From positions 62,001 through 126,000 of the forward strand of contig NBIV01000236.1 of the NCBI GenBank assembly GCA_003194525.1: a DNA stretch of 64,000 nt. The letters run 5' to 3'. This document shows positions 1 through 64,000 of the stretch, piece after piece (position 1 is the first letter of the stretch; each line of letters opens with the position of its first letter). The notes below the pieces were generated by a model that was given only the letters and a program-made list of their open reading frames with translations, did no database searches and had not been told where the DNA came from. Source of the DNA: Gracilariopsis chorda. Taxonomy: Eukaryota > Rhodophyta > Florideophyceae > Gracilariales > Gracilariaceae. Both the position numbers and the translations under genes were made by a program.

Positions 1-468
1 CGAATCCGTTAGGCTTCCGGAAAGCTCGGCAAAGGTATGTAGAGGCAAGGTTTCCCGAAGCTTCGGGTCTTCAATCTCTTGGAGATCACGTCCCAAGAAC
101 GTCAACCCAAAGTCTTCCCTAGTACTCGGATCTAGCTTGCCAGTAGCGGCTGCAGCGCCGAAAAATCTCCCCAGTAACTCACAACAGCGTGACTTGTCAG
201 TCTTCATATCAGAAATGTTACGAATAAGTTTGGGAACGTATCTCCAGGAAATAGTCCTCTCAAATGGTGAGTCCACTAGACGTTTAAGTAGCTCGATAAT
301 CTTGTCCTGGTATATGATCTTCGAACTGAACGTCTCCATTAGTGCCTCATGCAGAACCCCTTTGTAGTTGGGAGCTTTGACTTCGTCTGCAACAATTTCC
401 TGGACTTCACATACTGACGGATTAGTCCAAAAATCCTTCATCGCTCCCTTTGCCTTCCTGTTTAAAAC
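1..468 (-). CDS. 3' part of an MA3-domain (eIF4G-like) gene, cut by the window edge
   Basis: The minus strand is open from position 468 to the edge, about 156 codons with no stop. A splice acceptor (pyrimidine-rich run, then CCCACAG) lies just upstream at 469-475, so this looks like an internal exon. The translation is a chain of amphipathic helices that fits an MA3 repeat as in eIF4G, eIFiso4G and PDCD4: a short acidic helix, a segment with APNYKGVLHEAL, then KIIELLKRLVDS, then SDMKTDKSRCCELLGRFFG followed by a glycine/lysine turn. MA3 domains bind eIF4A-type helicases. The domain call is from pattern only and no residue is diagnostic. The upstream exon is not resolved; an open minus-strand stretch at 583-807 is a possible but unproven 5' exon. 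Confidence 0.45.
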
Positions 469-1570
469 CTGTGGGTAAATTAAGGCTGAGGTAGGTGTAA
501 GGGCCTTTGGAGTTAGTTAATGTTGTGGTGTACAAGATACTGGTGGCCAAGAGGTAGATTTTACCCGTGTCAGATCAACATCCTACGTAGATTCACTTAT
601 TTCTTTGTTTGAGAGCACTGCACGACAAGCGGATGTCCCAGGCCGAAGGCTAACAAAAAAGACGTTAATAATACCGGGAAGAGTCTGGCTTGGTGATGGC
701 GTGATCGTAAGGGGAATCAATGTTGAGGGAGCACGATCACGACTCCCTATGCCTCTTCTCCCTCGGCTACGCTCACCCGTTTGCACAAAGATGGCGCCAA
801 ATGGCAATTATGATATTTACATTGTGCTGACTTGGCGGCCGGAGAGAGCAGGGATAGAGGGAATGCTCTGACTCTGCGGATCTACTGGTTGAAATCCAAA
901 ATAGGGGCGTATTATTGGCTACAGTAAGATCTGAAGTGGCACGGGCACTCGTGCAGCTCGCCGTGGCACGTGCCCGCTGACTCTCTCTTTTTATTGGTGC
1001 AAATGCGCGCTGACTCGCCTACACTATCTACGTAGTGTAGTTTAGCCCTTTCCCAGTGACCTAGTATCTGCCTATCAACTTGGCATCTCAATTCCACTCA
1101 AATTGGACGCAAACGAAGCCGATCCAGTAAGACTGAACCCATTCTAAAAAGAGAGAGAGAGAGACCTCCGGCCAAGCCACAGACTGCGCTGGATTGGTCC
1201 ACCGGTAAGGCTACTTATACTGCGATTCTGCAGATTGCAACTCAATCCCGAGCATTCCATTCACATCGTTGAACGTACCAAAGGTACCAGGGGTAACACG
1301 GATTCCATTTCGTTTCTTTCCAACGGCGGCATGCACCACCCATCCGATAGGTTGTCTACAAACAGGTGCTTTGCGTTTAGAGTTTCCACTGGACCACCAA
1401 CGTATTTAGAAGAATCATGACATGCTCTCCACGGCAAAATCTGTCCGTTGGTCCCCTCCATTTTCGCGCTCTGTCCCGCCCTACCGATCCTGCCAGCTGG
1501 CAAGTTCTATGCGTTGTAGATAACACAAAGAAACGTTCCCGTGCCATCAGCTTTTTCGTACACTCGCCCC
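469..1570. other. no gene recognised
   Basis: I see only short open frames with no family resemblance. A short GA microsatellite lies near 1150-1163. The part next to 469 is probably intron of the edge gene. Confidence 0.4.
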
Positions 1571-2090
1571 TCAATGAAGCGCTTTCTGGTTGATTTTACC
1601 CGATTTCGAGACATAGGGCTCGGCAGATAGTGTTTCCTTCCCGCTTAGTACCTTTGCTTTCATGATTTGGGCATTCAGAACCCTGCCCTTGACGTACCTC
1701 AGATCAATACCTTTCTTCGCAGTGGCTTTTGCTAATGGTGACGCGACATATCGGCCTTCGTTCACTATCGTCGCAGATGCAGAAACTGCAGTTCCAGACG
1801 AGGTTGGCGGAGTAAGCGGGGCTTCGACCGCAGCAGCAGCAGCAGGTGTTTGCGTTCTTAACGAAACAGGAGTCGATGGCGATCCGGACGCGTTTGCCGT
1901 GCTAGATGGCGCCCACGCCTTCACGGCGGGAATATCCGCTTCGGTCTTCACAACGTATGCGACCGGTACTCCAACTGGACAACTCTTGCCAGCATCAATG
2001 AGAATATGAGCAAATGTAGCCGTCTTCAAATGATTCGACATCCATGTCGCCTTTATCACTCTCCACAACCATACCCTCGCTACGTTGTTT
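1571..2090 (-). pseudogene. fragment of plastid-type pyruvate dehydrogenase E2 (lipoyl + E3-binding domains), frameshifted
   Basis: The reading starts inside a lipoyl domain. One frame gives VVESDKGDMDVESFEDGY, which holds the lipoyl-lysine motif (SDKADMDVE) typical of plastid and cyanobacterial dihydrolipoyl acetyltransferase. One extra base near 2015 then shifts the frame, and the domain continues as HILIDAGKSCPVGVPVAYVV. An Ala/Pro/Ser linker follows, then a peripheral-subunit-binding domain (ASPLAKATAKKGIDLRYVKG), after which the frame stops at 1571. The start of the lipoyl domain and the whole catalytic domain are absent, and a stop lies just upstream of the fragment. An intact enzyme would carry acetyl groups in plastid acetyl-CoA synthesis; this copy cannot. 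It abuts the SUMO-ligase relic head to head. Confidence 0.75.
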
Positions 2091-3324
2091 TTAATGGGGG
2101 TTCAGTTGTCTCGAGGGGTCCAGGATCCAGTCCTACGATTTCTCACGCCTCCGCCAGCTGACCCGGTAAGTCGCCCGGAAGTGAAAGGTGGAGATGTCCA
2201 AGTTCATCTACGATGCCTGCGTGTTGAGTTCCAGAAGCCAAAGTCTGCGTGGCAACAAGCTTGGCCATTTCCTACCCAGTGTCGTGTGAACGGAAATATA
2301 GTAACCTTGAACCAAGCCCAAAGATACACGAACGGAAAGTTGGCAGGGAGAGACGCTGCCACGAACATTACCCCGTACCTTCGCAAGCGCAAACCCGCAG
2401 GACCCAACGTGCAGAATATGGTTGTTCTGCGTACACAATCGAATAGTGCTACGGCTGCCAGTGGACAATTTGTGCTGATTGCACAAGAAATTCTTGTTCT
2501 AAGCCATGAAACCATGACGAGTTCTGTGTTTGAGGCGAGTGAGAAGTACTGGAATGACTACAGACAAACTCAAATCGAGAAAGGCGATATCACGAAAGAT
2601 ACATCTGCTTTTGAGATGGCAAAGAAAGGCATAATGCAGTTCCTGACTGATCCTGAAGGACTTTTTGTTTCTTCAATGAAAGTCTCATTGCGCGGTCTAC
2701 TGGCCCTGACTTGGATAAAGACTCCAGTCAAAGGTAAAAGGTGGCAACACGTCCAATGTTTCGATCTGGATAACTATTTAGAGTACCCTGGAAGGAGCTC
2801 GAAGTTTGAGTGTCCTGTGTGTAACAAACCAACGGCACAGCCGTCCATGTTAGTGATTTCTCCTTACATTGAACGAACACCAGGACTGTGATGAGGTCGA
2901 GATCTCAGATGATGGATCGATGGTTCGGGTGGAGCCTAAGAAGACGGGAGTTGCTTCAGATGACAAAGACGATGATAAGGAGGCAAAGGATACAAATGAT
3001 GTGGCAACGCTACGGCACAGGTCATCAGCTCCCAAGACGTGTGAGGTAGTTGATCTCACACTCGATAGTGATGACGAAACACCGCCAGCTGACTCACCAG
3101 ATGTTAGTTCACAACAAGGAGAAACCCAGGCCCACACAGCGAACGTTGCAAATGCGGTTTCTGGTCCACCGAACGTCGACCCAATGATCGCTGTAGGGAG
3201 CGATGTCCAGGTCAACCAAGATTTAGTGTTTACTCTCAGGTCGGACGATTATAACTGGGGTGAAGAAACAGATGTCGCAAACGGGATTCGCGTTTCAACG
3301 GAAAATGCCAACAAAGACAACTAG
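2085..3324 (+). pseudogene. decayed Siz/PIAS SUMO E3 ligase copy
   Basis: The first frame (to 2891) holds most of a PINIT domain (LRCLRVEFQKPKSAWQQAWP, then TNGKLAGRDAATNITPYLRK) and an SP-RING zinc finger. One extra base near 2868 shifts the frame; the conserved tail NEHQDCDEVEISDDGS and an acidic, SUMO-interacting-like tail (VVDLTLDSDDE) follow to 3324. Family members keep the start SLRCPL and then KxxCQHVQCFDL. Here the first zinc cysteine is Gly with Pro changed to Leu (SLRGLL), and the second cysteine is Trp (KRWQHVQCFDL). The later His and CPVC cysteines remain. There is no SAP domain and no ATG that fits a natural start, so the copy is also 5' truncated. Loss of two zinc ligands plus a frameshift makes a working ligase unlikely. 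Confidence 0.8.
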
Positions 3325-4637
3325 GAATGTGGGGTTATAGCGCTGGATTCAGATTGACCATCATATTTTTGTGAAAAGGTATCAGTCATTCTTGCTTACT
3401 AAAGATAACTTCAGATAACATCAGGTTTTTGTTGTTGACGGCTTTTTGGGTGAGCGCGCACGAATCCGAAAGAGATTCCTCGTGAAGAGATTCCTCGTGA
3501 AGAAATCGATACTCAGTACATGAGGAGATCACAACAGAATGTATATCACTCGCAGACAGATTTGCATGTATGTTCCTGCACACCATTTGGCCGCAGTTCA
3601 ATTAAGGCATATGGTTGACAATGTAATATAATGAAGGCTGATGCAAACTGGTACTGAACATCTTTAACAGAACCAGGATCGACACATTGCCGATGACTGG
3701 AACAAAGCAGAGCGTCACTCCATCGGTGACCTCTGTACTTCTACTACTTGTACGGTGGTATGTAATCATATGAAATGGTCGTAATGCTAAGCGGGTGTTA
3801 TTATATTACAGACAAATTGCTCACCTCAAGCAATTCTCGTTTCCTAGTGATTCGGTTCCGTGAAATTTGAAACTGAGAGCGTCATGTATTCTGGTAGCAA
3901 GTGAAAGCTTATTCACCTATCTAAATTGACAGTCTCGCGTTGTGGTTTGGGCATCGCTTTTGAGTCAAGCAGAGCGATTAACTCCAGATCTTTCTAGATC
4001 AAATCCGATACGTACAAAATGATGCTCTTTGTGAGGTTGTATGTGTATCATTTGTTCATGATGATTTGCATCATATGATGTGCCCGCGAGCTTGGACGGG
4101 AGGAATTCATGCTACAGAGACATTTTCTGTGGTTTTGTTTTTCAGACAAAACTTCAAGTACCGCCCGACATCTGAAAGACAACCTCATGAACACAGAAAC
4201 GGTGCAATGCTCGGCATAGATTCACAAATTACCTACGAAAGGATACCTGTTGCGGTGCAGGAGCTTACGGTTCTACAGATACCTGTTTAACAGTCAATGG
4301 CCTGAAAGCGCACTTCTGTGAAGTCAGAAAGATTCCGTTGCGCAGTGATGTACTCAATCGGCCTGCATGGCGTCAACGAGCAGGTTTGCAATAATGAGTT
4401 GTCCAAACTTAACCCCTATGATAAGCGGTACACGACTCATGTACGGCTTGCATGCCAATTTTGAACTTGATCCCGTTAAATGCTGTGGATGGTTTTAGCA
4501 CAAGAAGGTACCTTGAACAAAACCCAACTAGAGAGCTGAAGCAGTGGGATCCAACCAAGAGCAAAGACAAGCAACGAAAACCAAGGCAACTGTCACAGGA
4601 CATGATCAGGTGCGAGTTGCAACGCATTGCTTGCATC
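3325..4637. other. no gene recognised; small tandem duplication
   Basis: No coding pattern on either strand. A 15-base unit (AGAGATTCCTCGTGA) is directly duplicated near 3472-3501. Confidence 0.4.
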
Positions 4638-4640
4638 TCA

Positions 4641-4661
4641 GGGCCGTTCTAAACAAGCCTG
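4641..4661 (+). repeat. left terminal inverted repeat of the Harbinger transposon
   Basis: These 21 bases recur exactly at 29609-29629, and looser similarity continues further in (both reach TCTGATCG). The adjacent three bases are TCA here and TGA there; after undoing the inversion this is a TCA/TCA direct repeat. The start GG(G/C)CC.TTCTA resembles the ends of PIF/Harbinger and Tourist elements. Confidence 0.8.
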
Positions 4662-4961
4662 CTCGGACGTCTGATCGCCCAATCGTGTCTGCTGATTGGT
4701 CAGTTCCCGAATTTCTTGAAATGGGCCTGCTTGACCCTGTTCTGCCCCTGCTCGACCAAACTGTAATGGCGTTACATGACCCATGACCTTATTTGACCAC
4801 TTGGCATGCTCCAACTGCACAAGTTCAAAAATTTGGACCGCTGTGTTTTGCTTAAGTCCGCTTGACATCAGCCTTGCAGCGCACTTCACGCTCCCCTTGC
4901 ACCACCTTGCAATATAGGTAACCAGCGGAATGCGCGCCTTACCAATTTTCATCACAGCACC

Positions 4962-6434
4962 ATGTCCGACTTGATTCAACCATTATCTCTGCGCCGCAGC
5001 CCTCGCAAACATCCATCCTCCGCAGTTCTACAAGACTCTGTCCCGCAAAGTAGCATACAGTGGAGCCCATCCGGTCTTAAACAAACCGCTACTTCACAGG
5101 TAATCCAAAACAACGACAAAGAAACTCCGTTCCCAGCCTTTTCAGAATCTACACGACTACAACGATTTTACACATATCTCACATCACAAAGCACGCAGAC
5201 TTTGCGAGCTTTCAACAAAGGATGGAGGCTCAAGTGTAGCCACAAGAACAAGACAGAACTTATTGCGCGCTTGCTTCTCTTTTTACTAACTGAAAGCTTC
5301 AAAGAAAAAACCTTGCAGCATTGGATCTCGAAAAGTGAAGCCGCCCAGGCATTTATTTCATGGGAGCATGCAGCAATTGCGCGAGATCAAGAGTACAACC
5401 AGCTGCCATCAGTTCAGTCATTGCTAGATGCAGTGCAGGAGAGAGAGCGGAAAGTAGTAAAGGAAATGATTCGCCGGGAAGAAGTGAGAAGGAAGAATGC
5501 GTATGAGGACGGTGGGCAACAGGCTCAAAACGGCGAACACGCGACGGATAAAGCAGCAAGTCATGGATTCACTTTGCATGAATTTGCTCGACTTTGCGTA
5601 CTGCTCCGGGACGATGAGCGAGCACGCTCCGCATTGTCTACTGCAATTGGCGCAGAGCTGTCACGAATGCAGCTGGATGCCAATATTACAAGGGAATCGT
5701 TTTGGACAGTGGTTGAGCATCGATTCAATGATGCGAATGTGGACACCAAGGAAAATTTTCGCGGTCGAGTTGATGAAGTGGACTCGAACAAGCGCCCAAT
5801 TTGTTTTCGCACTGCTATGGTTCTGAAAAACCAGTTCAACCACGTTAAGCGCTTGTTTACAATTTTCCGCGAGCGATGGTCCGCATCTGGTCAGAACGAT
5901 AGTTCTCGGGTTCCAGACTTTCTACAGTATACAGGTAATGGAGATCTGACTGCTGATTCTAAACGTGTTTATGTTCTTTTTACAGTCTGCAGGCTAGGAA
6001 CTAAAGATGAAGACACAAAAATGCTGCAGATGACCACTAAGCTAATCGGCGAAGATGATGCAGGGTACGAAGAGGGCATACCAACTGGTCGGGAGAGCGA
6101 GGAATCGAGCGGAAAGCGTAGGCGACGATCACAAAGGGATAGTGGCGATTTACGATCAGAAGTTGGTAATCTTTCGAGGGGTCTGGACCGCCTTGGATCT
6201 GCTTCGGAGGCTCGAACAAAACTTTTGCGGGATCAAATGATGTACGAGAGATCGAAGAGCGAAGTAGATGAGAATGACGAAAATGTGATTCTCAAACGAC
6301 TGGAAAACCAAAACAAGATGATGGAACTTCTGGAGCAGAGCGCCATGCGATACGAGCGAGCGCAGAAGACGAACAACCAAATCTTTATTGAGAATGCGCG
6401 TAAGGCACTCGAGAACATAGAGCAACAGGTCTAA
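4962..6434 (+). CDS. Harbinger-associated Myb/SANT-like DNA-binding protein
   Basis: An intact 490-residue frame from an ATG in good context. Residues about 60-105 look like a SAP-type helix pair (TLRAFNKGWRLKCSHKNKTE). Residues about 225-310 resemble the Myb/SANT-like trihelix family of transposons and protist genomes: FWTVVEHRFND, then QFNHVKRLFTIFRERWSASG, then QND. The C-terminal third is charged: a basic KRRRR patch near 390, then a long coiled coil to the end. In PIF/Harbinger elements a second Myb-like protein helps the transposase bind the ends and enter the nucleus. The position just inside the left repeat and convergent with the transposase supports that role here. The family call is by pattern; the location is the stronger evidence. 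Confidence 0.6.
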   Translation: MSDLIQPLSLRRSPRKHPSSAVLQDSVPQSSIQWSPSGLKQTATSQVIQNNDKETPFPAFSESTRLQRFYTYLTSQSTQTLRAFNKGWRLKCSHKNKTELIARLLLFLLTESFKEKTLQHWISKSEAAQAFISWEHAAIARDQEYNQLPSVQSLLDAVQERERKVVKEMIRREEVRRKNAYEDGGQQAQNGEHATDKAASHGFTLHEFARLCVLLRDDERARSALSTAIGAELSRMQLDANITRESFWTVVEHRFNDANVDTKENFRGRVDEVDSNKRPICFRTAMVLKNQFNHVKRLFTIFRERWSASGQNDSSRVPDFLQYTGNGDLTADSKRVYVLFTVCRLGTKDEDTKMLQMTTKLIGEDDAGYEEGIPTGRESEESSGKRRRRSQRDSGDLRSEVGNLSRGLDRLGSASEARTKLLRDQMMYERSKSEVDENDENVILKRLENQNKMMELLEQSAMRYERAQKTNNQIFIENARKALENIEQQV

Positions 6435-6889
6435 CTAATTTCGAAAGCATCAGAGCTATAATCGATGAACATTTACTAACAAGGACTACGAACTTTGCTG
6501 TCTTTGTTTCTATCCTACAGAATCTTTCATCGGCTCATGGACCGGGTGCTGGTGGGATTTCTTGATAACTGCTTGGCTTAATCTTACTCATCGAAATTGC
6601 GGAGGCGTTTAGCGCCGGGTGGAGGCGGGCCGCAATCTTTATCTTAGTGCTATACGAAGTAAATTGGTTGAACTATCGCGATACGATGGACACCCTTACC
6701 GTGTACTAAAGACAAACATAAACCGCACGACTGCTACCATCATAGTTGCTGCAGCTCATGTCTCCCACATACGAAAAAGCCGTTGTGCAAATGGCAGCAG
6801 GAAATCAGTTAGTACGCTTCTCTAGAATGTGCCTACTTTTCCACCAAGGCTCCGATTCAACAAATCACGTACTCCCTGATGTGCCCATC
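6435..6889. other. transposon interior, no gene recognised
   Basis: About 450 bases between the Myb-like stop and the end of the MOT1 relic. No coding signal or repeat seen. Confidence 0.4.
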
Positions 6890-9800
6890 CTAGCAAAAAA
6901 AATTGTCCATGTTGTACTCATCCTCGTATTGCTTTTCTTCTCACCGTTACCCAAGCCCTGCCAAAGCAGCCTTCATGCCCTTTCCAGTTCCGACACTGAT
7001 ATCAAGCGATGATTCGTTGGTGGATGAGGCCTCAGCACTATCTGCATTGAACAAATCTAGCAAGTCTTCCGTGTTCATGGATTGAAAATTGGAGTTCTCT
7101 CGCTTCACAACAGCATTTGCGATATACATATCAAAGAGGTCCTTCTCAACAATGTCAAGCATTTGCTTTAGCTGAGCAAAGATGAGAACTCGATGTCCTT
7201 ACGAGTCCCTAATCACCGTTTCATTTAGGCCAATACTGCACTCCTGTAGAATATTTCTTAGTCCAAGTAGCTTCGCACTCGATTCTATATCATCGATTTA
7301 TTGGCCTTGGCGATGCACAGCGTCGTGAACCGAGTGATACTCAGGATGTCTCGGAGAAAGGACAAGCTTCGGAAGGCTGCATAGACGACGAAGATAGGAT
7401 AGTGCTCGGAACACGTGACTTTTGGATTCCTTCTCCGCCCCTTTCTGTGTCGAGTTCGATTTGACCTTGTGATTGTTAGAGCATCTGATGCCAAGTCCTC
7501 GTACAGTCGCAACTGAATTGGTGTTATATTGCATTAGTAGTCTTGCATAATCCTTGGCGGCAGTTTCGACAATACTTCATCCTTCAACCGTCGTAGAACA
7601 AACGGTAACACTTGCCTGTGAAGCGATTCTGCTGCTGCCATTCCTTTTTCCTGATCTGCCTCGCTACATTTCCCTTCTCTTGCAGCCATTGTCGGTTTTG
7701 CATACGTGTCTTTGAATTTCTTCTCAATACCCGGAAAACCGGGCATGAGAAAACCGAACATAGCCCAAAGCTTGATGACCGAATTCTGGATAGGAGTTAC
7801 TGTTAGTGTCAATCTGTGATTTGAGGATAGGCTTCGAACTGCCCTGGTTCCCTTGGTTTTCGCATTCTTGATCAAATGGCGTTCGTCAAGAACGACGTAA
7901 TTACAACGGATGTGCTTAAAATATCGAAGAACATGCTCAGAATTTCATAGCTTGTAGCTATTATAGAGGCATATCTTAGTACGCTTCGGCTTCGTATACG
8001 TGCGCGTGCTTTGGAAAGCCCAGCGTAGTGAATGACGCCTCGTAGAACATGGCCGATTACTCTGTTCGCTTCTTGTACCCAGTGAGCCAGGATTGTGTTC
8101 GGACAAACGAGTAGGGATGGCAGATGCCGATCTTTCTTCATATTTGTAGCATAGTCGCCTGTGAGTATGCAAAGCGTCATAAGAGTCTTTAAAAGCCCGA
8201 TCTCATCAGACAAAGCACGGTGCAAACCGTACTTATTAAGAAATGCTAGCCATTCAAGGCAATCCTGCTGATATTTTCGCAGTCGTATGTCATCACCAAT
8301 AGACCCAGGTATTTCATAATGTTGGCGATGTTCGCTTCCCAATAATTGTCCAAGAACGCTCCGTGCTTCTTCTCGTTCTCGAGACATTGATTCACTCATC
8401 ATGGGATCGTCTGGAGTGCTTCCTTCCAAACGCATCAGACGTACCAAAGTTCCAAACACCCATGCAGCTGCTTCTCGAACGATAGCATCTTCATCAACCA
8501 TTCTAGTCATCATGGGGACTATGAGAAACGCTGAGTAAGGAATTATTTTTGTACCAAGGCAGTCAACAACCGCCCGTAGTGCCTTTGCTGCGCGTCGACG
8601 AGCAAAACGGTCGGCATCCTTGTCTTGCTCGATCTCCGAGCGTAATGGAACAAGAGCTGACACGAATATCTGCATTCCTTGCCCTGGCCTAGTTGTGATA
8701 GCATCGGCTAGAAAGAGCGGTGCGTGATACACATAATCTTCATGCGGTGATGCACATATCCTGATAATCGGAGATATAAGATCAATGATGGTTGAATGAA
8801 GGTCCTGAATAGCATGCAAAACCACTGCACGTAGTAGTTTTAACGCGTCTACCACTTCCTGGATCTGTACCTTGGTTGGGCATGCGCTCAAAGGACCACT
8901 TATGCGACTCCATAATGAAGATAGAGTTGAAAACTAATGCCCATTGAATTGCACACAGAAGGCACGAAATGCATACAATGCTCCCCGCTTTACAAGTGCC
9001 CCCGGTGACAGCTTGTATCTGGCGGATGAAATCATGGATGCCATAATCTTCTCATCTTTTGTTTCTTGTTCCGCTGTCGCGTACTTGATCAGGTTTTGAT
9101 CATAAGATCAATCGCCTTTTTCATATCAAGTGCAGCTAGACGGAGAGCTAGTCTTGCGATTGAATCCGTGGCATGAGTCTGGACATGCCTATTGTAAGCC
9201 TTTCGCAGTGCAGCCATCAACAATTTGATGTAAAGGCCAACTTTAGGAGGCAGGGGAATACCGCTAGCCACCACGATGGCTGCTACGGCGCATACAGAGG
9301 TGGAGATGGTGAGATCTTCCTCGCGACTCTCCAGATATGTAATGGACTGACTCAGTCGCATTCGGAGAGCCGAGATAGGCTCAAGTTGCCGTTTCTGCAT
9401 CCCAGAATGCTTCACGTCCGTGTTGGTCGCCTTCCAGGTGTTCCCCAAGTTCAAATCGTTCATTTCTATCCAAAATTCGTTACCCTTGAAAGCAGCATGG
9501 GCGAGATTGGACTTCCCAACATAGCGCTTACCCTCTTGTCAGTTATCCTTGAGCTTCAAAATGTCCTTCCTAAAGGCGTTCAGACTGGTGGGAATAGCTT
9601 CTAAGAACGTGTTTGTGTCCGAGAACAGAGGAACCGCCGACATACCTATCTATTCATCGCACCTTCTAATCGCGGCAAACTGGAATGACTCGAACAGGAG
9701 TCTGACTGGACTTGGGTTATCGTGTTTTGTAGTGGAATAGAAGTTTCTGCACAAAGCAGTGCTTGAGCGCTTATCCTTGTGTGCTCAGAACGCCCCATGG

Positions 9801-11071
9801 AAGAATCCGGATAGATCTATCTTGGTTGGAGAAACTCTCAAGCGTTCAAGGAAGCCAAGCTCCCGAGATCATTTTCTCGTAGTTATAATCGGTTCTGCCT
9901 CCTCTCCGAAAAACTCTCACGGCTCTTCTCGACGATTGGTTCAAAACCTTCGGCCCTCACTGGAGATCCACTCGCTGTTTTCATTTCGTTTGGCGTGAGT
10001 AGCTTCGTTGCAAAGTTGGACCCGTCTCATGAGGCCAGGATGCTCACGTATGACGGTGAACACTGCACAAGCAGTGGATACCACCATGGATGAGAAAAAT
10101 GCGCGAGTTAGTGTATCAGAAACTCAGAGGATCAATTGCGGATAAGGGTTTGCTTTGTCCACCATGCTTCCATTTTGAGATGGTTTGTAACAACTGAACA
10201 GAGCAAAGTTGAATCAAGAAATACGTGAACCTTGGTTCTGCGCAACAACATGTAAAACATGGCTCTGTTCAAGCCGGTGCGATGCGTACGGTATCAGGAG
10301 ACAGTCCGTCCAAAGATTCAACTCCCCGATTATCGTAACAGCAGATCACTTTGAATGCATCTGATATTATGCCTCTCCTGGATGAAGGATATGGGGCTAA
10401 GACTTAGTTAGTTTCTTCGAATCGACATGCGCTACTACCGACTTCACAAACATTAGGATGAGGATGTCGAACCGGTACATGGAGATACAGAGGGTTGTCC
10501 GCATCACTCCTCACTAAGAAAACAGAGAAGTAGCCATAAGCTGCCATCCCCAGATGGATATGCCATCGAAAACGCATCGGAGACAGAAGAGTGAGAGGAG
10601 CGTATTCGCATTAGGTGACAAAAGCGTTCTTATAGATGCAGCTATTTCGTCTGGTAGTACATACAAGGCATCCTTGGACTTCAGAGCCCATACTTCACAT
10701 ATTTGACAAGCGAGTTGTCTAGCCCTGAAAAACTCACTCCGTAGATACTTTCCTAAAACCGACAGAAGGGAAAGCTCATCGGATGGCCATCTTGCAGCTA
10801 GGGACCCAATGGCAGCGGCAACCTTCTGGTGTATGACAGAAAAATCATAACGTCCTTCGACGGCGGAAGCGGAGTCCCCATCTTGAACTGTCTGAGAAAT
10901 AAAGCTTCGGCTCCCCTCCGAAGCCTTCAGTTTTGCAGCTTGTCTGGCCGCTGCTGCCTTCCTCCGATTTGCCATTGCCAAATTCCTAACTTTTGTTTTT
11001 TGGATATCGAGACCTGACGCTGCTTCCGCTCTCGTCTCTTGAGATGCTGCATGCATCCACGGATCTAACAT
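6890..11071 (-). pseudogene. MOT1: MOT1/BTAF1 (TBP-removing Swi2/Snf2 ATPase), 5'-truncated and decayed
   Basis: Read from 11071 downward, successive frames follow MOT1 order. HEAT-repeat segments come first (10514-11071, 9089-9600, 8290-8891; for example LPPKVGLYIKLLMAALRK). The Snf2 ATPase follows (RKYQQDCLEWLAFLNKYGLH), then FVLRRLKDEVLSKLPPRIMQ, HVFRALSYLRRLC, HRVLIFAQLKQMLDIV and the C-terminal QYEDEYNMDNF ending near 6890. The copy is dead: several frameshifts and stops. The Walker A motif reads GLLKT instead of GLGKT and motif II reads DERH instead of DEGH. TGTPIQN is TVTPIQN. The second helicase lobe is mostly deleted, since EKDLF runs straight into MYIANAVV and about 100 residues with motifs V and VI are missing. 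The N-terminal half of the protein is absent. No introns are visible. It sits inside the Harbinger element. Confidence 0.9.
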
Positions 11072-11347
11072 GGGAGTGAGGCTTTGTATTAAAACGAAAA
11101 AAGGGTGAATGACTCCCGCTGAACGTTTCTAACATGCCATCCCATGTATTCATTGAAGTTGTCTACACTGCCGTGGATTCCCTGGACGACAGGGGGGCGG
11201 CGTTGTCATCGCGCGGCGGTTGCTGGCATGCGACATCGAGAAGGGGATGTTCGGTGGGGGATCGGAGAACGTATTGTTCGCGCACTAACGTGAGTGGAGG
11301 GCAGTCATAGTGAGAGTATATGTTCGCCGTGGTGTGCCATTGATAGT

Positions 11348-12619
11348 TTATTCCCTTTCATCTTGCGGGACACCATAGAGGAAGGGGCGGCGGAGTTCTT
11401 TTTGGCGAATAATCGATACCAGCTCTTCCCTTTTTCTCGAGACACCTTGGGTCCGGCCATGGTTGTGCTGCAGCACTTGCATGTTGTTGTCCTCTTTACA
11501 ACAAGCATACCAGTCCTGTATTTCAATCTCGCATTGAACCTTTTCTTCCTGCCGTAATCTCGTTACAGTTTGCTCCCCATTTTCTAAACAAAAGTTGTGC
11601 AATTTCATGCACAGGCATATGATCCGTGCGCTGATGTAGACAGAGTACTGGAGCGTGTTCTGTAAGATTCGCCATCTAGCCACAAGCATTCCGAACGCCT
11701 GCTCTACATGAATCCTTAACGATGACAAGTAGAAATTGAATGCATCTTCATATGGACCTACCAGTTGGGAAAGAGGTATCGGGGTGATAAGGCTTTCTGT
11801 ACATACGTATGCCTCATCACCCACGATCCAAAACTCAGAACGTAATCCATGTTTCTCCAAAAACTTACCAAGGCTGGACACTGCATGGGCGAGAGCATCA
11901 TGTGTTGAGCCCACACATCGCGCTGAATAGCTGAGGAAACGGTAAGATCCATCTACCAAAACCTGCACAGGAAGGGCATAAAATCCTTTTCGACAGTAAA
12001 ACGCTGCGGGGTTAAGATATCGTGCGGGCTTTCTAATGCGAACTGAAATTCCGTCCAGTGCTCCAATGCATCCGGAAAAAGGACTTGGTGAAGACCGAGA
12101 GTACTTAAAACTCTGAGAGAGCTTGTGGAGCCCTTGAAATGAGGTTGGTAGTCCTGGTAGCTTCATCACCTTCATAAGCTCCAGACATGTGTCATGAAAT
12201 ATGTCGTACACCGTAGATGCGCCTACTCTGAAGCACATCATTACATCAAGATAACTAGCACCTGCTAGCATCCGTAAGGTAATTCCAAGCCGAATATCGG
12301 CCGGAACTGTAGTTCTAACAGAACGTGTCCCCATGCTAGTGTCCTTAGATATTGATGGTTTGACATAATCCAGAAGACGATAAAAAGAACCTCTACTTAC
12401 CCGGAATGCGCATTTGAAGCATTGCTCGTTCAGTATTGCAGTAATACCATCGAAGGTTATGTCCTTCCGTAGGGAAAACGGCATATGCATGACGTTAGCT
12501 TTCCTTTTCTGCTTATTGTGGGTAGCAATATGTCCTACTACGACCGCACAAGAAGCAGCAGCAAACTCTTCGATCATCGACTGCGAGTTTTGCAACTCAA
12601 AGAGAGGTTGCAACTCCAT
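11348..12619 (-). CDS. PIF/Harbinger DDE transposase (HARBI1-like)
   Basis: An intact frame of about 423 residues from the ATG at 12619; the frame stays open upstream to 12655 but without ATG. The first third is a helical region with a helix-turn-helix-like part (LRMLAGASYLDVMMCFRVGA, then STVYDIFHD). The DDE_4 nuclease core follows with all three acidic residues: GALDGISVRI (first D), GDEAYVCTESLITPI (second D) and RIHVEQAFGMLVARW (E). The C-terminus is basic. Length and motif spacing fit PIF/Harbinger transposases, which cut at the terminal repeats and give 3-base target duplications. It converges on the Myb-like gene of the same element. The upstream region is cut 147 bases beyond the ATG by the family A retrotransposon, so its promoter is probably lost. 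Confidence 0.9.
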   Translation of the reverse strand: MELQPLFELQNSQSMIEEFAAASCAVVVGHIATHNKQKRKANVMHMPFSLRKDITFDGITAILNEQCFKCAFRVSRGSFYRLLDYVKPSISKDTSMGTRSVRTTVPADIRLGITLRMLAGASYLDVMMCFRVGASTVYDIFHDTCLELMKVMKLPGLPTSFQGLHKLSQSFKYSRSSPSPFSGCIGALDGISVRIRKPARYLNPAAFYCRKGFYALPVQVLVDGSYRFLSYSARCVGSTHDALAHAVSSLGKFLEKHGLRSEFWIVGDEAYVCTESLITPIPLSQLVGPYEDAFNFYLSSLRIHVEQAFGMLVARWRILQNTLQYSVYISARIICLCMKLHNFCLENGEQTVTRLRQEEKVQCEIEIQDWYACCKEDNNMQVLQHNHGRTQGVSRKREELVSIIRQKELRRPFLYGVPQDERE

Positions 12620-12766
12620 CGTGTAAACGATAAAAAAGAAGGATAAGGGTTGCACCTATAGTGATGGATTCAATGCACGGAGAGAAAAGTTCGATATGCA
12701 AGAGCATCTGTTGACTGCAATCTGGTTTGTTGGCTCCAGTCTTCTTATGAGGTGGTTCGTGGATAT

Positions 12767-13829
12767 TTTGGGCGCCATCACGAGACGGTGACGCAGGGTG
12801 CCAAAAAGTTGTAATAATAAAAGCCAAAAGGGTGCTCTTCGTAGCTAAAAGCCCCAAAAAAAGTTGAAAACAGTGGGATCAAAAGAACTAAACCCACTCG
12901 ATGAAATAAAACAATACTAGGGAGTGCAAGAGGCTCAATCCCCAAATAAAACTTCTTAACTTCTTTGTTGAAACGGCGCGCAACCCAAGAATTATGTCAA
13001 GGATCACTAAGGGTCAGACCCTCGGCTTCCGGTCAGACACTCCGGATGTGAAGTGGATTCTGCAGCCTACCTACCTCTGCACTAACCAGAAGCAGGCGCA
13101 TACAATCCTTACAGGGCTTTCCGAGGAGAGCTACTAACAGCGGGATATGCTTTCACTCTATACCCAAGCTGGCCTTTTGCAGGAAAGGTTGCACGGCACG
13201 TCGCCTGCGGATAGCTTCCCGTCAAGTACTTCCATCCGGAAATCACCAGGTCTTTCGACCGACACCGTTACCCGAGCAAAGCTCCGGTGGGGCTCACAGA
13301 CGACAGAAACACCTTTGGTACACACTACCCGTCTCCCGTCCACGCCTAAGGCGCTTCAACCGGTCTTAGCGACGGTACTTCCCCACCCTATTGGACAACT
13401 AGCGGCACACGCCTCACTAGAAGCCCTTTATCTAGTGGCAAACGCCTCACTGGTTGTTGATGATAGTTGAAGTGGCTGAAGGTTGATAGGGGGTGGGGCT
13501 TAGATGTTGGTCGATTGTTGAGGTGAGTTCAGACCGAAGTCCGAAGCTCAGAACCTCTTTTTATAGTGTTTAGAGGCACTACGAACGAGCCAAATACGCA
13601 TTTCTACTTGCTAGTTACTCATGTGTGCGTCTAGGTTACTCCATTGGCTTCTAGAGACCTCTGGAGCTGCACACTAACCAATAATAAAGCGACAATTTGC
13701 GCCAGCATCACTAAAATACTGTAGTCTTTGCTGGGCCAACAAAGCGTGCAATGTGCTAGACAATACTGGAACATTCTACACGTGTGTTCCAGCAATGTCT
13801 GGCACATTCCGCAACATTAGCGACCGACA
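12767..13829 (-). repeat. 3' LTR of family A copy 1
   Basis: Near-identical to 18446-19509, 29963-31026 and 45883-46945. The inner end is GTCGGTCGC; the outer end carries one change (TTTGGGCGCC on the plus strand). An open frame of 107 codons antisense to gag-pol (13147-13470) is shared by three of the four LTRs and in the fourth has lost only its ATG. Confidence 0.95.
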
Positions 13830-13873
13830 CAACCCCAACCTCAAGGGTTGCCACGCCGCGGCAACCTGAAAAC

Positions 13874-16800
13874 CTAACCTTCCATCGGGCGCGCAATATA
13901 CTTCTTCAAACGACGGGCGTGTATTCCATGGCGAGTGTACCGGTTGTGTGGAGAAACCAACGTGTACCTTGGATGGTGAGCCCTCACCACACGACATGGG
14001 CCAAAGTACTTAGAGGAAAAAGCAGGCCATTTCACGGTATTGTTCAGGGCCTTTCCACGAGCCACAAGGACCAGATCACCGACTTCAAACTTCGTAATGG
14101 AGACTGCATCGACTTCCTTCAAAGGCCTCTGAGCAGAACGTTTAGCTCTATGATTCCTTGATGCGAGCAGCTCCATTGAGCGGAACCGGTCGGAGGAGTC
14201 CCCAACTCGTGCCACGAAACCACCTTCATCGGAGGTCATACGTGGTTTCACGCCGTAAAGCAACTCGAACGGAGAGATCCCACTGGCAAGATGTCTGCGC
14301 CGGTATCCGTACAGAACCGAAGGCAGGTGTTCGTCCCAACTTGAACGATTATCCAGAGCTTTCTTTCCTATTGCTCTTTTCAGAGTACCAACCATCCTTT
14401 CAGCTCGGCCGTTGGACATGGGGGCGTACGTCAAGACCGTTTTCCATTTGATACCATGGTCCTCCATGAATGAGACGAGGTACTTAGAAGTGAAGCATGT
14501 AGCATTGTCCTACACCACGATACGAGGGAAACCAAACATGGCAATGATCTCTTTTCTCACGAAGTCTATGACCTCCTGTGATGTAGACCATTTTGTCGCT
14601 ACGGCAAGTGGCCAACCAGTCAAATGCTCAACACAAACCAGAATGAAACGGTTTCCGGATTCGGTAGTCGGAAGAGGACCTGCAAAATCAATCGACAAGA
14701 CGTCAAAGAGAGAGGAAATGGGAGTCCGAAGGTTGCTGTAATACCTTGGTAGTGGTGCGAGTCTCTGGCATTCGTCACAACTCTTGACGTAGTTGCCGAT
14801 ATCTTCATGCATAGTGGGCCACCAGTATCTCTCAGTGATGAACTTCCTTGTAGTCTTCAAATCCCAGTGTCCAATCTCATCATGAAATGACTTGATAATG
14901 ATCTGTCGCCAACCAATAACAGGAACAACTCGCAGTGCGTTTGGCATCCTTCTGAACAATTTTCCTTCCCAGACCAGGAATTTCTTCGCATTTCGTCGGA
15001 TTGCTTGGCGGAGACGTGCATTAGTCTCATCTGTAGGCAGACCACACAAGAAGCGCGCAATGTTTGCGTAGTATGGTTCAAGACCGGAGAAGTCGTCAGG
15101 CTCAACAGCCATACAAGCAAGGTCGCCTTCATCTTCTAACGGCTCGACCTCGTCTCCGTGAACTATCCTTGACAGATAATCTGCTGCGCCATTCTCCTTG
15201 CCTGCGCGATACACTATTTCAAAGTCATACTCGGCCAGAAAGTCTAGCCAGCGAGCTAAGCGTCCATGTATATCGCGCTTCTGAAATGCATATCGTAAAG
15301 CCATATGGTCCGTGATTACCTTGAATGGAACAGACGAGAGTAGATACAATCTGAACTTCTTGAGAGCAAAGATAACTGCCAATGCTTCTCTTTCACATGC
15401 CGAGTAGTTCTTTTCCGCAGCGGTCATAGTACGACTGGCAAACTGCAGAGGATGTATCTTCCCATCTTCCTTTTTCTGAGAGAGAACTGCGCCGAGTGAA
15501 ACACTAGAGGCGTCCGTTTCCACAATGAAAGGCTGCTCGAAGTTTGGAAATGAAAGTACCGGAGGCTCAGTCATCTTTTTCTTCAGACCGTGGAAAGCTT
15601 CTAGCATCTCTCCGGTCCAACTCAGCTTCTTATTCCCCGAGGTAGCACTGTGAAGCACGGCGGAGGTCTCAGCAAAGTTTCTGATGAACCTTCGATAGTA
15701 TCCGGCTAGTCCCAGAAAAGATCGTAGTTCCGTAGTGGTGGCAGGAATTGGGGCATCCTGGATCTTAGCAATCTTCTCCTGGTCCACGTGCACTCCATCT
15801 CCGTTGATGAAATGGCCTAGAAGAGACACCTCCGATAGTGCAAAGAAACATTTGGACAGTTTGAGCTTCAATCCATGCTTCGCAATCCGACCAATCACAG
15901 CCTTCAAGTGAATCACGTGCTCTCTGAGGCTTCTTGAGAATATGACAACGTCATCAATGTAAACCCGAACGAATGGAAGTCCTCTTAGCACATGATCCAT
16001 CATCCGTTGAAAGGTGGAAGGGGCATTCATGAGACCAAATGGCATGACTTCGAACATGAAAGTTCCGTATCTGCACACAAAGGTCGTCATCTCTTTGCAA
16101 TCCTCAGACATCTTGACTTGCCAGTATCCAGAGAACAGGTCGAGCGTAGTGAAGACACAGCAACCTCCAAGTTCGTCAAAGATCTCTTCCATGCGTGGCA
16201 AAGGCCAGCAGTCAGCTTTCATGACTCTGTTCAGCTCTCTGTAATCGACACAAAACCTTGCGCTTCCATCTTTCTTCGAGGCAATGACAATTGGAAACGA
16301 CCAAGCAGAGGCTGAAGGGGTAATGATACCAGCTTCGAGAAGAAGATCAATCTCCTTGCGTACGAACTCGTTGTGCTTCGGCGACATCCTCCTGGCTCTG
16401 AAGTAGATTGGTTTGTCAACTGTCAACTCGAAAGAGTGAGAAACAGGCACATCGGCTGGGCGTAAGTCTTTCAATGACCAAGCGATTACATTCGAGTCCT
16501 TCAGACAAGAAACCAAGTCGTCTCTTTCATCCTCTGAAATGTGCGAGAGTTTTGAAAAGAGTAACTTCTCGTGCTGCTCATCGGTAGTGATGTCCAATTG
16601 CGGGATCATTTCGGGAGTCTCGCCATGGTTCTTTTCTGTTAGAGCAACCACGAGTTGTTCGTCATTTTCAGAAGCAGTATCAGAGTCAATAGCGGCGTCA
16701 GAATCTGAAGTGAAGTCGTCGCTATCCGTCTGGAAACCCTCTTCGTCTGAAATCTCGACGCGAGCATAGTCAAAGCCAAGTGTTACTCTTTTTCCATCAA

Positions 16801-18457
16801 TATTCATCTTCACGTGCTGATTTCCGAGGTCAAGGCAGGCTTGTAACGATTCAAGTGTTGGACAACCCACAATGATGTCGAATGGCGGACCATCAATAAA
16901 AAGAAAGTCTAATGGAACGGAGACGCCCCTGAAGGATATAGGGATATCGTATAGTATTCCTCTGCACACGGCGATCTGTCCATTGGCAACAGTTATCTTC
17001 TTCGTCGTATGCTTGGGTTCCAGTGCTAGCCTGTCACACAGCTTGGTTGACATAAGGTTTGGAACAGCTCCAGAGTCGAGCAAAGCTTCAGTCTCAGTCC
17101 CATATATCATAACGGGGACCGCCTTAAGACGTCTAGGCTGCTTACCGACTGGCCCAACAAAAGGGCGTCGAACATTGCTTTTGCGACCGATGAGCTTACG
17201 AATCTCTTTCTTCGCATCATCTGCGTCTCCTCTGATAAGTTGTCCAAATGTTAGTCCGCAAGAGGCATTCACGAGCTCAGTGAGAACGTTATATTTGCTT
17301 GCATGGTCTTGAAGACTCTGCTTCTTCGACTTCCTCTGTTTCGGCTTCTTGACTTTCTGTTCATGAACCTTAGGTCTCCGAACTCTCTCTTCGTATCTTG
17401 TTGGATTGAGCAAAAGAGAGATGGGTGCACCACCGTCTGAACGGCGCTGTTTGGGCAACGCTTCACCGTCAGCACTTCTCTTGGTTGTGGCGACTACATC
17501 AGCATTCCCGGCGTTTTCGGTGACAATTGATACGGGGTCGGATCCTTTCTGAAGATTAGATGCTGACTCTTTAGATTCCTCATTGGCATCCCATACTTTG
17601 CGGGTCTCTTCGGGTCGGATTCTTCGCCAACAAGTGATCTCTGAGTGTCCAATTTTCCCACAACGCGGGCATCGCGTATCTCGGTGCGGATTAGAGTCAC
17701 ATTGTGAGGCATAATGTCCGGGCTTCTTGCAATATGAACAAACCTTTTCGTAGTCTCGACGCTCCGTCTGTGTCTTCTTAACCATTAATGACAGCTGAGC
17801 AAACTGCTCAGAGAGTTTGTCGACCTTAGACTCCAAACCATGAGAGATAGTTTCTTCAGAAGACCTGTGGTTTTGGACAATACGCTTAGGTGGGGTATTT
17901 AATGAAACGTAGTTCCCCATTGCTTTCCGGGCAGCATCGAAGGCTTTCACTTGAACCTTCAACTCATCATAATCATCAGCGCCACGGAAAACAACGAACT
18001 GGGCTAGATCAGCGTATTCCATTACAGCTTTCTTCAAAAGACCAAACTTAGCCTTAGCGTTGAATCCTGCCTTTAAGAAGAGGTTGTCCATATAGGTCAA
18101 GGAACCAACCAAGTCTGCATAATCCAATTTAGCAGAAATTGCAAGGCGTATATCTTCCTCAGGCTCCTCGGCTTTTCCAAAACGATCGATGAAAGCTTGC
18201 TTAACGGAGCGGTAGTCCTTTGCTTCTTCCGAAAGTGAACCATTAACAGCATAAGAATCATAGTAGAACTCAAAGGCTTTGTTCTCAAGGAAACCAAGCA
18301 ACTCAAGTGCCATGTCCTCGTCAGTCTTTCCTCTCATTGCAACATTCTCAAAGTAAAAGAAGAACTTTACGACGTCAATAGAAGAACCGTCATAAGAAGT
18401 AAAGGCAGCGTTAGAGTCAGAAGAGCTCTCTCCTCGAGAGTACCATGGGGGCGCCAT
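13874..18457 (-). pseudogene. gag-pol polyprotein of family A copy 1, one nonsense codon
   Basis: One continuous frame of about 1527 codons from the ATG at 18457, broken only by TAG at 14510-14512. Copy 2 has TCG (Ser) there, inside the integrase motif VSDNATCF. Order: gag helical core; two CCHC zinc knuckles (CSYCKKPGHYASQC, CPRCGKIGHSEITC); a basic linker; protease with LLDSGA; reverse transcriptase with FCVDYRELN and YIDDVVIFS; RNase H; integrase with an HHCC zinc domain (FHDEIGHWDL, then CDECQRLAP) and the D,D,E core (LSIDFAGP, SDNA, GRAERMVGTLKR). No chromodomain is seen. The start codon lies 12 bases inside the 5' LTR, so the last LTR codons and the primer-binding site are translated. 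Fused gag-pol without a frameshift is known in several Ty3/gypsy lineages. Confidence 0.95.
18427..18445 (-). promoter_or_regulatory. primer-binding site, family A copy 1
   Basis: On the minus strand TGGTACTCTCGAGG follows the LTR end with no spacer and starts with TGG, the complement of tRNA CCA. The same site in copy 2 is at 31027-31045. It lies inside the gag reading frame. Confidence 0.6.
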
Positions 18458-19509
18458 CACGGGACGGTGACGCAGGGGGCCAAAAAGTTGTAATAATAAA
18501 AGCCAAAAGGGTGCTCTTCGTAGCTCAAAGCCCCCAAAACAAGTTGAAAACAGTGGGATCAAAAGAACTAAACCCACTTGATGAAATAAAACAACACTAG
18601 GGAGAGCAAGAGGCTCAATCCCCAAATAAAACTTCTTAACTTCTTTGTTGAAACGGCGCGCAACCCAAGAATTATGTCAAGGATCACTAAGGGTCAGACC
18701 CTCGGCTTCCGGTCAGACACTCCGGATTTGAAGTGGATTCTGCAGCCTACCTACCTCTACACTAACCAGAAGCAGGCGCATACAATCCTCACAGGGCTTC
18801 CCAAGGAGAGCTACTAACAGCGGGATATGCTTTCACTCTATACCCAAGCTGGCCTTTTGCAGGAAAGGTTGCACGGCACGTCGCCTGCGGATAGCTTCCC
18901 GTCAAGTACTTCCGTCCGGAAATCACCAGGTCTTTCGACCGACACCGTTATCCGAGCAAAGCTCCGGTGGGGCTCAAAGACGACAGGAACACCTTTGGTA
19001 CACACTACCCGTCTCCCGTCCACGCCTAAGGCGCTTCAACCGGTCTTAGCGACGGTACTTCCCCAACCTATTGGACAACTAGCGGCACACGCCTCACTAG
19101 AAGCCCTTTATCTAGTGGCGAACGCCTCACTGGTTGTTGATGATAGTTGAAGTGGCTGAAGGTTGATAGGGGGTGGGGCTTAGATATTGTTCGATTGTTG
19201 AGGTGAGTTCAGACCGAAGTCCGAAGCTCAGAACCTCTTTTTATAGTGTTTAGAGGCACTACAAACGAGCTAAATACGCATTTCTACTTGCTAGTTACTC
19301 ATGTGTGCGTCTAGGTTACTCCATTGGCTTCTAGAGACCTCTGGAGCTGCACACTAACCAATAATAAAGTGACAATTTGCGCCAGCATCACTAAAATACT
19401 GTAGTCTTTGCTGGGCCAACAAAGCGTGCAATGTGCTAGACACTACTGGAACATTCTACACGTGTGTTCCAGCAATGTCTGGCACATTCCGCAACCTTAG
19501 CGACCGACA
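18446..19509 (-). repeat. 5' LTR of family A copy 1
   Basis: 1064 bases, pairs with 12767-13829. It carries the gag start codon 12 bases before its 3' end and the same antisense 107-codon frame (18827-19150). Confidence 0.95.
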
Positions 19510-19514
19510 GACCA

Positions 19515-19551
19515 GATGGATTTTTGTCCATGTCCATATGTAGAAAGGGCC
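19515..19551. mobile_element. one end of a Tourist-like MITE (other part at 46946-47122)
   Basis: Positions 19525-19551 (TGTCCATGTCC...AAAGGGCC) repeat exactly at 47096-47122. The next three bases are TTA here and TAA there. After undoing the inversion they form inverted ends of a 214-base element with TAA duplications, typical of PIF/Harbinger MITEs. Family A copy 2 had inserted into it. Confidence 0.75.
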
Positions 19552-19554
19552 TTA

Positions 19555-20012
19555 TGTAGCCCAGTCGTTTCACAGTCACCGCCCCCCACCCATCCATCCC
19601 CCTCCCCCTCCCCCGTTACCGTACTGTAATGCGCGAGCTGACAGTAGCTCCCTCTGCGCGAAGCGGCGCTTTTCCGGCAGCTTCTCTGTGCTGTATATGT
19701 GCGCTGTCATAGCTGATAGGGGGTCACTGCCATGGTTCACACCTGGTTATCACATTGTCGAAGGCGTCTCCGTGCGCTTTGCCCCCACAATCGACTCTCC
19801 TCACGCCGCGATTAGTGCTTGTAATTGCACTTAAGTTAACAAGCTTGTCAACTTACCGCCGCTGTCTACTCCGTGCTGAGCCGTGGTGCGGCGCCGTCCC
19901 CGCCGGAAAACCCTTTCCAACCGCATCATAAACGCGATCAACATCGCTCACCAACGGTACGTGTACAACGGTACCCTTGTACACACCGCCAGCACCACGG
20001 CACGCACCGAGA
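19555..20012 (+). promoter_or_regulatory. putative promoter and 5' leader of the bZIP gene
   Basis: About 460 bases between the MITE end and the first ATG. There are C-rich runs near 19582-19616. No TATA box or operator can be pointed to. Confidence 0.25.
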
Positions 20013-21134
20013 ATGAATCTTCGAATTATGCTTCTGCCTCACAGCCTTAGATCTGCTTCATCGCCAAACAAGCCCCACCCTCCCCCCCCTCCCCCTCCCC
20101 CTCCCCCGCCTAGACATTCATTCATGAACTCCTCGTTCAATCCCTCCGAACCTTTGGACACTGCAGTCGCAGCATCCGCCAACCCAACTGCTGCCCATCA
20201 TCCCGAACCGTCCGACCAGCCGCATGCGCAACCGCCCGCGTCGGCGCCCCTTGACCATACTACACTCGCTGCCGTCCACTCCATCGACAAGTTGCACCAA
20301 GACGTTGTCGTCACCGAAGTGGATGTCGAACTCGCCAATTCAACCACCAACTCCTCGCCAAAGCGTCCGCGTTCGGCTGAAGCCCCGCCGCCCATCGTCA
20401 TTCCCTCCATTTCCGACGTCGTCGGAACATCTGCCATCGGCAATGGCGTCGACCTCATCGAGTCCGACGCGAATGACCTTTCAAACCATGTGCACATGTC
20501 CATAGTTGCCCCCCCCGCAACCGATAGCACGCACCCTCAGGGTGAGCCACACTCTCGCCCACCAAACTCCGCTGCCGCCCTTCCCGTCAGCGCAGACAAT
20601 CCCCCGCCCATCCACCTCGATTCCGCAGTCCACGCCGCCGCAGTCCACGCCGTAGCTCTCACTGTAGACCCAGCCACCGACCATCAACAAGCCGCCCTTT
20701 CAGACTTGATGCCTGCCGCTACCACCGCGCAAGCCATTGTTAACACATCTGACTTGAACGCCCAGCAACAACAGCCACAAGCGAAGAGGAGACGAAAAAC
20801 GTACCATACAGAAGAAGAACGGAGACAAGCTAGAATCCTGAAAAATAGAAGAACCGCCGAAGAGAGTAGGCAAAGAAGGTTGAAGCGCATGAAAGAGCTC
20901 GAGGAAATCGCTGCCAAGGCCGCAGCAAGAGAACGAGAACTGCTTGATCAAATCCGACAAGGCAAAGAGCAGTTGCAAGAAGCCGCCAAGATCGAGACTT
21001 CTCTGCGCACTATTCTTCACGAGAAAGAAGAAGAACTCGCTCACAAGGATTCCGAACTCGCGCAAAAGGAAGCAGAACTCGTTCAGCGAGACGATGAGGT
21101 CCAGCGTCTCCATGATAAGCTGGCAATGAAATGA
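20013..21134 (+). CDS. bZIP transcription factor
   Basis: 373 residues from the ATG at 20013; an in-frame ATG at 20124 is an alternative start. The first 255 residues are low complexity: a run of 11 prolines, then Ala/Pro/Ser/His-rich sequence, likely a disordered activation region. The basic region at about 258-290 reads ARILKNRRTAEESRQRRLKR, with the bZIP signature N-R-R-x-A-x-x-S-R and a basic cluster (KRRRK) before it that could be a nuclear signal. A long Glu/Lys/Leu heptad coiled coil runs to the end. The asparagine-arginine spacing fits HAC1/ATF6/HY5-type factors, but I cannot assign a subgroup. Single exon. The target genes are unknown. It lies at one edge of the inverted block. Confidence 0.85.
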   Translation: MNLRIMLLPHSLRSASSPNKPHPPPPPPPPPPPRHSFMNSSFNPSEPLDTAVAASANPTAAHHPEPSDQPHAQPPASAPLDHTTLAAVHSIDKLHQDVVVTEVDVELANSTTNSSPKRPRSAEAPPPIVIPSISDVVGTSAIGNGVDLIESDANDLSNHVHMSIVAPPATDSTHPQGEPHSRPPNSAAALPVSADNPPPIHLDSAVHAAAVHAVALTVDPATDHQQAALSDLMPAATTAQAIVNTSDLNAQQQQPQAKRRRKTYHTEEERRQARILKNRRTAEESRQRRLKRMKELEEIAAKAAARERELLDQIRQGKEQLQEAAKIETSLRTILHEKEEELAHKDSELAQKEAELVQRDDEVQRLHDKLAMK

Positions 21135-22057
21135 CCTCTTCGCAAAGTAAAGATATATATATATATATAAATGTAAATATGTATACCTCTTTTTGTGCAG
21201 TGTACAGAGCACAAAGATCAAAATCCCAACTCCAACCGTTGCTGCATCGCTCACTTAAGGCGCTCAGCATATTCGTATGACTGGAGCTGTACGCGGTTCA
21301 GTAGGTAATGCCATGCACGCTCGCTTGATCCGTATACGAGAGCAGCCCTTAAGGCTATGGGATCTAGATGTAGAGCTTAACGCCCCGTGCGCGCTTGGGT
21401 AACATAGCTGCCGCCACTACGACATCAGTGAACGAGATCTGCAGCATTCGCTGCAAACAAAAACTTCGAAATATTCATGCTCACTACGAGACTAACCCTT
21501 CGAAACTCCCTGCTTTAGGTAAAGCTTTGCCCGAACACCGTAACACGCGTGCTTGCACCACATATCAATGCATTCCGTCAAAGTTGACAGTGCGCATTGA
21601 GCATCATCGTCACGCCCAGAGAGCGGAAATTCTCATTCACTGATACAGGTCATGAGAACTCACTTCGTATTCCTGAAGCGCTCTACCATACAAAGACTTG
21701 TGCAGAGCAACCTTGATGCTCGCGTTTTATTCTCATGAGCTTCTAACAAGTACGAACCAACAAGGCGAGAGAAACTTGAAAAAGTGCGATGTAGCGCGAA
21801 AGAGAGGAATCGCCAATGGTTCATGATTTCAGCGCAACACACAGCAAAAGACTTTCAGTACTTGTTTCCAGATGAAGCAAATGAAGAGCTATATTTGTTG
21901 AGTACGATATCCTCTCGTGCTGATCCCAGTTCAAATGCCGTAAAGGCGTTCAAAGATATGCGGTATGGTCAAGATGCACAAAGCTTCCACAGGTGGATCA
22001 AGTTGACCTATTACAAATCTAATGTTCCACCTGAAGGATATGCCGGTCACTGCTAAG
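21135..22057. other. intergenic; AT microsatellite and one weak open frame
   Basis: An AT dinucleotide run is at 21152-21169, just after the bZIP stop. A plus-strand open frame of 90 codons (21784-22056) has protein-like composition but no family I recognise; it ends two bases before the stop of the next gene on the other strand. Confidence 0.35.
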
Positions 22058-23980
22058 TTAAGATTCTGCAATGGGTGATTCAAGTACTTGGGTTGTCATT
22101 GTCATGGTTTGCTCGGCTCCTGTGCCAGAGACCACTCCTGACTTATTCATAGCTTCTTCAATATTCAGCTGCTCCTCCATTTCCTGAACCGGTGGCATGT
22201 CCATAACGGAAGCAACAGTAGTTGGGGGTGGAGCAGTCGCAGCTCCGCTCGCCACAGCCTTAAAGCTAGGCATAGAAGAGGCGCGAGAACTGGATGGAGC
22301 TGCAGAGTCCGACTGGAGACCAGGGAAGGCATTCGCGCCGACATCTGTTGAAAGATCCACAGATCCATTGGCTAAATTCTTCTCCGATGACTGTTTCTTC
22401 TGCTTCGATTCCGCCTTCTTTGCTTTTTGCTCTTCAGATGGAGCCGGGGCGGTTTCATAGTATGCCGCTTTCTCTTTCACGGCATCCAAAGCGGCCCTCA
22501 CCTCACTGATTCTGTTGGGTGGCTTGATATCCAAACGCGTAAACGCCGTGAGATAGTCGATCGAATGCGGTTTCAGCTGGGCGTTCTCCGCGGCGCTGAT
22601 ATCAACGGTGGCCGATGACGAGCGTCCACGAATCCTCTTGTTCCGAGACTTACCGCCAGCCTTCCTCATATAGCCACTAAAAGCTAAGTTTTCGAAATCA
22701 CTGCCAGACGCATTCTTCCCAATCGCCTTGCCTGCAGTAGTAATCTCTCGACTCGTAGGCGTACTCTTTAGACTGGGTGCATTGCCTGCCTTAGACGGCG
22801 CAAGGTTCACGTTGGGCTTATCCACAGTTTCACCCAAGAGGGTTTGAAGATAAACAATCAAACCAGAACACATGTCCTTCTCTTCCTGGTACGGATGAGG
22901 TTCAGGGTACTGAGCTTGCTCCGCCTCCCAAGCCTTGCGACGGGCTTCACGTTCGGCCTGAATCTCCTCATACTTCTTGCGCCTTGCAATCTTCTGTTGC
23001 TCGAGATGAATACGCTCGTTGAGATACCAGTGATCACGCTCGACATCAAAGTCCTCTCTCATTTTCTTGATATCGGCTTTGAGTTCGACAATTTTCTTCC
23101 TCTCTGCGGCCCTGTCAACTTGGGGGACAGTATCCAGAAGCTTCTTGATCTGCTCGTCTTCATCTGCGCGAAGATCAGTGAGAATTTTCTTCTGCTCCTC
23201 AAGCTTGGCCTTGGCAGCGTCAATTGCAACATCTTGTTGCTTCTTGGCTTCTTCTAGTTCCTTTCGAAGCGCAAGACGGGACTCCTTGGCATTTTTCTCA
23301 TTATTTATTACCTCAGCGCGTTCGCGGATAAAATCGCGACCTCTGTGCTGCAAGAAAGCAAGCTGGGCGACAATCTTCTTCTCTTCTGAAATGGGGAGAC
23401 TCTCGGTTTCCATGCGATACTTGAAGTCCCCAATGCGCTGCTCAAGTTCCTCGATGGTGCGAACGTTTTTCAGGGCCTCATTGCCATCCCTGCCGGCACC
23501 AGGCACTTCAAAGCTAGAGGTAGCGTTACGAGCTGAAGCTCCGGCATCGCGAATTTCCTTGAGCTTTGCATTGGTGGCCTTCCTTTCCTCGAAGAGAACG
23601 CGACACTGTTCGTTGAGTTCAGAAATAGCCTTACGCGCTGCTTCAAACGTGGGCTTTCCCGCTTCGCGGATCTTCTGCCTCTGATCATTAAAGGCACGCG
23701 TAGAGGTGAGACGGGAAAAACATTCCTGAAGCTGCGCGTCCACGACGTCGATCTTTTTCTGAAGCTCTGCGCGATTAGGCTCGGGATAGCGTTTCACAGG
23801 GGTTTCCGGGATGGGATCCGGGAGCGGTAGACGCTCGCGGCGGGGCTTGCGCGGCTTGTTGTTATTGTTCTGGGCGGAGTCGGCGCTCTGAGCGGGCTGG
23901 GACGGCTTATTATCTGCTGCGGAATCTGTTGAAGATGGGGGAATGTTGTCTGCGCCAGGGTCGGCGGTGACGCCCGCCAT
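22058..23980 (-). CDS. BFR1-like coiled-coil, mRNP-associated protein
   Basis: 640 residues from the ATG at 23980 (MAGVTADPGAD); the frame is open further upstream but that part is Pro/Phe-rich leader without support. A disordered, Asn/Pro-rich start with a basic patch (KPRKPRRERL) is followed by a highly charged coiled coil from about 70 to 390. It contains the BFR1-type segment VRTIEELEQRIGDFKYRMET, then LPISEEKKIVAQLAFLQ, which resembles the nuclear segregation protein family that associates with polysomal mRNPs at the ER. A basic KSRNKRIRGR stretch and a Ser/Ala-rich tail follow. Single exon, divergent from coatomer delta with about 600 bases between the two starts. Function in this organism is inferred from family only. 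Confidence 0.65.
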   Translation of the reverse strand: MAGVTADPGADNIPPSSTDSAADNKPSQPAQSADSAQNNNNKPRKPRRERLPLPDPIPETPVKRYPEPNRAELQKKIDVVDAQLQECFSRLTSTRAFNDQRQKIREAGKPTFEAARKAISELNEQCRVLFEERKATNAKLKEIRDAGASARNATSSFEVPGAGRDGNEALKNVRTIEELEQRIGDFKYRMETESLPISEEKKIVAQLAFLQHRGRDFIRERAEVINNEKNAKESRLALRKELEEAKKQQDVAIDAAKAKLEEQKKILTDLRADEDEQIKKLLDTVPQVDRAAERKKIVELKADIKKMREDFDVERDHWYLNERIHLEQQKIARRKKYEEIQAEREARRKAWEAEQAQYPEPHPYQEEKDMCSGLIVYLQTLLGETVDKPNVNLAPSKAGNAPSLKSTPTSREITTAGKAIGKNASGSDFENLAFSGYMRKAGGKSRNKRIRGRSSSATVDISAAENAQLKPHSIDYLTAFTRLDIKPPNRISEVRAALDAVKEKAAYYETAPAPSEEQKAKKAESKQKKQSSEKNLANGSVDLSTDVGANAFPGLQSDSAAPSSSRASSMPSFKAVASGAATAPPPTTVASVMDMPPVQEMEEQLNIEEAMNKSGVVSGTGAEQTMTMTTQVLESPIAES

Positions 23981-24577
23981 GGTCGGGGAGAATATGAGGG
24001 TTGAGCGGAAAGATGAATTATGAAGGAAGAAGGGAAGGGTCTCCCTGTAGGGAAAAGGAGGGGGGAAGGGGGAAGACCTGGAGAGGTGAGGTCGGGGGTT
24101 GAACGGCAAGTGCTGGAGAGGCGGCGGTGGCCGCTGGGGGAGGGGAGAGGAAAGAAGGTGTCGCGACGGCCGTCGCTTAAGCTGGTATCAAATAGTGTAC
24201 GCGTGGCGCATGCGAAGCGGCACCGCACCCGTGGCCATCGTGCGCGTGCCCCGGCCAGCGCATTTCCATGCGACGTTGATTGACGCACGCCGCTGCGTGC
24301 TCGTGCCACTTCTGATGCACTTCCTTCAGCCGCTCCACGTGTATCTGCCGCGTGCTTACACCTCATGGCTACGTGGACACCGCGGCTGACACTTTCCACT
24401 GCCCACAGCTTTGCAGAGCGGTGCAGTCGCTGCCCCCGTCCGAACTTCTTGTAGATAGCTTCCAAACCACCACCGTACGTCCTCGTTTCGGCTCACACTT
24501 CCTCTTTCTCGCTCCCCGATCGCTTTCCCCCCCCCCCCCCCCCCCCCCCATTCCCGTTCTTCCCCTGCGTTCTCAAA
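23981..24577. promoter_or_regulatory. shared upstream region of the BFR1-like and coatomer delta genes, with a 23-base poly-C run
   Basis: Two divergent host genes flank about 600 bases, so a bidirectional promoter is likely. The stretch 24527-24549 is 23 uninterrupted C residues, 28 bases before the coatomer ATG; the other side is G/purine-rich (24021-24170). No specific factor site can be named. Confidence 0.45.
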
Positions 24578-26374
24578 ATGGTTGTGCTCAGCGCCGCTGT
24601 CACAACCAAGTCCGGGAAGCTTCTGCTTTCCCGTCAGTACCGCGAAATTAGCCGCATTCGAATCGAAGGGCTGTTGGCCAGTTTTCCAAAGCTTATCGAC
24701 ACCGATCGTCAGCACACCTACGTCGAGACCGACAGCGTTCGATATGTGTACCAGCCCGTAGAGACTCTCTACGTGCTCCTCATCACCACAAAGAACTCCA
24801 ACATCGTCGAAGACTTGGAGACCTTACGCCTGCTCAGCAAGATTCTCCCAGAATACTCACCGCGTTACGGAGTTGTAGACGAGGAGTCCGTTATGCACGC
24901 TGCTTTTGACATCATCTACTCCTTTGATGAGGTCATCGATTGGGGTGGTCTGCGAAATAATGTTGACCTTCAACAAATTGCCACCTTTACGGAGATGTAT
25001 TCTCACGAGGAGCGCCTCGTTAAAATGATTCAAGAAAGTAAAATGGAAGAGGCCAAACAGGAGCGCAAGCGTCGAGAGGAAGAGATTCGTCGCCAGCGGA
25101 ATGATGGAAATGATCGTCTCGGCATGATTGGTAATGAGCTCGGCAGGATGCTCCAGGCTGGTGGAATGGGATCCATCGCTCAAGATTTAGGCCTCACTTC
25201 CGCACAGAACAGAGCTGCTGCAAATGCTGCCTACGCTGCAGCCGGTGGTATCTCTTCCGAATCGTACGGTCAGCAGAACATGTCTTCGAGTATGGCAATG
25301 GGAGGAGGCATGGGAGGCGGAATGGGGGCTGGTACCGGGGGCGGCATGGGCGGTGGCATGGGCGGTGGCATGGGCATGACCGGTATAGGCTCTAACATGG
25401 GTATGGGTATGGGTATGGGCATGGGTATGGGCATGTCATCATCGTCTTCATTTGGTCGAAGTAGTAATGCTCCGCCGCCGGTCGCCGGCACTGCTGCGAA
25501 AAAGGGTATGTCACTTGGGAAGTCCAAGAACCAAGACTCTTTGTTCGAGTCTTTGCGCGCTGAGGGAGAGGTAGTAGATGCTCCCATCACCCGTGTTAAA
25601 GGAGCTCATGCCGCTGCTGCTGCTGCTGCCGCTTACGTTCCACCCACACAAGCAGTGCATTTGTCTTCCGTAGAGAAGCTCAACCTCACTGTTTCGAGGG
25701 ACGGTGGAATTCAAACCATGGAAGTGAAGGGAGATCTTATGCTTCGAATCACTGACTCTAGCAAGGCCGCGATTAGGCTACAAGTCAGCACTGGAGGAGC
25801 GGAAACCCACGGAATCCAATTCAGGACGCACCCGAATGTTGACAGAACGCTTTTCTCAACGCAAGGTATTGTTGGTTTGAAAGACCCAAAACGACCCTTC
25901 CCTACTGGTAATCCTCTAGGAGTCTTACGCTGGCGTCTTGTTACGAAGGACGAAAGCAAAGCACCGTTACTCATTAATTGCTGGCCGAGTGACAGTGGTG
26001 ACGAGTCTGTCGTCAACATTGAGTACGAACTGGGAGCGAACAAAGAACTTCGGGACGTTGTCATAACAATTCCAATCGGATCTGGCAGCCAACCCACCGT
26101 CAGCCAATGCGATGGAGAATTTGTGTACAACTCAAGATCTCAGAGCGTTGAATGGCGCCTGGCCGTCATTGACCAGAGCAATTCCCAGGGATCCCTAGAG
26201 TTCTCCACTGGTGCAGTTGATGCGAACGCGTTCTTCCCGATTAACGTTTCTTTCTCTAGCAAGCACACCTATGCACCTGTGAGCGTATCAGAGGTCAGTC
26301 TAACATCAACAGGGGATGCCGTCGAGTTTGGCCATGAAGTTTCCTTGGTTCCAGACACTTTCCGTATCGTATGA
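24578..26374 (+). CDS. ARCN1: coatomer subunit delta (delta-COP)
   Basis: 598 residues, single exon, intact. The N-terminal longin domain (about 1-140) begins VVLSAAVTTKSGKLLLSRQY and contains LYVLLITTKNSNIVEDLETL. A charged helix follows (about 160-185). Residues about 239-290 are an unusual glycine/methionine-rich insert with GGGM and MG repeats. The mu-homology domain spans about 364-598 (VEKLNLTVSRDGGIQTMEVK; GVLRWRLVTKDESKAPLLIN; ending LVPDTFRIV). Delta-COP is part of the F-subcomplex of the COPI coat for Golgi-to-ER transport and binds cargo and WxW-type motifs through the mu domain. The protein is longer than the roughly 510 residues usual in animals, mainly because of the Gly/Met linker. 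Confidence 0.97.
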   Translation: MVVLSAAVTTKSGKLLLSRQYREISRIRIEGLLASFPKLIDTDRQHTYVETDSVRYVYQPVETLYVLLITTKNSNIVEDLETLRLLSKILPEYSPRYGVVDEESVMHAAFDIIYSFDEVIDWGGLRNNVDLQQIATFTEMYSHEERLVKMIQESKMEEAKQERKRREEEIRRQRNDGNDRLGMIGNELGRMLQAGGMGSIAQDLGLTSAQNRAAANAAYAAAGGISSESYGQQNMSSSMAMGGGMGGGMGAGTGGGMGGGMGGGMGMTGIGSNMGMGMGMGMGMGMSSSSSFGRSSNAPPPVAGTAAKKGMSLGKSKNQDSLFESLRAEGEVVDAPITRVKGAHAAAAAAAAYVPPTQAVHLSSVEKLNLTVSRDGGIQTMEVKGDLMLRITDSSKAAIRLQVSTGGAETHGIQFRTHPNVDRTLFSTQGIVGLKDPKRPFPTGNPLGVLRWRLVTKDESKAPLLINCWPSDSGDESVVNIEYELGANKELRDVVITIPIGSGSQPTVSQCDGEFVYNSRSQSVEWRLAVIDQSNSQGSLEFSTGAVDANAFFPINVSFSSKHTYAPVSVSEVSLTSTGDAVEFGHEVSLVPDTFRIV

Positions 26375-27400
26375 TCTAAGAATTGACGTGCCTTTGCCGC
26401 CCTCTGTGCTGCCCTCTGTGCTACCCTCTGTGCTGCCCTCTGTTACGTCTATGTCAGACCATGAGTAACTGCTCAGCCGAACCTTCTAAATATGTAAAAA
26501 GGTGGATACAACTCCTTGATAATAGAACTAAACTGACATGGACGATTGCCCTCTGGTAGCCTTGGGGTATTCAGGAAGCTCCGTCTATCGACACCGTGAG
26601 AAAGGATTCGTACCCTTTGAACCTGGGGATTGTTTTGTTTATCGTTTTCCCGTTACCTCAGGTACATTATCTAGTCAAACTGCAACACGAATTGAGTATC
26701 AAGTTTGATAACATTAAATGGTGTGACTATGAACTACTAGCCAAAAGCACACCGAGCGATTGCATCGCGGGGCGAGCAACAAAGCGGTTGAAATGGAAGC
26801 TACGATGAATTTCTACGGTAGCGTTGGTATACCCGTCGAATCTTTTGATGGCGCGGACAGTATACTACGCGTAAAATGCAGCAAAGATATGGAGGGCATG
26901 TTGTGTTGAGTAGTGGCAAAAGCATTGCTGACAACGACGCCGATGCGAAACCAAGCATGTTTGCCCCGTCGAGTTCTCCATACACAGGACCTGCATCAAC
27001 AGTGAGAAACCACAGAAGGTCTTGGCCTTCCTGAAGAGAGAAAGCTATTACTGAAAGTTTTCCTTCAGCTCTGTAATAGAAAGCTGTTGACCACAGTAAA
27101 GAATAACAACAATACAATGAGAAGTTGTAATCAAGGCTACAGGAGGGCAGTTTGCTAATCCGCTCAAGTTCTTCTCTTGCGTTCGGCAGGCCTTATATCT
27201 AATCACATGCCTCATGCACTCCAGGTTTACATACAAGCTCTTCGGTTGCTGAATTCCACGTATGGTAGCACAGGTAGTCGGGATGAGATTGGAATTGATA
27301 CTTTGACGAAGCGCTTGTGTTTCGAGGAAGAAGGGGAAACCCGGGAGTTTTGTGAGATATTGGGCGTCGAAGTGCTTTCTTCGATACAAGACGAAGCTTC
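26375..27400. other. no gene recognised; short tandem repeat after coatomer delta
   Basis: A 12-base unit (CCCTCTGTGCTG with one variant) is repeated about four times at 26399-26443, in the likely 3' UTR. The rest shows only short frames. Confidence 0.4.
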
Positions 27401-28285
27401 TCAGCAAATAATTGCCCCACCATGCAGAGATTTTGACACTTCTCGAATTTCTCTACTCAGAACAACAAGGTCGGACAAGATTGTCGAGTCGAAAGCTTGC
27501 CAGCTTGCGCCTTCTGACATAATCGAGGGAGCGCCAGGCCTTAGGTTTGCTGACGTTTTCCATGAGTCTGCTGATGCGTTCAATGTAAGCAAAATCGCGA
27601 TCAGTTCTAATGCCTTCTCATGCTCCTCCTGCACATATGCCTGCAGCAAAACGTTGTGTAGGGCCAAATCCTTTCTCACCACATACCAGTTCACGTACAA
27701 CTCGACCCTGTCAACAATTTCAAAGCCTCCAGTTGTTGCCCCGATTACCTCAACCAGAGCCGCCATGCTTCTGTCCGGGAGACTTTGGCACCACAAAGAC
27801 AATATTACCACTTCTTCAGAGCCCACGTGCTAAGGCAAAAGCTGGTTCGACTGGGCGCCAATTTCTACAACGCGGGGTAGTAACCAGTGCATAGAGTTGC
27901 GCATGAGCTCTACTCTTACAATTACGTTCAAGGCGGCCTGCAATGGATTCCAGTTTAACCACAACTTCTTCCATTGACCACGCTCTCTCCAGTTTCTCCT
28001 CCAACTGTGCAGTATTGCTTGAGCTGAGCGCAAGCTGTTCATCCTTACGTCCAATCTCATCACGCAAGTGCTTTTTGTCGCGCTTTAATGCATCGACCAT
28101 AGTTTGAGACTCTTCCAATTCAGTGTTGAGAGCATCTCTTTCCATAATAACGCTAGTGAATGCATTGCCTCTCCTCTACAAGTGTTGGTAAGTAAATGAA
28201 AGGTTCCAAGATGGTAAAGTATGAGAGCACGTACTTTCTTTACACCAAGCTCAGGCAAAACGCCATCAATGAACTTCTTGGCGTC
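27401..28285 (-). pseudogene. unrecognised coding remnants downstream of the SET gene
   Basis: Two minus-strand frames in different phases. The upstream one (27816-28185) follows a good intron (donor AAA|GTACGT near 28235, acceptor TTGTAG near 28180) and encodes a charged coiled coil (MERDALNTELEESQTMVDAL). The downstream one (27401-27826) reads VELYVNWYVVRKDLALHNVL and later ILSDLVVLSREIREVSKSLH. The frames meet near 27830 through a shift, so the unit looks broken or mis-assembled. It may be the 3' end of the SET gene just upstream or a separate gene. I recognise no family. Confidence 0.35.
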
Positions 28286-28286
28286 A

Positions 28287-29063
28287 TCAAGTTCTAGGGG
28301 TTTTTAAACTGATAGTTAGAACGTTTCCATCCTCCATGTCTCGCTTTGCAGTCAGCACGAGCTTCTTTTTGGCAAAAAACATTCCTCCTTTCATCTCAAG
28401 GCTTGTAGATGGTTTACTTCCTGGGGTTGATGGGGACAAGAAACTTAGAATCGGGGCAAGCACCGCTGGTTCTGACTGACTGGCGTAGAAACCGCGAGAA
28501 GAGGTGATGCACAAAGCCCATTGATAACGTCGCAAGGAGAAGTGTTCTGACGGGAATACGTCCCGTTTCTTTTGAAAGATCTCTTCATCGAGTGACTTCC
28601 ATTCATCCTCTGTATCTTTCAGCCAAGTCTTCACATCAGTATATGATGGCGAGCCGTGTAACATCTCCAATTCTTTATCACTCCACATAGGCACGCAGTC
28701 TAACTCGTTTTCAATGGGCAGCAATCGTAGAAACGGAGCAAATTCTGACCGCGACCCCTTGCTACGCTCGAGAAGCACAGCCAATGAAACATACGTCTCA
28801 GGATCCTCAACGAGTCCACAGGAACAAAATCCATCGTAGGCTTCATCCAAGAGCCGCTTTGCTTCTGTTACGCCTACAAATTTCCCTTCCGGTAGTACGA
28901 GGAGTTCTGTCCTTTCCAATACGGTTTTCTTAGCGGAGATGGGCACACCTCTCCGTGAGCGCTTTTCCAGAGATACGAAGTTCAGCACTCCGTTTATCGT
29001 ACCGGAACCTTTTCTGAGCCAATCCTTACAGACTTGTAGATCCTCTACGCTTGCTAATGTCAT
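28287..29063 (-). pseudogene. SET-domain lysine methyltransferase of the Rubisco-LSMT/SETD3 type, degenerate
   Basis: 258 residues from the ATG at 29063. The region order matches the SETD3/LSMT family: an N-terminal part (CKDWLRKGSGTINGVLNFVS), an inserted helical iSET region (VSLAVLLERSKGSRSEFAPF; PMWSDKELEMLHGSP; FSLRRYQWALCITSSRGF) and a final SET part (KKLVLTAKRDMEDGNVLTIS). The SAM-binding and catalytic signature normally near the end (N-H after the ADxxNH stretch, then S-Y-G) is replaced by ILSFLSPST and ISLKTPRT, and the frame stops there. The next frame continues plausibly (DDAKKFIDGVLPELGVKK) after a shift. The enzyme is therefore probably inactive. Confidence 0.55.
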
Positions 29064-29605
29064 CTTTGAAAAACGTAAACCTTTTTGTCTTGTGAAATAT
29101 GGTGTCCTGTTTCTATACGTGCGCCCTTGGTAGATAAGGGTGAACGTATTGTCTTACAAACGGAGAGGCGGCTCCTACCTCTTGGAATGAAAGCTGTCAA
29201 TGGCACGAAAGCGCTCATGATGTAATGCTGAATTGGCGGCGATTGACCAAAGCGAAATTCGTGTGCAGGATGACAACCGTTGTGTCTAATGGACTCTTCA
29301 ACAATAAATGTTTTACAAGACCAGTTTCGTGGATAATCTTGCTGCAGACGACAAACTTGGAGAATAAACTGGCAATGCTGCTTCAACAGAGACTTGTATC
29401 CAGAATGGATGAGTAGGATATCCTTCGAAGTAATAATGCCAACGGTAGCGTCCTATGCTGGCTGAGTTCTGAAAGGCAGAGCAGGGTATTTATGACCTCA
29501 GATTGCGAATTGATCCGAGTTAACGAGATGGCACGTGTACAACGGTACCACGAAACAGCAACATACAGCATGATATGCCCTGGAATCCAGGGCCTGCATG
29601 AAGAA
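29064..29605. other. no gene recognised
   Basis: Short frames only. This stretch lies between the SET relic and the displaced right end of the Harbinger transposon. Confidence 0.4.
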
Positions 29606-29957
29606 TGAGGGCCGTTCTAAACAAGCCTGATCTGCTCATGTTCTGATCGGGTTTTATTGAAAGTTTTTTTTTTTCTTCTGTAAGCGCATAATCTTACGCG
29701 CCCTATGCCCGACGCCGGTCCACTTTGAGATGACCCGGCAAACACTAGCACCGCAGTCGAAAATCTCTGCATCCCCCTTGCCACGACGTCGCAAAACTCT
29801 GCACCTTTCTCTTGCCACGACTCTGCAAATCCATGCACATCTCTTGCTTCCCTTCCCAAATCCCTACACCGACCCTTTGCCACACCTTCTCAAGTCTCTG
29901 CACCCCCGCATAGCCCAAAATGTCTAAGATCGCAACCCCAAGCCTATTTTTCATGTC
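29606..29957. mobile_element. displaced right end of the Harbinger transposon
   Basis: Positions 29609-29629 repeat the left end of the transposon at 4641-4661. The preceding TGA (29606-29608) is the reverse complement of the TCA that precedes the left end. In the original orientation this piece followed 12766 directly. It holds no long open frame and should include the transposase upstream region. Confidence 0.8.
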
Positions 29958-29962
29958 ATATC

Positions 29963-31026
29963 TGTCGGTCGCTAATGTTGCGGAATGTGCCAGACATTGC
30001 TGGAACACACGTGTAGAATGTTCCAGTATTGTCTAGCACATTGCACGCTTTGTTGGTCCAGCAAAGACTACAGTATTTTAGTGATGCTGGCGCAAATTGT
30101 CGCTTTATTATTGGTTATTGTGCAGCTCCAGAGGTCTCTAGAAGCCAATGGAGTAACCTAGACGGACACATGAGTAACTAGCAAGTAGAAATGCGTATTT
30201 GGCTCGTTTGTAGTGCCTCTAAACACTATAAAAAGAGGTTCTGAGCTTCGGACTTCGGTCTGAACTCACCTCAACAATCGACCAACATCTAAGCCCCACC
30301 CCCTACCAACCTTCAGCCACTTCAACTATCATCAACAACCATTGAGGCGTTCGCCACTGGATAAAGGGCTTCTATTGAGGCTTGTGCCGCTAGTTGTCCA
30401 ATAGGGTGGGGAAGTACCGTCGCTAAGACCGGTTGAAGCGCCTTAGGCGTGGACGGGAGACGGGTAGTGTGTACCAAAGGTGTTTCTGTCGTCTGTGAGC
30501 CCCACCGGAGCTTTGCTCGGATAACGGTGTCGGTCGAAAGACCTGGTGATTTCCGGACGGAAGTACTTGACGGGAAGCTATCCGCAGGCGACGTGCCGTG
30601 GAACCTTTCCTGCAAAGGGCCAGCTTGGGTATAGAGTGAAAGAATTTCCCGCTGTTAGTAGCTCTCCTCTGGAAGCCCTGTAAGGATTGTATGCGTCTGC
30701 TTCTGGTTAGTGCAGAGGTATGTAGGCTGCAGCATCCACTTCACATCCGGAGTGTCTGACCGGAAGCCGAGGGTCTGACCCTTCGTGATCCTTGACATAA
30801 TTCTTGGGTTGCGCGCCGTTTCAACAAGAAGTTAAAAAGTTTTATTTGGGGATTGAGCCTCTTGCTCTCCCTAGTGTTGTTTTTTTTTTCATCGAGTGGG
30901 TTTAGTTCTTTTGATATCACTGTTTTCAACTTGTTTTGGGGCTTTTAGCTACGAAGAGCACCCTTTTGGCTTTTATTATTACAACTTTTTGGCCCCCTGC
31001 GTCACCGTCTCGTGATGGCGCCCACA
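29963..31026 (+). repeat. 5' LTR of family A copy 2
   Basis: Starts TGTCGGTCGC and ends GGCGCCCACA. The gag ATG at 31015 is inside it. The antisense frame seen in the other LTRs persists but has lost its ATG. Confidence 0.95.
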
Positions 31027-32786
31027 TGGTACTCTCGAGGAGGGAGCTCTTCTGACTCTAACGCTGCATTTACTTCTTATGACGGTTCTTCTATTGACGT
31101 CGTAAGTTTCTTCTTTTACTTTGAGAATGTTGGGATGAGAGGAAAGACTGACGAGGACATGGCACTTGAGTTGCTTGGTTTCCTTGAGAACAAAGCCTTT
31201 GAGTTCTACTATGATTCTTATGCTGTTAATGGTTCACTTTCGGAAGAAGCAAAGGACTACCGCTCCGTTAAGCAAGCTTTCATCGATCGTTTTGGAAAAG
31301 CCGAGGAGCCTGAGGAAGATATACGCCTTGCAATTTCTGCTAAATTGGATTATGCAGACTTGGTTGGTTCCTTGACCTATATGGACAACCTCTTCTTAAA
31401 GGCAGGATTCAACGCTAAGGCTAAGTTTGGTCTTTTGAAGAAAGCTGTAATGGAATACGCTGATCTAGCCCAGTTCGTTGTTTTCCGTGGCGCTGATGAT
31501 TATGATGAGTTGAAGGTTCAAGTGAAAGCCTTCGATGCTGCCCGGAAAGCAATGGGGAACTACGTTTCATTAAATACCCCACCTAAGCGTATTGTCCAAA
31601 ACCACAGGTCTTCTGAAGAAACTATCTCTCATGGTTTGGAGTCTAAGGTCGACAAACTCTCTGAGCAGTTTGCTCAGCTGTCATTAATGGTTAAGAAGAC
31701 ACAGACGGAGCGTCGAGACTACGAAAAGGTTTGTTCATATTGCAAGAAGCCCGGACATTATGCCTCACAATGTGACTCTAATCCGCACCGAGATACGCGA
31801 TGCCCGCGTTGTGGGAAAATTGGACACTCAGAGATCACTTGTTGGCGAAGAATCCGACCCGAAGAGACCCGCAAAGTATGGGATGCCAATGAGGAATCTA
31901 AAGAGTCAGCATCTAATCTTCAGAAAGGATCCGACCCCGTATCAATTGTCACCGAAAACGCCGGGAATGCTGATGTAGTCGCCACAACCAAGAGAAGTGC
32001 TGACGGTGAAGCGTTGCCCAAACAGCGCCGTTCAGACGGTGGTGCACCCATCTCTCTTTTGCTCAATCCAACAAGATACGAAGAGAGAGTTCGGAGACCT
32101 AAGGTTCATGAACAGAAAGTCAAGAAGCCGAAACAGAGGAAGTCGAAGAAGCAGAGTCTTCAAGACCATGCAAGCAAATATAACGTTCTCACTGAGCTCG
32201 TGAATGCCTCTTGCGGACTAACATTTGGACAACTTATCAGAGGAGACGCAGATGATGCGAAGAAAGAGATTCGTAAGCTCATCGGTCGCAAAAGCAATGT
32301 TCGACGCCCTTTTGTTGGGCCAGTCGGTAAGCAGCCTAGACGTCTTAAGGCGGTCCCCGTTATGATATATGGGACTGAGACTGAAGCTTTGCTCGACTCT
32401 GGAGCTGTTCCAAACCTTATGTCAACCAAGCTGTGTGACAGGCTAGCACTGGAACCCAAGCATACGACGAAGAAGATAACTGTTGCCAATGGACAGAGCG
32501 CCGTGTGCAGAGGAATACTATACGATATCCCTATATCCTTCAGGGGCGTCTCCGTTCCATTAGACTTTCTTTTTATTGATGGTCCGCCATTCGACATCAT
32601 TGTGGGTTGTCCAACACTTGAATCGTTACAAGCCTGCCTTGACCTCGGAAATCAGCACGTGAAGATGAATATTGATGGAAAAAGAGTAACACTTGGCTTT
32701 GACTATGCTCGCGTCGAGATTTCAGACGAAGAGGGTTTCCAGACGGATAGCGACGACTTCACTTCAGATTCTGACGCCGCTATTGA
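31015..32786 (+). pseudogene. gag and protease part of family A copy 2 (5' half of the split gag-pol)
   Basis: Open from the ATG at 31015 through gag, two CCHC knuckles (CSYCKKPGHYASQC, CPRCGKIGHSEITC) and protease (LLDSGA) up to the insertion point. The frame is cut at a run of Asp/Ser codons between protease and reverse transcriptase by the family B LTR. Protein sequence is almost the same as copy 1. The continuation is at 43025. Confidence 0.95.
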
Positions 32787-33594
32787 TGTGGTGCAATGCC
32801 CCAAAGGGGAAAAACACCGAAAGAAGTCCGGGATTTTCCTCTCACGAGGTGAACCCAGTTGGGTAGAGCCCTCCCAGAGGTGTCACGGCGAAGCCGGTTT
32901 GTAAGACCAGGGACACCTGTCGCGACTCGCGCAGGGAGGTGAAGGCGAAGAATCGGTATCCGCGTGAGCGGGGTGTGATCCTCAGTAGAAGTATGTTTCC
33001 ACGTAAGTGGGGGTGTGTGAGCGGATGCGCACACGAGGGCCGCGGATAGCGGGGGGTGCTACCCTAAAAAGGGGAAAGAGGAAGGGCGAAGTGGGTCGCG
33101 AGAGCGACGAGTAGATACGGCAATGCCGGTGGACAGGACTCCCTATACAGGGCGAAACACCAATATGATTGGAACAATTAGTACTCCCAATGATGGGTCT
33201 CCTTTAGATGTGCAAGGGGGGTGAACTTCCGTACACTACGGTGCTTCCCTCTAAGGAGGAGTTGAGAACACGCGGAGGCGGTAAAGCTCAGAGCCAATTC
33301 CCCAGGTTGGGGTCCCTTGTTGGGGAAGGTTTACTGGTGCGACGGCAGTGCGCCGTCGCACTAAGTACTAGCTTCCCAGAAATGGGTGTGAAAATAATAA
33401 ATAAAATTAACTAAAATACTCCACATTCCGTGGCAACATCCACTACTGTGGCCAACCGCCAATTCACCCAAAACCGTGTCCCACGTGTCCATATCCACCA
33501 TAGAGGGGCGTAGTTCATATACACACTACACAACCGATAATATCGGGAAAACGATCAAGTACCAAGAATCCCTCCCTGAGGGCGTTGCACTTCA
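32787..33594 (-). repeat. 3' LTR of family B
   Basis: 808 bases, TGTGGTGCAATG...TTGCACTTCA on the plus strand. It contains many CCNN-loop-NNGG palindromes, for example 32799-32809, 32838-32849, 32870-32880 and 32960-32971. Confidence 0.98.
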
Positions 33595-33606
33595 TATCCC
33601 CCCCTA
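33595..33606 (-). promoter_or_regulatory. polypurine tract of family B
   Basis: On the minus strand, AGGGGGGATA lies directly before the 3' LTR, as expected for the plus-strand primer of reverse transcription. Confidence 0.7.
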
Positions 33607-33649
33607 AGACGGGAAAACGACCGCGGACGCGGAGGATTCCCAGACGAAA

Positions 33650-34357
33650 ATGGGTGATAAAAGCGCGTGCGCCGTCTCCGGTTCTCCGGCAAAATCCCTC
33701 TGCACCAGAGTCAATACCTCCTGCTACTGCAGCTGTCATTTCCTCGCCTCGCCTTCGCGCTTCCTCGTCACCGAGCGTACTCCGACAAACAACATCCACC
33801 ACCACAGCCAACCTCCGAGGTCTCTCTGGCGATATACCACCGGTTTCCGGTCGGTTCCCCTGCCTCAGGGCGATCAACCTCCGGTACAACCGGGAAATAC
33901 GGCTGCTGAAGCCGACCATCCCTTCGCATTACCACCTTCGGTGGGATCCTCCGAGGAGGCGCGCGAGCTTCGCGATACGCCCCGGCATGTGCCGGAAGAC
34001 CACCCGGTGGGGTACGTCGATTCCGACGACTACTACCGCGCATACGGCGGGGATGACCCAATGGTCGATAACGAACCGGAAGAACCCGGGGAGATGGACG
34101 TAGAGGAAACCGGCGCTAGCGCGGAAGCTTTCCCAGAGGGGGCATCTCCGGCCGAGCCGGCTGCTGACCCTTCGGCGGCAAGTGCCGGACCTTCAATCCC
34201 CAGCGGGGTGACGGCAAATGAAAACGAAATCATCGCACGTTTCCTCCGGGGTGCCGGTCTTAGCGCTGCCGAGGTATCGGGGGATGTCACAACCATGGCG
34301 GACGCGTTGGCCTACCTCCTCGCTGGTGGTTACGCCCCGGACGATGGGGGTGAGTGA
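33650..34357 (+). CDS. antisense open frame between pol and the 3' LTR of family B
   Basis: 235 codons on the strand opposite gag-pol, with an ATG in good context (AAAATGG). The first third is basic and Ser/Pro/Cys-rich. The rest is acidic (DSDDYYRAYGGDDP, then EEPGEMDVEE) with a helical C-terminus (EIIARFLRGAGLSAAEVSGD). A second frame on the same strand (33585-34103) is also protein-like in its first half but lacks an ATG, so the true reading may shift. Antisense ORFs in this location are known from some large plant Ty3/gypsy elements; their function there is unclear. I recognise no domain. The sequence is hairpin-rich like the rest of the element. Confidence 0.4.
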   Translation: MGDKSACAVSGSPAKSLCTRVNTSCYCSCHFLASPSRFLVTERTPTNNIHHHSQPPRSLWRYTTGFRSVPLPQGDQPPVQPGNTAAEADHPFALPPSVGSSEEARELRDTPRHVPEDHPVGYVDSDDYYRAYGGDDPMVDNEPEEPGEMDVEETGASAEAFPEGASPAEPAADPSAASAGPSIPSGVTANENEIIARFLRGAGLSAAEVSGDVTTMADALAYLLAGGYAPDDGGE

Positions 34358-34548
34358 AACCTCTGGTCCAGTTTCCTGGTTCTTCTTTCCCTGGCTATGC
34401 CAGTTAGTGTAGTGTAGTATTGTGGGGAGCTAGCTGCTCCCCTGAATAAACTTTCCCGTTTAGAACGGTGCTTCTCGGTTGAGTTCCCCGTCTTCGACGG
34501 ACATTGCCTTGTTATCCTTTCCTTTCGCTCTCCGCTCGCGCGGCAACG

Positions 34549-37500
34549 TTACCCAACTTGGGCATTAACCAGCGTGGCTGGGGCTGCAGTTCCCGTTTGA
34601 CGGTGGTATCGCAGAACCTGCGACCGTGGGAGGTGTTCAATTGGCTCCCACGTATCCCCACTGGGGTCGTACCCGTACCAGCGGACGCGGTATTGTAGAA
34701 TACCATCCTGGTTCCAGGTGTATCCGACAAGTCGGTCTACTACGAACTCTCGTTCGTAGACCTGCCGGCCGTGCCGGGTGGTGGTTGTACTCCCTTGCGA
34801 GGGCTGCCCGCTGTGCGGTATAATGTCCCTTAGCAGGGTGTTCGGCGATAACTCCGACGTTGCCGTGCGCTGTTCTAGTGGCCGCTGCTCATGCGGGAAA
34901 ATATCCCTCAAGAGGGTGTGTGGTGTCACGGTTTTCCCCGGCAAGTCATTCCCCATTGGGGTGTCGTTGTTCCCGTCTTCACGGTAGGCCGGGCGAACCG
35001 CCAGTCGGCGGGGGACTTGGGCTCCGCTTTCGCGGTTGAGCTCACGAACCGCGAGTTTGCGGGAAGATGACCGCTCCTGCGGGATCGTCATTTCCACAAT
35101 CCCCTGGGGGGTCCCGTGCGACACGGTGATTGGGTGGCAAACCGCCTCCCTGCCAGGCGCACGAGCGCTCTGCACCATACGTTCCGGCGACGCCGTGGTG
35201 TCCACGGCTACTGACGGGTTGCCTGGGGCTAACTCCGGTACACCGGTATTTTGGTCAAAATTCCCCTTTGGGGGGTTCTGGGCAGGTGCCGATGACACCC
35301 TTTTCAGGGGAATTGCCGCTGAGCGCAGTGCACCATCTCCGTGAGGAGGAGCAGCGTCCGGTACGACCGGTTTCGAGCGTGCGATGGCGCGCGTTATTCC
35401 CGAGTTTCTCGGTTCTTCGCCGCAGCGATGCGGGGGTTGGCGCAAATTATTCCCCGTAGCGGGGGCTTTGATTCCGTCAACGACGGGAGGCGTTTCCGGT
35501 GCTTGCAAGCCAGGGCTTAAAGCTTCGACTGCAGCTTGGCCGCCTTTTTCCCCAAGAGGGGTGTGGGTATTCCCCTGTGAGGCCGGCGTATCTGGGCGCC
35601 CCTTCTCCGCAGGGCGCGGGTCTGATCGACCTGATTGAACCGCTTCCGCGGGGACTTCCGCCAACTGCGGCTTCGAGGCATCGGGCGATTGCCTTTCCGC
35701 TGCTGCGGTATTGGAGTGAGGCTTCTCGTTTTCCCGTGACAAACGGTGTATTTGCCGCTTTTGCGGGGCCTGCGCGTCTGGTTCCTGTTGCACAGCACTG
35801 CCCGGGAACGGGGAATTAGTGTCGCGTGACATACTCCGTGCTCCACGGTCAGTGTTCCGTATGTTACGGTGTGTTTCCCGTTGCGACGGTGATATCGTTC
35901 CTCGAAAACGAGTGTTCTCCTCCCCCTCCTTAGACGGAGCGGCGGGATAAGGGATAACATTCCCCGCCTGGCGGGTATAAATGCGCGCCAGTGGGGCAGA
36001 TGTGGTAGGGGCGGGCGCTGAGGGGCCCGAATTACCCGGCTGAGCCGGTGAGTCCGACAGAGTCGGTAGGTCTGAGAGACCCCGGCTGGGGTGTGGTAGT
36101 ACCGTAGGTCTAGTACTCCCGGATTGTTCCGGTGTAGCGGAGTCCGTAGAAACGGGGTTGCCTGGACCCAGGACTACCTCTGACGAGGGAGGAGGGGCAA
36201 GGACAACACGATCACGGGAAATCCGTTCGTGCGTGTCCCCCATCTCTACCACGACAGTGTCGGTGTTAACAGAGATCACCTTGAAGGGTCCATCCGCCAC
36301 AGGCGAGAGTTTGTGACGCTTCTCCCGTTCCGGGTTGTAGTATTCCTTCCTGATGAAGGCGTAGTTATTTGCCCGAATCGGGGACGGTTTTCCTCGCAAG
36401 CGAGCGTCAAAATCCCGCTTGTAAGCGGCTTGGGCCCGTGCCATAGACTTCCGCGCCGCGGGGACCAGCTTGGAAAGCCATTGCTTCCATTGCTGCCGGT
36501 AGATACCCACAGATGGGAAATTGTCCAAGGTAGCTTGGGGTTCCAGCGCCACAGGCGGGGGTGTTCTAGATAGAACTAACTCGAATGGCGAAACTCCGGT
36601 AGTCCGGTGTACCTGCGTATTGTACGCGTAGGTTACCGCATCAGCGTAGAGATCCCAATTCGTTGGGTGGTCAGCGACGTAGGAACGTAACGCCGCGAGT
36701 AACGTCCGGTTAAACCGTTCAACTTGCCCATTACACTGGGGGTGGTAGGTAGTCGTGAACAAGTTCTTGACATCCAGGATGCGACAAACATCCTGGAAGA
36801 ACTTGCTCACGAACTGCTTCCCGTTGTCAGAGAGCACCTCTACAGGGGGACCGTAGACAAAAATCCAGTGCGTCACCAGAGCCTGGGCCACCGTGAGAGC
36901 GGTTATCCTCCGAAGAGGGACAGTCCGTACCAGCTTAGAAAAGCGGTCGGTAATGACAAGTAGAAACTTGTTTCCACGTTTCGTGGTGAGTAATGGTCCG
37001 AGAATATCGATCGCAATAAACTCGAGCGGCGCCCTTGCGGGGAATAGTTTCATCTTCTTCGCATTTTTGCGGAGTTTGACGCGATTCTTCGCGCATTCGC
37101 TACAAAACCGCACAGTTGCGTAGCAATCCACCGCCATTGCGGGCCAATAGAAATCCCTTCGCAGGGTTAGGTAGAGTTTCCTCCCACCTGGGTGACCTCC
37201 AATGGGGGCGTAGTGTGATAGATGTAACACCCGCGATTGCAGGGAATGTGGTACCACAATCTGTGGGCGGGCTTCGACCTTTCTTACGAGGTAGCCTTTG
37301 TCGTTTACCCCGAAAGGAAGATCTTCACCACCGTTGATACGGGCACGAATTCTCGTACAGAATGGGTCGCCGAATTGTTCTCGGATCATTTCTTCCGGTG
37401 ATACCGGTACAAAGTTTCCCGGTAACGGGTTCTCAGATTTATCTCGCGATGCGAGTAGTTCGTCAAAATCAGCATCCTCGTCCCAGGTTTCTGGCGTAGC

Positions 37501-40110
37501 CTCGACGGCATGTTCCGGATCATCCGGGTCTATAGCCATGAAGCATGGGACTTCATCATCCTCCGTTGGGAGTGCTTCCCCACTTGTGGGTAACCGCGAT
37601 AAAACGTCGGCCTGAGTGTTCTGCGCGCCCTTTTTATAAATGAATTGAAAGTCATATTCCGCGAGGCGGAGTCTCCAGCGCATGAGGCGTCCCGACGGGT
37701 CGGAGATATTCATCAACCACCTCAATGAGGAATGATCCGTGTACACGGTAAAGTGAATTCCCATAAGGTAGGGGCGCAGAGTGGTCATCGCCCATACGAC
37801 GGCGAGGCACTCTTTCTCCGATACGGAGTAGTTCCGCTCATGAACATTGAGCGAACGTGATCAATAACCAATTGGATGCCGTTCCCCCTCGGGGGTGGTT
37901 TGAAAAGGAGCACACCCGACTTGGTAGTCGCTCGAGTCCGTATCTACGGAGTATGGCAACCCAAGTTTTGGGAGATGTAGGATTGGTGCTGATGTGACAG
38001 CCTCCTTTAAGGAGTTGAAGGCTTCCGATTGCTCGGGCGTAAATATTCCCAGTTTTGGGGGGTTCCCCTTTCGCAACAACGCGTTCAGGGGCGCTGCAGT
38101 ATCCGAAAAGTTCGGGATAAACCGTCGATAGAAGTTGACCAGCCCCAGAAAGGAGCGCAGTTCCGTTTGAGTACGGGGTTCCTTCGCCTCAACGAGGGAT
38201 TTGACTCGAGCTTTCTCGATCGCTAACCGTCCAGGACGGATAATGTGACCCAGATACTTCACAGTATCTGTGAAAAACTCGCATTTCCTCAACTTGAGGG
38301 TAATTCCCGCATCGCGGAGTACGGTGAGCACGTCTCGGACGTGAGTGAGATGGTCGTCCAACGAGTTGGAGAAGATGATGATATCATCAAGGTAGACCAG
38401 ACAACTCCGCCACTTAAAGCGGTTGAGTAGAATATCCACTGCACGCTGAAAGGTGGCGGGGGCGTTGGTTAACCCAAATGGCATCCGCTTGAAGCGGTAC
38501 GTTCCTGCATGGCAGGTGAATGCGGTTTTGTCGCGATCCTCCTGTCTGACAGGTACTTGCCAATATCCCCAATTGGCATCAAGGGCCGTGAACACGGTGG
38601 CGTCTCCAAGGGAGTCAATGCACTCGTCCATACGAGGGATGGGGTACGTGTCCCTAACAGTCACGGCATTGAGCCGGCGGTAGTCGACACAGAACCTCCA
38701 GGTTCCGTCGGCCTTTAAAGCCAGTACAACTGGGGATGCCCAGGGTGATTGAGCGGGCTCAATCACACCTGCGCGGAGCATCTTGTCCACCTGGGACTGC
38801 TCCTCTTCCCGAGCTTTCGGACTTGCCCTGTAAGGGGGTTGTGCAACCGGTCGCGCACCGGGGATTAAATCGATCCGGTGTTCCGTTGCATTAATCTCGC
38901 CAAGCGAGCCATCCCACATTGTGGTGAATTCCCGTAACATAGTACGGAGTTTGTCGCGGTGCGACTCTGGCACGTGGCTGAAGTCCAGCGCTTCAAGTGC
39001 TTTTTCCGGATCAATCCGGTCATTGCTCGATGGAGCATTGTCCTGTGGAACAGGTGTGGTTTGCAATTCCGAGTTACTCGGTATGTTCGGCGCTGAAGTA
39101 GCGGTTTCCTCCCCCTCCTTAGACTTGACGTCTTCGGACGGCGGGGCGAACTCCTCAGAAGAGGTGGTAACTCCGAGTACATCGGCGGCTGTCATCTTTG
39201 TTGGCAGCATTCCCATAGGATGGGGGGTTACACTCCCAATTACTTGGTGTTTGACCAGATACTGGGGGTGTTTGCCAAGGTTGGCAACCAATATCCGGAA
39301 AGGGACATCCGGGGAAATGGAGACAATTCCATTAGCCAGCGCCAGCTGGGATTTCTCGTACAACGAGGCGAGGGGTTGTATAACCCGAAGACCGTGTTGA
39401 CGGGAATTTACCTGCACCCAGACTTGGGACTCAGCCGGTATAGAAACCGAGGCAGCGACGCGGAGCTTGGTGGACTCGCGGGACGCGGGCGGTGGTTCCT
39501 GCGCAGCAGGGAGCGGAACTTGTCTCCGAGAGGACCGCTTTAGCGGGCGGCGAACAATCGGAACCGACGATCCGTCGTCAAGTTCTACACGCCTGAGGCG
39601 GGGCCTGATTGCGTCGACAAATCTGTCGCAGTAATCACATCCCAGTATGACTGGTGCTGCCAATGAATGGCAAACGATGAAGTCCAACTTCACCACGGAG
39701 GTACCAAGTCTCACGACGAGGTCCACTGTGCCCACCGTTTGTAACGGGTTGTTATTCGCATCCGAAATGTCGGGGACCGCGTCAGAGCGGATACGAGACC
39801 GCACAAGCGGGGGTAACAATGATTCCACAACGAAGTTGGGGCCTGCACCTGTATCCAGGACGGTGAGAAACCTCACCATAAACTGGGGGTCAAGGCCAAG
39901 GTCGGCATAGACCTTATAATTGCGCTTGGCCAAGACCAAGACTCTACCGGGAATCCGGGGATTTTTACTCCGTATCCACGGGCGACGCAACACACCGAGG
40001 TGCGCAGAGTCCGCGTCAGCGGTGTCTTTCCTCGAGAGGACTTTCACCGGGGAGCGAGGCGAGGACGCCTCGGGCGCCAACAGCCTCGTTCTTGAGGACG
40101 CCTCTCCCAA
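34549..40110 (-). pseudogene. pol polyprotein of family B (PR-RT-RH-IN-chromodomain), one in-frame TGA
   Basis: One frame of about 1850 codons, interrupted only by TGA at 37861-37863 within RNase H (HPIGY-stop-SRSLNVHERNYS), where relatives have Trp. Protease shows VLDTGAGPN. Reverse transcriptase shows FCVDYRRLNAV and YLDDIIIFSNS. RNase H continues with YTDHSSLRWLM and ADVLSRLP. Integrase has the HHCC zinc domain (HLSHYAPIGGHPGG, then CSECAKNR) and the core residues (IAIDILGP, LSDNGKQF, GQVERFNRT). A long Pro/Ser/Gly-rich linker of about 450 residues follows, then a chromodomain near the C-terminus (EFVVDRLVGYTWNQDG, then LQYRVRWYGYDPSGDTWEP). The frame stays open upstream of 40110 and overlaps the end of gag in the -1 phase. 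No ATG is near its start, so it is probably expressed by frameshift or re-initiation. Confidence 0.9.
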
Positions 40111-40127
40111 AGGGGAGACTCCCTCAG

Positions 40128-42111
40128 TTAGTTTTCCGCCTTCGGCGGTGGGTTGGTTTCCTCGACAACGAGTGCTTCATCCCGTTGACGGGGGTTTCTA
40201 TCCGCATAAGCGGGGGTTGCAACGGATGGTTGCGTGATCTCCCGAATCGGGGTGTATGAAGCTTGCCGCGCACGCGGGGTCTGTGGTAGGGCGTGGGAAA
40301 AGTCCGTTTTAGCACGGAGGTAGGAAGCCGTCGGGACGGAACGTTTCTCCTCTGGAGTGAGGGCCTCATAATTTGCCACCACCTTGGCCATATCCTTCAG
40401 TGAACAAATACACTGAGGAGAGGTATGGCCATGGGCATAGCACAGGTGGCAAATGAGAGCCAGCACCGCGACACGCGGATTATTATTCCGAGTATCGGAG
40501 AAGCGAACCGCAGGGCGGGTGTCAGTCCATCCAGGCCGTTGATAACGGGATTGACCGTTTGAAAACGGGAGTCGTTGGGGTTGAACCCGACTGTTACCAC
40601 CGTATAGAACGGGATCTTCTGTTCCCGTATCATGGGTCATCTCCGTCGTTGACGGTAACTCACTGGTGGGTATCGACACACCATCCCCCTGCGCTAAATG
40701 CACGGTATCAAATCCCTGTCCAGGGTTCCCATCCGCGGTGAGCGGGAGAGAGGAAGCTTCGCTTTCCAGCAACAACGCCTTGGCGGATTTAGACCGATTG
40801 TTCGGAGTTCTTGCACGAAGTGCATCCCCTTCCGCTCGAGCGTGTTGGACCAGCTCGAGGTAGGTGATCCTTCGCTTCTCCTCCCGATAACGGGTAACTA
40901 AACTCCGGATTGCCGGGTCAAGACCATCAATGAACATGGTACTGCGCTCCCCAGCGGGGTATACGTTACCACATCTGTGGAAAGCCTTGTTAAGGCGCAC
41001 CGAGTAATCGGTCTCGGTCTCTCCAGCACGCTGGCGTGTATCTCGCAACGCGAGGATAGCCTGCTGAATAGCGGTGTTGGTGGCGTAGGAGCGCAGAAGA
41101 TACTGCACAGCCTCCGGCCAGCAAGTAACTCCTCCCTCGGAAGCGCGAGAAGATCCTCTGACAGAGGTGTATTGGTCCTCCGCCACTCCCCGTAAGAAAT
41201 ACGGTAAAGCCAAATAGGCTTGTCCCTCATTCATACCGAGGATATCGGCCTCCGCTACAAAGCGGGATAGGAAATCCAGTACTAGGACTGGGTCCTCTCC
41301 AGTAAAATACTGGTTGCGGAGCGAGAGCTGCATTCGCTTAATGCATTCTCGCACCTTTCCCGTACCACGGGGCGGAGTCCGAGGAGCTCGAGCTAACCGA
41401 ATGGTTTCGGGATGAGTCCGAAGATGTCGAAGAATCGGAGTCCGAATATTTTCGGTGGTGTTTCCGTCGGTGACGGCGTTTCTTCTTCCCAGCAAGCTGG
41501 TCGTTGTGCGATGCCTCGTTTACCGGATCACCCGGGGATGGTTTGTCCATGAGGACGAACTGCTCCAGCGTCTCCAGGCGGGCACCAATCCGATCAAATC
41601 GGGCTTCAACTCCTTCGATGAAGGCGGCGGGTTGTCCCAAACTCTCCAACACGGAGTTGACGTCAGACCGTAAAATACGGAGTTCCTCGGCGACGTCCTT
41701 TACGGGGGTTGCCGAGACCACCTCTTGGAGGGATTTTAGTTCCCCTACAAGGGTGTCATGGGCGGTCCACAGAGCGCGGACCTGGGATTCCAGGGAAGTC
41801 CCCTGGGGGGTGTTATCGCCCGTTCCACGGGGGCTTGAAGCCGCGACAGCGGGAGCAGGCCGGGGTGCCTGGGGCACTGCGGCAACAGCCGGAGTCGATG
41901 CTGCATTCCCCTGCGGGGGTGATAACGAGGGCAAAAGGAGGTTCCGGGGTTCCCGGTCGGGGGTATCATTCCGCGATGAAGCGGCGCCAGCACGGCTGGA
42001 ACTTGTCCGTATAGGGATACGGGGTACGAACCGAACTTCGGAAGTGTCCGCGTTGTCGCGGGAGCGACTACGCGTAACCACTGGCTCCGCGTCGGAGGGA
42101 TTTCTCGACAT
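40128..42111 (-). pseudogene. gag of family B, in two overlapping frames
   Basis: The N-terminal frame (42111-41338) is Ala/Pro/Ser-rich with a coiled coil (LRILRSDVNSVLESLGQPAA) and a basic KKKRRHRRKHHRKYSDSD patch. The C-terminal frame (41495-40128) holds the capsid-like retrotransposon gag helices (FTGEDPVLVLDFLSRFVAEA; LRDTRQRAGETETDYSVRLN) and ends with one zinc-knuckle-like motif (CHLCYAHGHTSPQC). The two frames overlap at 41338-41495 and need a shift to be read as one protein. That shift is either an indel or a programmed event. The start ATG at 42111 is about 105 bases after the 5' LTR. Confidence 0.8.
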
Positions 42112-42195
42112 GAGAAAATACCGTTACGACGGGAAACGATCACGGAACTTCCGGTGAATGAAAACAAACCTCGTAAGAGGGAAAACAAAAACCGA

Positions 42196-42213
42196 TTCTA
42201 GGTCGGGAGACCA
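42196..42213 (-). promoter_or_regulatory. primer-binding site of family B
   Basis: Three bases inside the 5' LTR, the minus strand reads TGGTCTCCCGACCTAGAA. The plus strand of the same site reads like a tRNA 3' end, with GGTCGGGAGACCA, so the primer should be a tRNA whose acceptor stem begins CTCCCGA. Confidence 0.65.
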
Positions 42214-42216
42214 CTT

Positions 42217-43024
42217 TGTGGTGCAATGCCCCAAAGGGGAAAAACACCAAAAGACGTCCGGGATCTTCCTCTCACGAGGTGAACCCAGTTGGGTAGAGCC
42301 CTCCCAGAGGTGTCACGGCGAAGCCGGTTTGTAAGACCAGGGACACCTGTCGCGACTCGCGGAGGGAGGTGAAGGCGAAGAATCGGTATCTGCGTGAGCG
42401 GGGTGTGATCCTCAGTAGAGGTATGTTTCCACGTAAGTGGGGGTGTGTGAGCGGATGCGCACACGAGGGCCGCGGATAGCGGGGGGTGCTACCCTAAAAA
42501 GGGGAAAGAGGAAGGGCGAAGTGGGTCGCGAGAGCGACGAGTAGATACGGCAATGCCGGTGGACAGGACTCCCTATACAGGGCGAAACACCAATATGATT
42601 GGAACAATTAGTACTCCCAATGATGGGTCTCCTTTAGATGTGCAAGGGGGGTGAACTTCCGTACACTACGGTGCTTCCCTCCAAGGAGGAGTTGAGAACA
42701 CGCGGAGGCGGTAAGGCTCAGAGCCAATTCCCCAGGTTGGGGTCCCTTGTTGGGGAAGGTTTACTGGTGCGACGGCAGTGCGCCGTCGCACTAAGTACTA
42801 GCTTCCCAGAAATGGGTGTGAAAATAATAAATAAAATTAACTAAAATACTCCACATTCCGTGGCAACATCCACTACTGTGGTCAACCGCCAATTCACCCA
42901 AAACCGTGTCCCACGTGTCCATATCCACCATAGTGGGGCGTAGTTCATATACACACTACACAACCGATAATATCGGGAAAACGATCAAGTACCAAGAATC
43001 CCTCCCTGAGGGCGTTGCACTTCA
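42217..43024 (-). repeat. 5' LTR of family B
   Basis: 808 bases, about ten differences from 32787-33594. At least three of the differences fall in palindrome stems, breaking a stem in one copy that is intact in the other. Confidence 0.98.
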
Positions 43025-43029
43025 ATTGA

Positions 43030-45838
43030 CTCTGATACTGCTTCTGAAAATGACGAACAACTCGTGGTTGCTCTAACAGAAAAGAACCATGGCGAGACTC
43101 CCGAAATGATCCCGCAATTGGACATCACTACCGATGAGCAGCACGAGAAGTTACTCTTTTCAAAACTCTCGCACATTTCAGAGGATGAAAGACACGACTT
43201 GGTTTCTTGTCTGAAGGACTCGAATGTAATCGCTTGGTCATTGAAAGACTTACGCCCAGCCGATGTGCCTGTTTCTCACTCTTTCGAGTTGACAGTTGAC
43301 AAACCAATCTACTTCAGAGCCAGGAGGATGTCGCCGAAGCACAACGAGTTCGTACGCAAGGAGATTGATCTTCTTCTCGAAGCTGGTATCATTACCCCTT
43401 CAGCCTCTGCTTGGTCGTTTCCAATTGTCATTGCCTCGAAGAAAGATGGAAGCGCAAGGTTTTGTGTCGGTTACAGAGAGCTGAACAGAGTCATGAAAGC
43501 TGACCGCTGGCCTTTGCCACGCATGGAAGAGATCTTTGACGAACTTGGAGGTTGCTGTGTCTTCACTACGCTCGACCTGTTCTCTGGATACTGGCAAGTC
43601 AAGATGTCTGAGGATTGCAAAGAGATGACGACCTTTGTGTGCAGATACGGAACTTTCATGTTCGAAGTCATGCTATTTGGTCTCATGAATGCCCCTTCCA
43701 CCTTTCAACGGATGATGGATCATGTGCTAAGAGGACTTCCATTCGTTCGGGTTTACATTGATGACGTTGTCATATTCTCAAGAAGCCTCAGAGAGCACGT
43801 GATTCACTTGAAGGCTGTGATTGGTCGGATTGCGAAGCATGGATTGAAGCTCAAACTGTCCAAATGTTTCTTTGCACTATCGGAGGTGTCTCTTCTAGGC
43901 CATGTCATCAACGGAGATGGAGTGCACGTGGACCAGGAGAAGATTGCTAAGATCCAGGATGCCCCAATTCCTGCCACCACTACGGAACTACGATCTTTCC
44001 TGGGACTAGCCGGATACTATCGAAGGTTCATCAGAAACTTTGCTGAGACCTCCGCCGTGCTTCACAGTGCTACCTCGGGGAATAAGAAGCTGAGTTGGAC
44101 CGGAGAGATGCTAGAAGCTTTCCACGGTCTGAAGAAAAAGATGACTGAGCCTCCGGTACTTTCATTTCCAAACTTCGAGCAGCCTTTCATTGTGGAAACG
44201 GACGCCTCTAGTGTTTCACTCGGCGCAGTTCTCTCTCAGAAAAAGGAAGATGGGAAGATACATCCTCTGCAGTTTGCCAGTCGTACTATGACCGCTGCGG
44301 AAAAGAACTACTCGGCATGTGAAAGAGAAGCATTGGCAGTTATCTTTGCTCTCAAGAAGTTCAGATTGTATCTACTCTCGTCTGTTCCATTCAAGGTAAT
44401 CACGGACCATATGGCTTTACGATATGCATTTCAGAAGCGCGATATACATGGACGCTTAGCTCGCTGGCTAGACTTTCTGGCCGAGTATGACTTTGAAATA
44501 GTGTATCGCGCAGGCAAGGAGAATGGCGCAGCAGATTATCTGTCAAGGATAGTTCACGGAGACGAGGTCGAGCCGTTAAAAGATGAAGGCGACCTTGCTT
44601 GTATGGCTGTTGAGCCTGACGACTTCTCCGGTCTTGAACCATACTACGCAAACATTGCGCGCTTCTTGTGTGGTCTGCCTACAGATGAGACTGATGCACG
44701 TCTCCGCCAAGCAATCCCACGAAATGCGAAGAAATTCCTGGTCTGGGAAGGAAAATTGTTCAGAAGGATGCCAAACGCACTGCGAGTTGTTCCTGTTATT
44801 GGTCGGCGACAGATCATTTTCAAGTCATTTCATGATGAGATTGGACACTGGGATTTGAAGACTACAAGGAAGTTCATCACTGAGAGATACTGGTGGCCCA
44901 CTATGCATGAAGATATCGGCAACTACGTCAAGAGTTGTGACGAATGCCAGAGACTCGCACCACTACCAAGGTATTACAGCAACCTTCGGACTCCCATTTC
45001 CTCTCTCTTTGACGTCTTGTCGATTGATTTTGCAGGTCCTCTTCCGACTACCGAATCCGGAAACCGTTTCATTCTGGTTTGTGTTGAGCATTTGACTGGT
45101 TGGCCACTTGCGTAGCGAAAATGGTCTACGTCACAAGAGGTCATAGACTTCGTGAGAAAAGAGATCATTGCCGTGTTTGGTTTCCCTCGTATCGTGGTGT
45201 CGGACAATGCTACATGCTTCACTTCTAAGTCGCTCGTCTCATTCATGGAGGACCATGGTATCAAATGGAAAACGGTCTTGGCGTACGCCCCCATGTCCAA
45301 TGGCCGAGCTGAAAGGATGGTTGGTACTCTGAAAAGAGCAATAGGAAAGAAAGCTCTGGATAATCGTTCAAGTTGGGACGAACACCTGCCTTCGGTTCTG
45401 TACGGATACCGGCGCAGACATCTTGCCAGTGGGATCTCTCCGTTCGAGTTGCTTTACGGCGTGAAACCACGTATGACCTCCGATGAAGGTGGTGCCGTGG
45501 CACGAGTTGGGTACTTCTCCGACCGGTTCCGCTCAGTGGAGCTGCTCGCATCAAGGAATCATAGAGCTAAACGTTCTGCTCTGAGGCCTTTGAAGGAAGT
45601 CGATGCAGTCTCCATTACGAAGTTTGAAGTCGGTGATCTGGTCCTTGTGGCTCGTGGAAAGGCCCTGAACACTACCGTGAAATGGCCTGCTTTTTCCTCT
45701 AAGTACTTTGGCCCATGTCGTGTGGTGAGGGCTCACCATCCAAGGTACACGTTGGTTTCTCCACACAACCGGTACACTCGCCATGGAATACACGCCCGTC
45801 GTTTGAAGAAGTATATTGCGCGCCCGATGGAAGGTTAG
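43030..45838 (+). pseudogene. reverse transcriptase to integrase part of family A copy 2 (3' half)
   Basis: Resumes the copy 2 gag-pol frame. Reverse transcriptase has YIDDVVIFS, but FCVDYRELN has become FCVGYRELN and VMPFGL has become VMLFGL. RNase H and integrase zinc domain are present. Near 45112 two small deletions (1 and 2 bases relative to copy 1) keep the frame but create a TAG (WPLA-stop). The rest of integrase (VSDNATCF, GRAERMVGTL) is open to 45838. Copy 2 is therefore disabled by this stop, by the nested insertion and by missense changes. Confidence 0.95.
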
Positions 45839-45882
45839 GTTTTCAGGTTGCCGCGGCGTGGCAACCCTTGAGGTTGGGGTTG

Positions 45883-46945
45883 TGTCGGTCGCTAATGTTG
45901 CGGAATGTGCCAGACATTGCTGGAACACACGTGTAGAATGTTCCAGTATTGTCTAGCACATTGCACGCTTTGTTGGCCCAGCAAAGACTACAGTATTTTA
46001 GTGATGCTGGCGCAAATTGTCGCTTTATTATTGGTTATTGTGCAGCTCCAGAGGTCTCTAGAGGCCAATGGAGTAACCTAGACGCACACATGAGTAACTA
46101 GCAAGTAGAAATGCGTATTTGGCTCGTTCGTAGTGCCTCTAAACACTATAGAAAGAGGTTCTGAGCTTCGGACTTCGGTCTGAACTCACCTCAACAATCG
46201 ACCAACATCTAAGCCCCACCCCCTATCAACCTTCAGCCACTTCAACTATCATCACCAACCAGTGAGGCGTTCGCCGCTGGATAAATGGCTTCTAGTGAGG
46301 CGTGTGCCGCTAGTTGTCCAATAGGGTGGGGAAGTACCGTCGCTAAGACCGGTTGAAGCGCCTTAGGCGTGGACGGGAGACGGGTAGTGTGTACCAAAGG
46401 TGTTTCTGTCGTCTGTGAGCCACACCGGAGTTTTGCTCGGATAACGGTGTCAGTCGAAAGAACTGGTGATTTCCGGACGGAAGTACTTGACGGGAAGCTA
46501 TCCGCAGGCGACGTGCCGTGCAACCTTTCCTGCAAAGGGCCAGCTTGGGTATAGAGTGAAAGCATATCCCGCTGTTAGTAGCTCTCCTCGGGAAGCCCTG
46601 TAAGGATTGTATGCGCCTGCTTCTGGTTAGTGCAGAGGTAGGTAGGCTGCAGAATCCACTTCACATCCGGATTGTCTGACCGGAAGCCGAGGGTCTGACC
46701 CTTAGTGATCCTTGACATAATTCTTGGGTTGCGCGCCGTTTCAACAAAGAAGTTAAGAAGTTTTATTTGGGGATTGAGCCTCTTGCTCTCCCTAGTGTTG
46801 TTTTATTTCATCGAGTGGGTTTAGTTCTTTTGATCCCACTGTTTTCAACTTGTTTTGGGGCTTTTAGCTACGAAGAGCACCCTTTTGGCTTTTATTATTA
46901 CAACTTTTTGGCCCCCTGCGTCACCGTCTCGTGATGGCGCCCACA
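45883..46945 (+). repeat. 3' LTR of family A copy 2
   Basis: 1063 bases. It ends GGCGCCCACA and is followed by TGGTC (46946-46950), the reverse complement of the GACCA next to copy 1. The antisense 107-codon frame (46242-46565) is intact. Confidence 0.95.
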
Positions 46946-47122
46946 TGGTCCATTGTCCACGATTTTGGGGTCGCTCTTTGAGCGACCCCACGGAAGAGAC
47001 ACTTCGGAATCTTTCTACCAGATTTGTTTTTAAAATTTCGCTCATTAAACATGAATTATTTTTAATTCTTTTCCCGGCGCAGTGCCAAAAACCCATGTCC
47101 ATGTCCATATGTAGAAAGGGCC
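46946..47122. mobile_element. larger part of the 214-base MITE, with a perfect internal hairpin
   Basis: The right terminal repeat is 47096-47122, followed by TAA (47123-47125). The other end is at 19515-19551 after the inversion. Inside is a perfect palindrome, GGGGTCGCTC-TTT-GAGCGACCCC (46967-46989). No coding capacity. Confidence 0.75.
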
Positions 47123-47380
47123 TAAGTGTCCGGCCAGACACTGATGCGAGCGTGTCCAGCGATACTTGTAGACATAGTGAGCTCCCACAATGACAACGAG
47201 CTGTCCGCACGTACTGCTCAAAGAGGAGCGGCCAATGAGGCGGCGCGTTATGCCATTACGGAGCATCGCACACAACTTGAGAGAGGTGACGTTAGTTAAC
47301 TTTGACAGATAATAACGCCCCAGCCATTGTCATCGCCATTGCCGCCGCGCCCCTCCACGCCAACCCACCCTCACCGCACC

Positions 47381-49207
47381 ATGCACCGCTCTCCGCCGCC
47401 TCCTCCCTCCACCGCGCCGTCAACCAGCACCGGCAGCAAGCCCAACGACTCCGCGCAAAGCGCCCACCATCATCAAGCCCACCACATCGAAGAGTTCGGC
47501 CAAGTGCACAATGTGCAACATCGCGACGCCGATTCGCAGCATAGCGATGCTGCCCCGCCGCCATTGCGCTCCCGCGACGCGCTCACCCGCAGAAACCTTG
47601 GCAGAAAGGTGTTGGCTGCTCTCTTCGAACGCAGGCATCTCCAACAGTACTACGCGTCCGAAGTGCTGTACCGCACCGCGCAGAGAAGAACGGTGGCGCC
47701 GGATGAGTTGTTTCTGGACCTTGTGTTGGTCGGTGGAATCGCCGCATTGGGGCACGAACTGCGCGAGAACTTCCACTCCTGGAAGGACGTGGAGAAGTTT
47801 TTCTTGCTGTTTGCCGCAATCTACAGCAGCTGGCGCACCGTCATTCTGTTGTGGAACTTGTGGGGAATCAAGAAGGACCTGTTCGAAAAGCTTGTCATTT
47901 ACGCCGTGTTTACGTGCTTGATTGGCATTGCGTTGGGTGCACATGGCGCGTTTCAAGATGGCATTCGCCCGTACGTGGCCGTTTGTTCCTTCTTGGCTAC
48001 GGCGCTGCCGGCGTGTGTGCAGTTTTATTGGGGCAGTCGCGAACCACTGATGAAAAACAGCAACAACATTGTGAATCAGCTCACACTCATATCGGGCACC
48101 AGTATTGCCATCTCGCTACCGTATCTGGCGGCGGCGTTTGTGCGCTCGGAACGAGCGACGAGGATTTTGTATTGGATTCCACTGGGTTTGCAGTTTGTGG
48201 CCATCTTCTTCACGGGCAGTGTGTACCGCTTTCTACACCGCAATAGACCGGGGTCCACTCGGCTGGCTGTGGCCATTGAGCTCATGGTGGAGAAGTATGA
48301 GGTGTTGACGATGATCGTTTTGGGCGAGTCGGTGCTGGGCATTCTGTTCGAGGCGGGCAAGTTTTTAACCAAGGAAGGCGCTCAATTGGACAGATTGTAC
48401 GGCGTTGCGGCGGCATCAACGGCGATGTTGTACTGCTTGCAGACGCTTTATGTGAATGTGGACGGGTGTATCGTGAAGGGCGGGCAGCACGCAATTCGGT
48501 ACAAGGTGGTGTTTGGAATTGTGTGGAGCCAGCTGCACACGTTGTACCACATGGCGTTGATCCTGTTTGCAACGGGGCTGGGAATCTCGATTCACGACGT
48601 GATGCTGCCGTCTGAAAAGAGCGAGAGTGCGCGCTGGGCCGTTGTGGTTGTGATGAGGGCTGCGACGGGTGGCAAGGGGGCGGTGGCGCCTGGCTTCGGC
48701 GACAAGGAACGGTGGCTGTTCTCCGTGGGGTGGGGAATGTCGATGATAATGTCGGCGGCCATGGGGGTGCTGCACTACGGCGGGCCGCGGGCGGCGTCGC
48801 GTCGGTACAGGGTGGCCACCCGGGTGGTGGTTGCGACGGGCGTCATGGTGGGGCTGCCGTTCACGCGGCTGAGGGCGGACGTGTACCTGGGCGTGCACAC
48901 GGCGGTGGTGGTGTTGCTGACGGTGGCGGAGTTCATTCTGGCGCACATGGACCGGATGGGGTTCTTCCGCTCGGAGGGCAGCTCGAAGGCATCCAGCGGG
49001 TGGGGGGTGTCGTTTGACGACGGGGAGGGCGGGGAGTCGGCGGACGCGCCGAGCCGCCCGGAGGAGGTGCAGCTGCAGGGCGGCGGCGACATGCCGGAGG
49101 AGCTGTCGCTGGCGCTGCGGCGGCGCCTGTGCAGGGGCCACTGCAGCCGGCTGGTGGCGGTGCGGCGCGCCGTGAGCGGCGGTGACGGCGGTGACGCCGC
49201 CGTGTGA
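47381..49207 (+). CDS. LtrA-family multi-pass membrane protein
   Basis: 608 residues from the ATG at 47381 (MHRSPPPPPSTA), single exon. A disordered His/Gln/Pro-rich N-terminus of about 90 residues is followed by the LtrA (low temperature requirement A, PF06772-type) core. Its signature segments are LFLDLVLVGGIAALGHEL and EVLTMIVLGESVLGILFEAG, among about a dozen hydrophobic spans. The C-terminal 80 residues are Gly/Glu-rich and cytosolic-looking. LtrA proteins were first linked to cold growth in Listeria; biochemical function is unknown and transport or redox roles are unproven. It is followed on the same strand, 119 bases on, by a divergent paralogue, so the pair likely arose by tandem duplication. 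GC is very high in its 3' third. Confidence 0.85.
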   Translation: MHRSPPPPPSTAPSTSTGSKPNDSAQSAHHHQAHHIEEFGQVHNVQHRDADSQHSDAAPPPLRSRDALTRRNLGRKVLAALFERRHLQQYYASEVLYRTAQRRTVAPDELFLDLVLVGGIAALGHELRENFHSWKDVEKFFLLFAAIYSSWRTVILLWNLWGIKKDLFEKLVIYAVFTCLIGIALGAHGAFQDGIRPYVAVCSFLATALPACVQFYWGSREPLMKNSNNIVNQLTLISGTSIAISLPYLAAAFVRSERATRILYWIPLGLQFVAIFFTGSVYRFLHRNRPGSTRLAVAIELMVEKYEVLTMIVLGESVLGILFEAGKFLTKEGAQLDRLYGVAAASTAMLYCLQTLYVNVDGCIVKGGQHAIRYKVVFGIVWSQLHTLYHMALILFATGLGISIHDVMLPSEKSESARWAVVVVMRAATGGKGAVAPGFGDKERWLFSVGWGMSMIMSAAMGVLHYGGPRAASRRYRVATRVVVATGVMVGLPFTRLRADVYLGVHTAVVVLLTVAEFILAHMDRMGFFRSEGSSKASSGWGVSFDDGEGGESADAPSRPEEVQLQGGGDMPEELSLALRRRLCRGHCSRLVAVRRAVSGGDGGDAAV

Positions 49208-49326
49208 CGCCGCCGCGTGACGCCGCCGTGACGGTGCGCGCGTTGCGTTTCGCCTCGGCGCGTCATGTGGTGTGGATAAGTTAGGTCAACGGTACCCTTC
49301 GTAGATGAAGCTAACTTTAGTGGCGG

Positions 49327-51202
49327 ATGAGCACCGCGCGCCCTGCCTGCCAGCGCCCCCGTCGCGCCATCGCCCCGCCCATGACGCAACAAGACGAACC
49401 GTCCGCAAAGACGGCGCCGCCCGCGCCGCCCGCCCCAAAGATCACCGTCGTCGAAACTGCCCTCGGCGCCACCGCCTCCCCCACCCTCGCCCCGCTCCAC
49501 CCCCCCGAACCGTCGTCCGCCCCCGCCCCCAAGACCAAGTCGCTCGCGTCCGTGCTGTGCCAGCGTCGCTGGCTCATGCGTTACTTCTACCGCGGTTTGG
49601 ATTTCGTCGCTCAACCGTCCACTAAAATCTCCTCCGACGATGCCTTTCACATCCTCCTCATCACCCTCTCTCAGCTTGCCACCTTTCTCCCGCTTCGAAT
49701 CGCCCCACTCACCTTCTCCTCCGTCCACACCGCGCTGCTGCTCTTCTGGCCGCTCGGAACCTTTGCCAGGATCCACCTTACCTTGCACACCTTGTGGCCG
49801 TCTCCGAACGACGGCCTGCATCTCTTCTACACCTCCTTCATTGCCCTTTTCACCCTCACCTTCTCCCTCACCGCCCCCACCGCCTTCACCACCACCCGCG
49901 TCATAACCGCCGTTTCGGCCTTTCTCATCATCGTGCTCCCCTCGCTGCTGCTCCTGCTCTACGCCTGGCGCGAGCCGCTTCTCAAAGACGTCTCCAATCG
50001 CGCCAACCAGATCGTGCTTTACGCCCTCATCCACGCCTTCGTGTCCACCCCCTATCTCGCTACCATATTCGTCTCCCCCTTGTCAGGCGTCAAAGCGCTC
50101 TACTGGGCCGCCTTCGCCGCCTCCCTCTTCGCTCACATCGCCCCGCACGCCCTTTTCTTCTGGATGCATCGCGGCAACAAAAGGGAACAAACCCACATCC
50201 CACCACGCCTCACCTATAATCAACACGGATACGGTATGCTTTCACTCACTTGCTTCGCCGCCGCCTGTATGTTACTGCTTATTCACGGTATAGGTATGTA
50301 CACTTTTCCCATCCTATTCACCCCTTCATATTGTCTCCGTCCCTCGCTATTCTCTAACCGATCCCCCCTCTCACAAAGACCTAACACAACAACTGTCGAA
50401 AAACACAACCCACATGTATGCTGTTGCCGTTCTGGCTTTTCTCTCGCTGCTCTCCCTTCATAATATTCATTTGCTCGACATTTCACCCGTACCTACACCG
50501 CTTCCCACCTCATTTGCAGCTATAACGAGCACCTTTCTCTTCGCTCCGCTTCACTTTTTCGTCTTTCTGCTTTCCGTCTCCTACGCAAAGCTCATGACCG
50601 TAGCATCTGATCCCACTTCCGACCTCACGTTTTCGCTCCGCAAGCTCGTTTCCGTGTCGTGGACTGCCGCCATTATCATCACCACTGTTCTCGCCGCTTT
50701 ACAAACCCGCCTCCGAGACATCAGTCGCATCATTCGTCTCTCAGTGCGACTCATCATTGCCGTCATCCTCGGCGCCGCCATGCCCTTTTCCGACATGTCT
50801 GTCATCGTCTTTATTCTCGTCTTCACTTTGATCCTCATCGTCATCACCATAATCGACTTTGTACTAGCGCGCTATGAATCGCACAGTATTGCCCCGTTTG
50901 TCACAAATGGTCAACAGTTCACCACGTTTCGACCTTACGAAGAACCGCTCCCGCAAATCAGACTTGAGCCGGACGCGGATGTTTCTGACCTTATTCGAGA
51001 ACTTGAATCGAAGACCGATGGACGAGTCCGTCCTCATTTGGACGCGTTCAGACAGCGCCTTCTGGCAAATAAGGATATCAGGCTCATGCCTGTCGCAACT
51101 CTGCAAGATACTTTGGCGGATGCTTCTTCCTCAGTGCGAGATGCAACACGTCAGGTGTCGGAATCGGACTCCAGACATGACGCAGTTATAGTTGTATGTT
51201 GA
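49327..51202 (+). CDS. second, divergent LtrA-like membrane protein, one intron
   Basis: Join 49327-50293 and 50379-51202 gives 596 residues. The intron (50294-50378, 85 bases) has GTATGT and CACAAAG borders; without it the frame ends early. The protein has a Pro/Ala-rich N-terminus and about a dozen hydrophobic spans. It shares with the upstream gene the order of spans and a local match (YAWREPLLKDVSNRANQIVL against YWGSREPLMKNSNNIVNQLT, then STPYLAT against SLPYLAA). The acidic LFLDLV and GESVLGI motifs of typical LtrA are lost (DAFHILLITL instead). The C-terminal 90 residues are hydrophilic. It may be a functionally divergent partner. The paralogue call rests on synteny and the local match. 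Confidence 0.65.
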
Positions 51203-51410
51203 TACAGTATATCACCCCCTCCACAGCTAGTAACACTCTTAACTCGGAGAGCAACGCGCTGTGATACTTTTTAAGTTAACCGCACACTTTTCCACGTCTT
51301 ATTGTCAAGCCTGTTGTATTGTTCACATCTATTAAAAAATCATCTGTTGACTTACATCCTTCGTACAAAACTTGAAACTGTTCCACGAGTGCTAAAGGCG
51401 AGACGGCAAG

Positions 51411-51683
51411 TTGCAAAATAAGGGTCGCATCTTCGAAGACGTCCAAAGGGCGGTAGAACACGTACACTCGCTTGGGTTTGTACGCAACGATGTACGGCCG
51501 AGCAATGTCATGATCGATGACAATGGGTCGGGAATTCTCATCGATTTTGATGCCACATACCGCATCGGGGAAACCCTTGGGCCCAAAAGAGGCTTGTTCG
51601 CAAGTTCTACAGCAAAAGTTGCTAGCATCGAGAATCATATGATCGGGTTAGCAAAGTTGCGCGAGTACATTGAGAAACTTTGA
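51411..51683 (+). pseudogene. C-lobe fragment of a protein kinase
   Basis: About 90 codons with the order of a kinase C-lobe: VQRAVEHVHSLGFVRNDVRP, SNVMIDDNG, ILIDFDATYRIGETLG, then ENHMIGLAKLREYI. The catalytic-loop aspartate is present (RND in place of HRD or HGD) with SN following, while the DFG position reads DFD. There is no N-lobe, no ATG and a stop just upstream. Probably a relic. The minus strand is also open here but shows no family pattern. Confidence 0.5.
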
Positions 51684-55018
<3,335 letters not shown>

Positions 55019-55217
55019 TAAATGGCTTTGATAAGCTATGAGTCAAGCATGACGACAGACGCTCGACAATCAACAGTCCCTCGCAGTTGTCTTTAGTACC
55101 GTTTTGTGGACCAAAGTTGCTTCACCCGTGGTCCCCATGATATCATGCATGTGAATGAAATAATACCTGAACAGACCATGAGTACACCATTTCGTCAATC
55201 ATCGCGAATTAACATGT

Positions 55218-56310
55218 TCACGTCAAATCCGGATCATCGGCCCAAAGCATTTTTTCTTTGACTTTGGTTGCATATGCATATACCAGTTTCTTTGGTACAT
55301 CACACGCAGCGGACACAGCTCGGGCCACCGTACTAACTGGAATCCCATCCTTAATAAGGCTCTCGACGAGAGAAGGAATCTCGACGGGTGCGGTTGGATA
55401 CGTAATAAGATCATGGTCTACAAGAGGTTGAACTGGGATGGGAGCCAAGACAATAGTGAACTCACCCCTCGGTTTTGCGGTTTGCGTTCTGTAGAATTCG
55501 TAAGCATCAGAAATAGTATCAAACCTGAGAAACTCTTCGTACTTTTTCGTCATCTCCCTTGCCAGGCAGCACGACCTACCATTCCCCTCCGCTTGTTGTA
55601 AAGCCTTCAAAGTAGACAGCAAGCGGTGCGGCGCTTCGTACAAGACGACTGTGGATTTAATAGCTGCAACATGTTCAATGGCTTTTCGTCGCGACTCGCC
55701 GACCCGCGGAAGGAATCCCACAAAAGTAAAACTTGGGGTTGGCATTGCACTTGCTATCAGCGCAGACACAGCTGCGCAGGGTCCTGGTAGAGGGACAACT
55801 TTGAGGCCAGCTGCCACGACGGCCTCAACTACCTGCGCGCCGGGATCCGATACACACGGCGTGCCTGCGTCTGATACGAGCGCCACATTACGCCCGCGTT
55901 CTAGATGTGATAGCAATGTCGGTATGCGTGAGCGCCAGTTGTGCTCATGACAGGAGAGAACAAGTTGATGGGAAGGACGTTTTAGCGGGCGCAGCAGTGC
56001 TCGGGCGTTCCGCGTATCCTACTATCGTTAGCATGTCATCATCGCGGTGCATATGCCGCATTAACAAAAAATGGAACGGGAAGCTTACTTCTGCGGCAAT
56101 GACATCAACTGCACTCAGTACATCGACAGCGCGTAGGGTGATATCGCGGGAATTTCCAATTGGGGTAGGTACTAAGTACAGAGATCCGGGCTTTGATGGA
56201 TCAACTGCGGGCGGAGCTTTGTCGGCAGTGCTGCATACGAGGCGATGGGAAGAGGAACGGCATGGCGGGAGACGAAGTAGAATGCGAGGGGCAAAGCCTA
56301 GCGGCCGCAT
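55218..56310 (-). CDS. rsmI: RsmI-type 16S rRNA (C1402 2'-O) methyltransferase, organelle-targeted, apparently frameshifted
   Basis: Exon 1 is 56310-56089, a 70-base intron (GTAAGC...TAGTAG, with CTAAC) follows, and exon 2 runs from 56018 to 55218. The start [20 protein letters not shown] looks like an organellar transit peptide. The SAM-methyltransferase fold begins [18 protein letters not shown] and crosses the intron as [16 protein letters not shown]. Later motifs: [37 protein letters not shown] and [20 protein letters not shown]. RsmI methylates C1402 of bacterial-type small-subunit rRNA, so a plastid or mitochondrial target is expected. Near 55949-55952 two bases appear to be missing: LVLLS runs into a TGA, while the next frame gives [19 protein letters not shown]. 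The gene is therefore either a recent pseudogene or contains a sequence error. Confidence 0.85.
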
Positions 56311-56710
56311 GGTTTTGTTGAAGGGGTTTGCCGTGATATGCCGTTGTGGAGATCATGAACACGAAGCGCGGGAAAAGACGACATGTATCTAGGACACGAG
56401 ACGCGTGGCAAGGGTTGGCGGTCACGTGACCATCAGAGGCCTTCTGCCCTTCGTACAGTAGCAATGAAGTTAACTGCCAGACTGGATCAAATGCCGCGCG
56501 GACTGCAAGTCATCTGTTTTGAACGTTGCTCTTCTTGCCCCAATTGCTCTTCATTGCAAACGATGATATCGAACATTTTTATTCCGGAAGCTCTGGAGGG
56601 AAATAAGAACCCTGAGGCGACTTGAATATCACGTAACTCCGCAGCACTATCAACGCCTCTGCCCGTAGCGTGATCATAAACGTATCTTCAATCCTTGCAA
56701 AGCACGGAAA
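56311..56710. promoter_or_regulatory. divergent upstream region of rsmI and PKR1-like genes
   Basis: 400 bases between two genes transcribed away from each other. No specific element can be pointed to; no long open frame. Confidence 0.3.
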
Positions 56711-57232
56711 ATGGCAACGGCGTCTACGCCATCTCCCGGAGCAGCTCCATCATCGACATCTTCGGCCGCGAGCAGGGAGACAAGTACTGCTGCTGAAATC
56801 TTAGCAGCCCTTCCGCGATGGTTACAACCCGGCGTGAGCCCCATGACTCATATGTAAGTCATGCATACGAAGTGACCTCGATGCTGCAACCCAACCGCTG
56901 AAGAGACTAACGTTGCGGGTATTGTTAGAATCTTGCGCGCAGTTTTGTTCTCTCTCAATTTCTTCTTGGCTTGTTTGGTTGCAATGCGACTATTTTCGCC
57001 GCATTTCGAGATCATGCTCTTGCTCTCGATCGCTTTGACGGTCTCTTACTTTGTGTATGTTACGTTTTCCTATGAAGCCGTCGAGAGAAAATGCTTGCTA
57101 ACGTAGTATATCTCCTGTTCATGCGCCTGAGCCAGGTTTGTGGCCGAAATTAATAAGCTTTACGCGCAAACACAATCCCAACTACAGCAGCAACAACGTT
57201 CTGATAATGACCAGAACAAGAAAGAGGAATAA
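56711..57232 (+). CDS. PKR1: PKR1-like V-ATPase assembly factor, three exons
   Basis: Exons 56711-56853, 56929-57054 and 57136-57232 give 121 residues. Introns are 75 and 81 bases with GTAAGT and GTATGT donors and GTTAG and GCCAG acceptors; phases fit. A Ser/Thr/Ala-rich start leads to QPGVSPMTHIILRAVLFSLN and two membrane spans (to LLLSIALTVSYFV), then FVAEINKLY and a Gln/Lys-rich tail. The layout (PG motif, two spans, short acidic link, WF/FVxEI) matches the Pkr1 family, ER membrane proteins needed for assembly of the V-ATPase Vo sector in yeast. The gene is too fragmented to appear as a long open frame, so it is easily missed. Confidence 0.7.
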
Positions 57233-58137
57233 CTTCGGCATTCAACCAAAGAGATTTGCACTATGATGTTTGTGGTCACTTCACAATGTTTCAACAGTGT
57301 TTCAGGGGTCGTGGAGGTAATAGCTTTCTATAGCTCTCCTAATCGACTTACAAGAACTGATGATCACGGAGAACAGCGATTTTACGCTCGTAGGATGCCT
57401 GTGTACTTTTGTGGACTGAAACCCCATGGTTTGACTTCTCAGTTACTCTCATGAAGTCGGTGAATGCTTTTCTTTGAATATGCTGCAGATCCTCGACAAC
57501 TGAAAGTGAGATAAACTAGTACTCAACAAGACGATACGCTTGAGAATTGAAAGACGGCATAGATGCGGATGATTAGTTTATCAGTTTCCATGTTTGCGTT
57601 TGATATCCTCCAGCTTCTTCCACCTTGATAATGCTGTTCTCAACTGCCCGTTTTAGGTTTCATCTCTAGTCGCTTCATGCTCCTCCACCAGTGTATTCCT
57701 TAGACCGAAACCACTTGTCGGTGATTTCTCGATATTAAGGGAAGTAAAATACTCTCCAAGTTGAAGAGGGGTTCGAAGAATGTATAAAGTGTTCGATTTG
57801 TGGAGTTTTGAAAAAGAGCGGGACACCAAGGGTATGGGCACTTCTATCTGAAATTGAACTTTCAAAGCCAGCAAAATGCTGAGCGCTCTTTCGTGGTTTG
57901 GAGCCCTATCTGAAGGGTTATGAAACAAAACGAAACATACCGCCATTCCTTTAATTCCGTGAGCAGCTTTGACCCGGCGAACTTCTTCGTAAGCCGCGAT
58001 GAGCGATGCGGTCACGCACTCGCGGAAACAAGCGCTGCCTCCGAGGGCCAGCTCCCCGCTGTGGGACACCCAGCGCCCATACCTCACGTCATCATTTATT
58101 ACTCATGAGGCTCCTCCCCCCAATCCCCTTCAAACAG
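57233..58137. other. mostly no recognised gene; possible small minus-strand exon and likely 5' exon of GCP2
   Basis: A minus-strand frame (57940-58087) reads FRECVTASLIAAYEEVRRVK and ends at a GTATGT donor-like site, but has no ATG and no family. On the plus strand the GCP2 frame has no ATG; a pyrimidine run ending in AAACAG at 58132-58137 is a good acceptor, so a first exon probably lies in this stretch. Confidence 0.35.
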
Positions 58138-60052
58138 CGCCAGCACACTTGCCGTGCACGATGCGCTCAACGCTTTGCTAGGCGTGCGCCCTGCGCTGAG
58201 TATCATCGAGGTCAACGGAACGCCGCCGGAAATCATCTATCGACCACCTTCATCAGGAGTACTTCCACCCGATGTCGCACCGCTCATGGCACGATTGCTT
58301 CCAATTGCGAGTAATCACGCGCGTGTACGCGCGTTTGTCGAACGCCATCGCTTACCGCATCGCTCATCTGGGTACGTGCGCCAAAGCGTAGCGGTTGCAT
58401 TGCAGGTGTTGCTTCATGAATACTACGAGCTAGTGTTGCGCTTGGAACGCGAGGCTGTGCGAAGTACATGGTCCCTACAGACCCTCTTGTACTACGTCCA
58501 ACCAACGATGCGCACAATGCAGCTCCTCGCCACCGTCTCTAAGCAACTGCATAATTCCCATGGGGGCGCTGCGTTGAATGTTGTATATAACCTTGCACAA
58601 TCGCACGTCGGAACACCCAACCATGCAGTATTGTTCTCCCACTTGCTTCATAACGCCGTTCTCCCTGTATTTCATCAAATTGATGCCTGGGTGCTACACG
58701 GCCTTCTTCATGATTCCCAAAACGAGTTCTTCATCCGCCACGATCTGCGTTACATGCGAGCTACCACGGCAAAAAGTTGGGAGCAACGTTTCTCCATCAA
58801 CCGCGACATGCTTCCCGACTTTCTCTCAGAATTCGCGACAACTATTCTACGCGCCGGGAAATACCTCAACGTTCTACGCGAATGTGAAGTCTCAATTACG
58901 CCCTTGCACCTGCCACCCGAGCAATCGCTCTCGGCCTGTGCCCGCGACTTATTATCACCGGATGCTTCCCGTCGAATTGCTGCCTTCGTCACACGCGCTT
59001 ATCAAAGAGCTTCAGCCGAGCTTATGAGTCACCTTTCAAAAGAGGTCCGGCTGAAGCAGAGATTGCGTACTCTTCGGGCATTCTTCTTGTGCAGTTCTTC
59101 GGATTACATCGCACATTTCCTAGATATCGCGCGAACAGAGCTTTCGAAACCACGCTCGAGTGTATCCCGCAGTCGTTTAGCCTCGCTGTTAGACATCTGC
59201 ATTCGGGCCGGTGTCAACAACGCTGATGAGTTCGCAGATGACCTTACTTGTGTTCTCGCCGAGGACCATCTAGCTGTAGAAATTGCAAACGTTGGAAAGC
59301 CTCAACCGCGTGATGAGCGCAATGCTATATCTGGATACGAAGCATTCGCATTGGACTACAAACTGGAATGGCCGTTAAACTTAGTTGTATCGGAAACCGA
59401 AATCTTGAAGTATCAGTTCTTGTTCCGTTACTTGTTTTATCTCAAACACGTTGAGCGCGAGCTTGAACACTGCTGGAATTTGCACATGAGAGCAAAAGGG
59501 TCCTTGAGAAAGATAGCAAATTCACTTGTTCGTTCCTTCGCACTCCGTAATCGAATGCTGCACTTTGTCAGAAACATGCTGTACTACACAGTGGCTGATG
59601 TGATAGAGCCGAACTGGAGGCAACTTGAGAGTGCCATGAACAAGGCGCAGACGATAGACGAAATCATGGTTCACCATGCGCGGTTCCTTGATATGTGTGT
59701 TACCCAAAGTTTACTCTCCAACGAAAGGCATGTGCAAGTGCTTCGTGCTCTTGGAGAAACATGCACTGCTTTCGCAGCATACACTGAAGGGTTTGAAACA
59801 CTGATTAGGGCATCTAAAGACGCAGATGTAGTCCAAGACCGGTTGAAGGAACGGCTGTATCCGGGTACTCTCGCCAAATTTGAAACAAGCTTTGACCTGC
59901 ATCTTGGAAAGCTAATGGATGGACTTTCCGCTGTATCAAAGAAGAGAGCCAACTTCCATCTGGCAAACCTGTGTGAGAGACTTGATGGTGGGGATTACTA
60001 CAGCAGATTCAAGGAACGCTCCTTAGCATCTTTCGGCAATCTACAGATCTAA
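58138..60052 (+). CDS. TUBGCP2: gamma-tubulin complex component 2 (GCP2/Spc97)
   Basis: About 637 residues from a probable acceptor at 58137; no in-frame ATG lies at the N-terminus, so an upstream exon is expected. GRIP1 region: YVRQSVAVALQVLLHEYYEL, WSLQTLLYYVQPTMRTMQLL. Central part: VFHQIDAWVLHGLLHDSQNE, FLSEFATTILRAGKYLNVLR. GRIP2 region: LRTLRAFFLCSSSDYIAHFL, EAFALDYKLEWPLNLVVSET, FLFRYLFYLKHVERELEHCW, MLHFVRNMLYYTVADVIEPN. These match GCP2 rather than GCP3 in order and wording. GCP2 pairs with GCP3 and gamma-tubulin in the small complex that nucleates microtubules. It is shorter than animal GCP2 (about 900) mainly at the N-terminus. The frame is intact. Confidence 0.93.
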
Positions 60053-61431
60053 ACTACGTGAGTCCAAAGTGCTATGTGTTACTGTACTAAAGAACGAGAA
60101 ACATCCTATCGCGTCACTCATAATATAGAAAGGTCATCAACCAACTACTGTTACCTCAGTTATCATGTGTTTCTTTTTTTTGTCCTTTCTCCAAAGTAGT
60201 CCGAACCAAACTATTTTCGAGCGCAGAGTGAGGTTGGAAGCTAGGCACTTGAAAAGAAACTGAGTGTGAATACTGTGTGATGAGTTGCGACTCGGACTTA
60301 CAATGTCTTGAAACCACTTCACCGACCGATCAACGCCCCGGAGGACGAACTTGAACATGATCCCTGTGTCCCAGTTGCCAAGAGTATTCCGGATATATAC
60401 GTTTGGTCACCAGTGCTTTCTGAAGCAAGTGTGCCTAGGCTTACGAATGAACGTAGCCCAGTGCATTAGGCACTTCTAGGTCAGTTTGCACTTATGTAAC
60501 TGAAGCTGTCTGACAATGGCTACACAGAACGTTCCCGGATAAGCTGTGCCTTTCAGATTCTGTACGGGTTCAGAACACATCGAAAAGGAAATTGCGATGA
60601 AGTCCTAACTGTCGTTGGATTTGCAGTATCACAGAAGTTCGTAATGGTTAATAGCGATATGATTATGTTGGGATATCAAGATGAGTGAACCTACGAGTTG
60701 TGTGACAGATTGGAACTCGTAGGACCCGGGAGGTCGTTAAACTCGTCTAGGCGATTGGTCAGCTTGCCGGTCGCGGACCTGAGTGGAAAGTCGTGAACAG
60801 GCCCCCGTCTCACTGCACATACGCAGTCGGTCACGAGCCTGTTGTCAGAAGAAGATCCAACCGCCGTTTCCATGAATTTTTTCCCTCGAAGGAAGAGCTC
60901 CAAAGGAGCCTCTGGACGGGGTTTTTCCAGGGGTTTTTCGGAGGACTGCACTTGGGTCGGATGATGATGCAAGCTGCGCGCCGGTTCTTTTGTCTGATCT
61001 CGCCGATGATATGAGGATTGGGCGAAAGAACGTCGTCAATGGTTTCTATGGCGGCCGACGTGGTACATGCGAAGAGCCTTGTCGTGGTGTGCCCCTTAGC
61101 CGACGATCTCTAGAGGGTGAACGCAGAGAAGAAGGCGATAGTCGTCGGAAACGAAACGCTTCAGCGGTTGAAGACACCTGCGGGACCTAATAGTTTCTTC
61201 GTATCATATGCAGCCCAGTGTAGCACGGCTGCTGGTTTGTAGTTCGAGGCTACGGTATAGAAGTAAGTATTATAAGTTGTTGGGGTTCTTAGCAAACCCC
61301 CGTGCTACGAGGAATTAATGTATGCGTGTTCGTAAAAGAGAGAGAGAGGGGGAATTCGTAGCACTGGTTTAATTGCGAAGAGCGTGTTATAAGACACTGA
61401 TTGCAGACTCCTCGTTTCTCTGTTCTCCACT
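60053..61431. other. no gene recognised
   Basis: About 1.4 kb with only short frames on both strands. A near repeat, GGGGTTTTTCCA / GGGGTTTTTCGG, is at about 60919-60942. A GA-rich run lies near 61337-61350. Confidence 0.4.
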
Positions 61432-62448
61432 TTATTTGGTATATACCTCTGAGGCAACGCCCTCAGTACAACTAGGTGTGCTCTCTTGGTGAGAGGAGGA
61501 GTCAACACTCGCGCTTGCAACATTTAGTTGGTTCGATTCGGCCCCTACAGAAACGCTTACGTCCTTCATAGCCCGAGCCATAGAACGCAGAGTATCGTTC
61601 GCGACGATAGCGTCATGTTCGAACTGACGACGAAGCTTTGCCTGTTCATCCAGAAGCGCATCAATCTCTCTTGAAACCACAGCACTGAGGCGTTGTTGCT
61701 GTTTCCAAAATTCAGTTCGTTCTTCTTGAATCTGAGTCAAGGCTTCTTTGCGCTGCTTCTGTAAAGCCTCCGCGAGAAGATCCGCCGCAGCTTCACGCCG
61801 CTCTAATTCTTCTTCTCTCTTCTGAAAGTCTGCCTCCAGTCGGCGTTCCTTTTCAGCAATGAACCTGTCCCGTTTGGATACCATATCCAGTTTAGTGGCT
61901 AGTTGCTGTTCCTCAGCACTACGGGACAGCCTCAAGACATTTTGCTCTTTCTCAAGTCGTTTCGACCATTGATGTAGCTGCGCTTGTTGCAGTGTGGAAT
62001 ACTTTACTGACGCTTCTTTCGCAAGAACGTCGCGCTCCCTCTTATCAATTTCGGCGCGTTGACTAGCAAGCTCTCTTTGCTGCTGGACATGAACGTTTTG
62101 CTGCCTTACCTGAGCATCCATAACTGCACGTTCGCGCATATCAAGCTCTAACGCACGGTTGTCCAGCTGCATTGCTCGAACTGCTAACGCACGGGCTGCG
62201 CGTTCCAGTCTTTGTGCCGTGGCACGCTGAGCGGTGGCAGTAGAGTTAAGTCTTGTCTGCATAGAAGACCGCACGGCAGCCAGTTCTGTGGCCAGGCGAG
62301 TATGCATGGCGTTATATGCGTCGTCGAGGGTGGCCAGCTCGTCAGCGGCATCTTGCGCGGCGCGGAGTGCTTGTGAACGCACGAAGTTCATGCTGGGGGA
62401 TGATGACGACGGTACGCTCACTTCCGAGTTGTTAGCCGGAGAGTGCAT
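61432..62448 (-). CDS. long coiled-coil protein of unknown function
   Basis: 338 residues from the ATG at 62448, single exon. After a Ser-rich start (about 20 residues) almost the whole chain is a charged, Gln/Arg/Glu-rich coiled coil (residues about 30-300; for example KRLEKEQNVLRLSRSAEEQQ and EKERRLEADFQKREEELERR). The tail is Ser/Val-rich. No transmembrane span, targeting signal or enzymatic motif is visible. Such chains occur in centrosomal, ciliary and vesicle-tether proteins, but nothing here selects one of these. Its compositional bias is consistent along its length and the frame is clean, so I take it as a real gene. Confidence 0.6.
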   Translation of the reverse strand: MHSPANNSEVSVPSSSSPSMNFVRSQALRAAQDAADELATLDDAYNAMHTRLATELAAVRSSMQTRLNSTATAQRATAQRLERAARALAVRAMQLDNRALELDMRERAVMDAQVRQQNVHVQQQRELASQRAEIDKRERDVLAKEASVKYSTLQQAQLHQWSKRLEKEQNVLRLSRSAEEQQLATKLDMVSKRDRFIAEKERRLEADFQKREEELERREAAADLLAEALQKQRKEALTQIQEERTEFWKQQQRLSAVVSREIDALLDEQAKLRRQFEHDAIVANDTLRSMARAMKDVSVSVGAESNQLNVASASVDSSSHQESTPSCTEGVASEVYTK

Positions 62449-63402
62449 GACACATTGCTGAAGTCACACTTGGCGGACGTTGGTCGATGATGCGCACCAA
62501 AGCTCTCTGTGGTAGTCACAGCGGTGTTTCTTTGTGCGCCCTTCGTTTGCGCAAGAGTGCGTGGGCGCGTTAGTAACTCTACCGCGATGCGATTGGCTGC
62601 GTACTTGTTTTACAGAAAGCGACAGAAGTTCCCTCAGTTGGCATGGGCCGCTTCGGTCGACCTTATCTATACACGCAAGTAGTGTTATCATATATAGTGC
62701 GTCGGCGAGCACTTGGAACTGATTCGCGGCGCTCACGTTTCAGACAAAAACGTGAAGCCAGGCACAGCGATCAACACACGAAACACAGGTGCAGGCGCTT
62801 GCACGTGTCGAACGAAAGTGCTCACCGCAAAATTGGTTCAAAATTGCCGTCTTGGTGACAGTGGGTTTTTCCTGGAAACCCAAATCGCAAAATGCGACAG
62901 AGCAAAATGGTACAGTGCGCGCAACTGCTTTAAGAACACCATGCAACAAGCCTTTATTGTCAAACAAGGGTAAGAAGGGCCTTCGGCCCTACCACCCTTA
63001 TCTGCAGTTGTGACGTCTGCATCTTGCCTGCAGGGAGTGGTAGGGCCGGAGCTTGAGCGGTCACAAACCAGAGAATGAAACCTTTTGGTTGTCCAAAACG
63101 TTTGATTATCATTGGTGCAAAACGTTGGCGAACCAAAAGACTCAAAAAAAGACCTTGAGGCACGATTTTGGGTTCTGGCGCAGTTTCTGCTAAAAAAACG
63201 AAATCGTGCATTTTACTAATTTTGTTGTCTCACAAAACCTTCGTACGTATAGACAAGAGGAAGTGGCCTACGGCCGCGGGCGGCGCTGTGCGCCACGGTA
63301 GAGGGGTGATAAAACGCGGTGAGAAGAACGAAAAGGGTGGAGAAAGCAAAAGCAGAAAAACCAGTAGTTTAATTCAATGAATAAAGAACACAAGAAATAC
63401 GA
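62449..63402. other. no gene recognised; paired hairpins near 62976-63047
   Basis: A perfect small hairpin AGGGCC-TTC-GGCCCT is at 62976-62990. The sequence GGCCCTACCAC (62985-62995) recurs inverted at 63037-63047. These lie downstream of the PIF1-like helicase on its strand and could mark the end of a Helitron-like element, though no CTRR end is clear. Confidence 0.35.
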
Positions 63403-64000
63403 TTACGGTGGTGACAGTATGCAGAACTGTATGGCTTCAGGCAGCACTGGGTTGTTGATGGCCATAGGCATGGCATAAATTGTGCGCGCATTTGCAGATG
63501 TAAGCTGCGGGTCACGCAAGAGCAGCACATGGTCGTTCCTTTGAACCCGTGACAATGCAACATACAAATGAATGGCGCAGAAGAAGTTGGATCGCTCTTC
63601 CACAACCAAGCCACCCAAGGTCTTTTCCTGTGCTTTGTGAACGGTAGCTGCAAGTGGAAGAAGAATGGGAAACTGCATTCGAATCATGCGAATATCTGCG
63701 AAAGAAAACTCGAAGTCGATACCATGCAGGAGCTGTCTTTCCAGCATCTGTCCGATCTCATCCAATCGAGCCACCTGCATCGTAAATTGATCGACAAGCA
63801 CGACTACGAACAGCTTTCCGTTTACCACAGCCGGATGCAGCACGTTCCGAATGACCATAACTGGCACACCGACCTTCAAGTCCAAGTTATGAGGTGGTAC
63901 TCCAGTGGGTGCATACTGGTATGCAAACTCGGTAACAAAGGTATTGGTGACGTCGGGCTCTGAGTTCTGTTCACATTCAGTTTGTACCGACGTAGTTCAC
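63403..64000 (-). pseudogene. C-terminal part of a PIF1-type helicase (Helitron-like), cut by the window edge
   Basis: The frame is open from near the edge to 63403. It reads VTEFAYQYAPTGVPPHNLDL, KVGVPVMVIRNVLHPAVVNG, then FPILLPLAATVHKAQEKTLG and FFCAIHLYVALSRVQRNDHV. These are the final motifs of PIF1 helicases, where relatives have INKAQGQTL and HGQLYVALSRV; the GQ of the motif is changed to EK here. A TGA occurs in frame at the very edge (about 63997-63999), so the upstream helicase body is either in another frame or lost. PIF1 domains of this type are most often carried by Helitron transposons. Whether this one is mobile or a host relic cannot be told from the part present. Confidence 0.6.

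What the first reader, a model, noticed from the sequence alone, without database searches (positions are those of the whole stretch)
32787..43024. A complete retrotransposon built from closely spaced mini-palindromes
Family B carries interrupted palindromes CCNN-(2 to 6 bases)-NNGG throughout its LTRs, gag, pol, linker and antisense frame. Examples: 32799-32809, 32838-32849, 32960-32971, 38227-38239; and four in a row at 41236-41248, 41252-41265, 41276-41291 and 41299-41313. Larger ones occur (CCAGGATG / CATCCTGG at 36774-36796). Spacing is about 16-35 bases wherever I walked it, in conserved RT and integrase codons as well as in non-coding LTR. Family A and host genes nearby show nothing like it. 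Because each stem reads CC...GG on both strands, RNA from either strand would fold into a chain of small hairpins. Possible causes: a selected RNA structure (packaging, nuclease or silencing evasion), protein-recognition sites, or a copying process that turns near-palindromes into perfect ones.
Basis: seen in the sequence. Interest (0 to 1): 0.93.

Follow-up and report, generated by a model that had tools for sequence, protein, structure and literature searches.

The report
Seaweed retrotransposon made of tiny hairpins
A jumping gene in what appears to be a red seaweed carries hundreds of miniature hairpins of nearly one size along its whole length, apparently kept by natural selection even inside its protein-coding parts, for a purpose not yet known.

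Summary
Element B (32787-43024) is a Ty3/gypsy chromodomain retrotransposon, apparently of a red alga. It holds 267 CCNN-N(2-7)-NNGG palindromes against 32.4 in dinucleotide shuffles (z 35). Family A, the outer element and the rest of the window are at expectation. In one pol frame, 69 sites are seen where synonymous-codon permutation gives 10.6. The units are mini-hairpins: 4-5 bp stem, 3-4 nt loop, mostly closed by C-G. Neighbours prefer a 20-25 nt pitch, in LTR, gag and pol alike. Subfamilies B2 and B3 carry them too. So does one relative from another assembly (L061), without the CC/GG preference. Four-fold sites in stems change less (9/123 vs 114/559), and diverged copies have different stems at the same places. 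So the hairpins look selected; tests within young copies are mixed. I found no sign of a copying process that makes palindromes. G-U pairs are no commoner than random mismatches, so I favour hairpins read in single-stranded DNA, or on both strands, over sense-RNA structure. Stage and function remain inferred.

The parts
32787..43024 (-). Element B, Ty3/gypsy chromodomain LTR retrotransposon with both LTRs, nested in an older Ty3 element; the hairpin array covers all of it
42217..43024 (-). 5' LTR (808 bp, TG..CA); hairpin-dense
32787..33594 (-). 3' LTR (808 bp); 10 of 808 positions differ from the 5' LTR
32782..32786 (.). target-site duplication ATTGA, left copy
43025..43029 (.). target-site duplication ATTGA, right copy
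42200..42213 (-). putative primer binding site (TGGTCTCCCGACCT) 3 nt after the 5' LTR; a hairpin CCAC-AAA-GTGG spans the LTR/internal junction
   Evidence: assigned by position, tRNA not tested
33595..33605 (-). putative polypurine tract AGGGGGGGATA before the 3' LTR
   Evidence: by position
41338..42111 (-). gag frame, N-terminal part
   Evidence: no Pfam hit; assigned by position
40128..41495 (-). gag frame, C-terminal part with a CCHC-type motif (motif recognised from memory)
   Evidence: no Pfam hit
37861..40110 (-). pol frame: N-terminal region, reverse transcriptase (RVT_1 at about 38239-38715) and start of RNase H
34549..37788 (-). pol frame continued: RNase H, integrase (rve at about 36739-37032), chromodomain
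34621..34746 (-). chromodomain (PF00385)
41236..41313 (.). example of four consecutive hairpins in gag
36774..36796 (.). longer hairpin, 8 bp stem CCAGGATG/CATCCTGG with 7 nt loop; atypical of the array
33650..34357 (+). open frame antisense to the element, no Pfam family at E 0.01; unproven as a gene

Best explanation
Element B and its close relatives carry an element-wide array of miniature hairpins maintained by natural selection. Each unit is a perfect Watson-Crick stem of 4-5 bp with a 3-4 nt loop. In the B lineage it is mostly closed by 5'-CC/GG-3' and flanked by unpaired bases, and neighbouring units prefer a centre distance of 20-25 nt (on average one unit per 40 nt). Most likely the hairpins act when the element is single-stranded DNA (first-strand cDNA and displaced or second-strand DNA), or otherwise on both strands. 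They would form a string of compact beads that lets the cDNA be compacted, coated by the element's own Gag/nucleocapsid or protected, without long duplex. Shown here: the array, its geometry, the lack of G-U tolerance, constraint on stems in coding sequence, and replacement by different stems at the same place. Inferred: the single-stranded-DNA stage, the reader protein and the benefit.
For: Density and controls. Geometry: (5,3) 71 vs 8.0, (4,4) 96 vs 23.0, (4,3) 57 vs 23.6; loop 0 not enriched (33 vs 39.5); after loop 3 and 5 bp only 9% of 79 extend. Stem bases free but complementary: pairs 3 and 4 WC in 0.65 and 0.59 of 179 CC-N8-GG, loop positions at chance. Constraint: stems unchanged between B and B2 86.3% of 95 vs 73.6 +- 4.1% at slid positions; B to B3 13.0% of 92 vs 3.2 +- 1.9%; in the roughly 75%-identical B/B2 segment 10 of 21 vs 13.4 +- 8.1%. 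Four-fold sites in stems 9/123 changed vs 114/559 (p 4e-4); B3 to B 25/60 vs 289/411 (p 3e-5). Same place, different stem: 15 of 80 changed-stem sites have a B3 hairpin centre within 2 nt vs 4.4 +- 1.7 slid. Both strands/DNA: 13 G-T/T-G seen vs 13.3 expected as an even share of the 88 mismatches beside 423 WC pairs; one-sided changes B to B3 G-T 31 vs A-C 35; pair probability with DNA parameters 0.61/0.60 (sense/antisense) vs 0.48-0.54 with shuffled flanks, RNA 0.39/0.37 with no clear gain from real flanks. Pitch: centre distances 20-25 nt 61 vs 32 (z 5.6), 30-35 nt 15 vs 31 (z -3.4), 40-45 nt 40 vs 30 (z 2.2). Relatives.
Against: On the sense strand linkers are A-rich (internal 0.34 A vs 0.24 T; LTR 0.35 A against 0.20 in the rest of the LTR) and the base after GG is A in 96 of 195 sites, which points to sense RNA; yet linkers just behind the 5' LTR are T-rich (0.44 T, 48 nt). 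With DNA parameters the CC..GG sites elsewhere in the window form as well as B's (0.595 vs 0.61), so the DNA result rests on the flank-shuffle control alone, with two shuffles per strand. Young-copy tests of selection are mixed: shared variants avoid stems in one set (p 0.03) but not in the other (pooled p 0.29), and fixed B/B2 differences against private variants are not significant (38 of 343 vs 50 of 409 in stems, p 0.65; with B2 roles p 0.15). With loop 4 there is no stop to stem extension (0.30, then 0.23). The pitch is clear only in B; B3 leans the same way and L061 does not. There are no data on ssDNA, Gag binding or fitness. The CC/GG closure is not explained by folding energy alone.
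Confidence: 0.42

Rival explanations
1. Sense-RNA structure: the genomic RNA folds into a bead chain bound by Gag for packaging, or it hides the RNA from silencing or dsRNA sensors, as proposed for genome-scale ordered RNA structure.
For: Linkers A-rich and flank +1 A on the sense strand, also in the non-coding LTR; windowed folding z -1.38 sense vs -1.22 antisense, LTR -2.12 vs -1.24; gag frames of B and L061 have a CCHC-type motif (recognised from memory).
Against: No G-U tolerance in B, B2, B3 or L061; with RNA parameters mean pair probability is 0.39, below the 21 sites elsewhere in the window (0.53), and real flanks do not clearly help; GG..CC hairpins hardly enriched.
Confidence: 0.26
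2. Both RNA strands matter: local self-structure on sense and antisense transcripts, and on small RNAs cut from them, slows sense-antisense pairing and guide use, so the element escapes RNA silencing.
For: WC-only pairing is what a two-strand constraint predicts; 36% of 21-nt and 46% of 24-nt windows contain a whole hairpin vs 10% and 13% in shuffles and 8% and 10% in family A; stems mostly stay at 4-5 bp.
Against: No transcript or small-RNA data available here; RNA-parameter pair probability is low on both strands; strand-asymmetric linkers.
Confidence: 0.16
3. A copying process (fold-back template switching during reverse transcription, anchored by CC and GG) turns near-palindromes into perfect ones; no selection on the hairpin.
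For: Would explain WC-only stems, minimal loops, CC/GG ends, no clear codon phase and spread into LTRs.
Against: Gains 1 vs losses 51 among 331 private variants, about as random change gives; stems conserved more than matched positions and at four-fold sites; changed pairs mostly one-sided: B/B2 segment 20 one-sided, 6 WC doubles, 4 other doubles (reverse direction 12, 3, 6); B to B3 158, 23, 28; loop inversion in 1 of 21 changed loops.
Confidence: 0.1
4. Base composition or codon effect.
For: The element is GC-rich (0.56 overall).
Against: Dinucleotide and synonymous-codon permutations; a window stretch of 0.635 GC (48001-50000) is at expectation, 6 vs 7.3.
Confidence: 0.01

Closest known systems
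Chromodomain Ty3/gypsy retrotransposons (chromoviruses)
   Same: LTRs TG..CA, 5-bp target duplication, RT-RNaseH-integrase order, C-terminal chromodomain, at least 40 copies at 99%
   Different: Of the 19 loci found in bacterial and archaeal assemblies with the pol query only L061 has a comparable array (loop-3+4 hairpins z 10.8; the 18 others between -1.9 and 3.0); the two other Ty3-type elements of this window have none
[quoted passage not shown] other papers seen only in the listing)
   Same: Structure pervades the genome including coding sequence; proposed to evade innate sensing
   Different: Here a near-fixed unit (4-5 bp stem, 3-4 nt loop, preferred closing pair and pitch), no G-U, alike on both strands, in a DNA-integrating element, apparently of a red alga
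Bacteriophage N4 virion RNA polymerase promoters (PMC4496689, passages read)
   Same: Small hairpins formed in DNA; stems with conserved and variable bases, the identity of the variable bases described as extraneous
   Different: Three promoters in a phage, not an array over a whole element; no such polymerase found in the element's scanned frames; a 7 bp stem in the passage seen

Membership tests
Ty3/gypsy chromodomain retrotransposon | RT, RNase H, integrase in Ty3 order | tested here: met
   Pfam RVT_1, RT_RNaseH, Integrase_H2C2, rve in that order on the minus strand
Ty3/gypsy chromodomain retrotransposon | C-terminal chromodomain | tested here: met
   PF00385, 36.6 bits vs cutoff 25.1
Ty3/gypsy chromodomain retrotransposon | LTRs and target-site duplication; PBS and PPT | tested here: met
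   808-bp LTRs TG..CA and ATTGA duplication; PBS-like and PPT-like sequences by position only
Genome-scale ordered RNA structure | Folding energy of the genome below that of shuffles | tested here: met
   Mean window z -1.38 sense, -1.22 antisense (142 windows each, 12 shuffles per window); family A, outer element and a host stretch near 0
Genome-scale ordered RNA structure | Structure of the genomic RNA strand, with G-U tolerated (criterion from general knowledge) | tested here: not met
   G-T as rare as other mismatches; both strands alike
Genome-scale ordered RNA structure | Effect on host sensing or persistence | not testable with these tools
   needs experiments
N4-type DNA hairpin promoters | Hairpin recognised by a polymerase encoded by the element | tested here: not met
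   No RNA polymerase family among Pfam hits at E 0.01 in the six frames scanned

The most novel reading that the evidence does not exclude
A mobile element lineage, apparently of red algae, writes a second, structural code through its whole sequence. It is an array of strictly Watson-Crick DNA mini-hairpins with a preferred pitch of about 21 nt, selected unit by unit and re-formed with new stems at the same places, that organises the single-stranded DNA stage of retrotransposition (or acts on both strands).
Probability: 0.33. Interest if true: 0.95.

Novelty: categorically new. Interest (0 to 1): 0.9.

Why it matters
Nucleic-acid structure spread over a whole genome is known from RNA viruses as a statistical tendency. 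Here it is a discrete unit with nearly fixed geometry, repeated 237 times over 9.4 kb and kept through coding, non-coding and LTR sequence. The strict pairing rule gives a rare handle to ask which molecule (RNA, cDNA, both strands) the selection sees. If the DNA reading holds, it would be the first case known to me of selected structure in retrotransposon cDNA, and it would bear on how such DNA is packed or shielded. None of the papers listed by my ten literature searches shows such an array in its title or abstract start; several of those lists were cut to the best rows, and the library is open-access only.

Tried and rejected
Base composition and codon usage: rejected. Fixed protein-DNA motif as sole cause: rejected, since inner bases vary but stay complementary. 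Loop inversion at hairpins: 1 of 21 changed loops between B and B2 was a reverse complement, plus one single-base case among young copies. Copying process: see rivals. Rfam: no family at gathering threshold in 32700-43100. Viral contigs: two scans with protein alignments confirmed no relative. 137 genomes of the L061 family: only the L061 genome itself had matches. Plasmid records: 3 weak hits, not followed. L072 (39 vs 21.4 +- 4.1 hairpins in its longest frame; concentrated in 2100-3500) and L081 (38 vs 28.1 +- 5.0) are weak leads, not counted as support. Dropped rows: L007 left out of the young-copy counts as chimeric (560 differences); L050 not used. Loci L001-L030 and L031-L060 overlap in part (same contigs), so the 60 are not 60 different elements. 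In one search the B/B2 divergence proved to be concentrated in the last part of the fetched pol piece, so whole-piece averages mix segments. The 195 sites include 14 nested pairs. Further B-like groups in the genome (C705, C160, C28:49086, C15:237346 and others) were seen by protein match only; their DNA could not be fetched.
Full report
What it is. Element B (32787-43024, minus strand) is a Ty3/gypsy retrotransposon with 808-bp LTRs (10 of 808 positions differ), a 5-bp target duplication ATTGA, RT, RNase H, integrase and a C-terminal chromodomain. It sits inside an older Ty3-type element whose LTRs lie near 29963-31030 and 45883-46950. The best-scoring named relative of its pol protein is from the red alga Agarophyton chilense (66% in the search, 68% in alignment A1). 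A host gene for a gamma-tubulin complex protein is 95% identical to an unnamed protein and 82% to one of A. chilense, so the host is probably a gracilariacean red alga. The assembly has 91.3 Mb in 1081 contigs. Gracilariopsis chorda has a genome of about this size, but that is recalled, not tested.

The observation. All nine quoted palindromes are there. The CCNN-N(2-7)-NNGG count is 267 against 32.4 +- 6.6 in dinucleotide shuffles, while family A, the outer element and the other window parts are at expectation. Any-base 5-bp stems are mildly in excess in 46951-64000 too (z 3.4). Permuting synonymous codons, which keeps protein and codon usage, gives 10.6, 5.8, 2.9 and 2.4 where 69, 42, 27 and 19 are seen, without a clear codon phase. 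So the pattern is neither composition nor coding.

Anatomy. The enriched objects are CC-N(7-9)-GG, 11 to 13 nt long. Stem 5 with loop 3 is 71 vs 8.0, stem 4 with loop 4 is 96 vs 23.0, stem 4 with loop 3 is 57 vs 23.6. The outermost pair is strongly preferred to be C-G and the second is mostly C-G or G-C. The inner pairs are any Watson-Crick pair and the loop positions do not pair above chance. With loops 3-5 the end type CC..GG is 178 vs 12.4, CG 29 vs 11.1, CT 23 vs 4.5, GG..CC 21 vs 11.5. After loop 3 stems stop at five pairs (9% of 79 extend); after loop 4 there is no such stop (0.30, then 0.23). Loop 0 is not enriched (33 vs 39.5, 31 vs 35.9), so the sites are hairpins rather than duplex palindromes. 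In B, 237 non-overlapping hairpins (25 per kb; starts CC, CG or CT) are spread evenly, 9 to 17 per 500 nt including the LTR. Centre distances peak at 20-25 nt (61 vs 32) and again at 40-45 nt (40 vs 30), with a trough at 30-35 nt (15 vs 31). The 45 gaps of 20-36 nt hold weaker hairpins more often than shuffles at middle scores (0.78 vs 0.60, 0.51 vs 0.33) but not at the highest (0.18 vs 0.18). B3 leans the same way in spacing (20-25 nt 9 vs 5, 30-35 nt 0 vs 5) and L061 shows no clear pitch.

Relatives. In the host genome there are at least 40 copies at 99% (only 40 of 1017 candidates were scored), a subfamily B2 at 92% and a distant subfamily B3 (63% in alignment). All 60 loci fetched there (partly overlapping) are dense in sites: 16-21 per kb for the B and B2 loci, 12.3-12.7 in B3. 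A relative in a contig of a Robiginitomaculum assembly (L061, best segment 49% identical; presumably algal contamination) also has the hairpins: loop 3 or 4 z 10.8, synonymous permutation 53 vs 22.6 in gag and 31 vs 13.4 in pol. It shows no preference for the CC/GG closure. Of the 19 loci found in that search the 18 others have z between -1.9 and 3.0. The highest, L072, is a weak lead.

Selection. B and B2 share 82 sites out of 92 and 94. Stems are unchanged more often than at slid codon-matched positions: 86.3% vs 73.6 +- 4.1% for B to B2, and 13.0% vs 3.2 +- 1.9% for B to B3. Loops are not (77.9 vs 83.5%, 21.7 vs 19.6%). In the roughly 75%-identical B/B2 segment 10 of 21 stems are unchanged vs 13.4 +- 8.1%, and 10 of 19 vs 12.8 +- 6.8% the other way. 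Four-fold degenerate sites change in 9 of 123 stem positions vs 114 of 559 elsewhere (p 4e-4), B2 to B 11/124 vs 112/558, B to B3 48/88 vs 266/383, B3 to B 25/60 vs 289/411 (p 3e-5). Where stems have changed, a hairpin of different sequence often sits at the same place: 15 of 80 vs 4.4 +- 1.7 slid for B/B3 (for example CCTGTcagACAGG against CCCTcttAGGG), and 4 of 11 vs 0.6 +- 0.8 for the B/B2 segment. Most B sites have no B3 counterpart within 3 nt (64 of 92), so the array turns over while density is kept. Tests inside young copies are weaker. Shared variants avoid stems in one set (5 of 61 stem variants shared vs 69 of 344 others, p 0.03). In the second set they do not (B p 1.0, B2 p 0.05, B3 p 1.0, B and B2 pooled p 0.29), and fixed B/B2 differences compared with private variants show no significant stem deficit (p 0.65 and 0.15), although stems differ less than their loops (0.046 vs 0.094 per site).

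Mutation. Private variants in 29 young copies make 1 gain and 51 losses of sites in 331, close to random single changes (0.8% gains, 13.9% losses). In the B/B2 segment changed pairs are 20 one-sided, 6 Watson-Crick doubles and 4 other doubles; in the other direction 12, 3 and 6; from B to B3 158, 23 and 28. These do not suggest a copying process that makes or repairs palindromes.

Which molecule. G-U is the test. At inner pairs of B sites 423 are Watson-Crick and 88 mismatched. G-T plus T-G are 13 where an even share of mismatches predicts 13.3, and A-C plus C-A are 21 vs 15.7. B2 (7 vs 5.7), B3 (4 vs 8.0) and L061 (95 vs 80.8 with A-C 114 vs 93.7, any ends) agree. In evolution one-sided changes from B to B3 give G-T 31 and A-C 35, and from B3 to B 11 and 21. 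A fold needed only in sense RNA should tolerate G-U. With RNA parameters at 20 C the mean pair probability of the 181 sites is 0.39 (sense) and 0.37 (antisense), not clearly different from shuffled flanks (0.35-0.46). With DNA parameters it is 0.61 and 0.60, above shuffled flanks (0.48-0.54). The CC..GG sites elsewhere in the window reach 0.53-0.56 as RNA (21 sites) and 0.595 as DNA, so B's sites are not more stable than those as DNA; the point rests on the flank control. I read the whole as selection on single-stranded DNA or on both strands. Against it, linkers are A-rich on the sense strand, in the LTR too, though not just behind the 5' LTR, and sense RNA folds slightly more stably relative to shuffles than antisense.

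Mechanism. The best-supported reading is an array of tiny hairpins that acts as a whole, each adding a little. The array and the constraint on stems are shown; the stage, reader and benefit are inferred. Rivals are RNA packaging or evasion, and a two-RNA-strand shield against silencing.

Known kinds. The closest concept is genome-scale ordered RNA structure (abstract of PMC3950689), from which this differs by its unit, pitch, strict pairing and strand symmetry. The N4 hairpin promoters (passages of PMC4496689) show that small DNA hairpins with variable stem bases can be read as structure. The rows listed by ten searches of the held library (two returned none) describe no such array in title or abstract start. 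Only those listings were seen for papers other than the two named.

Noticed in passing
29963-31030 and 45883-46950, with frames 31012-32904 and 43064-45115 (+): The outer Ty3-type element into which B inserted: LTR pieces 97-98% alike, a gag-like frame with zinc-knuckle-like motifs (recognised from memory) upstream and an RT-like frame downstream; no hairpin excess.
   Followed up: partly
pol 3' part, alignment columns from about 4050 to the end of the fetched piece (L053 vs L039): B2 matches B at 96-100% in 13 of 19 blocks of 300 columns, 87% in one and 70-78% in the last five, which looks like recombination between subfamilies.
   Followed up: partly
L072:2100-3500: A Ty3-type locus in a Fibrobacteres assembly has a mild excess of loop-3 and loop-4 hairpins (39 vs 21.4 in its longest frame).
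   Followed up: partly
L061, G001:C116, C128, C354: Eukaryote-like Ty3 retroelements in contigs of an assembly labelled Robiginitomaculum, probably contamination.
   Followed up: partly
33650-34357 and 33585-34103 (+): Open frames antisense to the 3' part of the element without a Pfam match; conservation in other copies not tested.
   Followed up: no
47327-51202 (+): Adjacent frames (626, 378 and 262 aa) that look like membrane proteins by eye; not analysed.
   Followed up: no
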